A DNA stretch of 45,078 nt from Synechococcales cyanobacterium bin31.maxbin.ball.101 (GTDB lineage Bacteria > Cyanobacteriota > Cyanobacteriia > Leptolyngbyales > Leptolyngbyaceae): positions 1 through 45,078 of the forward strand of contig JAAFJU010000025.1 of assembly GCA_013298165.1 (NCBI GenBank), written 5' to 3'. The notes below the pieces were generated by a model. It was not told where the DNA came from. It worked only from the letters and a program-made list of their open reading frames with translations, and searched no databases. The position numbers and the translations under genes were made by a program. Shown in pieces: positions 1-45,078 of the stretch. Numbering within the stretch: the stretch's first letter is position 1; the number at the start of each line of letters is the position of its first letter.

Positions 1-1
1 G

Positions 2-547
2 CCGAGTACAAAAAAGGTCGATACCGGACTTAAAAAAGACTTGTACGATCGCGTTTTCAAAACCACGGATTATTTTGTCTATGACCCGTTTGATCCCAGC
101 AAGCTCCAAGGTTGGCATCTGAGTAACGGCAGCTATCAGGAATTAGAAAAGAACGATCGGGGCTGGCTCTGGAGTGAAAAGCTGGGACTTTGGCTCGGGG
201 CGTGGCATGGGACGATCGGCAATGAAACCACCTACTGGCTTAGGTTTTATCGCCCCAACGGAGATTTGGTGATGTTGGCCAATGAAGCCGAAGCTCAACG
301 GGCTGAGGCACAACGGCAACGCGCTGAATCTGAAGCTCGACGGGCCGCCGCTGCAAGCCAACGGGCTGAGACTGAAGCGCAACGGGCTGAGACTGAAGCG
401 CAACGGGCTGAGACTGAAGCGCAACGGGCTGAGACTGAAGCGCAACGGGCTGAGACTGAAGCGCAACGGGCTGAAGCTTTAGATCAAAAAGCCGCACGAC
501 TTGCCGCACGACTGAGAGAATTAGGAGAAGATCCTGATTTGATCTAG
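2..547 (+). CDS. Uma2-family (DUF820) protein, C-terminal part with coiled-coil repeat tail
   Basis: The reading frame is open from base 2 to the TAG at 545-547, so the gene starts before the window and only about 181 C-terminal residues are seen. The visible part has the YDRVFKTTDYFVYDPFDP region and the Trp/Gly-rich segment found after the catalytic core of cyanobacterial Uma2 proteins, a PD-(D/E)XK restriction-endonuclease-like family of uncertain biological role. The catalytic core itself is outside the window. The last third is Arg/Glu/Ala/Gln-rich and contains a seven-residue unit, RAETEAQ, repeated in tandem, predicting a long alpha-helical coiled coil; such tails are common in this family. 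A TTG at 41 is not a plausible start because the conserved domain continues upstream of it. Confidence 0.8.
   Translation, partial: PSTKKVDTGLKKDLYDRVFKTTDYFVYDPFDPSKLQGWHLSNGSYQELEKNDRGWLWSEKLGLWLGAWHGTIGNETTYWLRFYRPNGDLVMLANEAEAQRAEAQRQRAESEARRAAAASQRAETEAQRAETEAQRAETEAQRAETEAQRAETEAQRAEALDQKAARLAARLRELGEDPDLI
360..464 (+). repeat. 21-bp tandem repeat encoding RAETEAQ heptads
   Basis: Five perfect head-to-tail copies of AACGGGCTGAGACTGAAGCG plus a final C lie in the coding frame, followed by a partial sixth copy and preceded by diverged copies from about 297. Each copy adds one helical heptad. Identity at the DNA level, synonymous positions included, points to recent expansion by slippage or unequal recombination. 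Copy number is probably variable between strains. Confidence 0.95.
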
Positions 548-550
548 ACC

Positions 551-659
551 CTGGCGAACTGCCCCCAACCCCCTTTCTTAGATGCCTGTAAGGGCTATAT
601 TCCGGCGGCCTCGGAATTCATGTCCCCCCAGAATTGGGGGCTAGGGGGCGGTTCGTCAG
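551..659. repeat. MITE-like inverted-repeat element (C-rich family), copy 1
   Basis: The ends are inverted: CTGGCGAACTGCCCCC at the left and GGGGGCGGTTCGTCAG at the right. Bases 617-659 are an exact 43-nt reverse-complement match to 4651-4693. The element lies between the convergent Uma2 and ABC-F genes, where a folded transcript could also act as a bidirectional terminator. It encodes nothing. Confidence 0.8.
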
Positions 660-687
660 AGGAAGGGGATGTTTATCGCTATTGCTT

Positions 688-2409
688 TTAACTCGCTTTT
701 TTCTTCTCCTTCCGATCGCGATCCTTTTCCTTCTGTTTCTCACGCTTGGCATCATTCTTCGCAGCCTTCTCCGCTTCGATCGCAGAGAGTGCCGCCATGT
801 CTTTCTCTTCAGCGATTTTGTCTTGGTAATACTTAAAGTCGCCGCGATACAGACGGAACTCGCCATCTCGAATTTCTAGAATCTTCGTCGCGGTCTGAGA
901 CACGAAATACCGATCGTGGGAAACAATGATCACCGTGCCGTCGTAAGCCCCGATCGCCCCCTCTAGCATCTCTTTTGCTGGAATATCTAGGTGGTTCGTC
1001 GGCTCATCGAGGATGAGTAAATTCACAGGCTGAAGCAGCATTTTTGCCAAAGCCAGACGCGCTTTTTCGCCTCCGCTGAGAGACGTGACATTCTTTTGAA
1101 CCGTTTCACCACTGAACAGGAATCGGCCTAAAATCCGGCGAACCTCTTCATTGGTCCAATCTGGCACTTCGTCGTGAATGGTCTCCATGACGTTTTTAGA
1201 CAGGTCTAGGGCCTCGGCTTGATTTTGTTCAAAGTAGCCCATGATGACATTGTGTTCGCCCATTTTGACAGAGCCTTCGCAGGGGGTCTCACTGCCTGTG
1301 ATCAGCCGCAATAAAGTCGATTTTCCCGCGCCATTGGGACCGACGATCGCAATTTTGTCCCCGCGCTCAATTAATAGGTCTGTTCCTAAGAATAAAAGCT
1401 TCTCGCCGAAGAAGTGCGTCATGTTTTCCACCATCACCACTTCCCGACCACTGCGAGGCGCTTCGGGGAATTTGAATCGCAGCGTCCGCACGTCGGTATC
1501 CGGTGCGTCAATGCGCTCGATTTTGTCCAGTTGTTTTTCGCGGCTCTTGGCTTGGGTGCTTCGGGTGGCGCTGGCTCGGAACCGATCGACGAATTCCTGC
1601 TGTTTCTCCAGTTCCTTGCTTTGGCGCTCGTAGGCGGCCATTTGGGCTAGCTTCTGTTCCGCTTTTTGGGTTAGGTAGCTGGAATAGTTGCCGAGATAGG
1701 TGTTGGAAATGCCGCGTTCGGTTTCAACAATCTGGTTGCAGAGGCGATCGAGGAATTCCCGGTCATGGGAGACAATTACCATGGGGGTATTCAAATCCCG
1801 GAGATAATTTTCTAACCATTCAATGGTGTCTAGGTCCAGATGGTTCGTCGGCTCGTCCAGTAGGAGCAAATCCGGTTCCTGCAAGATCACCTTGGCCAAG
1901 TTCATGCGCATCTGCCAGCCGCCGCTAAAGGCACTGACGGAACGATCGGCATCCTCTAAGGTGAAACCCATGTCCGACAAAATCTTGCCAATCTTCGACT
2001 CAATCCCATAGCCATCCATCCCTTCAAACTGCCGTTGCAGCTTGTCCATCTTATCCAGCAGCTTGTCGAGTTCTTCGGGGGTCGCGGATTCTAAAGCGTG
2101 GTGGACTTTGCTCAGAGCTTCGTGAACCCGGTTGATTTCGCCAAACGCTCGCCACATTTCATCTTGAACGGTGCGGCTTTCGTCAATGTCAAATTCTTGG
2201 TTGAGGTAGCCGATGCGGAGGCTGTTGGGGCGGATGATTTTGCCTGTGGTTGGCTCGATTTCGCCCATGACGATTTTGAGCTGGGTGGATTTCCCGGCTC
2301 CGTTGACCCCCACCAGACCGATGCGATCGCCGGGTCGAACTTCCCAGTTGATGTCCTTGAGAACTTCACCTGTGGGGTAGGTTTTGCTGATTTTTTCGAG
2401 GCGCAGCAT
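688..2409 (-). CDS. ABC-F family ATPase (EttA/Uup-like ribosome-associated factor)
   Basis: The 573-residue protein holds two ABC ATPase cassettes in one chain and has no membrane segment. That is the hallmark of ABC-F proteins, which bind the ribosomal E site and act on translation rather than transport. Cassette 1 has Walker A GVNGAGKST (34-42), a signature FSGGW (161-165) and Walker B LLLLDEPTNH (181-190). Cassette 2 has Walker A GPNGAGKST (357-365), signature LSGGE (444-448) and Walker B LLILDEPTNH. The linker at about 240-300 is long, helical and charged and corresponds to the P-site-tRNA-interacting segment. The C-terminus is a Lys/Arg/Glu-rich tail, as in several cyanobacterial members. 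The start is the ATG complementary to 2407-2409, directly before the beta-strand MLRLEKISKTY. The exact subfamily (EttA, Uup or other) cannot be settled by eye. Confidence 0.93.
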   Translation of the reverse strand: MLRLEKISKTYPTGEVLKDINWEVRPGDRIGLVGVNGAGKSTQLKIVMGEIEPTTGKIIRPNSLRIGYLNQEFDIDESRTVQDEMWRAFGEINRVHEALSKVHHALESATPEELDKLLDKMDKLQRQFEGMDGYGIESKIGKILSDMGFTLEDADRSVSAFSGGWQMRMNLAKVILQEPDLLLLDEPTNHLDLDTIEWLENYLRDLNTPMVIVSHDREFLDRLCNQIVETERGISNTYLGNYSSYLTQKAEQKLAQMAAYERQSKELEKQQEFVDRFRASATRSTQAKSREKQLDKIERIDAPDTDVRTLRFKFPEAPRSGREVVMVENMTHFFGEKLLFLGTDLLIERGDKIAIVGPNGAGKSTLLRLITGSETPCEGSVKMGEHNVIMGYFEQNQAEALDLSKNVMETIHDEVPDWTNEEVRRILGRFLFSGETVQKNVTSLSGGEKARLALAKMLLQPVNLLILDEPTNHLDIPAKEMLEGAIGAYDGTVIIVSHDRYFVSQTATKILEIRDGEFRLYRGDFKYYQDKIAEEKDMAALSAIEAEKAAKNDAKREKQKEKDRDRKEKKKAS

Positions 2410-3007
2410 AGATGGCTCCGGGGTGGGGCGACGGTAGGTTGAGGATTAAGCTCAAGAATTGTAACGTATGGCGCGACCGAATCATCGAATCCCAGACCAC
2501 TAAACAGCCCCCAGTCGCTAAACGTCGCAGAATCGACACAGAGAGAATGACTAAAAGATAATTGCAAGATAATTGCCATCCGTCATCGTTCCAGCCCTAA
2601 AACAAGCTGACGGCTACTTTTTACTTCACATTTAATCAAGTTAAGCAGCCGACAAACTAATAGGTTCTAAGGTCGATCTTCAATTCACTACATCATTCGA
2701 TTCAAGTGAATCAGATTTCATTCGATTTCAATGGATTCTTTATTCTTTGAAATTCCTAACTTCAGGTGTCGATATGTGAATGGGTATCGTGATTCACTTT
2801 CCCAATCCGGGTTTTAGCGGTATTATTTGCCAGATTAGGGGAAAACCTATTTTCATCAAAATCATTCAAATTAAGGGAATGAGGTATAAAATCGCACCTA
2901 CGTACGTATCTCTTTAGAGATGTCAACGAGGTCGGTACTCTGGGACACACAAATTGCGGTTTTGGATCGATTTCTAGGTGATCTTTCAGGAATGAATTGA
3001 AGCGATC
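2410..3007. other. AT-rich divergent intergenic region
   Basis: Almost 600 bases separate the divergent ABC-F and channel-like genes, and no convincing ORF or RNA gene is seen. Bases 2699-2712 form the palindrome GATTCAAGTGAATC, and the same half-site recurs as GTGAAT at 2776-2781 and ATTCAC at 2792-2797. These may be operator sites but are unsupported beyond the symmetry. Promoters for both flanking genes should lie here; none matches consensus well enough to place. Confidence 0.5.
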
Positions 3008-4645
3008 GTGCTGAAATATTATTCCCGAAAGATGAATATTCCCCCGTTAAAGTTGTCATTTGAAAGTTGGGTTGGATCAGTTTTTATGAATTTAAGTCAC
3101 GTTGTGCAGAGTGCTATAGATCCGTTCGCTGGATCTGGGTCCATGGGATCAATGCCTCTAGCGATCGCCGAGACGTTGATCCCCGCAGACTTGGGAAAAA
3201 CACTGTTTAATCTCGTCGGTGCGGTCGCGATTCTCTTTTTGGGATGGTTGATTGCCATTTTTGTTGCGAAGGTCGTGAAGAATCTGCTGAAGCAGACGGA
3301 TATTGACGATCGTTTAGCGCGCACCTTAACCGGAAGCAGCGATATTAATATTGAAAATATCCTTGGCACCGTCGCGTTCTGGATTGTCATGTTGGTGGCA
3401 CTCGTTGCGGCCTTGGATGTTCTTAAGCTGTCCATGGTGTCCCAACCCCTCAACGAACTTTTGGGTTCTGTCTTTGGGTTCTTGCCGAAGTTTGGTGGGG
3501 CGTTGCTGTGGGGCGGTTTGGCCTGGGTTGTGGCAACCTTGCTGAAGAGCTTGGTGATTCAATCCGCTAAAGCCTTTGATTTGGATAGTAAGGTGACAAG
3601 CGCATCGAGTACCAATTCGATCGTCTTGAGTGAGACCTTGGCGAATGCCATCTTCTGGTTTGTCATTCTCTTCTTCTTACCCTTTATTCTTGGAACCTTG
3701 GGTCTCAGTGCATCTCTGGGTCCAGTGAACGAGTTACTGAATCAAGTCCTAGGCGCATTGCCGAAGATCTTGAAAGCCGTGATGATCGGGGCGACGGGCT
3801 GGTTCATTGCGAATATCGTGCGCGGGATTGTGTCTAATTTGGCCGCAGCCGCAGGTGCAGATTCCTTGGGCGAACAAATTGGACTCAGCCGATCGTCCAC
3901 AGGTCAGTCTCTTTCTGGCTTGGCTGGATTGTTGACCTATGTGTCGATTTTGGTTCCGACGATTACAGCGGCGTTGAGCGCGTTGGAAATCCCGGCGATC
4001 GCCACTCCAGCGACGAATATGCTGAACAGTGTGATGAACACGATTCCGCAAATTTTCACGGCTGGCGCGATTCTGGCTATCTCTTATTTTGTCGGTAAAT
4101 TCTTGGCGGACTTGGTGTCGAGCCTGTTACAGGGCTTCGGCTTTGACAATGTTCTCGTGTGGTTGGGCGTTCGTCCTCAGGGTGAAGCGCCCGCTGAAGG
4201 GACCCAAACCCCATCTCAAATTGCTGGGACTGTGACCCTCGTGGGCACCATGCTGGTGGCCGTGGTTGCAGCGATCGATGTCTTGAATCTGCCTGCGTTG
4301 AAAGCGGTTTCCACTTCGTTGTTGGCGATCGCAGGCCAGGTCTTGGTCGGCGTGGTGATTTTTGCGGTGGGTCTCTATCTGGCTAATCTTTCCGCAAAAC
4401 TGGTGCGTAGCTCTGGAATGCCTGAAGCGAATACGTTGGCAAATGTTGCCCGTATCGTAATCCTGGCCTTCTCGGGTGCGATCGCCCTTGAACGTGCTGG
4501 CGTCTCTACTAATATCGTCAACTTGGCCTTTGGTCTGTTGCTCGGTGCGGTGGCGGTGGCGATTGCGATCGCCTTTGGTCTCGGTGGACGTGATGTCGCG
4601 GCTGACCAACTGCGGGAATGGGTCAAGCCTTTCAATAAGAAGTAA
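3008..4645 (+). CDS. Mechanosensitive-channel-like membrane protein with repeated conserved TM-helix units
   Basis: The product is a polytopic membrane protein of up to 545 residues. It is built from about five similar units, each a hydrophobic glycine-rich helix pair followed by a short amphipathic stretch; examples start near AVAILFLGWLIAIFVAKVVK, GGALLWGGLAWVVATLLKS and IGATGWFIANIVRGIVSNL. This is the pattern of the 'conserved TM helix' family (Pfam TM_helix, CmpX-like), usually annotated as mechanosensitive ion channel in cyanobacteria. It would act in the cytoplasmic membrane, perhaps as a small-conductance channel, but the MscS beta domain is not evident, so gating by tension is an assumption. 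The GTG at 3008 gives the longest frame; ATGs at 3032 and 3086 are equally plausible, and 3086 (MNLSHVV) would give 519 residues. No strong ribosome-binding site decides. Confidence 0.8.
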   Translation: MLKYYSRKMNIPPLKLSFESWVGSVFMNLSHVVQSAIDPFAGSGSMGSMPLAIAETLIPADLGKTLFNLVGAVAILFLGWLIAIFVAKVVKNLLKQTDIDDRLARTLTGSSDINIENILGTVAFWIVMLVALVAALDVLKLSMVSQPLNELLGSVFGFLPKFGGALLWGGLAWVVATLLKSLVIQSAKAFDLDSKVTSASSTNSIVLSETLANAIFWFVILFFLPFILGTLGLSASLGPVNELLNQVLGALPKILKAVMIGATGWFIANIVRGIVSNLAAAAGADSLGEQIGLSRSSTGQSLSGLAGLLTYVSILVPTITAALSALEIPAIATPATNMLNSVMNTIPQIFTAGAILAISYFVGKFLADLVSSLLQGFGFDNVLVWLGVRPQGEAPAEGTQTPSQIAGTVTLVGTMLVAVVAAIDVLNLPALKAVSTSLLAIAGQVLVGVVIFAVGLYLANLSAKLVRSSGMPEANTLANVARIVILAFSGAIALERAGVSTNIVNLAFGLLLGAVAVAIAIAFGLGGRDVAADQLREWVKPFNKK

Positions 4646-4650
4646 AGTCC

Positions 4651-4736
4651 CTGACGAACCGCCCCCTAGCCCCCAATTCTGGGGGGACATGAACTTCTGA
4701 AGCCCCCAGGATTGGGGGTTGGGGGCGGTTTGCCAG
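4651..4736. repeat. MITE-like inverted-repeat element (C-rich family), copy 2
   Basis: This 86-base element begins CTGACGAACCGCCCCCTAGC and ends GGGGGCGGTTTGCCAG, with internal CCCCCAATTCTGGGGG and CCCCCAGGATTGGGGG hairpins, so the two halves pair with each other. It starts six bases after the stop codon of the upstream gene. Bases 4651-4693 match 617-659 exactly in reverse complement. It may serve as a terminator or mRNA-end stabiliser. Confidence 0.85.
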
Positions 4737-4752
4737 AGGTTTAAGGTAAACG

Positions 4753-4790
4753 AAAGCGCGGCGGTTGTGAAAACGATCGGCGCGCTTTTT
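4753..4790 (+). terminator. Probable intrinsic terminator of the channel-like gene
   Basis: AAAGCGCG (4753-4760) pairs with CGCGCTTT (4781-4788) around a 20-base loop and runs into TTTTTGTT. The stem is GC-rich but the loop is long, so efficiency is uncertain. Confidence 0.55.
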
Positions 4791-4905
4791 GTTGAAATCA
4801 TTGCCCAAACCGATCTCAACTTACCTTAAGGCCCCTCTGATATAATTTTTCCTCAGGTCAACGCGGAAAGCCGCGCACCTATTCCTATTGAGAGGCAAGA
4901 GCGCT

Positions 4906-6219
4906 ATGGCAGACTGGCAAGTGATTACCGGGGGCGTAACCGCACCCAAAGGCTTTCGGGCAGCGGGCATTACGGCGGGGTTGAAACCCTCAGGACTTCC
5001 GGATTTAGCCTTAATCGTCTCAGACGTGGACGCGATCGCCGCCGGGGTCTTCACCACTAGCCATGTCCGCGCTGCCTGCGTTGATATCTGTCGCCAAAAC
5101 CTCAAAGCTAAACCCTACGCCCGAGCGATTATTTGCAATGCGGGTCAAGCCAACGCTAGTACAGGCAAACAAGGCTGGGCCGACGCCGTGGAAAGCGCCG
5201 AGATTTTGTCTAAGGAATTGAATATTTCTCCCGAACTGATTCTGCAAGCCTCCACGGGCGTCATTGGCAAACGCATTCGGATGGAAGCTCTGCGATCGGG
5301 CATTCCCCAAGCCGTCGCTGCCCTCAGTGACACCGGATCAGACGCGGCATCCCGATCGATCGTCACCACAGATTTAGTTACCAAAACGATCGCCCTCGAA
5401 ATGAAAATCGGCGATCGGCCTGTGCGCATCGGAGGCATCGCCAAAGGCTCCGGCATGATCCATCCCAACATGGCCACTATGCTCTCCTTTGTGACCTGTG
5501 ACGCTGCCGTATCGCCCCCTCTCTGGCAGGATATGCTCACCCGCGCCGCCAATAAAAGTTTTAACCAAATCACTGTGGACGGCGACACGAGTACGAATGA
5601 TTCGCTGATTGCTCTGGCTAATGGCCAATCCCGTACGCCCGTCATCACCAGTATGACCGCCGATGCGGAGCGTCTCGAAGCGATGCTGACGGAGGTTTGT
5701 CGCTATTTGGCTAAATCGATCGCCCGTGACGGTGAAGGCGCAACCTGCCTGATGGAAATCGTCGTCACCGGAGCCACCACCGACGAATCCGCCCGCCAAA
5801 TCGCCAAAACCGTTGCCGGATCCTCCCTGACCAAAGCCGCCATCTATGGCCGAGATCCCAACTGGGGACGGATTGCAGGAGCCGCTGGACGGGCAGGTGT
5901 TCCCTTTGATCAAGATCAATTAGAGATTCGACTCGGCGACTACGTTTTGCTCAAGGACGGACAGCCGCTGGAGTTCGATCGGGTGGGCGCAAACGCTTAT
6001 CTGGTGGACCGATCGGCCATCAGCATCTTGAAAGATCCCAGTGAGTTTGAAGATTGCAATCATCCGGTGCCGGGACGGGAGGAACCGATCGCCGCTCAAT
6101 CGGTTCATTATCCGGTGATTATTTCTCTCTGTGTCGGCAAAGGTCCCGGTTCCGGCAAAGCTTGGGGCTGCGATCTCAGCTATGACTACGTCAAAATCAA
6201 TGCTGAATATACGACATAG
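4906..6219 (+). CDS. argJ: Bifunctional ornithine acetyltransferase/N-acetylglutamate synthase
   Basis: ArgJ transfers the acetyl group from N-acetylornithine to glutamate, recycling it in arginine biosynthesis; the bifunctional form also uses acetyl-CoA to make N-acetylglutamate. The 437-residue product has the typical length. It carries the autocatalytic cleavage motif KGSGMIHPNMATML, with the nucleophilic Thr at residue 191 of the ATG-started protein. Cleavage there would give the alpha and beta subunits. GDTSTNDS and the YGRDPNWGRI segment are further family signatures. I chose the ATG at 4906 over the TTG at 4888 because GAGG at about 4892-4895 is a well-spaced ribosome-binding site and MADWQVITGGVTAPKGF is the usual N-terminus. 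The enzyme is cytoplasmic. No other arginine gene is adjacent, so the pathway is dispersed, as is usual in cyanobacteria. Confidence 0.95.
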   Translation: MADWQVITGGVTAPKGFRAAGITAGLKPSGLPDLALIVSDVDAIAAGVFTTSHVRAACVDICRQNLKAKPYARAIICNAGQANASTGKQGWADAVESAEILSKELNISPELILQASTGVIGKRIRMEALRSGIPQAVAALSDTGSDAASRSIVTTDLVTKTIALEMKIGDRPVRIGGIAKGSGMIHPNMATMLSFVTCDAAVSPPLWQDMLTRAANKSFNQITVDGDTSTNDSLIALANGQSRTPVITSMTADAERLEAMLTEVCRYLAKSIARDGEGATCLMEIVVTGATTDESARQIAKTVAGSSLTKAAIYGRDPNWGRIAGAAGRAGVPFDQDQLEIRLGDYVLLKDGQPLEFDRVGANAYLVDRSAISILKDPSEFEDCNHPVPGREEPIAAQSVHYPVIISLCVGKGPGSGKAWGCDLSYDYVKINAEYTT

Positions 6220-6228
6220 AAAAGCACC

Positions 6229-6440
6229 GTTTACCCAGCCGGACTAGTCCTTACGGACGTAAACTACGACTCCGCTCAGTCCTCAAGCCGGGTTCGTGTT
6301 TACCCAACCGGACTTCGACTCCGCTCAGTCCTCAAGCTTTGACCCGTGGGCTGAGCGGAGTCGCTGTTCAAGCCAAAGTTCGTGGGCTGAGCGGAGTCGC
6401 TGTTCAAGCCAAAGTTCGTGGGCTGAGCGGAGTCGAAGCC
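6229..6440. repeat. Cluster of direct and inverted repeats containing CGACTCCGCTCAG
   Basis: A near-duplicate block GTTTACCCAGCCGGACT / GTTTACCCAACCGGACT occurs at 6229 and 6298. CGACTCCGCTCAG lies at 6267-6279 and 6316-6328. The reverse complement CTGAGCGGAGTCG recurs in a 36-bp tandem repeat beginning at 6345 and 6381, with a partial third copy at 6417. Left and right halves can pair into a large hairpin. The same core appears at 15121 and 15196. It is intergenic; short ORFs across it are artefacts of the repeat. Confidence 0.85.
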
Positions 6441-6502
6441 CACTTTCGCAAACTAAGCTATAGTTCAAAAGTATTAACTGCAATCCTCCCCGATCGCCCC
6501 CC

Positions 6503-7798
6503 ATGGCTCGATTTCTTCACATCGCCGACATTCATCTCGGCTTCGATCACTACGACAGCAAAGAGCGCACCAAGGACTTCTACCTCGCGCTTAAGGATGT
6601 GTTGCAAAAACATGCGATCGAAGCCAAGGTCGATTTTGTCGTGATTGCGGGCGATTTGTTTGAACATCGCACCATTCAACCTGCGATCCTCAACCAGGCT
6701 AAAGATTGCTTCCTCATGCTCAAGGAAGCGGGGATTACCACGATCGCTATCGAAGGCAACCACGACAATCGCCCCTTCGGCACCGTCACCAATTGGCTAA
6801 AATATCTCTCCGACGATGGGCTGGTGATTTTGCTTGAACCGGAAGCGATCGACGGCAAAATTCACTACGAACACTGGGACTCTGAATTCCTTACAGGCGG
6901 CTACATCGATTTGCCCTGCGGCGTCCGCGTCATGGGATCCCAATGGTACGGATCTTCTGCACCGAAAATGATTGAAACTTTGGTGGAGGCGATCGGCGAA
7001 CTCCCGGCCTACGATGGACCCACCGTCATGCTCTTTCACCATGGACTCGAAGGCCAGATCGCCCGCTACCAGGGCGCATTGCGCTACAACGAACTCCTCC
7101 CCCTCCGCAAAGCAGGCGTCCACTACCTCGCCCTTGGCCACATCCACAAAAGTTACCAAGAAGAAGGCTGGGTCTTTAATCCCGGTTCCTTAGAAGCCAA
7201 CAGCACCCAAGAAGCCGACTTCGATCGCGGCGCATTCCTCGTCGAAATTGACAAAACTCACATCAAAGCCGAACTCAAAACCGACTACTACCAACGCCCG
7301 ATCGTCCGTCTCCAATGCAAAACCACAGGCAACGAAAGCCTCGAAGAGGTTATCCAAAAAGCCACCGATCTCACCGCCGCCGCCCTTAAAAACAAAAAAA
7401 TCAATCCCGATCTAAAACCGATCGTCGAACTCCGTATCGAAGGCGCGGTGGGCTTCGATCGGCTTGACCTCGACACCAAGCAACTCCAATTGGATCTGCA
7501 AACCCAAACCAACGCGCTCATTTTTCTCCTGCGCTACAACGTAGACACCCTTGCCTTCGAAACCCCCCTCGGCGAAACCGCCAGCCGCCAACACATCGAG
7601 CGGGAAATCTTCATCGACCTCCTCGCCGCTCACAATAGTTACAAAAACCGATCGCAGGACCTCGCCCAAGGCTTAATCGAACTCAAAGATCTCCAACTCC
7701 AAGACTATCCCGAAGGCGAACTCTACCAATTCATCGACCAACTCCTCATCGGGAAACCGATCGAACCAGACCCAGAACCGATCCCCACCGCCGACTGA
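6503..7798 (+). CDS. SbcD/Mre11-like DNA-repair metallophosphoesterase
   Basis: The 431-residue protein has the full calcineurin-like phosphoesterase motif set of SbcD/Mre11 nucleases: DIHLGFDH at the N-terminus (residues 9-16), GDLFEH, GNHDNR, FHHG and GHIHK. These bind two metal ions, usually manganese, in nucleases that open hairpin and protein-blocked DNA ends. The C-terminal third is a charged alpha/beta region, as in the capping domain. Canonical SbcD works with the SbcC/Rad50 ATPase, normally encoded next to it. Here the next gene is psbA, so any partner is elsewhere, or the enzyme acts alone. The ATG at 6503 starts directly with the first catalytic strand. The repeat cluster immediately upstream leaves about 60 bases for a promoter. 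Confidence 0.88.
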   Translation: MARFLHIADIHLGFDHYDSKERTKDFYLALKDVLQKHAIEAKVDFVVIAGDLFEHRTIQPAILNQAKDCFLMLKEAGITTIAIEGNHDNRPFGTVTNWLKYLSDDGLVILLEPEAIDGKIHYEHWDSEFLTGGYIDLPCGVRVMGSQWYGSSAPKMIETLVEAIGELPAYDGPTVMLFHHGLEGQIARYQGALRYNELLPLRKAGVHYLALGHIHKSYQEEGWVFNPGSLEANSTQEADFDRGAFLVEIDKTHIKAELKTDYYQRPIVRLQCKTTGNESLEEVIQKATDLTAAALKNKKINPDLKPIVELRIEGAVGFDRLDLDTKQLQLDLQTQTNALIFLLRYNVDTLAFETPLGETASRQHIEREIFIDLLAAHNSYKNRSQDLAQGLIELKDLQLQDYPEGELYQFIDQLLIGKPIEPDPEPIPTAD

Positions 7799-7847
7799 GA
7801 TTTGTCCCGCCCGATCGGCTGTCAAGTGAAGTAATCACTCAGGTTTC

Positions 7848-7876
7848 TTTACAAAACGAGACATCTCATCTAATCT
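7848..7876 (+). promoter_or_regulatory. psbA promoter (-35 TTTACA, -10 TAATCT)
   Basis: TTTACA at 7848-7853 and TAATCT at 7871-7876 are separated by exactly 17 bases, matching a group-1 sigma-factor promoter and resembling known cyanobacterial psbA promoters. Transcription would start near 7883 and leave a leader of about 47 bases before the ATG at 7930. The leader has only a weak ribosome-binding site (AAAGAACC just before ATG), typical of psbA. Confidence 0.75.
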
Positions 7877-7929
7877 ATTAATATCGGCTTGAAAAAGTCG
7901 AACATTATTCACGCTATCCATAAAGAACC

Positions 7930-9012
7930 ATGACAACCACTTTACAGCGTCGCGAATCCGCGAACTTGTGGGACCAGTTCTGTAACTGGGTGACTTCAAC
8001 CGACAACCGCCTCTATGTGGGCTGGTTTGGCGTTTTGATGATCCCCACGTTGCTTTCTGCAACCATTTGCTACTTGATCGCTTTCGTAGCAGCTCCTCCC
8101 GTTGACATCGACGGCATCCGCGAACCCGTTGCTGGTTCCTTGATGTACGGAAACAACATCATCTCTGGTGCTGTTATTCCTTCCTCGAACGCAATCGGTC
8201 TTCACTTCTATCCAATCTGGGAAGCTGCTTCCTTGGATGAGTGGCTCTACAACGGTGGTCCTTACCAACTCGTGGTATTCCACTTCTTGATCGGAGTGTT
8301 CTGCTACATGGGTCGTGAGTGGGAACTTTCCTACCGCCTCGGTATGCGTCCTTGGATCTGTGTTGCTTACTCTGCACCTGTTGCAGCAGCAACTGCAGTG
8401 TTCTTGATCTACCCAATCGGTCAAGGTTCATTCTCAGACGGTATGCCTTTGGGTATCTCCGGAACGTTCAACTTCATGTTGGTGTTCCAAGCTGAGCACA
8501 ACATTCTGATGCACCCCTTCCACATGATGGGCGTTGCAGGTGTGTTTGGTGGAAGCTTGTTCTCCGCAATGCACGGTTCGTTGGTAACTTCTTCCTTGGT
8601 TCGTGAAACGACTGAAGTGGAAAGCCAAAACTACGGTTACAAATTCGGTCAAGAAGAAGAAACTTACAACATCGTTGCAGCTCACGGCTACTTCGGTCGT
8701 TTGATTTTCCAATACGCTTCCTTCAACAACAGCCGTTCCTTGCACTTCTTGCTCGGCGCATGGCCAGTTGTCGGAATCTGGTTCACCGCTTTGGGTGTGT
8801 CCACGATGGCGTTCAACTTGAACGGTTTCAACTTCAACCAATCCATCCTTGACTCTCAGGGTCGTGTGGTCGGTACTTGGGCTGACGTAATCAACCGTGC
8901 CAACTTGGGTATGGAAGTAATGCACGAGCGTAACGCTCACAACTTCCCTCTTGACTTGGCTGCTGGCGAAGCTGCACCAGTTGCAGTTGCTGCTCCCGCA
9001 ATCAACGGTTAA
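7930..9012 (+). CDS. psbA: Photosystem II reaction-centre protein D1
   Basis: D1 binds the reaction-centre chlorophylls, pheophytin, QB and the manganese cluster in the thylakoid membrane. The 360-residue product is full length. Visible functional residues are Tyr161 (YZ), His198 (P680 ligand), His215 (non-haem iron and QB), Ser264 (QB), and the manganese ligands Asp170, His332, Glu333, His337, Asp342 and Ala344. The last 16 residues after Ala344 form the extension removed by CtpA. Residue 130 is Glu, not Gln, the state of high-light-type D1 isoforms. Codon use is highly biased, as for a strongly expressed gene, and unlike its neighbours. It has its own promoter and terminator and is monocistronic. 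Other psbA copies are expected elsewhere in the genome. Confidence 0.99.
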
Positions 9013-9055
9013 GAATCTTTCGCTAGAGACAAGTATCTTTAGTTGAGTAGAGAGA

Positions 9056-9085
9056 AGCCCCCAGTCTTACGACCGGGGGCTTTTT
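9056..9085 (+). terminator. Intrinsic terminator of psbA
   Basis: AGCCCCCAGTC (9056-9066) pairs with GACCGGGGGCT (9071-9081), with one internal A/C mismatch and a four-base loop. It runs into TTTTT. This is a textbook rho-independent terminator 43 bases after the psbA stop codon. Confidence 0.93.
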
Positions 9086-9201
9086 AATTTGTAGACTCAT
9101 ATTTTTATCCCGTATAAAAACATCCTGCTACGATATATTGGTGCAGTTCATCTTTGTCCATTGTCAAACTCTGGTCAGAATAGTTATAGGCAGCTATTTT
9201 T

Positions 9202-10446
9202 ATGAAGATTGCGATCGTCAATCAACCCTGGGGAGATCTGAGTCCTCCGAATCCATCTGGGTCCATTCCGATTTTGATTTATGAGACCGCGCAGAGACTT
9301 GCTAAAGAAGGTCATCAAGTGACGGTCTACTCTCGAAGTAAATGGAAAAAGACAGAAACAATTTACGAAGGCGTCTGTTATCGCTATATTCCTGTTTTTC
9401 TAGATAAATTTGTTAATAAATTACTGTCTAAGGTCATCCTCTGGGAGTCACTCAGGCCCACCTTTGCGTCATTTGTGACTTCATTTTTTTATGGGCTACA
9501 AATCTCGTTAGATTTGCGAGGTAAACAGTACGACTGGGTTCATATTCATAATTTTACGCAGTTTATTCCCACGATTCGTTGGATGAATCCCAGCATTCGA
9601 ATTTTGCTCCAGATTCATTGTGAATGGCTGACTAAACTCGATTACAAAATGATCAACGATCGGCTCCAATCGACTGAACTCATCCTTGGTTGTAGCGATT
9701 TTATTATGGATGATGTTAAAAAGAGGTTTCCGCATTTCGCGGATCAATGTCACACATTATTCAATGGTGTTAATACGTCCTACTTCACTCAAGGTTCCAG
9801 TCAAGATAACGGCACTGGAGATCTCACCCATCCCACGATTTTATATGTCGGGCGGGTCTCTCCAGAGAAAGGGATCCACACCTTGCTGCAAGCGTTTGAA
9901 ATCATTCATAGCAAAATCCCTAATGCTCAGTTAAAACTCATTGGTCCCCCCGAAGTATTGCCCTATGAGTTTTTGATTGGGTTGGATGATGATCCTAAGA
10001 TTCTGGCCTTAGGTGAGTTTTATCCCAATGAGAAGTGGGCTAGTTATTTATCAGACTGGCAACGATCGAAACCTGCGAGTCAAAATGTCACCTTTGTTGG
10101 CAATGTAGACTACTACGAATTACGAACCTATTATCAAACAGCCGATCTCTTTGTTTTTCCTTCCATTTGTGATGAAGCCTTTGGGATGCCTGTTGCGGAA
10201 GCGATGTCCTCTGGGCTTCCGATCGTTGTTGCTAAGGCTGGAGCTTTACCTGAATTAGTCGGACATGGGACCCATGGTTGGGTCACGATCGCGGGTTCTG
10301 CAACGGATTTGGCCGAGACAACTATTCAGGTTTTACAGTCTCCTGATGAAGCAAGACGCATTGCGAAATTAGGCCAAATCAAGGCGACTGAAGTGTTTGA
10401 TTGGGAGCCTGTGATTCAACGACTTATTAAACTTTATCAGGCATAA
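9202..10446 (+). CDS. GT4-family glycosyltransferase
   Basis: The 414-residue protein has the two-lobe GT-B layout of glycosyltransferase family 4. The N-terminal lobe begins MKIAIVNQPW and contains a Gly/Pro acceptor loop (NPSGSIPI). The C-terminal nucleotide-sugar lobe begins near LYVGRVSPEKGIHTLLQAF and has the EX7E donor-binding motif as EAFGMPVAE. It would retain anomeric configuration and act in the cytoplasm, building polysaccharide, lipopolysaccharide or a glycolipid; donor and acceptor cannot be read from sequence. It is followed after three bases by a PIG-L-type deacetylase, so the two are almost certainly co-transcribed and probably act in sequence on one glycan. No signal peptide is present. 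Confidence 0.88.
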   Translation: MKIAIVNQPWGDLSPPNPSGSIPILIYETAQRLAKEGHQVTVYSRSKWKKTETIYEGVCYRYIPVFLDKFVNKLLSKVILWESLRPTFASFVTSFFYGLQISLDLRGKQYDWVHIHNFTQFIPTIRWMNPSIRILLQIHCEWLTKLDYKMINDRLQSTELILGCSDFIMDDVKKRFPHFADQCHTLFNGVNTSYFTQGSSQDNGTGDLTHPTILYVGRVSPEKGIHTLLQAFEIIHSKIPNAQLKLIGPPEVLPYEFLIGLDDDPKILALGEFYPNEKWASYLSDWQRSKPASQNVTFVGNVDYYELRTYYQTADLFVFPSICDEAFGMPVAEAMSSGLPIVVAKAGALPELVGHGTHGWVTIAGSATDLAETTIQVLQSPDEARRIAKLGQIKATEVFDWEPVIQRLIKLYQA

Positions 10447-10449
10447 CTC

Positions 10450-11295
10450 ATGAATCCAATCCAAACAATTCGTCAAGTTCTCCGTCAACGAGTTCATCAA
10501 AAACTCAGTCGTCAACTAGAACCCATGAGTTCAGCAGACTATGCCGCATCTGCGATCGTCTTTGTCCCCCATGAAGATGATGAAACGTTGGCCTGTGGCG
10601 GCAGTATTATTCGCAAAAAACAAGCGGGAGCCAATGTCAAAATTGTTTTTCTCACTGATGGTCGAGCTTCCCATGCACATTTGATGGATTGGCAAAAGCT
10701 GAGTGCAATGCGTCAACAAGAGGCGATTAATGCGTGCAAAGTGCTTGGGGTTAATCCAGAAGATGTGACGTTTTTAGGGTTTCCAGATAATGATTTAGTT
10801 AGTCACGAAGCGGCTGCGATTGAACAAGTCATTGCAATTTTAGAAAAAGAGTCGCCGCAACAGATTTTTATGCCCTATCACCGAGAGCCATTGTTCATTC
10901 GGGATCATCGAGCTACCTATGACATTGTGTCGCAGGCCGCGCGGCGAGTGGGTCAATCGGTGACGGTCTATGAATATCCCGTCTGGTTTTGGTGTCATTG
11001 GCCTTGGATGAAGTTGGTCTGGTATCGTGGGAAGCCCTTAGGCAATCTCAAAATGGCGATTCGATCGATTCAACGGGGTTTTAGTTTTGGGCTTTACCCT
11101 TGGAAAGAATTCACTACCTTTAGCGATATCAGCCAGGTTTTAGATCAAAAACAAACGGCTTTAGCTTGTCACCATTCACAGGTAAATAAACAGCTCGATC
11201 GATCGGATTGGGCGATTTTGGCAGAGGTTTCGGACGGGGATTTTTTGGATTGTTTTGCACAGCCACAGGAAATCTTTTATCGTCATCAACTTTAG
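10450..11295 (+). CDS. PIG-L (LmbE-like) family deacetylase
   Basis: The 281-residue protein has the zinc-binding motif of the PIG-L/LmbE fold as PHEDDE (residues 40-45), where the usual form is (A/P)HPDDE. A second-shell RDHRAT motif further on supplies another ligand. The family removes N-acetyl groups from GlcNAc-containing substrates such as GlcNAc-phosphatidylinositol, GlcNAc-inositol or antibiotic and glycan intermediates. It begins three bases after the glycosyltransferase stop codon, so the pair probably adds an N-acetylhexosamine and then deacetylates it. The residues before the motif (about 1-32) are basic and helical, but no clear signal peptide is seen. The substitution of Glu for Pro in the motif is unusual but keeps all metal-binding residues. 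Confidence 0.87.
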   Translation: MNPIQTIRQVLRQRVHQKLSRQLEPMSSADYAASAIVFVPHEDDETLACGGSIIRKKQAGANVKIVFLTDGRASHAHLMDWQKLSAMRQQEAINACKVLGVNPEDVTFLGFPDNDLVSHEAAAIEQVIAILEKESPQQIFMPYHREPLFIRDHRATYDIVSQAARRVGQSVTVYEYPVWFWCHWPWMKLVWYRGKPLGNLKMAIRSIQRGFSFGLYPWKEFTTFSDISQVLDQKQTALACHHSQVNKQLDRSDWAILAEVSDGDFLDCFAQPQEIFYRHQL

Positions 11296-11319
11296 ACCGA
11301 TTGAATTAGGACTCACAAT

Positions 11320-12228
11320 ATGGAACGCAATATCGATCGGTTTCGAGCTTGTCTGGTGGGACTGGCGGCGGGGGATGCCGTGGGGACGACGGTGGAGTTT
11401 CGAGCGAGGGGTTCTTTTGAACCGATGACGGATATGGTGGGTGGTGGACCGTTTGATCTTGAAGTGGGGCAATGGACGGATGATACCTCCATGGCGCTTT
11501 GTTTGGCGACGAGTTTACTCGACTGTGGAGAATTCAATCCCATGGATCAAATGGATCGCTATAGCCGTTGGTATCGTGAGGGCTATCTCAGTAGCAATGG
11601 CGAATGCTTTGATATTGGTAATACTGTGTTTTTAGCATTGGCCGATTATCAAAAAACACGAAATCCCTACAGTGGTTCAACCCATCCAAATACGGCTGGA
11701 AATGGTTCGATTATGCGATTGGCTCCGATTCCGATGTTTTATCATTACGATCGGGATTTGATTCAAGTGCGATCGGTAGAGAGTTCGCGGACGACCCATG
11801 GGGCAGCGGAATGTTTGGATGCTTGTCGATGGTTTGGGGATGTGTTGTTTCGGGCGTTGGCGGGGGCGAGTAAGGCGGAGATTTTGGCCTTTCAGGCTGC
11901 TGTGAAGCTTGAGACGCCTGCGATTCGGTCGATCGCACGGGGTGACTACATGAGCAAATCCATAGATGAGATTCGCGGTTCAGGGTATGTGGTGGCGAGT
12001 TTGGAAGCGGCGCTGTGGTGTTTTTTTAATACCGATAGTTTTGAAGAGGCGATTTTGATGGCAGCGAATTTGGGGGAGGATGCGGATACGACGGCGGCGG
12101 TCTGCGGTCAAGTGGCGGGTGCGCACTATGGTATGGCTGGCATTCCGGAAGGTTGGCGATCGAAACTCACGATGCTTCAGGAGATTACAACGTTAGCCGA
12201 TCGGCTCTATGAGATTGCCTGCGTTTGA
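11320..12228 (+). CDS. ADP-ribosylglycohydrolase family protein
   Basis: The 302-residue protein shows the ADP-ribosyl-hydrolase (ARH/DraG) fold. It has GLAAGDAVG near the N-terminus, the magnesium-binding WTDDTSM motif (Thr53, Asp54, Asp55), NGSIMRLAPI, and the C-terminal GEDADTTAAVCGQVAGAHYG motif that supplies further metal ligands. Members release ADP-ribose from modified proteins, as DraG does for dinitrogenase reductase, or act on other ADP-ribosyl compounds. No nif gene or ADP-ribosyltransferase lies nearby, so the target is unknown. It follows the deacetylase by 24 bases and may be transcribed with it, although a functional link is not obvious. It converges on the flavoprotein gene, with seven bases between the two stops. 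Confidence 0.9.
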   Translation: MERNIDRFRACLVGLAAGDAVGTTVEFRARGSFEPMTDMVGGGPFDLEVGQWTDDTSMALCLATSLLDCGEFNPMDQMDRYSRWYREGYLSSNGECFDIGNTVFLALADYQKTRNPYSGSTHPNTAGNGSIMRLAPIPMFYHYDRDLIQVRSVESSRTTHGAAECLDACRWFGDVLFRALAGASKAEILAFQAAVKLETPAIRSIARGDYMSKSIDEIRGSGYVVASLEAALWCFFNTDSFEEAILMAANLGEDADTTAAVCGQVAGAHYGMAGIPEGWRSKLTMLQEITTLADRLYEIACV

Positions 12229-12235
12229 TTTTTTG

Positions 12236-13273
12236 CTAACTTTTTACCAACAACTGCTCAGCCAGCGCCAATCCCGATAGAAACGCACTTTCAACCCGAT
12301 CGCCCCCGCACCAATCGCCAATGCAATACAGCGGTGAAGCGGTGGTGGCACTTAAAAATTTAGAGTCGATCGGATTGATGGCAAAGGCATATTTCCAGCG
12401 ATGTAATTGCAGCAGTTCCGGTTTTGCAATCCAAGGCATGTTTAAAACTTCAGAGGCCCGATCGCACAACTGCTGCGCCACTGTATTTAAATCCGTTGAA
12501 TCAAACTGCTGCGCAGCAAAATTAGAATTGCTTTGAATAATCATTGTTGTTTGTTCTGGATTGATTTGTTTAGTACTATCAAACCCAATCCACCCCAGAA
12601 TCTCATCCTCCAAACAAGTCACCCCTTGTAGCTCGGCTCCCCCAGAATTGGGGGCTGGGGGGCGGTTCGCCAGTGCTTCTGCACGCTGTGAATAAACCCC
12701 GATCGCTGTCAAACAAGGCGCAAATTCAACCGATTGGATCGACTCTACAAACTCAGCATTTGCAATCCCTTGGACTAACGGCAATGCCTGCGGTGCGGGA
12801 ATTGCCAAGATCACAACATCCGCCGTCAGATCAAACTCTGGGTTTTGGCTTGTGAGTTGCCAGCCCTGCTCGATCGGCCTAATCGATTGAATCTGTTGAT
12901 TGAGTTCAAGGGTCAAATCTTTTGCCAATGCCTTAGCGATCGCCGTTGCCCCCTTGGGTGCTGCATAGCGAGGCTGGGGGCGTGGGTCGAGCTGCAATCC
13001 CGCTGCCGAAAGCTGATGGAGTTGATCCGTCCACACCGTCAACACGCCATTCAGCACCAAGTCTTGAATCAATGCCGAAAACCGATCGTCCTTCGGCTTC
13101 AAATAACAAACCCCATGGTCTGCATGAGTCTCCCCCAGCCTGCGCGTCGCTAGGCGTCCTCCCAATCCCCTTGACTTATCAATGACCACGACATCCCGAC
13201 CCGCCGCCTGAAGTTCCCGCGCACAGACCAGCCCCGCCATTCCCGCACCGACGATCGCAATTTCATGATGCAT
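12236..13273 (-). CDS. Renalase-like FAD-dependent oxidoreductase
   Basis: The 345-residue protein starts with a Rossmann dinucleotide motif GAGMAG (residues 8-13), an FAD-ribose acid in VVIDKS, and GLGGRLATRR, the combination seen in renalase-like and amine-oxidase-like flavoproteins. The C-terminus (YCIGDWCGGDRVESAFLSG) is the second FAD-binding segment. Substrate is unknown; bacterial renalases oxidise off-pathway dihydronicotinamides, but I cannot show that here. Notable is an in-frame intergenic-type repeat (12639-12673) translated as LANRPPAPNSGG, probably a surface insertion. The start ATG (13271-13273) is 62 bases from the preferred start of the divergent gene, so the two may share a promoter region. 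Confidence 0.85.
   Translation of the reverse strand: MHHEIAIVGAGMAGLVCARELQAAGRDVVVIDKSRGLGGRLATRRLGETHADHGVCYLKPKDDRFSALIQDLVLNGVLTVWTDQLHQLSAAGLQLDPRPQPRYAAPKGATAIAKALAKDLTLELNQQIQSIRPIEQGWQLTSQNPEFDLTADVVILAIPAPQALPLVQGIANAEFVESIQSVEFAPCLTAIGVYSQRAEALANRPPAPNSGGAELQGVTCLEDEILGWIGFDSTKQINPEQTTMIIQSNSNFAAQQFDSTDLNTVAQQLCDRASEVLNMPWIAKPELLQLHRWKYAFAINPIDSKFLSATTASPLYCIGDWCGGDRVESAFLSGLALAEQLLVKS
12639..12673 (-). repeat. Copy of the C-rich repeat inside a coding sequence
   Basis: The 35 bases beginning CCCCCAGAATTGGGGGCTGG and ending GCGGTTCGCCAG closely match one arm of the intergenic elements at 617-659 and 4700-4736. Here the repeat lies within the flavoprotein gene without breaking the frame and adds Pro/Asn/Gly-rich residues. 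It is a case of a repeat being exapted as, or tolerated in, protein sequence. Confidence 0.85.
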
Positions 13274-13335
13274 TGAGCCGTTCTCCCGTTCCCGTAAAGC
13301 AGTACTATTTTACAGGTAGATTTGTGGTTAAAACG

Positions 13336-13827
13336 ATGACTTCCGTCTCAACTCCTGACGCAACACCGATCGGCCCTAAAACCCGAATGTTGCTATCCCA
13401 TAATTTCGACATTGCCGACCTCGCCATTCCGAAACTTTCACGGGAAGACTTTACGGCAATCTTTGCCACGGCATTAGCAAGCGAGGCGGATTGTCAATTG
13501 ATTGAAAATCCCCATTGGATTGTGGAATTGAAGTTTGATGGAACGCGCTTTACGCCGCAGCAGATTGGCGATCGGATTGTGCAAGTGCTGTCTGAGGCGC
13601 GGAGGCGATCGATGCCCGCTGGTGCGATTCTGCCGCACACGTTGTCCCTCGGCGGTTTAAAACAAAGCCCTGCAACGAGTTCTTCTCCGACATCTTTACA
13701 ACCTAATGAGTGGGGCGTGGATGTTGTGGAAACGGTGAATGCTGATGCTTTTTTGGCAGGATTGAACTGGGATGCAACTGTTGCCACGCGGGAGCCTGGA
13801 ACGATTTTTCAGGCTATTTTGAAATGA
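13336..13827 (+). CDS. Hypothetical protein, family not recognised
   Basis: The frame from the ATG at 13336 gives 163 residues; an upstream GTG-type start at 13273 would overlap the start codon of the divergent flavoprotein gene and is less likely. A third option is the Met beginning MLLSHNFD. I recognise no family. The product looks soluble: a predicted alpha/beta first half (FDIADLAIPKLSREDFTAIF, IVELKFDG), a Ser/Pro/Thr-rich loop near residue 115 (SPATSSSPTS), and a C-terminal WGVDVVETVNADAFLAGLNW segment. No signal peptide or membrane helix is visible. Codon use matches the surroundings. The gene ends four bases before a 47-bp repeat. Confidence 0.6.
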   Translation: MTSVSTPDATPIGPKTRMLLSHNFDIADLAIPKLSREDFTAIFATALASEADCQLIENPHWIVELKFDGTRFTPQQIGDRIVQVLSEARRRSMPAGAILPHTLSLGGLKQSPATSSSPTSLQPNEWGVDVVETVNADAFLAGLNWDATVATREPGTIFQAILK

Positions 13828-13831
13828 ACGG

Positions 13832-13878
13832 CGGGGTTTTGCCATAGGCAACGCTGCGCGAACGGCTCCGCTCACCCC
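13832..13878 (+). repeat. 47-bp repeat, left copy of an inverted pair
   Basis: The 47 bases beginning CGGGGTTTTGCCATAGGCAA and ending GGCTCCGCTCACCCC are an exact reverse complement of 15227-15273. The left copy begins four bases after the stop codon at 13825-13827. It contains GCGCGAACGGCTCCGC, related to the CGACTCCGCTCA family seen elsewhere in the window. Confidence 0.95.
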
Positions 13879-13920
13879 ACGACGGCTCTGCTTACAGGTA
13901 TTTAATACAGGCGTTTAGCG

Positions 13921-15105
13921 ATGGACCTTCAACCTAGATTTCGTGAACTTGCAGCACTTTATCGATCGACGTTGCTCGACAATGTTTTGCCGTTTTGGGA
14001 AACTCATTCGATCGATCGGGAATTTGGTGGATATTTTACCTGTCTCGATCGATCGGGTAAGGTCTACGACACCGATAAATTTGTTTGGTTGCAGAATCGT
14101 CAAGTTTGGATGTTTTCGGTGTTGTGCAATCGGGTTGAGAAGCGTGAAACCTGGTTAGAGATTGCGAAACAAGGGGCTGTGTTTTTAGCAGATAAAGGTC
14201 GGGATGCCGAAGGGAATTGGTACTTTTCCCTCGATCGTGCAGGCAATCCACTCACGCAACCCTACAATATTTTTTCCGATTGTTTTGCGGCAATGGCTTT
14301 TAGTCAGTATGCCTTAGCGTCTGGTGAAGACTGGGCGAAAGAGGTGGCGCTACAAGCCTATGGCAATGTTTTGCGTCGTAAAGATAATCCGAAAGGCAAA
14401 TACACTAAAGCTTACCCAGGAACCCGATCGTTAAAGTCTCTCGCCGTTCCCATGATCCTCGCAAACCTAACGCTGGAAATGGATTGGTTATTGCCGAAGG
14501 AAACGCTAGACCAGGTTTTAGATCAAACAGTGGCTGAGGTGATGACGGACTTTTTGGACGCCGATCGGGGTCTGATGTTTGAAAATGTTTTGCCGGATGG
14601 TTCGCATTTGGATTGCTTTGATGGACGGCTGATTAATCCGGGTCATGGAATTGAAGCGATGTGGTTCATGATGGATATTGCCGATCGTCGAGGTGACAAA
14701 GATTTAATCAATAAAGCGATCGATGTCGTGTTGAATATTTTGAATTTTGCGTGGGATCAAGAGTATGGTGGCTTGTATTACTTTATGGATTCCGAAGGCC
14801 ATCCGCCACAGCAGCTAGAGTGGGACCAAAAGCTCTGGTGGGTACATGTGGAGACGTTAGTGGCGTTGGCGATGGGGTATCGGTTAACAGGGCGATCGGA
14901 GTGCTGGGATTGGTATGAGAAAGTTCATGCCTATAGCTGGTCCAAGTTTCATGATCCTGAACATCCTGAATGGTTTGGTTATCTCGATCGACGGGGTGAG
15001 GTTTTGTTGAATGCAAAAGGCGGAAAATGGAAAGGCTGTTTCCACATTCCGCGATCGATGTTGCTTTGTTGGAAGGAGTTTGAACGATTGGCGGAGGGCG
15101 GGTGA
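13921..15105 (+). CDS. AGE-family (N-acylglucosamine 2-epimerase-like) sugar epimerase/isomerase
   Basis: The 394-residue protein matches the length and aromatic- and acid-rich repeats of the N-acylglucosamine 2-epimerase (renin-binding protein) superfamily, which folds as an (alpha/alpha)6 barrel. Segments include [48 protein letters not shown] and [14 protein letters not shown]; the conserved His residues in the last two are expected catalytic bases. Such enzymes interconvert GlcNAc and ManNAc, cellobiose and its epimer, or mannose and fructose; the precise substrate is not determinable by eye. Cyanobacteria are known to have a GlcNAc 2-epimerase of this family. It is cytoplasmic. The gene stands alone, bracketed by exact 47-bp inverted repeats, and could be inverted or mobilised as a unit. 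Confidence 0.87.
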
Positions 15106-15110
15106 TGTCC

Positions 15111-15212
15111 GGGGTTCGACTCCGCTCACCCCACGAAGTTTTAGAGGGGTGAGTATTGAGAAGTGTGCGTTGAAGAGTGAGCCAAGCCGAGGGGTGAGCG
15201 GAGTCGAACCCC
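15111..15212. repeat. 22-bp inverted repeat, long hairpin
   Basis: GGGGTTCGACTCCGCTCACC followed by CC (15111-15132) is the exact reverse complement of 15191-15212. A loop of 58 bases lies between. It starts five bases after the epimerase stop codon and could cap its transcript. The arms share the ACTCCGCTCA core with the clusters at 6229 and 13832. Confidence 0.9.
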
Positions 15213-15226
15213 GTCAATGCCCACGA

Positions 15227-15273
15227 GGGGTGAGCGGAGCCGTTCGCGCAGCGTTGCCTATGGCAAAACCCCG
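15227..15273 (-). repeat. 47-bp repeat, right copy of an inverted pair
   Basis: Exact reverse complement of 13832-13878. It ends one base before the stop codon (CTA, 15275-15277) of the reverse-strand aldehyde dehydrogenase, just as the left copy abuts another stop codon. Insertion right behind stop codons suggests selection against disrupting genes, or a terminator role. Confidence 0.95.
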
Positions 15274-15274
15274 T

Positions 15275-16663
15275 CTACTTCCCAGTCACCATCTTTTTCA
15301 AGATCTTAAATCGACTTTCGTTATAAGGGGCATAGCGCCAATCCAGATCAAACCGGATCGATCGCTTCAAGAAACTCCGGTAATGGGAAAACGTATCAAA
15401 ACTCGCCTTACCGTGGTAACTGCCCGTCCCACTATCGCCCACCCCACCAAAGGGCAAATTACTCACCGCAACCTGCATCACCGTGTCATTAATGCAAACG
15501 CCACCGGATGAAATCGCCGTTGTAATTTGGGTTTGGTATTCCTGAGATTTAGAAAAGATATAAAGCGCCAACGGTTTGGGGCGTTGCTTCACTTGCGCGA
15601 TCGCCACATCCAAATTGTTGTAGGTCATAATCGGCAAAATCGGCCCAAAAATCTCCGACTCCATCACCGCATCACCCCAATTCACCTCATCCAAAACCGT
15701 CGGTGCCAAATACCGATCGCCCTCATTCACTTCACCACCCACAATCACCTTGCCAGACGCCAGCAATGGTTTCAACCGATCGAGTTGTCGTTGGTTCACA
15801 ATGCGGGCATAGTCAGGACTAGCGGCGGGATTCTCACCATAGAGTTCACCGATCGCCTTCTTCAACTGCACCACAAATTCATCTTTAATGCTGGCTTCAA
15901 CCAACAGATAATCCGGCGCAATACAAGTCTGTCCCGCATTAATAAACTTACCCCAAGCAATCCGTTTTGCCGCATAATCCAACCGCACCGACCCATCAAC
16001 AAAACAAGGACTTTTGCCGCCCAGTTCCAAGGTCACAGGCGTCAAATGCTTCGCCGCCGCCTGCATCACAATGCGCCCAATCTCCGTGCCACCCGTAAAG
16101 AAAATATGGTCAAACTTTTGCGCTAGTAATTCTTGACTGGTCGCCGCATCGCCTTCCACCACGGCAACATAATCGGGTTCAAAAATGGACTCAACCAAAT
16201 CTGTCACGACTTTAGACATACTCGGCGCATATTCCGACGGTTTCAATATTGCGCAATTTCCGGCTGCGATCGCCCCCACTAACGGCGACATCATCAATTG
16301 AAATGGATAATTCCACGGCCCAATGATCAGCGCAACCCCCAATGGCTCCGGTTGAACCCAAGCAGAAGCTGGAAAAACATCCGCTGACGTTGCAATTTTG
16401 CGAGGTTTCATCCAGTTCTTTAACTGTTTGATCGCCAATTTAATTTCAGTCAAAGTCGCAATTTCAAAATAGGCTTCAAAGGGCGCACGACCTAAATCTG
16501 TCTGGACGGCAGCGACAATTTTTTCTTGATTTTCAACGATCGCAGTCTGAAGGCGTTCCAATTGCTGAAGGCGGAAGGCCCGATCGAGCGTCTTGCCCGT
16601 GGCGAAAAAATCGCGCTGAGATTGAAGTAAGGCAGGAATGGTGCGAGTGGGGGATGCAAGCAT
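15275..16663 (-). CDS. Aldehyde dehydrogenase, class-3-like
   Basis: The 462-residue protein is an NAD(P)-dependent aldehyde dehydrogenase that oxidises aldehydes to acids. Catalytic and cofactor residues are in place: Asn118 in GPWNYPFQ, Lys141 in KPSE, FTGGTEIG (189-196), general base Glu213 in ELGG and nucleophile Cys247 in NAGQTC. The short length and a C-terminus without the long oligomerisation tail match the class 3/fatty-aldehyde type found in cyanobacteria, which act on medium-chain, apocarotenoid or lipid-derived aldehydes. The ATG complementary to 16661-16663 is the natural start. A repeat directly behind its stop codon probably separates it from the epimerase. Substrate is inferred only at family level. 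Confidence 0.93.
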   Translation of the reverse strand: MLASPTRTIPALLQSQRDFFATGKTLDRAFRLQQLERLQTAIVENQEKIVAAVQTDLGRAPFEAYFEIATLTEIKLAIKQLKNWMKPRKIATSADVFPASAWVQPEPLGVALIIGPWNYPFQLMMSPLVGAIAAGNCAILKPSEYAPSMSKVVTDLVESIFEPDYVAVVEGDAATSQELLAQKFDHIFFTGGTEIGRIVMQAAAKHLTPVTLELGGKSPCFVDGSVRLDYAAKRIAWGKFINAGQTCIAPDYLLVEASIKDEFVVQLKKAIGELYGENPAASPDYARIVNQRQLDRLKPLLASGKVIVGGEVNEGDRYLAPTVLDEVNWGDAVMESEIFGPILPIMTYNNLDVAIAQVKQRPKPLALYIFSKSQEYQTQITTAISSGGVCINDTVMQVAVSNLPFGGVGDSGTGSYHGKASFDTFSHYRSFLKRSIRFDLDWRYAPYNESRFKILKKMVTGK

Positions 16664-16756
16664 GGTTAAGAGAGGATTTGAAGGGTTGTTGGTAAGTACA
16701 GTCTGTCAGACAGGTTTTGAGACTCTAGCTATTATGACATTTTCAACCCACGATCG

Positions 16757-16806
16757 ACGATCGGTTCCGGACTGGAATCGGGATTTAAATTTAAAAGAGG
16801 CATTCA
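16757..16806 (+). pseudogene. 50-bp fragment of the class D beta-lactamase-like gene
   Basis: Bases 16757-16806 match 25770-25819 at 48 of 50 positions and in the same orientation, encoding RSVPDWNRDLNLKEAF as in the beta-lactamase-like gene. Similarity ends abruptly on both sides. The surrounding frame (16638-16868) carries nothing else recognisable, so this is a remnant, not a gene. The rest of the 374-base gap between the aldehyde dehydrogenase and the PKD gene is AT-rich without other ORFs. Confidence 0.9.
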
Positions 16807-16972
16807 TAAAATCCTCGGAATCCCTGGGGATATCTTTCCGAATCGAAGAAAATCACCCGTGCGGGTAATGGGCAGATGCAATTGTATATTCTTATGATCA
16901 GACTGAACATTCAGGGGAATAGCAGTTGAAAATCTTCTTATCTACAGTTTTACAGTTTGATTAACTCGCTAC

Positions 16973-16991
16973 AGCCCAATTTTGTTGGGCT
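16973..16991. other. Perfect stem-loop upstream of the multicopper oxidase cluster
   Basis: AGCCCAA (16973-16979) and TTGGGCT (16985-16991) form a seven-base-pair perfect stem with a five-base loop, 46 bases before the first gene of the cluster. No U-run follows on either strand. It could be a leader hairpin or a regulator-binding palindrome; nothing decides between these. Confidence 0.5.
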
Positions 16992-17037
16992 TAGATACTC
17001 ACATCCAAAATTGATAAAAGGGTTGAGATATTGAGCT

Positions 17038-18807
17038 ATGGGAACAGAAAATAATATGCGCCTCAGGGCCTCAGGGCCGATCGATTCCGACACTGGATTT
17101 CCACTGTGGTTTGAAGATACAAATGGTGTGCGGTTAGAACTCGGTTTAAATCGAGATCCGCTCAATCCTGATCTGCTCATACCCGCGATCGGCGAGATGC
17201 AAGATCCGGCTGCCCCACTTAGTTTTCCAAACAACTTTCCCGATGAAAGCTTTTACTTCCTAGCCGAAGCCGAATTACAGGTCGGAGGCAATGGCACCAT
17301 TGGACGAGCAAGAGTGATCTTGGCCTTGGAAGCGGCTTTTGGCGGTACAGGCACCCCTAAACAAGGCGCGAATGTTGTCTTTGCCCGGATTCGGGTGCGA
17401 ATGGACAAACTCATTCCCGGTGAACGCTATAAAGTCATCCATCCCTATGGTGTAATTGACGGTGAAGATTTACAAGCCGACGATCGGGGACGTGTCTTCT
17501 ACACCGCAGATCTGGGGATTGTAGAGGGCGATCCTACGGCAGCCCTTCGGACTGGACAAGTGGCTCCTTTTTTAGTGGGGACCCTTGCAGCACCAACCGG
17601 GTATATCGGCGATGGTGCCACAGAACAGATGATCACGGGCAGTCCGTTCAATACCAATTTTGTTGTGATTGAAGGGGCAAGGATTCGTGATGGCGGTGGG
17701 GACGCTGACCCCACGGAACCCGAGAATCGCGATCGCATCTGGACCAATACCTTCACCGTCCAAGGCAGGCGTGCAAAACGGACGGGTGCATGGCTAGAGG
17801 GCGCAACCTATAGCAAATCTAGCGGAGGCTATGTGCTGACGGTACAAGCGCGGAGCTTAATGGGTCAGGACTTGCGCTTAGTCGCACCGGGAATCCATTT
17901 TAAACTCGATGAGGGACAGAAAGCGTTCTACACAGGTCTCGGTCAAGCCGTGACGCTACCGAGCAATGCCAAGCTGATCAATGTCACCGATCAGCCGCCG
18001 ACCCATTTTCCCGTGACATTTACCGATCGAGTGATTGTCGAATCTGCGGTGCATGACCGGACGACGGGCACCCTCACCGTGATCGCTCGATCGTCTGACC
18101 CCAGTGCCGTGCTAACCATCCCGCAACTCACCTTAACGCTGACCACCGTGCCCCAATCCTTCTACATCGGGAGCGCGTCTCCAGCCGAGCTGATCGTCAG
18201 GTCCGATCGCGGCGGCGAAGGTCGGCAGCATGTCGTGGTGCGAGGCACACCTGCGGCCAACACCCCTCAGGTCAAAGCCCTCATTGTCCCACCCCCGTCC
18301 CAAGTCTTTGCAGAAGCGGCCCTCACCCTAGATGGGAGTGCGTCTCTGGGGGCTACCCGTTTCACCTGGAGTCAAACATCCGGTACTCCTGTGACGCTGA
18401 CGGGTGCCAATACGAGTCAAGTTAGCTTCACGCCCACCTTAGCCGGGGACTATGGCTTTAAGTTGATTGTGCAAGGGGACAGCAGCATTCAGGCGGATAC
18501 CTCGATCGTCCTATCCGTCAAGCCCAAGCTAGGTCTAGACACCTTGACCCTGACGCGACAGGAGTATCGCACCAGTACTCGCCAATTTCGGATCGAGGGC
18601 AATGTCAATCAATTGCCCAACGTCATTTTGGTCAAATTCCGGGACAAAGAAGAACAGGCCATTCCTGATATTAATGGGGATTGGTCCGTGCGTCGCACGC
18701 TGCGGGAATCTGAAGTGGACCTAGTCCCAGCACCGGGTACTACCATCGAGGTTCGCTCCAAGCGCGGCAGCATCAATCCCTCTCCCGCAATCAGAATTAG
18801 AAATTAG
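17038..18807 (+). CDS. PKD-domain protein, first gene of the giant multicopper oxidase cluster
   Basis: The 589-residue product is not a recognised enzyme. Residues 1 to about 245 form an unidentified, probably beta-rich domain with many Gly, Asp and Pro. About 250-405 holds further beta-sandwich-like sequence. About 413-496 reads as a PKD/Ig-like domain (LTLDGSASLGATRFTWSQTS, then TLAGDYGFKLIVQG). About 500-589 is a final small beta-domain (LTRQEYRTSTRQFRIEGN). No signal peptide, lipobox, membrane helix or zinc motif is seen, which is odd for a PKD protein, usually extracellular. The stop is followed after 11 bases by the DUF1326 gene, whose AGGAG ribosome-binding site overlaps this stop, so they are co-transcribed. 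A role as scaffold or substrate partner of the oxidase is inference from position only. The start at 17038 is the longest choice; the ATG at 17056 is possible. Confidence 0.7.
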   Translation: MGTENNMRLRASGPIDSDTGFPLWFEDTNGVRLELGLNRDPLNPDLLIPAIGEMQDPAAPLSFPNNFPDESFYFLAEAELQVGGNGTIGRARVILALEAAFGGTGTPKQGANVVFARIRVRMDKLIPGERYKVIHPYGVIDGEDLQADDRGRVFYTADLGIVEGDPTAALRTGQVAPFLVGTLAAPTGYIGDGATEQMITGSPFNTNFVVIEGARIRDGGGDADPTEPENRDRIWTNTFTVQGRRAKRTGAWLEGATYSKSSGGYVLTVQARSLMGQDLRLVAPGIHFKLDEGQKAFYTGLGQAVTLPSNAKLINVTDQPPTHFPVTFTDRVIVESAVHDRTTGTLTVIARSSDPSAVLTIPQLTLTLTTVPQSFYIGSASPAELIVRSDRGGEGRQHVVVRGTPAANTPQVKALIVPPPSQVFAEAALTLDGSASLGATRFTWSQTSGTPVTLTGANTSQVSFTPTLAGDYGFKLIVQGDSSIQADTSIVLSVKPKLGLDTLTLTRQEYRTSTRQFRIEGNVNQLPNVILVKFRDKEEQAIPDINGDWSVRRTLRESEVDLVPAPGTTIEVRSKRGSINPSPAIRIRN

Positions 18808-18818
18808 GAGCGGTTATT

Positions 18819-19589
18819 ATGATGGGCATAGCAACTAACAATCAACTCAAAGGATGGTTTCTAGAGTGTTGCGATTGTTTCACAATTTGTCCTTGTTGGG
18901 TGAGCGAACGTCCCGATGAAGACCATTGCAGCGCGCTCTACGTTTGGACGTTCAGTGAGGGTGCCACTATTGAGGGTCATGATATTAGCCATAAATCAAT
19001 TGTTGCGGCGACCTTCCATAGCGGCAGTAGTCCTGAAAAACCAGCGGAGACTGCGGCTGAGAATGACGAACCGGATCTATTTGGATTGATCGATCGGTTC
19101 CTATTCGATCCTGAAGAACAGGAGGAGGAGGACAATGGGCCACCCCCTGCCAGTAACAAGCAAGCCGCCATTTATGTCGATGCAACCCTCGACAAAGCCA
19201 CTCAACAGTTGTTGCTGGATGCATTTTCCGGTAAAACGATCGCCCGTTTAAAGAGTTTGGAGCGGCTGATGGGTACCGTGGTGCATTCTGGACCTGCCCG
19301 CATTACCCACAGCAAAAGTAATGGGCAATGGGAGGTCACGGTGGAAGTCAATGGCAGCCGCATCGCCCATGCCAATGGTCTCGAAGAACCCCTGGAAGGA
19401 CGCTCAAAACCTATCAGTCTCTATGACACAGCGCTTCATGACGAACTGGGCATTGAGGCATCAGAAGCAGCGGTGGTGCAGAAGGTGGCCCGCTTTGAAT
19501 TGGCGGTTTCTCCGCTGCCGATCGCGCCATTTGTGTACTCTGGACGATCGGGTTTAGCGGCTAAATTTAACTATAGCGGTAGGTCCTAA
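18819..19589 (+). CDS. DUF1326 protein with N-terminal Cys cluster
   Basis: The 256-residue protein begins like DUF1326 members, with a Trp-Phe-Leu-Glu strand and the cysteine cluster ECCDCFTICPCW. Cys17, Cys18, Cys20, Cys24 and Cys26, plus Cys37 in DHCSALYVW, make a plausible metal or redox site. The family is of unknown function and is often encoded next to DUF2182 membrane proteins, as here. Residues about 70-110 form an acidic, disordered-looking insertion (DPEEQEEEDNGPPP) that I do not associate with the family. No signal peptide is present. AGGAG lies nine to thirteen bases upstream of ATG 18819; ATG 18822 is an alternative. Two bases separate its stop from the DUF2182 start. It could deliver copper to, or reduce, the oxidase encoded downstream; that is inference. 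Confidence 0.85.
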   Translation: MMGIATNNQLKGWFLECCDCFTICPCWVSERPDEDHCSALYVWTFSEGATIEGHDISHKSIVAATFHSGSSPEKPAETAAENDEPDLFGLIDRFLFDPEEQEEEDNGPPPASNKQAAIYVDATLDKATQQLLLDAFSGKTIARLKSLERLMGTVVHSGPARITHSKSNGQWEVTVEVNGSRIAHANGLEEPLEGRSKPISLYDTALHDELGIEASEAAVVQKVARFELAVSPLPIAPFVYSGRSGLAAKFNYSGRS

Positions 19590-19591
19590 CC

Positions 19592-20425
19592 ATGGCCAAA
19601 AGCAATTCCTTTAGCATGACGCCAGTGCGGCTACCATCGATTAATCAACTGACTGCCGTTGTAATCGTAATTAGTTCTGTAGCTTGGCTATTAATGGTCT
19701 TAATGCATGGCAGTCAGCATGTCTCCTTCCAGCTTGGACATCATGGCGTGGGAGATGGGCAATGGTTGACGGGCTGGTTCATCATGGTGCTAGCGATGAT
19801 GTTACCACCAGCATTGCCATTTCTACAGACGATGCTCCGATCGACCCAGGGTTTACCGCACCAGCAGGCTTTATTAGTGACGACGGCGGTGGTCTTTATC
19901 GCCACTTGGACCGCCACAGGAATCGCCTTAGTTGCCATGGGTCATGTCCTCACTCGCCTGGGAGGCACAATGCCTTGGCTCGTCGATCGTCCTACGGTGG
20001 TGAGTGGTCTCGCCGCCCTTCTCGTGGGGATCTATCAGCTCTCTCCCGTGAAAGAGGCTTGTCTCACGGCCTGTCGTAGTCCGACCGCGATGCTGCTGCT
20101 GCTCTGGGATGATGACGCTCCTTGGCGATCGGCTGTGGTGATTGGACTCCGTTATGCCGCTGTTTGTGTCGGTTGTTGTTGGACCTTGATGCTATTGACG
20201 CTCATTGTGGGCGCGTTTGTCTTACCCCTGATGGTCGTCGTCTCCGTCATCATGCTCCTGGAGCGTCTGCTGCCTTCAGTGCGTCCCCTCGTGCCCCTGC
20301 AAGCAGCCTTCGCCTGTGCCCTAGGAATTTTATTACTACTTGGCTCCCTGCCACCCGGTTTAGCGCTAGAGGGAACCGGGCAGCCTATTCATCCCCATCA
20401 CTCGACACCATTACTCGATCGGTAA
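19592..20425 (+). CDS. DUF2182 polytopic membrane protein (predicted metal-binding)
   Basis: The 277-residue protein has about seven hydrophobic helices: LTAVVIVISSVAWLLMVLMH, WLTGWFIMVLAMMLPPALPF, LLVTTAVVFIATWTATGIAL, VSGLAALLVGIYQLSP, VIGLRYAAVCVGCCWTLMLL, IVGAFVLPLMVVVSVIMLLE and AFACALGILLLLG. The MVLAMMLP and KEACLTACRSP motifs are the conserved signatures of the DUF2182 (COG5486) family, and the CxxxC pair plus Met residues suggest a metal or redox site. The ribosome-binding site GGTAGG lies within the end of the DUF1326 gene. Its TAA stop is in the first of four 12-bp repeats leading to the oxidase gene, and both genes are in the same reading frame. Function is unknown; a membrane partner for copper supply or electron transfer is inference. 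Confidence 0.85.
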   Translation: MAKSNSFSMTPVRLPSINQLTAVVIVISSVAWLLMVLMHGSQHVSFQLGHHGVGDGQWLTGWFIMVLAMMLPPALPFLQTMLRSTQGLPHQQALLVTTAVVFIATWTATGIALVAMGHVLTRLGGTMPWLVDRPTVVSGLAALLVGIYQLSPVKEACLTACRSPTAMLLLLWDDDAPWRSAVVIGLRYAAVCVGCCWTLMLLTLIVGAFVLPLMVVVSVIMLLERLLPSVRPLVPLQAAFACALGILLLLGSLPPGLALEGTGQPIHPHHSTPLLDR

Positions 20426-20467
20426 GTAACTCGGTAAGCAACTCGGTAAGCAACTCGGTAAGCAGCT
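20420..20467 (+). repeat. Four 12-bp tandem repeats between DUF2182 and the oxidase start
   Basis: Four copies of CGGTAAGCAACT (first and last with one or two changes) fill exactly the 48 bases up to the oxidase ATG. Each contains an in-frame TAA; the first is the stop codon of the DUF2182 gene. Each also offers a GGTAAG that can act as a weak ribosome-binding site, the last one five bases before the ATG. Confidence 0.95.
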
Positions 20468-23400
20468 ATGACTATCCTGACCTCCGCTCAACGCCAATAT
20501 CATGTGATTGCGTTCTCGATGCCCATTGTCTATACCCTGGACGGCGATCATGACCCCAATGGAATGGCCTACGTGCTCAAACCCGTTTCTATTCTTCTGC
20601 AATGGGCCAAGGAACGCTGGCAGGATGACGATCGATTGCTGCCGCGTTTGCATACGCGCCGTCAACGGGCACAACTAGTGATTGATGGATTAGAGCGGCT
20701 GGAAATGATGCTCGATCGTCTACGCCATGGCTCAACGGATGATAAAAATCTACTGAGCGAACTCAAAAATCGGGAGGAACAACCGGAATACAGCGAAGCT
20801 GAAGATCGAGACCGTTACGCTTATCCGCGCCAAGGGGCACGATCGATGGCCGTCCGTCTGAATGTCCAAAACCAGCTTGATGAGCTGCGCATCGCCCTCA
20901 CCGATCTGCAAGACTTAGATGGACCCAACAGTTGGCATCAACCTATTAAGCAGGATGTCGCAGGGGTCGAACCAGAGGCGCTCGATCCCACCACCGCCCC
21001 TAATCCCATCCGCCTAATCACGCTGACACCAGACCAACGGCGGGCTTGGCGTCAAGAATGGATGACCCAAGCGAAGATGCTCGATCAAGCCATTGAGCAA
21101 TGGTTTACTCGCTGTGATGCGGACCCGAAACGGCGCTTTAATGCCGAAATATTATCAAAAGAATCGGGCATTCCTGAAGCATGGGTGAAGCGGTTATTGC
21201 TCAATGATCATCAAGCTAAAAATCATGGAGGCAAGCCCTACGATCGATTCAACCCCATGAAACCGATCCCAGCCTTACGCCCATTGGTTCTTCGTTGCTG
21301 TCAGGGTGAGACCGTCAAAATTAAATTCGAGAATTCATTGCGCTCACGTCGGGTCGGATTTCACGTTCAAGGGGAAGGCATGTCCACATCTGAAGGGGCG
21401 GGCGTGTGCTATGCCGATGGTGCAGCGATCGGCAAAAATGATGACAGTACCTGTGCGTCTGGAAAAACCATGACCTTCTACTACACCGCTAAGCACGAAG
21501 GGGTGTGGCCCATTAACGACTTGGCCGATGTCCGAGGTGGTCCAGACGGTACCAATGCCCACGGACTCTTTGGGGCGCTCATCGTCGAGGCCAAGGGTAC
21601 GCAGTGGTGCGATCCGGAAACAGTTGAAAAGGCCACGAATATCCCAGGGAATCGACTTCCCGGTGAACTCACCCAGGCTCCCTGGTGCAGTTTGATGGAT
21701 GTGGACATCATTCCTGCGGCTGAAAATATCAATCACCCTCAGCATCAAGCCTTTATTGATTTTCACTGCGATACCGTACCCCGCAGCTTCCGCGAATTCA
21801 CCATTTTTATCCACGATGAACCCGAAGTCCATTCTGGTCTACATACGATCGGTGAGCATAGCATTATGCCCTTGTCCTATCGGGCAGAACCCATGCCGAA
21901 TCGTCTGCCCCACCGGATGCGGACCCATGCCGCTGCAACCCATTTAAAACCCTTGCCCTTAAAGGATAAGGTCGATCGAACGGCCGTGACTTGGAAACTG
22001 GGCGACGAGTTGGATGAACAGTTCTGGACGGCCCGCGATTCAACGGGCAACTATCTGGAGCGAGTCGCGGGTGAAGAGCAACATCACAGTTCATGGTTAT
22101 TTGGGGATCCGATCACCCATGTTTTGCGGGCCTATGCGGGCGATCCTTGCCGGGTGCGATTGATTCATGCGGGCGTGAAAGAAACCCATCTTTTCCATCT
22201 CCATGTTCACCAATGGCGAGCCGTGGCCTCGGATACGGCTCAACCCTCGGTGCATCGTTCTAATCATCAAGGATCGCAACTTCTCGATTCCATTACCATT
22301 GGACCGCAAAGCGCTATGACGATCGATCCGCTGTATGGATCGGGGAGTCGCCAACATGCGATGGGCGATATTATTTGGCATTGTCATCTCTATCCCCATT
22401 TCCATCATGGAATGTGGGGGCTTTGGCGGAGTTTCGATCGATTAGTGGATGGCAACAGACCTTATCCAGACGGCTCCTATTGCCCGCCGTTGAATCCACT
22501 CCCCGGACGCAAACCGATCGCCCCCACAGCACAGCAACCGGGATTCCCCTGGTTTATCGATGGGGTCTTTCCGATGAAATCCCCGCCGCCCCCTGTGGGC
22601 GATCGGACGCCCTTGAATGGTCGCCGCATTCTCCTGAAAATGGGACCTGCCAGTCGGCTAGAACAAGCCGCCATGCCAGAACGCTGTCGCACGGGAGAAA
22701 GTTCTGGGGCCATCTTTGTGGATCTTGATACCAAGGCAGAACAGTGGAATCAAGCCGCAGGCTTACCCAAACCTCGAATCATTTCCTACGACGCAGAGGT
22801 GAAAACATCTGAGATTCAATACAATGTCGATGGCTGGCACGATCCGCTGGGACATCACTATCGATTAATCAAAGTCGAGATTCGAGAATGGTCAGACAGC
22901 GAGAATCAATACAAGTCCACCTATTCAGAAACCTTCCCCGAGGACCCGGATCAGAATCCGTCGCCGTTTTACCCTCGTGCCAACCACGGTGACATCGTAG
23001 AGTGGCGGCAGCATAACCGTCTAACGTCCTTCCCCGCAGATGCCTTCGATCTCGCACAAGCGCCTGTAGAATGCGGGTTACATGTTCACCTCGTGAAATT
23101 CGATCCGCTGTCAGCGGATGGATCGGCGACAGGCTGGAATTATCTCTCAGGGGCCAGTTGTCGTGAAGCGGTTGGAGCCGATCGCAGCGGTGAATTGCGG
23201 ACCATCAGTCGTCATCGTTGGGTGGTGGATGAAGAATTTGGACCCTGCTTTTTCCACGATCATCTATCCGCTAATTATCGGCAAAAGCATGGTTTGTTTG
23301 CGGCATTAATTGCCGAACCCCACGCTTCTCAATGGAGTCGGGTAGACGATCAAAGTTTGGCCGCCTGGAGTGAACCAGAAGCGGTGATTATTCCGCCTGA

Positions 23401-25381
23401 GAGCAGCGGTTTAACGCCCTTCCGGGAAGCTTGTTTGGCGATCGCCGATTTTGTCACCCTGCTGGATAAAGACGATCGTGCGCTGAATCCGCCCTCCACG
23501 CTCTCGGGCGACGATGATCCGGGCGGAATGGCGGTCAACTACCGCAATGCACCCCTCACTTTCCGAGGATCCGACCCGTCGCAATGGTTTAGCTCTAGCG
23601 TCCGCAGTCGGCCTAATTTTGCGGGTGTCCCCGGTGATCCCGATACCCCCGTGATCCACACCTATCCGGGTGAACGGCTGCGAATTCGATTAATTCAAGG
23701 GTCCCACGAAGAGCAACATGGATTTGCCCTGCATGGGATGCGCTGGCGACGAGACTGGGGCAATGCAAAATCCCCCCTCGTTAATCAACAGACCCTCGGC
23801 ATTTCCGAAGCCTTTACGCTGGATATTAATCCGGCGGATGCTTCTGCCTACGGAGTCGGGGACCATCTTTGGCACTTCTGCACAGCGGATGACCTGTGGC
23901 TGGGGTGTTGGGGATTAGTCCGATCGCTGGTCCCTATTCCAGAAAATTTTGCCCGCTTTTCTCCCTTACCTGATTTAAAACGCTCTCCGGCTGATGCGCT
24001 AAAAGCGATGCGTGACGCTCAGCAAATGACCGATCTCCCGCCCCCAGATCCCGCCAACACCCGCACATTTGTGGTCGTTGCTCAGCGCACAGAGCATCTA
24101 TACAGTGGCACAGCCTTGACCGATCCTTGGGGCCTGATTTACCGGACCGTGAACTATGACCATCAAGCGGAAATAGAAGCCGCGCTCACTCAAGCGATCG
24201 CCCAAGATTTCTGGGAGGTTGATGATGAGCTTGTCGAAACGACGGATCAGCCCTTGGTGCTGCGGGTTCGGCGGGGTGAATGGGTCAGAGTGATTTTGAT
24301 CAACGATCTGTTGGACGTAGATGAGAATGATCCCAATCAAGACTCGGATGGTGCCCTTGAATTCGGCGTTGAACCCTCCCCACCCAGGCTGCCGCTAGAG
24401 CATCTCGATGACTTAGCCCGACCCGATCGGCGCACCGTCAGCACCAGGGTTTCCCTCCACGCGAGCCTCCTGCGCTATGACGTCAACCAATGTGACGGCT
24501 CCTATGTGGGACGTAATGTTGATAGCACCGTAGCACCTTGGGTCCGATCCAGTGAACATGTTGGCTCACATATGGCGATGGGGGAAATTCCAGGTGCCGT
24601 CGTTCATCGACCCGACCATGAGGGCCATCGCAACTGGCGAGAATATTGGTGGTATGCCGATCAAGCGCTAGCGCCCGAGAGTGGTTACGACGGGCCAGGA
24701 CAAGTCTGTTATCTCTATGACCTGGCTGATATTCGCAATCATCGCCATCATGGCTTGATAGGTGCGCTGATCGTCGAACCGGAAGATGTCACGCCATTTG
24801 CCACAGGTTCAACCTCCATCCTGGACTCGATCGGACGAATCTGGAATATGGAAGGCAATGGATGGTCGGGCGTCAATGCCGAAATCTGCGTTAATGGCGA
24901 TGTGATCGCCTACGAAACGGCTGTTTTTGTCCAGAACGGCTTACGCTTCTTTGTCAATGGTAATCCTGACTTTCCGATGCCCGATGTCAATCCCAAGGAT
25001 GACCCGGAAGACAGTGGCCAAGCCGGGATTAATTACCGCAGTCATCCCGTGCATCGGGGCGTGGTTGCCAAATCCCCCACCCCCGTGTTTCCGCTACTAG
25101 AAGCAATGACCGGGGATAAAATCTGGCTGCGGGTGATTGGTGCAGGGGATAAACCTCGCCAACAGACCATCAGTGTCCATGGTTGTGCTTGGCCAGCCGC
25201 AAGCTGGGTATCCCAGAGTGACTGGACAAGTACTGTGACCGGACTCTCGCCCTGTCGTACCGAAACGATGGTGATCACCTTGTTCCATGCAGGTGACTAT
25301 GCCGTCCGATCGGGTGCCTTCAGATGGGCAGCGGAACAGGGTGTCTGGAGCAGCCTGCGGGCAAAAGACTGGTATTTTTAA
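20468..25381 (+). CDS. Giant multi-cupredoxin multicopper oxidase (MnxG/MofA-like architecture)
   Basis: The 1637-residue protein begins with an unusual domain (GDHDPNGMAYVL at 26-37, then a charged helical stretch to about 260). At least six cupredoxin-like segments follow, at about 265-378, 405-480, 550-655, 740-955, 1030-1155 and 1255-1637. All four multicopper-oxidase ligand motifs are present: HxxHxH as HLFHLH (574-579), the type-1/type-3 motif HCHLYPHFHHGM (638-649), and two HxH motifs, HVH (872-874) and HDH (930-932). In common laccases the HxH motifs come first, so the order is permuted. A degenerate type-1 copy, WHFCTADDLWLGCWG, begins at 1135. Giant oxidases of similar size, MnxG and MofA, are linked to Mn(II) oxidation; substrate here is unknown. 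No signal peptide is visible. The cluster with DUF1326 and DUF2182 suggests dedicated metal handling. Confidence 0.88.
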   Translation: MTILTSAQRQYHVIAFSMPIVYTLDGDHDPNGMAYVLKPVSILLQWAKERWQDDDRLLPRLHTRRQRAQLVIDGLERLEMMLDRLRHGSTDDKNLLSELKNREEQPEYSEAEDRDRYAYPRQGARSMAVRLNVQNQLDELRIALTDLQDLDGPNSWHQPIKQDVAGVEPEALDPTTAPNPIRLITLTPDQRRAWRQEWMTQAKMLDQAIEQWFTRCDADPKRRFNAEILSKESGIPEAWVKRLLLNDHQAKNHGGKPYDRFNPMKPIPALRPLVLRCCQGETVKIKFENSLRSRRVGFHVQGEGMSTSEGAGVCYADGAAIGKNDDSTCASGKTMTFYYTAKHEGVWPINDLADVRGGPDGTNAHGLFGALIVEAKGTQWCDPETVEKATNIPGNRLPGELTQAPWCSLMDVDIIPAAENINHPQHQAFIDFHCDTVPRSFREFTIFIHDEPEVHSGLHTIGEHSIMPLSYRAEPMPNRLPHRMRTHAAATHLKPLPLKDKVDRTAVTWKLGDELDEQFWTARDSTGNYLERVAGEEQHHSSWLFGDPITHVLRAYAGDPCRVRLIHAGVKETHLFHLHVHQWRAVASDTAQPSVHRSNHQGSQLLDSITIGPQSAMTIDPLYGSGSRQHAMGDIIWHCHLYPHFHHGMWGLWRSFDRLVDGNRPYPDGSYCPPLNPLPGRKPIAPTAQQPGFPWFIDGVFPMKSPPPPVGDRTPLNGRRILLKMGPASRLEQAAMPERCRTGESSGAIFVDLDTKAEQWNQAAGLPKPRIISYDAEVKTSEIQYNVDGWHDPLGHHYRLIKVEIREWSDSENQYKSTYSETFPEDPDQNPSPFYPRANHGDIVEWRQHNRLTSFPADAFDLAQAPVECGLHVHLVKFDPLSADGSATGWNYLSGASCREAVGADRSGELRTISRHRWVVDEEFGPCFFHDHLSANYRQKHGLFAALIAEPHASQWSRVDDQSLAAWSEPEAVIIPPESSGLTPFREACLAIADFVTLLDKDDRALNPPSTLSGDDDPGGMAVNYRNAPLTFRGSDPSQWFSSSVRSRPNFAGVPGDPDTPVIHTYPGERLRIRLIQGSHEEQHGFALHGMRWRRDWGNAKSPLVNQQTLGISEAFTLDINPADASAYGVGDHLWHFCTADDLWLGCWGLVRSLVPIPENFARFSPLPDLKRSPADALKAMRDAQQMTDLPPPDPANTRTFVVVAQRTEHLYSGTALTDPWGLIYRTVNYDHQAEIEAALTQAIAQDFWEVDDELVETTDQPLVLRVRRGEWVRVILINDLLDVDENDPNQDSDGALEFGVEPSPPRLPLEHLDDLARPDRRTVSTRVSLHASLLRYDVNQCDGSYVGRNVDSTVAPWVRSSEHVGSHMAMGEIPGAVVHRPDHEGHRNWREYWWYADQALAPESGYDGPGQVCYLYDLADIRNHRHHGLIGALIVEPEDVTPFATGSTSILDSIGRIWNMEGNGWSGVNAEICVNGDVIAYETAVFVQNGLRFFVNGNPDFPMPDVNPKDDPEDSGQAGINYRSHPVHRGVVAKSPTPVFPLLEAMTGDKIWLRVIGAGDKPRQQTISVHGCAWPAASWVSQSDWTSTVTGLSPCRTETMVITLFHAGDYAVRSGAFRWAAEQGVWSSLRAKDWYF

Positions 25382-25431
25382 TACCGTCCCTGAAGATAGG
25401 ATCATTTATGATTACTCTCAAGACTTAATCT

Positions 25432-26286
25432 ATGAATCGACGATTTCATTTGCCTCTGGTGTTCCTGACGATCGGGATCTGTCTGTGGTCTGTGGTGTTA
25501 CATTGGACACCACCCGTCTTCAGCCATTCAACCCCGATCGCCCAAGCCCTCTCCCAACCTGACTTTCAACGCCACTTCAAAGCTTTGGGTGTTGAAGGTT
25601 CGATCGTGATTGCAAATCTGAAGGGCGATCGGATCTATCAACATAATCCCCAACGCAATCAAACCGCCTTTCTCCCTGCATCGACGTTTAAAATTCTCAA
25701 TTCATTGATTGCTTTAGAAACGGGAGTTATTTCTGATGAGTTAGCTATTCTAACGTGGGATGGCGTTCAACGATCGGTTCCGGACTGGAATCGGGATTTG
25801 AATTTAAAAGAAGCATTCAAACGATCGGCGGTTTGGTTTTATCAAGTGCTAGCCCGTCGTGTGGGACATGAGAAAATGCAAACTTGGGTGACGAAAGCCG
25901 CCTACGGGAATCAGACGATTGGGGATAAAAAGGAGATTGATCAGTTTTGGCTAACGGGAAAACTCCGCATTACACCTCAAGAGCAGATTGATTTTCTACA
26001 ACGCCTTTATACTGAGAAACTTCCCTTCTCTAAACGATCGCTTTCGATCGTCAAAGACATCATGATTGCCGAGAAGACCCCCGAGTATACCCTGCGAGGA
26101 AAGACGGGCTGGGTCGGTTTTGGAGAGGCGGCAATGCCACAAATGGGGTGGTATGTCGGGTATGTGGAGCGTGGGAATGAGGTTTACTTTTTTGCGACGA
26201 CCCTTGATATCCGAAACGATAAGACAGATCCAGCCGCACGAATTGAAGTTACTCGCCGTTGTTTAAAGGATTTGGCATTGTTGTGA
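25432..26286 (+). CDS. Class D (OXA-like) beta-lactamase family protein
   Basis: The 284-residue protein has an N-terminal signal sequence (hydrophobic LPLVFLTIGICLWSVVL) for export to the periplasm. It then carries the class D serine beta-lactamase motifs: STFK with nucleophile Ser84 and Lys87, SAV (132-134), YGN (158-160), FWLTG (172-176) and KTG (224-226). Length and spacing are typical, so it is probably active as a penicillin-recognising hydrolase or a related sensor; resistance cannot be inferred from sequence alone. It starts 51 bases after the giant oxidase and may be read through from it, although a functional link is not evident. A 50-bp piece of this gene (codons for 114-129) is duplicated at 16757-16806, on the far side of the oxidase cluster. 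Confidence 0.9.
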   Translation: MNRRFHLPLVFLTIGICLWSVVLHWTPPVFSHSTPIAQALSQPDFQRHFKALGVEGSIVIANLKGDRIYQHNPQRNQTAFLPASTFKILNSLIALETGVISDELAILTWDGVQRSVPDWNRDLNLKEAFKRSAVWFYQVLARRVGHEKMQTWVTKAAYGNQTIGDKKEIDQFWLTGKLRITPQEQIDFLQRLYTEKLPFSKRSLSIVKDIMIAEKTPEYTLRGKTGWVGFGEAAMPQMGWYVGYVERGNEVYFFATTLDIRNDKTDPAARIEVTRRCLKDLALL

Positions 26287-26374
26287 TGCGATCGGGGTTC
26301 TGAACGCATGGAACGGCGATCGGCAAAATCGCGTTGGGTACACTAGCCCACGACGATAATAGGCAGAACGATTT

Positions 26375-28891
26375 ATGGATGAGCAACTGATTGCTGCGAT
26401 CGAATCCAAGGATTTACAGCGGGTTGAAGAATTGTTGTCTGCTGGAGCAAATCCTAATGCCAGACACAATGGTCAGACGCTTTATCAACTTGTGCCCCAT
26501 GGTGCAGATGAGATTAAGTGTGCCTTGATTGATGCGGGAGCAGATGACCCAGACCTCTGGAGTTCTCTGGTGTGGGTGATGAGTACCGGACGGATTGAGA
26601 CGGTTCGGACCTTGATTGCTAAAGGGGCCGATATCAATGTTTCCACCTATTCTGGAACGCCGATTCAAGTGGCGGCGCGGAGAGGACAGGCTGAAATTGC
26701 CGAGTTACTGATTGAAGCAGGCTGTGATGTTGATGCGGGAAGTAGTGTGAGTACACCGCTCATCTCAGCGATCGAACAAGGTCATTCCGACATTGCCTTA
26801 AAACTCCTGCAAGCGGGTGCAGATCCAAATCGTAAACCCAGCTTTGGGGGTGACAGTCCGATCGCTCTAGCCTCTGCCCAAGGTCATGCAGCGGTGGTTC
26901 GAGCGTTGATTACCGCTGGTGCAGATCTGAATGCAAAGCTCGCTAGCATAAGGCTTAAACATCGTGCAACGCAACAAACAGACGATGTAGAGCCAGAAAT
27001 AGCCGTTGATCCATTTCCGGTAATTCTGACGGCGCGTTGTGGTCATGGGGAGGCATTGGCAACGCTCTTGGAACTGGGAGCCGATGCCCATCAGAAAGAT
27101 GGGGAAGGATTCTCTGCCTATGACTGGGCGACCCGAAATGACGATCAAGCGGTGCTGGCAGTTCTTCATCAATTTGGGATTACGGAAACGCGCTTTACGG
27201 CTGAGGAACTTCTACTGCTTTCTGCACAAAACGGGAATCTCGACATTCTTCAGTCTGCACTCAATCAAGGTGCCGATGTGAATGCACGGGACGATCGCCG
27301 AAAAACTCGTGGAAAAACCGCTCTCATGTTGGCTGCGATCGCTGGACATTTGCAGATTGTACAGACGTTATTATCCGTAGGGGCAGATCCTAATCTAACG
27401 GACCAAGGTGCGAATGCAGAAATGGTATCAGAGGATTTATTGGAACATGTGGGCTTAGAATCGCTGGTTGATGGCGGATATTGTTTTGGGCGATCGGCGA
27501 TCATCGCTGCTGCTGCGGTCGGACAAACCGAAATTATTCAAACCCTAATTCAGGCAGGAGCAAACCCGAATGATACCGATGTAATCGGTGCAACTCCCCT
27601 CTCGTTAGCATCCGAGAACTCTCACCTCGCCACGGTTCAGGTTTTAGTGAATGCCGGGGCAGCGATTAATCAAACGGCAATCTTGGGCAATACACCTTTC
27701 CTGCTTGCCTGTGCAAAAGGTGCGTTTGAGGTTGCTGAGTTTCTGGTTAATCATGGGGCGGATATTACGATCGTCAATCGCGATCGGGAAACGGCTTTAA
27801 TGAAGGCCGCAACACTTGGAAATTTACCGTTAGTTCGTCTTTGCATTGGACAAGGCGAAACGGTCAATACCATTTCGTCTGAAGGCCAGACTGCGCTGAC
27901 CCAAGCGGCTGGGGCAAGTCACCATGTTCAATTTGATGAAAACGATCCGAATTCTGGTCGTAGCGGAAGCTTGGAATATCGGGATGATGGCTGTTGGGAA
28001 TATTGCCCACTGCCTGAAGATCAAATTATTGAAGTTGTTCAATTCCTCTTGCAATTTGGCGCAGATCCAAACCTTCTGGGTTGGGAAACGACATCCTTAG
28101 CTAAAGCAGTTGAAAATAATCACCTCCGATTAGTTCAAATCCTGTTGTCGGCGGGTGCGCGCTTGGATATCCGCGATCGTAGTGGGGATACGGCTGTATC
28201 CAGGGCACAACTCTATCGAAGGCAAGAGATTTTATCTCTTTTCCGTGACCACGTGGGGACGGATCTCAGTGAATTTGAAGCTCGTGATAATGAGGATACC
28301 GATCGGGATGAAGACGATCGGTGGGGGGAAGAATTACCTGAGCCAGATTTTTCAGAATTCGCCCAAGATCCGAACTACCAACAGGCAATCCAGCAACTTG
28401 CCGAACGCTGTGGCAGTCAACCGATCGTCCATGATGACCGTCCTGGCTGGGTTTCTCTCCACGTCGATACGAAACGTCGTAAAGATCTTGATATCGATGA
28501 CCTACAACGGGAATTTCTAGAACAAGGCTATTTTGTGTATCTCCCAGGCTCTTACTATGGTGATGGTCCAGAGAGAGTTTGTATCCTGCCGACCACTGAT
28601 AAATATGATGCCATTGCCTTACATCAGACCAATGGTTGTAATTATGGCGTCGGTCCTGGGTATGTCACCCAATGGCTGAAGGATCTTGAGGAAACGCAAC
28701 CATTTGTATTGACCTGTATTGCCCACGATACCCTGTCAGGGAGGTTTCTGACCCCGATCGAAGATCCCGAAGGATTGGCAGAATCGATGTATGAATTCTG
28801 TCCTGATTTGGTCGATCAAGGCGTTGGGTCGGTTGAACGGTTAGTCGAAAATCTGACGGCTGGAGATAGGCTATATTTCTGGTGGGATTAG
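26375..28891 (+). CDS. Ankyrin-repeat protein with C-terminal DUF4253-like domain
   Basis: The 838-residue soluble protein consists of about 15 ankyrin repeats over residues 1-630. They show the usual pattern, for example GTPIQVAARRGQAEIAELLI, TPLISAIEQGHSDIALKLLQ and ALMLAAIAGHLQIVQTLLSV. A strongly acidic linker follows at about 630-662 (EARDNEDTDRDEDD). The C-terminal 170 residues (VYLPGSYYGDGPERVCILP, YDAIALHQTNGCNYGVGP and LYFWWD at the very end) resemble DUF4253 domains, a tentative match. Ankyrin repeats mediate protein contacts; no enzymatic motif is seen. One repeat, at about 520-545, carries an insertion with a WEYCP segment. No signal peptide is present. The gene converges on the PIN toxin gene across a perfect 20-base palindrome. 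The start ATG at 26375 leads directly into the first repeat. Confidence 0.87.
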   Translation: MDEQLIAAIESKDLQRVEELLSAGANPNARHNGQTLYQLVPHGADEIKCALIDAGADDPDLWSSLVWVMSTGRIETVRTLIAKGADINVSTYSGTPIQVAARRGQAEIAELLIEAGCDVDAGSSVSTPLISAIEQGHSDIALKLLQAGADPNRKPSFGGDSPIALASAQGHAAVVRALITAGADLNAKLASIRLKHRATQQTDDVEPEIAVDPFPVILTARCGHGEALATLLELGADAHQKDGEGFSAYDWATRNDDQAVLAVLHQFGITETRFTAEELLLLSAQNGNLDILQSALNQGADVNARDDRRKTRGKTALMLAAIAGHLQIVQTLLSVGADPNLTDQGANAEMVSEDLLEHVGLESLVDGGYCFGRSAIIAAAAVGQTEIIQTLIQAGANPNDTDVIGATPLSLASENSHLATVQVLVNAGAAINQTAILGNTPFLLACAKGAFEVAEFLVNHGADITIVNRDRETALMKAATLGNLPLVRLCIGQGETVNTISSEGQTALTQAAGASHHVQFDENDPNSGRSGSLEYRDDGCWEYCPLPEDQIIEVVQFLLQFGADPNLLGWETTSLAKAVENNHLRLVQILLSAGARLDIRDRSGDTAVSRAQLYRRQEILSLFRDHVGTDLSEFEARDNEDTDRDEDDRWGEELPEPDFSEFAQDPNYQQAIQQLAERCGSQPIVHDDRPGWVSLHVDTKRRKDLDIDDLQREFLEQGYFVYLPGSYYGDGPERVCILPTTDKYDAIALHQTNGCNYGVGPGYVTQWLKDLEETQPFVLTCIAHDTLSGRFLTPIEDPEGLAESMYEFCPDLVDQGVGSVERLVENLTAGDRLYFWWD

Positions 28892-28895
28892 AAGT

Positions 28896-28915
28896 TGAAG
28901 GGCGATCGCCCTTCA
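28896..28915. terminator. Palindrome with a central HIP1 octamer between convergent genes
   Basis: TGAAGGGCGATCGCCCTTCA is a perfect 20-base palindrome, five bases after the ankyrin gene stop and followed by GATTTTCC. It can fold into a stem on either transcript and may end both convergent genes. The T-run is short, so this is a moderate call. Confidence 0.5.
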
Positions 28916-28939
28916 GATTTTCCTGGAGGTGCGATCGGC

Positions 28940-29365
28940 TTATGCCAAGCCTGTACTCGTAAAAAACTGATCTGCCGTCACGATCGGACAAGAAAATTGA
29001 TCTGCAAGACAGAGTAAATCTCGATCGCCCGTTACGAGATAATCTGCTTGTCCCACCAAGGCCAATCCCAAAAAAGGGACATCAAACGGGTCTCGACATT
29101 CGGGAACATCTGGCAACACCTCTGGCATAACCACCGTTTCACAAAACGGCAAATAATCCGCCAACAAATCTGCTTGTTCAGCATCGCTCAATCGAAACTT
29201 TGGATAAGCCAACACTCGAATGAGTTCCGTAATGGTCGTATTGGATGCCAATGGAATAATGCGATCGTCTTGCCAAGCCACCCGAAATCTCGCTGTCGCA
29301 CCACCAAAGACCAACGCCGACAGCACTAAATTTGTATCCAGCACAATCCGTAATCGGTCCGTCAT
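28940..29365 (-). CDS. PIN-domain ribonuclease toxin
   Basis: The 141-residue protein is a PIN-fold nuclease of the putative-toxin type (COG1569-like). Conserved acids are in VLDTNLVLSAL near the N-terminus, in TELIRVLAYP, and in the late GDRDLLCL motif; they would bind magnesium and cleave RNA. The start was set at 29365: its ATG overlaps the antitoxin stop as ATGA (29362-29365), a common translationally coupled toxin-antitoxin arrangement. An upstream ATG at 29380 would overlap more and is less likely. The partner is the AbrB-type antitoxin directly upstream. Confidence 0.87.
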   Translation of the reverse strand: MTDRLRIVLDTNLVLSALVFGGATARFRVAWQDDRIIPLASNTTITELIRVLAYPKFRLSDAEQADLLADYLPFCETVVMPEVLPDVPECRDPFDVPFLGLALVGQADYLVTGDRDLLCLADQFSCPIVTADQFFTSTGLA

Positions 29366-29583
29366 GACTCGCGTGCCCAAGCTACAGCATTCGCGAGATC
29401 CTGTTCAGTGAGATCCAATGCTGCTAGTTTTGCCCGGACCGCATCCGCCCGTTGAATGTTCACGGGAGTCAAAATAATTTGCCCATCTTCAACTTTGACA
29501 TCGAAGTATTCTGCATCGCCGATCGATCGAGTAATACTCTTTGGAAGCGTAAGCTGATTCAGCGCTGTTAATTTTGCGATCAT
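29362..29583 (-). CDS. AbrB/MazE-type antitoxin
   Basis: This 73-residue protein has the swapped-hairpin AbrB DNA-binding pattern: MIAKLTALNQLTLPKSI, then FDVKVEDGQIILTPV. The family dimerises on operator DNA and neutralises a toxin through the C-terminal tail, here NIQRADAVRAKLAALD onwards. The start at 29583 gives the canonical N-terminus; a longer form from 29607 adds eight residues. It lies first in the operon and overlaps the PIN gene by four bases, so it probably autorepresses the pair. Confidence 0.87.
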   Translation of the reverse strand: MIAKLTALNQLTLPKSITRSIGDAEYFDVKVEDGQIILTPVNIQRADAVRAKLAALDLTEQDLANAVAWARES

Positions 29584-29646
29584 GGTCTTACCCACCTCAC
29601 ACGACAAAACGTAAGGATTCCTGACCTCATTATAGATGCGATCGAC

Positions 29647-30306
29647 TTACTCCTGACGAAGCACCTGCATGAGCCATTGGCTAACTTCCATATCATCTTT
29701 CGTTTGGTTACGACGGAGTGCCTCTTCAATAATGGTCATCTCTAATCCCGGCAATACCTGCGAAACCTGAATTTGCCGACTCCCAAAGTCCGACATCTCA
29801 AATGCCAAAATCGTCATTCCCAACACATCTACAATCCAATATTCTCGAACATTCAACCGCTCATACAGCAATCGTTTGCGGCCTAGATCATCATTGAGAC
29901 TTGTAGAGGCCACTTCGATTATTAATGTGGGAACGCCATAGAGATCCACATCTCCTATCGCCGTCGTCTTCGGGGGCATTGGATTTGGAATATCATCGCC
30001 AATATAAAATGCCATGTCAGGCTGACACTCATATTCACCCTGCCTGCAAAAACTTCCATTGGTGAAGCCTTTGAGTCGAAGGTGGTTGACGATTCCGTAG
30101 AGATTGACGACTTGAGCAATGAGTGAATGATCTTGACCGTGCCCTGACCCGATCGGTAGCGCTTCAATTCTCATGAAACCTGAATCGTAATAGCAGCGAG
30201 TCTTTTCAAGTTCTGAATGTTCAGAGACGAGTAGAAACTCTTCCCAGGTCGCCTTGACCCAGGTGTCGGTTACGACTGTCGATCGATCGGTCAGCATCGT
30301 CACCAT
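29647..30306 (-). CDS. Uma2-family (DUF820) PD-(D/E)XK endonuclease
   Basis: The 219-residue protein has the Uma2 catalytic layout: an N-terminal WEEFLL segment, a Glu in the first core strand (EYECQPDMAFYIGDD, holding the PD), then PTLIIEVASTS with the second acid and the downstream DLGRKRLLYERLNVREYWIVD containing Lys and Trp-Ile-Val-Asp. It is a predicted cytoplasmic nuclease. The family is hugely expanded in cyanobacteria and its biological role is not settled. It lacks the coiled-coil tail of the Uma2 gene at the left edge. The starts at 30306 and 30297 are both possible. It may be mobile or selfish; it sits next to the toxin-antitoxin pair. Confidence 0.88.
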   Translation of the reverse strand: MVTMLTDRSTVVTDTWVKATWEEFLLVSEHSELEKTRCYYDSGFMRIEALPIGSGHGQDHSLIAQVVNLYGIVNHLRLKGFTNGSFCRQGEYECQPDMAFYIGDDIPNPMPPKTTAIGDVDLYGVPTLIIEVASTSLNDDLGRKRLLYERLNVREYWIVDVLGMTILAFEMSDFGSRQIQVSQVLPGLEMTIIEEALRRNQTKDDMEVSQWLMQVLRQE

Positions 30307-30376
30307 ATGCAGCTCACTCTCATAGATCCTGTCTTCAGTTTAGTATAATCAACATCTAATCTGCAAAAATTCCATT

Positions 30377-31180
30377 ATGTCTACACTGTCCCAAATCGCG
30401 ATCTTCCCTATCAAATCCCTCGATCGAAAGCTTCTCACCGCTTCAGAACTGCTTGAAAGTGGTGCATTGAAGGGCGATCGGGAGTTTGCTATTTTTGATG
30501 AAAACGATCGGGTGGTGAACGGAAAGCGGACGGCAAAGATTCATCAAATTCGATCGCATTATGACTTGCAAAACCGATTGGTTACGTTATCAGTGATGCA
30601 ATTGCTGAACCAATCGTCGAATCAAATGCGGTCGCTAACGTTGCATTTGGATGGCGATCGGCTAAAAATCAATGATTGGTTGAGTGAGTTCTTTGGGTTT
30701 GCAGTGCATTTAAAACAGGATTTGGAAATGGGGTTTCCTGATGACCCCGCCTCGCCCGGACCCACGGTCATTTCAACCCAAACCTTACAGACGATCGCCT
30801 CTTGGTATGACGGCATGACGCTAGAAGAATGTCGATCGCGATTTCGCACCAATTTAGAACTCGATGCGCCGATCGCCTTTTGGGAAGATCAATTGTTTGG
30901 AAAAGCAGATGAGGTCAGGGAATTCACGATCGGCAACGTTGGATTTCAAGCGGTCAATCCTTGCCAACGCTGCATTGTTCCCACCAGAAATAGCATTTCC
31001 GGCGATGTCACCAATGCATTCCAAAAAACGTTTCTCAAAATGCGACTACAAACATTACCCGATGGCGTCGAACGATCGCGCTTCAATCACTTCTACCGTT
31101 TGGCTGTGAATACTAGAATCATTCCAAATCAAACAGAAAGACGAATTGGTTTGGGGGATATCTGTGGTGCGATCGGCTGA
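30377..31180 (+). CDS. MOSC-domain protein
   Basis: The 267-residue protein has an N-terminal beta-barrel module (IAIFPIKSLDRKLLTASELL, GALKGDREFAIFDE) followed by the MOSC domain, with the motif NPCQRCIVPTRN containing the conserved Cys. MOSC proteins (named after the molybdenum cofactor sulfurase C-terminus) bind the molybdenum cofactor or transfer sulphur; mARC- and YcbX-like members reduce N-hydroxylated compounds. No molybdenum gene is adjacent. It is cytoplasmic, with no signal peptide. The ATG at 30377 follows an AT-rich stretch containing TAGTATAAT (about 30341-30349), a plausible -10 box. Confidence 0.88.
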   Translation: MSTLSQIAIFPIKSLDRKLLTASELLESGALKGDREFAIFDENDRVVNGKRTAKIHQIRSHYDLQNRLVTLSVMQLLNQSSNQMRSLTLHLDGDRLKINDWLSEFFGFAVHLKQDLEMGFPDDPASPGPTVISTQTLQTIASWYDGMTLEECRSRFRTNLELDAPIAFWEDQLFGKADEVREFTIGNVGFQAVNPCQRCIVPTRNSISGDVTNAFQKTFLKMRLQTLPDGVERSRFNHFYRLAVNTRIIPNQTERRIGLGDICGAIG

Positions 31181-31205
31181 ATTAATCGGGTAATTACCCT
31201 AGTCC

Positions 31206-31320
31206 CGATCCCCCTAAATCCCCCTTAAAAAGGGGGACTTTGATTCAATTCCAGTATTCCAATAAAGGGAGACTTTGATTAAATTCCGGTTCCCCCTTTT
31301 TAAGGGGGCTAGGGGGATCG
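31206..31320. repeat. Inverted repeat with CCCCCTTAAAAAGGGGG arms
   Basis: The left arm at 31206-31237 (starting CGATCCCCCTA) and the right arm at 31291-31320 (ending TAGGGGGATCG) are reverse complements apart from a two-base indel and one mismatch. Each arm can also fold on itself through CCCCCTTAAAAAGGGGG or its complement. Between them lies a partial duplicate of GACTTTGATTNAATTCC. It is a typical cyanobacterial intergenic element and lies between the convergent MOSC and tldD genes, where it can terminate both. Confidence 0.9.
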
Positions 31321-31347
31321 AACACTGAACGATCAACGAAAGGGCCT

Positions 31348-32751
31348 CTAATCCTCCTCCGACTCCCCACCCACAACCACATCGCGAATCCGCAAGCTCG
31401 GGCCACCGCAACCCACCGCCAGACCGCTCTGACCGCCCTTACCGCATCCACCGGACTCATCCCAAAAGAAATCATCCCCAATGCCTTCAATATCCGCCAA
31501 CGTCTGAAACGCATTGCCCGAAAGCGTCACATCCCGCACCGCCTCCGCCAACTCCCCATTGCGAATCATCCAAGCCTCCCCCGCCGTAAACGTAAACATC
31601 TCCCCATTCGTCATCCCACCCAACCAATTCTTCGCATATACCCCTTCCTTAATCCCACTAAACAAATCTGGAACAGGCGTGCTGCCCCGATCGATCCAAG
31701 TATTCGTCATTCGGACGATCGGCGAATAGTGATAATTCAAACAGCGGGCATTTCCAGTTGGCAACTCACCCAATTTCCCCGCCGTCTCACGAGAATGCAA
31801 TCGACCCACCAACACCCCATTTTCAATCAATTGCGTATTTGTTGCCGGAACGCCCTCATCATCATAGAAATAACTGCCGCGATGCCCTTCTAACTTCGCC
31901 CCATCAAAAATCTGCAAATTCTCCGGCCCAAACCGCCGCCCCAAACTCATGGTTTCCAACAAATCCGGATTCTCATAGGCCATATCCGCCTCCGACAAAT
32001 GCCCAAACGCCTCATGGACAAATAACCCCGTCAACACCGGGTCAATCACCACCGTATAGGTTCCGCCCTGCACCGTCGGCAATAGCAACGCATTCACCGC
32101 CCGCTGCGCCGCACTCGTCACCTGCTGCTCCAACGATCGCAAATCATCAAACCCGCGCCGGGATCCAATGGTTTCTCGTCCCGTCTGTACCTGATCTCCT
32201 GCCCGTGCCGTCGCCGAAAAGCGCATTTCCAGATCGGACCAAGTCTGATCAATCATCGTCCCCTCAGACGTGACCAAAACCGATCGCTGCGTAATATCCC
32301 CGTAGCGCACGGATAATGTTGTGATTCGACTGTCTACCGTTCGCAGAACTTCGCCATAATGTTCACAAAGCATCTTCTTTTCTGCTAGCGAAACATGACG
32401 TGGATCCCGACTATCCATCGGCATTTTACAGATCTCTTCAACGATCGGAATCTCCGCCATCGTCGTCTCTTCCGTCCCCACAATGCGCGCCGCCGAAATC
32501 GCCTCTTCTACCCGCGCCGCCAAATCTTCTAAACGGTTAAAACTCGAAAAGCCCCAGCCACCCTTATGGCAAGCCCGTACATGACCGCCGATCGCCATGC
32601 CCTCACTCAGGGTCTCAATTCGCAGCCCTCGCAACAGCACATCCGATCCCTCAGATGCCTCTAAGCGAATCGCCAAATAGTCCACCTGATTCTTATAGCG
32701 TCGAATCAAATCCAGGGCACGATCGCGAGCAGCATCTAAGATCATTGTCAT
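31348..32751 (-). CDS. tldD: TldD-family metalloprotease
   Basis: The 467-residue protein is a member of the TldD/PmbA family. TldD and TldE together form a zinc protease that degrades unfolded peptides and processes microcin B17 and the CcdA antitoxin. The zinc-binding motif is seen as HEAFGH (residues 246-251), in the context VLTGLFVHEAFGHLSEAD, and the C-terminal LAVGCGGPSLRIRDVVVGG contains the conserved glycine motif near a further ligand. Only one member is here; the PmbA/TldE partner must be elsewhere. The start at 32751 is an ATG, with another two codons later. It is cytoplasmic. The small gene upstream on the same strand is 111 bases away and may be separate. Confidence 0.92.
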   Translation of the reverse strand: MTMILDAARDRALDLIRRYKNQVDYLAIRLEASEGSDVLLRGLRIETLSEGMAIGGHVRACHKGGWGFSSFNRLEDLAARVEEAISAARIVGTEETTMAEIPIVEEICKMPMDSRDPRHVSLAEKKMLCEHYGEVLRTVDSRITTLSVRYGDITQRSVLVTSEGTMIDQTWSDLEMRFSATARAGDQVQTGRETIGSRRGFDDLRSLEQQVTSAAQRAVNALLLPTVQGGTYTVVIDPVLTGLFVHEAFGHLSEADMAYENPDLLETMSLGRRFGPENLQIFDGAKLEGHRGSYFYDDEGVPATNTQLIENGVLVGRLHSRETAGKLGELPTGNARCLNYHYSPIVRMTNTWIDRGSTPVPDLFSGIKEGVYAKNWLGGMTNGEMFTFTAGEAWMIRNGELAEAVRDVTLSGNAFQTLADIEGIGDDFFWDESGGCGKGGQSGLAVGCGGPSLRIRDVVVGGESEED

Positions 32752-32862
32752 AGCGGGGACCCAGGCGTAAAGATTATCAGAGCAACTGGATTATTTCTAT
32801 CAAGTTACTCCCTTCAAGCTTAGAACAAATTCCCCAAGCCCCACCGCCGATCGCCAAATCTC

Positions 32863-33159
32863 TTACGCCAAATCCTTCGAGTTCCGCAGCCGGATCAACT
32901 GCCGCCGCATCTCAGGGGATGCTTCTACCTCGTCCACCGACTCCGCCGTCACACTGACCTGAAGTGGCTCCATATACTCATCCCCGCCATACCCAAACGC
33001 TTCTAAGAGCATTTCTAACAGCTCCTCACGATCGGTGGGCAGTTGTCCTTCTTCAATCATCCGAAACTTCAGATGAACTTCGCACTCATAGACGCCGACA
33101 CTTTGACGCTGTGGATTGTTCGAACGTAGGGGCTGGATCGGTTGAGATTGCATCATCAT
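32863..33159 (-). CDS. Small conserved cyanobacterial protein, Npun_R1517-like regulator (tentative)
   Basis: From the ATG complementary to 33157-33159 the product has 98 residues; a longer frame to 33249 adds an unlikely Ser-rich leader. The segments VGVYECEVHLKFRMIEEG, DREELLEMLLEAFGYG and EASPEMRRQLIRLRN resemble from memory the small family named after Npun_R1517, annotated as a heterocyst-differentiation regulator but present in non-heterocystous species too. No DNA-binding helix-turn-helix is obvious. I cannot confirm the match without a search. The acidic, compact alpha/beta composition fits a small regulator or adaptor. Confidence 0.6.
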   Translation of the reverse strand: MMMQSQPIQPLRSNNPQRQSVGVYECEVHLKFRMIEEGQLPTDREELLEMLLEAFGYGGDEYMEPLQVSVTAESVDEVEASPEMRRQLIRLRNSKDLA

Positions 33160-33960
33160 GTCATTCCAACTGGATTCGCTACTGGACTGAATACTGAATT
33201 GTCTATATGGAATCTGTCTGCACAAGGGCCTTGAAAGCAAGGACTTCACAATTACCTTCTCTTCCTCTAGGCATAATCCGAAAGAAATAGAAAATAGCTG
33301 GATCAGTTAGCGCTTTCTCCATCACTTATAGAAGGGGAACTCCCCCAGGAATACCGTAATAACACTCATCTTCCAGCAGTCAACGCCCATAAAGAAATGG
33401 TCAATAAAATCTAAAAACAAAATAAATTATGCGTTCTTTATGAAATTAGTCGAGAATACTGAGTAATGTTTAATTCAGTGTATTTACGATCGAATCACTC
33501 CTATTTACCCTTGGCAGCTCTAGATTTCATCAGAAAGATCTAAAAAATAGAACCATTCAAGAGTATTAATTTTTACTCTCTTAATCCTGGTATGTGGATA
33601 TGAGATCAAGATTTTCTGAAATCTACCTCATAAGATAGATGTAAAGCCGAGGAAAACTAAAGCTGTACAAGAGAGTCGGTTTCATCTCATCCTGCAAAAA
33701 CCGAATATACGGGTATCTATTGCCACTCTCTCTACTCAAATACTCTATTTTCTCAACAAAAATCGATCGCCTTATTGAAACGCTCATTCAGGTCCAAAAA
33801 ACAGAACTGCTGAGTTTTCATCTATTGCGATCGAGGTATAAAGTATTCTCAATTGTACGGAGAGGTGTTCTCAATGTAACCTTATACGTACTTTTACGTA
33901 GAATATAAAGCTGATTTTGGACTGGGCTGCAGATTTTTGTGAACAATTTGTGAGTAATGT
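33160..33960. other. Long AT-rich region without a convincing gene
   Basis: About 800 bases hold no ORF with a recognisable product; the 62-codon frame at 33720-33908 has no family features. Small inverted repeats are visible: TCGGTTT/AAACCGA around 33678-33704 and TACGTACTTTTACGTA at 33886-33901. The region may carry promoters, a small RNA or decayed sequence. Few GATCG sites occur here compared with coding regions. Confidence 0.45.
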
Positions 33961-34007
33961 GTGGAAGGGGATGCGAGGGATGAGCGGCACCTTGCATCCC
34001 CTTCCAC
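33961..34007. other. 14-bp perfect stem-loop behind prfC
   Basis: GTGGAAGGGGATGC (33961-33974) and GCATCCCCTTCCAC (33994-34007) pair perfectly around a 19-base loop, six bases after the prfC stop codon on the reverse strand. No U-run follows on that strand, so it is not a standard intrinsic terminator, but it could protect or end the prfC mRNA. Confidence 0.75.
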
Positions 34008-34013
34008 ATCATG

Positions 34014-35642
34014 TTAAATCGCGATCGGTTCCTTGCCTGCCACCACAGGCGCGATCGAATTGAGTTCCAGTTCGGGATGATCGCCCATGAGCTGTTGACA
34101 ATTCCACTCATTCTTAAAGAGCAGCACGGGACGCTCCCAGCTATCTTTGACCACGAGCGTATTGAACATCCGTCCCACTGCGTTCAACGCATCCCAGCCC
34201 CCATCGACCCAGCGGGCAACGGTATAGGGGAGCCAATCCAGTTGAGTTTCGACGCCGTACTCACCCTGCAATCGGAACTGCACGACTTCCATCTGCAACT
34301 GTCCCACCGCTGCCAAAATTGGATCCCGTTTCGATTCGTCGCTGGAGTACATGATCTGCACCGCGCCTTCCTCTCGAAGCTCAGAAACTGCCTTGCGGAA
34401 CTGCTTGAATTTTGAGGGATTGGGATTTCGCAGGTAGGCGAAGAGTTCCGGTGAAAAACAAGGAATGCCTTCGTATTCCAGTTTTTTGCCCATATATATC
34501 GTGTCGCCAATGGCAAATACGCCGGGATTATTTAACCCAATAATGTCGCCAGGATAGGCTTCTTCGATCACCTCACGATCTTGAGCAAACAGTTTCTGAG
34601 GCCGCGAGAGACGCACGACTTTTCCCGATCGAGCATGATTTACCGACATGTCTTTTTCAAACTTGCCAGAACAGACCCGCACAAAGGCAATCCGATCGCG
34701 ATGCCTTGGATCCATATTGGCCTGAAGCTTAAACACAAATCCCGAAAACTCAGGATAGGTGGGTTCGATCATGCCTTCAGTGCTCTCATGGGATCCCGGT
34801 TTTAACGCATAGTCGAGGAACGACTCCAGAAATAGCTCCACCCCAAAGTTCGTCATCGCACTGCCAAAAAACACCGGAGTCATCAGTCCTTCTTGAATCG
34901 CTTCGACATCCAGTTCGCAGCCCAATTCATCCAATAGCTCCAATTCCTCTTGGAACTGAGCATAGAGATCCGGCTCAATAAAAGACTCCAGCCTTGGATC
35001 ATCCAACTCCACCACATTGTCCTTCGCCACCTTCCGCCCGCCAATGGACTTCTCGAACAGATGCACCTGCCGCTTCCGACGATCGAATACTCCCCGAAAC
35101 CGATCGCCACTGCCGATCGGCCAATTAATGGGATAGGTCATCATTTGAAACTCTTTTTCGATCTCATCGAGGAGTTCCAAGGGACCGCGACCGGGTCGGT
35201 CCATCTTGTTAATGAAGGTAAAAATCGGCAAATCCCGCATCCGACAGACTTCAAATAATTTCCGAGTCTGTGGCTCTAGGCCCTTGGCCGCATCAATCAA
35301 CATCACCGCATTATCAGCAGCGGCAAGGGTGCGGTAGGTATCTTCACTAAAGTCTTGGTGTCCGGGGGTATCCAGCAGATTAATTGAACAGTTCTGATAG
35401 TCAAACTGCAACACCGTTGAAGTAATCGAAATGCCCCGCTGCTTTTCCATCTCCATCCAGTCTGACGTCGCATGGCGCTGCTCCTTCCGAGCCTTCACCG
35501 CTCCAGCCTCATGAATCGCACCTCCGTACAGCAACAGCTTTTCTGTCAGCGTGGTCTTCCCCGCATCCGGGTGGGAAATGATGGCGAAGTTGCGGCGACG
35601 ATCGATCGCTAGTTTGAGTTCAGCTAATAGTTCTGTAGACAT
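34014..35642 (-). CDS. prfC: Peptide chain release factor 3
   Basis: RF3 is a translational GTPase that recycles RF1 and RF2 from the ribosome after termination. The 542-residue protein has the full GTPase signature: G1 as HPDAGKTT (24-31), the switch-I region with RGISIT, G3 as DTPGHQDFS, and G4 as [11 protein letters not shown]-like beta-barrel domains follow, including [10 protein letters not shown] and [13 protein letters not shown]. Length and N-terminus match the family. The alternative, EF-G, is excluded by the missing C-terminal domains and by the RF3-type G1. The start ATG is complementary to 35640-35642. Confidence 0.96.
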
Positions 35643-35972
35643 GGGGTGAAGGCGAGGGGACTCTAGAGGATCTTGGAAAATTTTTGTCGCAGGGCAATCA
35701 TTCTACCGCTTCCCTTCCCCGGAATCTACGGAGAGATCTTAGGTCGGTTCATCTTCCCTTGATGTGCAGAGAGAAATTTCACGGACTCTTCTCAAAAAAA
35801 TCGGATAATCCATCCGGATTCATCTGTTAATAGAGAGAGGATTAAAGTAGTTCTTTGGATACATTTTTTAAATGAAAAATATGGGCATTTTCTATTTTGT
35901 AGCTATCTCAGGTTAGAGGCTGTTCCATCATCCAATTTAAAATCCCCCACTGTGCGAGTTTCCTGAATTTCT
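35643..35972. other. Divergent intergenic region between prfC and the metalloprotease gene
   Basis: The 330 bases are AT-rich and contain no ORF. A weak inverted repeat AATCC/GGATT lies around 35806-35820. Promoters of both divergent genes should lie here but no box can be placed with confidence. Confidence 0.4.
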
Positions 35973-37892
35973 ATGAACAATATCCTGGATTCTGATCTGT
36001 TTTCCGTTGCTAGCACTAGTAGCTCTACCTTATCGACCACCAAAATTGATCTGCTTTGGCGTAATCAACAACCTAGCAGTAGCGGTTTTGGTGAGAATTA
36101 TTTATGGACAATGCAGGATACGGTCCAGATCAACTCGACTAAGCTGATGTCAATTCCTGATACCCGCTGGCAAGTTGTTGGGACGGCAGATGCGAATCGA
36201 GATGGTGTGGGAGATATTCTTTGGCGAAATAATGTAAGTGGTGTCAACGTCTGGTGGTACATGGATACCCAAGGAAAAATTGTTCAATCTAATATTATCC
36301 AACAGGTAGAGGATGTTAATTGGACGATCGTTGGAGTTGCTGATCAGGACAGAGATGGTCAAGTGGATATCCTATGGCGTAATCTTGCAACTGGTCAGAA
36401 TCTATGGTGGATGATGCAGGGGGCGACGGTTAAGGAGTCTAAATCTATTACTCCTTTGGTTCTGGCCAATAATGAGTGGGAAATCAAGGGGGTAGGGGAT
36501 TTCAATCAAGATGGCCAAATTGATATTTTTTGGAGCAATCGAGCCAGTAGACAGATGGTCTGGTGGGTGATGGATGGGACGAATAATATCAGTCGTTTTC
36601 TGATCGAGGCCGATGCGAGTGGGGCGATCGCCGTTGGAACGGCGGATTTCAATAACGATAAAGCGCCTGATATTGTTTTGCGCAACCGCCAAACCGGAGC
36701 CAATACCCTTCTGATTATGGATGGCGGGACGGTCCTCGATCGCTACAGCTTCGACGCTGTGGATTCAAATTGGGACATTGTGGGCCTAGTTCCTCGCGTT
36801 GAAGCGCCCCGGACGGCCTCGATCGCACCCTTAGCGGATCCAGCGAAACTCTCTCTCGTGGCTCCCAATACCTCAGCTCGTTTCTTTAAGCGAGATCAAG
36901 TCTCAACTCAAGACCCCGATCGCTTCTATGCCTTCAGTGTGAGTGAATCGGGCCTGTTTACCGCGAACTTGACTGGACTGACGGCGGATAGTGATGTGCG
37001 GCTGATTCAAGACAGTAATGGCAATGGTCTGTTTGATACGGGAGAATCTGTCCTGGCTTGGCAATGGGAGCGGGGAACAACGCGGGAATCGTTGCGACGT
37101 TTTATGGGTGCGGGCAATTACCTCATTCAAGTGAGCCGCTATCCTCAGTTGAATGCGCCCTCAACGATGCAGTACAGTCTGTCGAGCAATTTTATCGCGA
37201 TGGCAACGGATCCAGATAAGTTCAATTTGGTCTTAGATTTTGGGGCTGGGACGGAGGGACTCAATCAGTCTGCGAAGGAGGCGATCGTCTCAGCGGGCAG
37301 GTTCTGGGAGTCGGTGATCACTGAGCGCAGCGCCATTACTCAATTCAAAGATCTAACCATTAAAATTCTGGGGGCACAGGATGCCGTAACCACCCTAGCC
37401 ACCGGAGCGCCCTTGGTCAGTACCCGCAATGACAGTCTGTTTTTGGTGGGGGGTGAAGTCAATCTGAATACGCTGCGCTTTGATATTTTCAATAGCGATC
37501 CGAATTATTTACGCTCCGTCATGATTCATGAAATGGCGCACACCCTGGGCTTTGGCACAATTTGGGAACCGATTACATTCCCGACCTTAGGCCGAGCGAT
37601 CGGCCGATCGCTCGTCAACCGCTCCAGCCAAACCTACAACGGCAATACCTATGCAGGCTATGCCTATGGGGATTTGTTGGGACAGTTTGGGACTGGGTTG
37701 GCGGTGCCGATCGATGAAGTCTTTGCCCATTGGCGGGAGTCGGTCTTTGATGCGGAACTGATGACCACCTTTGCCGAACTCCGTGGGGAAGCGATGCCTG
37801 TGAGTGTGATGACGCTTTCATCCCTCAGAGATCTGGGCTGGCGGGTCAACTATGGCGCTGCTCAAGCCTACAGCCTACCCCGAGCCGCCTAG
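35973..37892 (+). CDS. FG-GAP/VCBS-repeat protein with leishmanolysin-like metalloprotease domain
   Basis: Residues 25-272 of the 639-residue protein hold five repeats with the FG-GAP/VCBS pattern, for example DILWRNNVSGVNVWWYMD, DILWRNLATGQNLWWMMQ and DIFWSNRASRQMVWWVMD, each with a nearby DxNxDG calcium loop such as DANRDG, DQDRDG or DFNQDG. A PPC-like beta-sandwich follows (about 300-405: DPDRFYAFSVSESGLFTANL, GAGNYLIQVSRY). Then comes a zinc protease domain with HEMAHTLGFG (His519, Glu520, His523) and a probable third ligand His586 in FAHWRESVF. The family is leishmanolysin-like and expected to be extracellular, yet no classical signal peptide is visible. That would fit type I secretion, known for calcium-repeat proteins, but no transporter is nearby. 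Substrates are unknown. Confidence 0.85.
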   Translation: MNNILDSDLFSVASTSSSTLSTTKIDLLWRNQQPSSSGFGENYLWTMQDTVQINSTKLMSIPDTRWQVVGTADANRDGVGDILWRNNVSGVNVWWYMDTQGKIVQSNIIQQVEDVNWTIVGVADQDRDGQVDILWRNLATGQNLWWMMQGATVKESKSITPLVLANNEWEIKGVGDFNQDGQIDIFWSNRASRQMVWWVMDGTNNISRFLIEADASGAIAVGTADFNNDKAPDIVLRNRQTGANTLLIMDGGTVLDRYSFDAVDSNWDIVGLVPRVEAPRTASIAPLADPAKLSLVAPNTSARFFKRDQVSTQDPDRFYAFSVSESGLFTANLTGLTADSDVRLIQDSNGNGLFDTGESVLAWQWERGTTRESLRRFMGAGNYLIQVSRYPQLNAPSTMQYSLSSNFIAMATDPDKFNLVLDFGAGTEGLNQSAKEAIVSAGRFWESVITERSAITQFKDLTIKILGAQDAVTTLATGAPLVSTRNDSLFLVGGEVNLNTLRFDIFNSDPNYLRSVMIHEMAHTLGFGTIWEPITFPTLGRAIGRSLVNRSSQTYNGNTYAGYAYGDLLGQFGTGLAVPIDEVFAHWRESVFDAELMTTFAELRGEAMPVSVMTLSSLRDLGWRVNYGAAQAYSLPRAA

Positions 37893-38416
37893 GTTTTTGT
37901 TTAACCCGGTTGCTAACCGATTTCTAACAAACAGGCTCCCAACAAAATTGCCCTACAGGAGAGTCTTAATCTCTTGCAGGGCACAGAACAGTTGAACGTA
38001 TATTTAGTATGCCATCACGGTTTAATGTATTGGGGTCTTGGAGAGGACAGTTTGCCGATCGGCTTCCCATTAAATTGTTGAATCCGGTTTTGTAGCTTAT
38101 TTGTGTCCAAATCCTATGCCGATCGTTGGACTGGTCCATCCCCGTACCCAAACCGATCATTCGTCCGATCATAATAGATGCCAACGACGAGATTACCCGT
38201 GAAGTCCTAATCACACTTCTCTCATTTGAATCGGTTCACACCACTAGTCTGGATTCTCGATCCGTCGTACCCATACCTACACCTCATGCACTCAAGCCGC
38301 CAAAGAGCGGCTTTTTTGTGGAAAAATTTAGAATTCTGTGATCCGGTTGCAACTGTTCGGCTACACTACAGGTCTTATATAAAAATCACTTACCCTCTAC
38401 GAGTAGCGTTGCGGCC
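37893..38416. other. Intergenic region with an orphan terminator
   Basis: The 524 bases contain no convincing gene, yet end with a strong terminator not next to any called ORF. The plus-strand frame from 38126 includes RPIIIDANDEITREVLITLL, which loosely resembles the start of a response-regulator receiver domain and then loses similarity; the frame runs through the terminator. The region may hold a small RNA, a decayed gene or a long 3' untranslated region. Confidence 0.4.
38294..38317 (+). terminator. Orphan intrinsic terminator
   Basis: AAGCCGC (38294-38300) pairs with GCGGCTT (38307-38313) around a six-base loop, followed by a run of six T (38312-38317). It is a clear rho-independent terminator on the plus strand, 400 bases after the metalloprotease gene and 100 bases before the MBOAT gene. 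Confidence 0.88.
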
Positions 38417-39910
38417 ATGAATTTGCTCTCCTTGACCTATGCTCTTTTTCTCCTAGGAACCCTGGGCATCTATTGGTCAGTGTCTGGGACTCATTTGAAG
38501 ATGTGGGTCTTGGTAGTGGCGAGCTTGTTGTTCTATGCGTCGCTTCAGCCGCAGTATATTCCGTTGCTGTTGGTGTTGACTTGGATTACCTTTCAGTTGG
38601 GTCGGGCGATCGGTGCGCCGCCGGATTGGCGAATTGAGGATTGGCAGTTTGCGCAGCAGGACTGGAATCGTCGTCGGCTGCGACTGTTGATGTTGGGGAT
38701 TTTTATTCAGCTTTTTTTACTGTTTAGTTTCAAGTCGATCGCGCTCTTAGCTCTGTCTGGATTAGCAGCCCTCTTCAAGCTCAATCTAGCCCCCACTGAA
38801 GCCGCCTTAAAAACCGTGAGTGCCTTGACTCCCGTTGGATTGAGCTTTTTTACCTTTGAATGTATTGCCTACTTGGTGGATGTCTATCGAGGTGCGCCTG
38901 CATCTCGCAGTTTTCCGCGTTTTGCGAGTTATAAGCTCTTTTTCCCAAAAACAATCTCGGGACCCATCACTCGCTATCCTCAGTTCATCACCCAACTGCA
39001 AAGCGCCACCTTTCCTCGGGCGGAACAGTTCACGGAAGGGCTTTGGTTGATCGCCTGTGGGGCCGTGAAAAAAGGCATTTTTGCCGATCATCTGGGGACC
39101 TTCACCGAACTCACCTTTACCAATATTCCACGGGTGGGAAGCGGCGATCTGTGGCTGGCGCTGATTGCCTATGGATTTCAGATTTACCTGGACTTTAGTG
39201 GCTACGTTGATGTGGCGCGGGGCAGTGCCATGCTGTTGGGCATTCATTTACCTCAAAACTTTGATTTCCCCTATTTCAGTACCAATATTGCTGATTTTTG
39301 GCGACGGTGGCATATGACCCTGGGGGATTGGCTGCGGAATTATCTCTATTTCCCGTTGGGCGGATCCCGTCGTGGCCTAGTCCGGACCTGTGTGAATTTA
39401 ATGATTGTTATGCTGGTCTGTGGGGTGTGGCATGGGGCGACTTGGGGCTTTGTGCTGTGGGGTGCGATCCATGGGGTGGGCTTAGTGGTCCATCGCTTAG
39501 TGGCGGATTGGAGCGATCGGTCCAACTTCCTCACCGCCTTCTGGTCTAGCTTGCCGGGAATCCTGGTGGCTTGGCTCTGTACGCAATTGCTGGTGATGTT
39601 GAGCTGGATTCCGTTTCGGGTGCCGCAGTTGAAAGACGTGGGCCTATTGTTCCAAAGTCTCTGGGGCAAGACAGCGGATCCGCAATTCATTAGTAAAGTC
39701 TACGGTGAAACCTTGAAGCTGACCCCGCAGCAGTTTTCGATCGGTCTGCTGCTGCTATTTGGGTTGATGGCGATCGCTTACCTCTTCCACCGAGGCTTAA
39801 AGGTGCAGATCAATTGGTACCTCAAACTGCTCTTGGTGCCAATTTGTCTCTACGGCGTGTATCTATTGGCCCCTCAAGGTGTAACTCGGTACATCTATTT
39901 TGACTTCTAA
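38417..39910 (+). CDS. MBOAT-family O-acyltransferase (AlgI-like)
   Basis: The 497-residue polytopic membrane protein has the membrane-bound O-acyltransferase signature. FPKTISGPITRYPQF and NFDFPYFSTNIADFWRRWHM are followed by DWLRNYLYFPLGGSRRG and the catalytic VCGVWHGATW, with the proposed active-site His at residue 339. Such proteins transfer acyl groups across the membrane onto exopolysaccharide (AlgI) or teichoic acid (DltB) precursors. Here the acceptor is presumably an extracellular polysaccharide. AlgI-type systems usually need an AlgJ/AlgX-like partner, and none is adjacent. The N-terminus is a membrane helix starting at the ATG 38417. Confidence 0.92.
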   Translation: MNLLSLTYALFLLGTLGIYWSVSGTHLKMWVLVVASLLFYASLQPQYIPLLLVLTWITFQLGRAIGAPPDWRIEDWQFAQQDWNRRRLRLLMLGIFIQLFLLFSFKSIALLALSGLAALFKLNLAPTEAALKTVSALTPVGLSFFTFECIAYLVDVYRGAPASRSFPRFASYKLFFPKTISGPITRYPQFITQLQSATFPRAEQFTEGLWLIACGAVKKGIFADHLGTFTELTFTNIPRVGSGDLWLALIAYGFQIYLDFSGYVDVARGSAMLLGIHLPQNFDFPYFSTNIADFWRRWHMTLGDWLRNYLYFPLGGSRRGLVRTCVNLMIVMLVCGVWHGATWGFVLWGAIHGVGLVVHRLVADWSDRSNFLTAFWSSLPGILVAWLCTQLLVMLSWIPFRVPQLKDVGLLFQSLWGKTADPQFISKVYGETLKLTPQQFSIGLLLLFGLMAIAYLFHRGLKVQINWYLKLLLVPICLYGVYLLAPQGVTRYIYFDF

Positions 39911-39952
39911 AGACTTAAAATAAAGGACTAGACATTACCCCTGAGGAATTCC

Positions 39953-40345
39953 ATGAGTCATGCTGTTGAGCCTGTGACGCTATCGCCTGCTTCTGAAGTA
40001 TCACTCACTGATTTGCTCGCTCCCCATGTCACTCGTGTGCGGGCTTGGGGAACGGTGACGACTCTGGATGAAAGCGATCGCTACCGCATTAATCGCATCG
40101 AAATTCGTCCTGGCGAATCCATGTGTATGCAGATGCATCACCATCGCAGTGAGCATTGGGTAATTGTCTCGGGGACGGCGACCGTGACTTGTGGCGAGAA
40201 AAATATCCAATTGATTCCTAAGCAATCCACCTATGTCCCGATGCATACGCCCCACCAAGTGAAAAATGAAGGTGTGATCCCGCTGGTGATGATTGAGGTG
40301 CAAAATGGTGAATATTTAGGTGAGGACGACATTATTCGTCTCTAA
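39953..40345 (+). CDS. Mannose-6-phosphate isomerase type II cupin domain protein
   Basis: The 130-residue single-domain cupin has VRAWGTVTTLDE, RINRIEIRPGESMCMQMHHH, RSEHWVIVSGTATV and VPMHTPHQVKNEG. These are the metal-binding motifs of the type II mannose-6-phosphate isomerase/GDP-mannose pyrophosphorylase C-terminal domain. His residues in MHHHRSEHW and the later HTPHQ would bind the metal. It would interconvert mannose-6-P and fructose-6-P, feeding GDP-mannose for polysaccharide; the upstream MBOAT gene fits that setting. GAGGA before the ATG is a good ribosome-binding site. It is a stand-alone domain rather than the bifunctional ManC form. Confidence 0.88.
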   Translation: MSHAVEPVTLSPASEVSLTDLLAPHVTRVRAWGTVTTLDESDRYRINRIEIRPGESMCMQMHHHRSEHWVIVSGTATVTCGEKNIQLIPKQSTYVPMHTPHQVKNEGVIPLVMIEVQNGEYLGEDDIIRL

Positions 40346-40380
40346 ATTCGCCGCTATGTCCTGACGTCTTTTTTAAAACC

Positions 40381-41385
40381 ATGAACTTGCCTTCCTTTTA
40401 CGATCGATCGCTGGTAGGCCAACTTCGGTCTGTCCCCTATGCTCAGCGATCGATCGACGCACGCACCTGGGCCGCTGCTGAACAAATTGCTCCCGCTGGC
40501 CAAGATACAAAACGGATTGCCGTGCTGGCGATCGACGTGCAAAACACCTTCTGTCTGCCAGAGGGGGAGTTGTTTGTGGGTGGCGCTTCAGGCCAGGGAG
40601 CGGTGGACGATACGGCGCGTCTTTGTGAATTTATCTATCGAAACTTAGGGCAGATCACGACGATTATTCCGACGATGGACACCCATCGGGCCATGCAAAT
40701 CTTTCATCCGATTTTTTGGGTGGATGCCCAGGGAAATCATCCCACTCCCGTCGCGACGCAGATTACGCTGGCCGATGTGGAAGCTGGAATCTGGCGGGTG
40801 AATCCTGGGATCGCTGCGAGTCTAGGGCCGATCGACTCCCTTCAAGCCCATGGATTGCACTACGCCCGTCAACTGACTCAAGCCGGAAAATATCCGCTGA
40901 CCATTTGGCCCTATCACTCCATGCTGGGCGGTGTGGGTCATGCCTTAGTTCCGGCCTTTGAAGAGGCTTGTTTTTTCCACAATATTGCGCGATCGCAACA
41001 AACTCAGTTCGAACTGAAGGGCGAAAACCCCCTGACTGAGAACTACTCAGTCCTGCAGCCGGAAGTCCTGACGGGATCCACAGGTAGTCCGATCGCGACG
41101 AAAAACGATCGGCTGATTCAAGATCTGCTGACCTACGATGCTGTGTACATTGCGGGACAAGCCAAAAGTCATTGCGTTGCTTGGACCATTGACGATCTGC
41201 TCCAAGAAATTCAACGCCGCGATCCCCAGCTTGCAGACAAAATCTATCTGCTGGATGACTGCGCTTCTCCCGTGGTTGTCCCTGGTGTCGTTGATTTTAG
41301 CGAAGCCGCTGAATCAGCCTACGATCGGTTCGCCCAAGCCGGAATGCATCGAGTCTCTTCGCTGGAAGATATCAGAATCTTGTAA
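40381..41385 (+). CDS. Isochorismatase/nicotinamidase-family cysteine hydrolase
   Basis: The 334-residue protein has the catalytic triad of the cysteine hydrolase superfamily: Asp52 in AIDVQNTFC, Lys213 in ELKGENPL, and Cys265 in GQAKSHCVAW. The family includes nicotinamidase, isochorismatase and N-carbamoylsarcosine amidase. DTH in TIIPTMDTHRAM (with H-x-F-H later) resembles nicotinamidase metal ligands, but the protein is about 100 residues longer than PncA, with an insertion near 105-185. It could deamidate nicotinamide in NAD salvage, though substrate is unproved. It follows the cupin by 35 bases in the same direction, yet no functional link is obvious. Confidence 0.85.
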   Translation: MNLPSFYDRSLVGQLRSVPYAQRSIDARTWAAAEQIAPAGQDTKRIAVLAIDVQNTFCLPEGELFVGGASGQGAVDDTARLCEFIYRNLGQITTIIPTMDTHRAMQIFHPIFWVDAQGNHPTPVATQITLADVEAGIWRVNPGIAASLGPIDSLQAHGLHYARQLTQAGKYPLTIWPYHSMLGGVGHALVPAFEEACFFHNIARSQQTQFELKGENPLTENYSVLQPEVLTGSTGSPIATKNDRLIQDLLTYDAVYIAGQAKSHCVAWTIDDLLQEIQRRDPQLADKIYLLDDCASPVVVPGVVDFSEAAESAYDRFAQAGMHRVSSLEDIRIL

Positions 41386-41503
41386 CGGAATATTTCTGGA
41401 TGTGGTGAATTGTATTGCCCATTTAAGGTGAATACATTACCGTGTCATTAGGAGCAACGCCTACCCTAATTTATAGGGAATTTTTGATGCGTATCCTGTG
41501 GGC

Positions 41504-42709
41504 ATGTCTATCCCCTCCCCCGAAAAAACCTCACTTCAGCTTCTCCTATTTGTCGATCGTCGCCCTGGAACTCGTGAGCAAATTCGACAGGTTCGTGCGC
41601 TCTTACGAGATTTGCAGCAAAGTACGACGTTTGATCTGAAGGTGATCGATGTCATTGAATATCCCTATCTAGCCGAACGATTTCGCATTGTCGCCACGCC
41701 CTCGCTGGTCAAAATTTCGCCGGAACCGAAGCAAACTCTGGCGGGCATTAATCTCATCAGTCAACTGCAACTCTGGTGGTCTCGTTGGGAAAGCAGCACA
41801 GGTAATACGGATCCCTCCGGCCCGTTTTCCCAGGCAGAACAGTCGGATTTTGTTACGGGGACTGAGGCTGGGGAGGGCTTCTTGGGGGATGTGAGTCTGG
41901 AGGATGGCGATAATTTGGCTCAGTATGCTGAGTTTGTGCGCCTGTCCGATGAAGTCTTTCAACTGCGCCAGGACCGCGAAGAACTCTCAGCCCAGTTGCG
42001 CTTCCGGGATCAAATCATTGCGATGCTGGCCCACGATATTCGCAATCCCCTCACCGCTGCCTCGATCGCCGTCGAAACCCTCGAAATCGCCAATCGTCCG
42101 ATCGTTGATGAAAATTCTCCCTACGTCAGTCCTGCCTTGCGTGCCAAATTGATCGCCCAAGCCCGATCGCAACTACGCAATATGAATGTGATGATCACGG
42201 ATATCTTGGAGGCCACCCGAGGCAGTCAATCGGGCTTAACCATTCGGCCCGTCCCGATCGAACTTGCGACCATTTGCCAAGAGGTGATACAAGACCTCAC
42301 GACTAAAATGGCTGAAAAACAACAGCAGCTCACCACAGATATTCCTAGCGATCTGCCCCAAGTGTACGGAGATGCGGAACGACTGAAGCAAGTGGTCTCT
42401 AATTTGCTGGACAACGCCATTAAATATAGTCCCGCTCAAGGCACGATCGTCCTGTCCATCCTCCACCGCACTGCCCAAAAAGTTCAGGTCAGCATCTGCG
42501 ACAATGGACCCGGCATTCCCGAAGAAAATAGCACCCATATTTTTGAAGAGCATTACAGGCTAAAACGGGATGAAGCGGAGCAGGGATATGGCATTGGCCT
42601 TTCGCTCTGCCAACGAATTGTGCGTGCCCACTATGGTCAGATCTGGGTCGATTCCGTGCCTGAGCAGGGATGCTGCTTTCATTTCACGCTTCCGGTCTAT
42701 CGGATGTGA
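41504..42709 (+). CDS. sasA: Adaptive-response sensory histidine kinase SasA
   Basis: SasA is the clock-output kinase that binds KaiC through a KaiB-like N-terminal domain and phosphorylates RpaA. The 401-residue protein (ATG at 41504; a GTG at 41498 would add two residues) starts with the thioredoxin-like KaiB-type domain (SLQLLLFVDRRPG, IEYPYLAERFRIVATPSLVK). Then come a coiled coil and the kinase core with the H-box MLAHDIRNPLT (phospho-acceptor His177), N-box NLLDNAIKYSP, G1 box DNGPGIPE and G2 box GYGIGLSLC. It is soluble, without membrane helices, as expected. kaiABC and rpaA are not in the window. Confidence 0.95.
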   Translation: MSIPSPEKTSLQLLLFVDRRPGTREQIRQVRALLRDLQQSTTFDLKVIDVIEYPYLAERFRIVATPSLVKISPEPKQTLAGINLISQLQLWWSRWESSTGNTDPSGPFSQAEQSDFVTGTEAGEGFLGDVSLEDGDNLAQYAEFVRLSDEVFQLRQDREELSAQLRFRDQIIAMLAHDIRNPLTAASIAVETLEIANRPIVDENSPYVSPALRAKLIAQARSQLRNMNVMITDILEATRGSQSGLTIRPVPIELATICQEVIQDLTTKMAEKQQQLTTDIPSDLPQVYGDAERLKQVVSNLLDNAIKYSPAQGTIVLSILHRTAQKVQVSICDNGPGIPEENSTHIFEEHYRLKRDEAEQGYGIGLSLCQRIVRAHYGQIWVDSVPEQGCCFHFTLPVYRM

Positions 42710-42801
42710 GGATGGTTTGGCGATTTGATTTCGGTCCTTTGCTTGAGGCCCGATCGTCAAACAAGATAAGCTAAGGTCGTTCTCTTCCTTGGAATCCACC
42801 C

Positions 42802-43761
42802 GTGAAACTGGCTTTTATCATTGATCCCATCGATCGCCTCGACCCCACCCACGACACTAGCGTTGCCTTGATGGAAGCCGCGCAAATTCTGGGCCATGAG
42901 GTGTGGATCACCCAGGCGAACTCGTTGACGGTGATTGCCAGTCAGACTTGGGCGACGGTGATGCCTGTGCAGTTGACGCCCGTGACCTTGGGGGACGATC
43001 GCTGGGTGGCGGTTGAAACTTGGTTTGAACTCGGTAAAGCAGAATTTTTATTGTTGGAAACCTTTGATGTGGTGTGGATGCGAACGGATCCGCCTGTGAA
43101 TACGGCCTATCTCTACGCCACCTATTTACTCGACTACGTCAATCCTGCCAAAACCCGTGTCGTCAACTCGCCAAGCGGCATTCGAGCGGCCAATGAGAAA
43201 ATGTATGCGCTGCAATTTCTCCGATCGACGCCCACCACGATCGTGACTCAAAACAAGCAGGTGATTCGAGACTTCCTCGCCCGTGAGGGAAAAGTCGTGA
43301 TGAAACCTTTAGGGGGCAAAGCGGGAGAAGGCATTTTGTTCTTAGAAGAAGGCGATCGAAACTTTAATTCGCTGATCGAAATCAGCACCGTTCAAGGCAC
43401 CTTACCCGTCATGGTCCAGACCTACCTCCCCGATGCAAAACTGGGTGACAAGCGGGTGGTCCTGCTGAACGGAGAGCCGATCGGCGCGGTCAATCGGGTC
43501 CCGACGGGCGATGATTTCCGAGGGAACATGGCCGTGGGGGGACGGGCGGACCGGGTTGATATTACCGATCGCGATCGGGAAATTGCCGCAGAATTGGCTC
43601 CAAAACTGCGGCAAGATGGCCTGATTTTTGTGGGGATCGACATTATTGGCGGACGGCTGACCGAGGTGAATGTCACCAGTCCGACGGGCCTGCGCGAGAT
43701 CGATCGGTTGAGTGGTCTCAACACGGGTGCGCAGGTGATGCAGTGGCTTGAGCCAGGATAA
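42802..43761 (+). CDS. gshB: Glutathione synthetase
   Basis: GshB ligates gamma-glutamylcysteine and glycine with ATP in the cytoplasm, the last step of glutathione synthesis. The 319-residue length is typical of bacterial GshB. The N-terminus KLAFIIDPIDRLDPTHDTS and the ATP-grasp motifs VVMKPLGGKAGEGILFLEE, MVQTYLPDAKLGDKRVVLLN and NVTSPTGLREIDRL (magnesium-binding Asn) fix the identity. The start is the GTG at 42802, since the N-terminal motif begins with the next codon. No gshA is adjacent. Confidence 0.96.
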   Translation: MKLAFIIDPIDRLDPTHDTSVALMEAAQILGHEVWITQANSLTVIASQTWATVMPVQLTPVTLGDDRWVAVETWFELGKAEFLLLETFDVVWMRTDPPVNTAYLYATYLLDYVNPAKTRVVNSPSGIRAANEKMYALQFLRSTPTTIVTQNKQVIRDFLAREGKVVMKPLGGKAGEGILFLEEGDRNFNSLIEISTVQGTLPVMVQTYLPDAKLGDKRVVLLNGEPIGAVNRVPTGDDFRGNMAVGGRADRVDITDRDREIAAELAPKLRQDGLIFVGIDIIGGRLTEVNVTSPTGLREIDRLSGLNTGAQVMQWLEPG

Positions 43762-43925
43762 TTGGTGTTCTAAGATACTAATTTAAGGTGATTTTTATGT
43801 CTCTGGATAGAGCAATCACCTGGTATATCATCGTAAATTTAAGCAGTCGAGCATCAACATAGAGTTGACACAATGGATTGATGGAGGCGTCTGAGGACGA
43901 CTTTTGATGTCCTGTCAGCTTTCGT

Positions 43926-45078
43926 ATGGGCTTGAATGCTTTGTCTTGGGTTGCTAAAACCGTGAAGGATAAGTTCCTACAGTCACTCAGATCGTTGACC
44001 CGATCGAATCTTAAGTTCCTGTTTAAAGCACTGATCTATAGAATTCAACGGCTCATTCCGTTCAAAGCCCTGGGATTTAACTTGAGTGTCCTAGGGAGTA
44101 CGATCGTTGTGACGACGTTAGTTCTGATAGTCCGATCGCTGTCGGGCTTGCAGGGAGCAGAGCTAAGCGTCATGGATCAGTTTTTCCGATGGCGTGCGTC
44201 CGAAGCGGTGGATGAGCGCATTGTGATCATCGGGATTGATGAAAATGACGTTCGCCAAAACGATGGTTGGTCCATGTCGGATCAGCGTTTAGTCGAAGTG
44301 TTAAGCCGAATTCAAGCGGCTAAGCCCAGATTGATTGGCTTAGATCTCTATCGGGATCTGGCCGTACCACCGGGGACCGATCGGCTCTCCTCATTCCTTC
44401 AGACCAATACCAATGTCATCGGCATTGAGCAGCTCTCAGACCAAACAGGCAGCTTTGTTGCGCCGCCACAGGTGCTCACTCAATCGCAACGGGTGGGGTT
44501 TAATAATATTATTCTGGATCCGGATCAGCGGGTGCGACGAGCGTTTCTCTACTGGAAAACGGATAAAGGGGCTTTTATTCGAGAAAGCTTTTCCCTGAAA
44601 TTGGCAAAGTCCTACTTGGCTCAAGAAAAAATCTTTGGCAAGCCCGCTTCTCGCAATGCCACGGATCTGCAGTTGGGGCTGGGGGTGTTTCGACAGTTTC
44701 AGCGGGATGATGGGCCTTACGTGGGGGCGGACGCGGGAGCTTATCAGGTGTTGGTTAATTTTCGCGGTGGGACGACGGCCTTTCGGCGGGTGACGCTGCA
44801 GGAGTTGATGACGGGGGAGGTGCCGGGAGCATTACTGCGCGATCGAATCGTACTACTCGGCACGACGGCGACCAGTTCCCAGGATTTTGCGGCGACACCC
44901 TATACCCATCAGTGGATGGGATCGGCTCCCCTCATGAGCGGGGTTGAGCTACAAGCCCAATTCACCAGTCAAATTCTCGGAGCGGCGATGGAGGGACGTC
45001 CGTTATTGAGAGTCTGGTCTGAGCTTTGGGAAATTCTGTGGATTGCCTTGTGGAGTGGGTTGGGCGTTTATCTTTGTG
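43926..45078 (+). CDS. CHASE2-domain sensor protein, N-terminal part
   Basis: The frame opens at ATG 43926 (an in-frame TGA at 43905 bars a longer form) and is open to the window edge, giving 384 residues. A basic juxtamembrane N-terminus is followed by a membrane helix (LGSTIVVTTLVLIVRSL). Then comes a CHASE2 extracellular sensor domain (MDQFFRWRASE, RIVIIGIDENDVRQNDGW, VLLGTTATSSQDFAATPYT, MSGVELQAQFTSQI), and a second helix begins near the edge (WIALWSGLGVYL). CHASE2 proteins in cyanobacteria usually continue into adenylate cyclase, kinase or phosphatase output domains; which one is beyond the window. Confidence 0.88.
   Translation, partial: MGLNALSWVAKTVKDKFLQSLRSLTRSNLKFLFKALIYRIQRLIPFKALGFNLSVLGSTIVVTTLVLIVRSLSGLQGAELSVMDQFFRWRASEAVDERIVIIGIDENDVRQNDGWSMSDQRLVEVLSRIQAAKPRLIGLDLYRDLAVPPGTDRLSSFLQTNTNVIGIEQLSDQTGSFVAPPQVLTQSQRVGFNNIILDPDQRVRRAFLYWKTDKGAFIRESFSLKLAKSYLAQEKIFGKPASRNATDLQLGLGVFRQFQRDDGPYVGADAGAYQVLVNFRGGTTAFRRVTLQELMTGEVPGALLRDRIVLLGTTATSSQDFAATPYTHQWMGSAPLMSGVELQAQFTSQILGAAMEGRPLLRVWSELWEILWIALWSGLGVYLC

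Follow-up and report, generated by a model that had tools for sequence, protein, structure and literature searches.

The giant multicopper oxidase encoded in this cyanobacterial contig belongs to a co-inherited unit, with a core of three genes (for a DUF1326 protein, a PpoB2 protein and the oxidase) and a common fourth gene for a PKD-domain protein. The cluster lies on the forward strand at positions 17038-25381 of the window, by which we mean the whole 45,078-nucleotide stretch that was analysed, and it joins a known oxidase superfamily to a new, conserved accessory set. On balance, we think it probable that the cluster is a horizontally mobile operon, in which a six-domain oxidase of the MnxG superfamily would be loaded with copper by its own DUF1326/PpoB2 pair.

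The four genes follow one another on one strand with gaps of 11, 2 and 42 bp: the PKD protein (gene 1, 589 residues) at 17038-18807, the DUF1326 protein (gene 2, 256 residues) at 18819-19589, the DUF2182 protein, now PpoB2 (gene 3, 277 residues), at 19592-20425, and an MnxG-type giant multicopper oxidase (gene 4, 1637 residues) at 20468-25381. These assignments come from the list of open reading frames and Pfam, with homology in addition for the oxidase, and all four start codons are consistent with the starts of their homologues. An earlier note on this DNA had given the same coordinates, strand and gaps, exact to the base. It had also described overlapping ribosome-binding sites, which we could recognize as a ribosome-binding-like GGAG overlapping the gene 1 stop and an AGGT where gene 2 ends, but not before the oxidase, where the spacer holds no clear site and is occupied by a 12-bp tandem repeat (TCGGTAAGCAAC, 3.8 copies, forward strand, 20419-20464) that takes in the end of gene 3. 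Variation in the length of this repeat could alter translation of the oxidase. None of the three intergenic gaps contains a terminator-like site, and we infer from the spacing and from the conservation described below that the four genes would be transcribed as one unit.

Conservation of the unit

Relatives of the cluster were gathered with the oxidase sequence alone (35 loci), so that the neighboring genes were not selected for. Within one oxidase clade, DUF1326, PpoB2 and the oxidase are adjacent, on the same strand and in the same order, at 27 of the 29 fully readable loci (the window and 26 others), and at a 28th locus (L003), which is cut by a contig edge, PpoB2 adjoins the oxidase. Intergenic gaps in the relatives are mostly between -4 and about 70 bp, the larger values being mis-set starts in GC-rich open reading frames. 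The PKD gene lies upstream at 21 of the 27 loci; at the other six (L012, L015, L018, L020, L023 and L032), we found no homologue of the PKD protein, and the recognizable upstream genes are unrelated. A neighborhood survey of this kind had been called for in the earlier note with all four genes in mind, and it upholds the order of DUF1326, PpoB2 and the oxidase, whereas the PKD gene proves dispensable. The only clade members with readable flanks and no partners are two Acidimicrobiales MAGs (L025 and L036), which have neither the adjacent pair nor a PpoB2 elsewhere in the assembled genome. The L036 oxidase (7941-12757 of that locus) is split over three reading frames, through either assembly error or decay; too broken for placement in a tree, it was assigned to the clade by its 60% identity.

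As controls, we read sister giant oxidases with several kb on both sides, in 13 stretches of Actinomycetospora-family genomes, six plasmid records and the chromosomal loci L033 and L034, which make 20 distinct loci after removal of one duplicate. Homologues of DUF1326, PpoB2 or the PKD protein were found near the sister oxidase at none of these 20 loci, compared with partner adjacency at 28 of 30 loci in the clade, L025 and L036 being the exceptions (Fisher 4.9e-12, a p value to be taken as a guide only, because some loci on both sides are closely related). Chance adjacency of the four genes is ruled out by these sister oxidases. In two trees, the cluster oxidases form a single clade with a support of 100, with L025 as the sole orphan inside it. 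Likewise, a single clade (support 100) holds the cluster PpoB2 proteins and separates them from 17 PpoB2 proteins that are not linked to an oxidase, and the distance matrices of the four proteins correlate pairwise at 0.75-0.85 (each p <=0.0005). There is no recurrent fifth gene, other flanking families being repeated only among close relatives. It is the combination of the adjacency, its absence from all 20 controls, an insert specific to the oxidase clade (see below), the separate PpoB2 clade, the correlated distances and the lack of any other recurring flank that leads us to regard the cluster as co-inherited.

The oxidase and its accessory proteins

The oxidase matches Cu-oxidase_2 and Cu-oxidase_3 in Pfam (6.6e-9 and 2e-7), and the one solved structure related to it by sequence is Bacillus MnxG (PDB 9bxa; phmmer E 7e-148), matched mainly over residues 258-385 and 535-1358 of 1637, with weak matches in addition. 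With 200.3 bits against the curated cut-off of 3100 for the MnxG equivalog (NCBIfam NF041487), it is to be read as an MnxG-type protein and not as a named MnxG. Its four copper motifs are intact and invariant across the clade, with slight variation at non-ligand positions inside them. They comprise, all on the forward strand, HxxHxH (residues 574-583, HLFHLHVHQW; 22187-22216) with ligands of the type 1, 2 and 3 coppers, HCHxxxHxxxxM (residues 638-649, HCHLYPHFHHGM; 22379-22414) with type 1 and 3 ligands, and an HxH motif, HVH (H872 and H874; 23081-23089), and an HDH motif (H930-H932; 23255-23263). The order HxxHxH, HCHxxxHxxxxM, HxH, HxH is that of six-domain MnxG-type oxidases and is identical in the Priestia mnx oxidase. 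In bacterial six-domain oxidases, the trinuclear site lies between domains 2 and 3 and the type-1 site in domain 2 (PMC3600357), and the motif order in our oxidase agrees with such an arrangement. Among the sister oxidases, that of a Pseudonocardia plasmid (L038, 6812-10582) has lost both the HCH motif (now RYAPHDRSGAW) and one histidine of HDH, and is therefore probably not a working multicopper oxidase.

What sets the clade apart is an N-terminal insert (residues 40-258; forward strand, 20585-21241), charged, leucine-rich and probably helical, which after the N-terminal GDHDPNG is 155-250 residues long in the cluster clade versus 0-47 in all others. This insert is a candidate docking site for partner proteins. 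Neither gene 1 nor gene 4 encodes a recognizable signal peptide, and a simple hydropathy scan found no signal-peptide-like segment or Tat motif in the oxidase or the PKD protein of any relative; the oxidase would then be cytoplasmic, or exported via a leaderless route.

Gene 3 contains PF09948 (forward strand, 19769-20332) at 139.5 bits against a gathering cut-off of 28.7 (E 1.6e-40). This family, formerly DUF2182, is now named “PpoB2, copper chaperone” in Pfam, which revises the initial description of genes 2 and 3 as two domains of unknown function. The cluster PpoB2 is polytopic, with several predicted membrane segments and with invariant residues C157, C161, C192, C195, C196, M65, M69 and M70. 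It is the only PpoB2 of the source genome, as is usual for the cluster PpoB2 in genomes that carry the cluster. From its family, gene 3 probably encodes a copper-transfer protein. The PpoB2 of Marinomonas takes part in copper transfer to the tyrosinase PpoB1 and not to the laccase PpoA (PMC2855505), so that service to a multicopper oxidase would be an extension of its role. The idea of a dedicated copper-loaded oxidation machine, advanced before the present analysis, agrees in its copper-loading part with a PpoB2 family of which one member has been published in copper transfer.

The DUF1326 protein (PF07040; 61.2 bits against a gathering cut-off of 25, E 1.8e-16) is predicted to be soluble. 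Its motif C-D-C-x3-C-P-C-W (C18-W27; forward strand, 18870-18899) is invariant in 27 sequences, as are H36, C37 and H67 together with the motif residues C18, D19, C20, C24, P25, C26 and W27. The structural model (pLDDT 85) resembles acetoacetate-decarboxylase-like barrels in VIA-align (Z 10-11.2 over ~168 residues at 3.8-4.6 Å, with unrelated rows at Z 5 and below), while the Foldseek TM is only ~0.35. The conserved cysteines and histidines suggest metal binding and not acetoacetate decarboxylase activity, and the protein is probably a Cu(I) carrier. We found no papers on DUF1326 in the literature searched, which lay mostly outside the subscription journals.

Gene 1 has a K319L-like PKD domain in Pfam (1.1e-8) at residues 426-493 (forward strand, 18313-18516; about 408-496 in the model), whose fold matches the PKD domains of AAVR/KIAA0319L and KIAA1837 at Z 11. 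A conserved N-terminal region of ~250 residues precedes the Ig-like domains, and the model shows successive beta domains, one of them a PKD domain. The N-terminal region has no sequence match in Pfam or the PDB, and the fold search barely covered residues 1-246. The protein is probably an accessory scaffold or adhesion subunit.

Put together, these features suggest the following course of events. The oxidase would carry a single type-1 copper and a single trinuclear copper cluster, through which electrons drawn one by one from a small substrate would reduce O2 to water. At the membrane, PpoB2 would handle copper via its conserved Cys and Met residues, and the soluble DUF1326 protein would pass it to the apo-oxidase via CDC-x3-CPC-W and its His/Cys site, possibly docking at the insert unique to the clade. 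The Ig/PKD scaffold of gene 1, as an accessory, may hold the enzyme or its product.

Substrate and role of the cluster

Judged from its sequence relatives, Mn(II) is the leading candidate substrate of the oxidase, ahead of Fe(II) and of phenols or aromatic amines, though we would put it at somewhat less than an even chance. The oxidase could then be, about as plausibly, one that turns Mn(II), or Mn(II)/Mn(III), into Mn oxides like MnxG; the cluster would be a second solution with other accessory proteins and hence a special case of the copper-loading reading. Among solved structures, only MnxG is matched by sequence, and around the copper sites the clade and the Priestia mnx-operon oxidase have many invariant positions in common (e.g. 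H449-D450, H539-H540, H574/H577/H579, H872/H874, H930 and H1425/H1427). The largest bacterial oxidases with a tested or proposed function, MnxG and MofA, are also tied to Mn oxidation (PMC8218464). Weighing on the other side, the score is far under the equivalog cut-off, no small genes like MnxE or MnxF lie among or beside the four genes, and we found no reported Mn oxidizer among the host strains.

Comparison with known systems sharpens this picture. MnxG needs the copper-binding partners MnxE/F for its expression and activity, and has been described as the sole characterized multicopper oxidase that requires accessory proteins for overexpression (PMC5622069). The Bacillus Mnx system (9bxa) shares with the cluster a homologous oxidase in which the four copper motifs are the same and follow one another in the same order, a leaderless N-terminus with GDHxPxG, and small adjoining accessory genes. 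However, these are MnxE and MnxF in Bacillus and DUF1326 and PpoB2 in the cluster, which adds the insert of ~200 residues at the N-terminus of the oxidase as well as the PKD protein. Pseudomonas putida MnxG and Leptothrix MofA are likewise giant multicopper oxidases of the Mn-oxidase type, with SCO-like or copper metallochaperone genes in their operons (PMC8218464); the mof operon of Rubrivivax, too, includes a putative copper metallochaperone (PMC8218464). Compared by description, these operons differ in having SCO, SurA and mofB/mofC, with no DUF1326 or PpoB2 reported. Yet another accessory set accompanies a superfamily oxidase of 2163 residues on a Roseomonas gilardii plasmid (L042, 5689-12180), which lies beside SCO-family and cytochrome c genes. 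In line with the earlier note, which knew of no such system, we found no description of a DUF1326/PpoB2 pair linked to a giant oxidase in our literature search, itself mostly outside subscription journals.

If phenols or aromatic amines are the substrates of the oxidase, as of a laccase-like enzyme of pigment formation or detoxification, PpoB2 may have been recruited in the same way as for the melanin-making tyrosinase. The sole tested PpoB2 partner is indeed a phenol oxidase, and in Marinomonas mediterranea, as in the cluster, the PpoB2 membrane protein is encoded in an operon with the copper oxidase that it serves (PMC2855505). The Marinomonas partner is, however, a tyrosinase and that of the cluster a multicopper oxidase (the Marinomonas PpoB2 is not part of our PpoB2 tree). 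With a copper-site architecture and a closest solved relative that are metal-oxidase like, and with phenolic-metabolism genes that never recur beside the cluster, we consider a phenol-oxidizing role rather doubtful.

It is also conceivable that DUF1326 and PpoB2 form a separate small-molecule or metal module that travels with the oxidase and delivers no copper to it. The earlier note had described the two as a recurring pair, and this pair mostly occurs in the absence of any oxidase. Among 96 alphaproteobacterial genomes, 13 have PpoB2, in most cases beside DUF1326, and a matching oxidase occurs among these 13 only in the already known cluster genome. By eye, ten PpoB2 loci outside the cluster share no obvious third gene; at one alphaproteobacterial locus (L139, 6037-7440), two tandem DUF1326 genes lie beside the PpoB2 gene. 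The prevalence of pairs with no oxidase points to a wider role for the pair, and the likeness of the DUF1326 model to acetoacetate decarboxylase (best Z 11.2, 3.8 Å, 168 residues; Foldseek TM ~0.35) would suit an independent module. Although the stand-alone pairs consist of the same adjacent families with the same CxC...CPC motif, they differ in having no oxidase or PKD protein nearby and a PpoB2 outside the cluster clade. Given the strict adjacency in four phyla and the correlated histories of one PpoB2 clade and one oxidase clade, we find mere co-travel unlikely. Copper detoxification, with the oxidase acting as a cuprous oxidase and the small proteins sequestering or handing over Cu(I), would suit the Cys-rich DUF1326 and PpoB2 and the metal-efflux or copper genes near some sister oxidases, but is improbable, as copper efflux ATPase, CopC/D and CusA families never recur beside the cluster and its proteins lack signal peptides, whereas the cuprous oxidases described so far are periplasmic.

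Returning to copper loading by the DUF1326/PpoB2 pair, we may tentatively picture a new, self-contained Mn- (or Fe-) oxidizing system: a leaderless oxidase acting in or from the cytoplasm, a DUF1326/PpoB2 relay that docks on the helical insert, and a PKD scaffold, passed among Actinomycetota, Alphaproteobacteria, Gemmatimonadota and an oxygenic phototroph. Mn-oxidase enzymes that can be produced for study are few, and a portable operon with its own probable copper-loading proteins would be a second, independent case beside MnxG. DUF1326 would gain a testable role, PpoB2 would be extended from tyrosinases to multicopper oxidases, and the cluster would flag possible metal oxidizers in phyla where genomes cannot yet predict the trait.

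Hosts, transfer and the flanks of the cluster

The cluster is found in Cyanobacteria, Alphaproteobacteria, Actinomycetota and Gemmatimonadota. Its actinobacterial hosts are Actinoplanes and kin, Actinomycetospora, Pseudonocardia, Kineosporia, Kocuria and Geodermatophilus, to which are added Novosphingobium, Sphingomonas, Pseudoroseomonas, a Gemmatimonadota MAG and a second cyanobacterial MAG. The oxidase occurs in 1 of 386 sampled cyanobacterial genomes, which is the source genome, and in 0 of 57 relatives. For each of the two other classes sampled, the frequency is about 1 in 300 genomes (the seed genome each time, with two distant matches not counted). The nearest relatives of the window oxidase come from a Pseudoroseomonas, an alphaproteobacterium, and from another cyanobacterium, a kinship that points to spread of the cluster by horizontal transfer. 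Vertical descent as a cyanobacterial gene is ruled out by the counts of 1/386 and 0/57 together with the Pseudoroseomonas kin. As for plasmids, the oxidase relatives that they carry are only 24-35% identical, and the cluster is absent around those whose surroundings were read.

Contamination of the assembly is unlikely, given that PsbA, the D1 protein of photosystem II, and a KaiB-domain histidine kinase are encoded on this contig as well, and that the cyanobacterial word CGATCG reaches 3.9-5.2 per kb in the cluster genes, close to the 5.2 per kb of the whole window. Downstream of the cluster lies an intact gene resembling class D (OXA-type) beta-lactamases (25432-26286; 286.7 bits against the NCBIfam class D cut-off of 250); 13 of 42 genomes in the family, among them the source genome, have homologues. 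A 56-bp piece of this gene (25764-25819) recurs before the cluster at 16751-16806 with 93% identity, so that the unit is flanked by a gene fragment on one side and the whole gene on the other, and the repeat is possibly a scar of the insertion of the cluster. Farther downstream, at 26375-28891, a gene encodes an ankyrin-repeat protein with a DUF4253 end.
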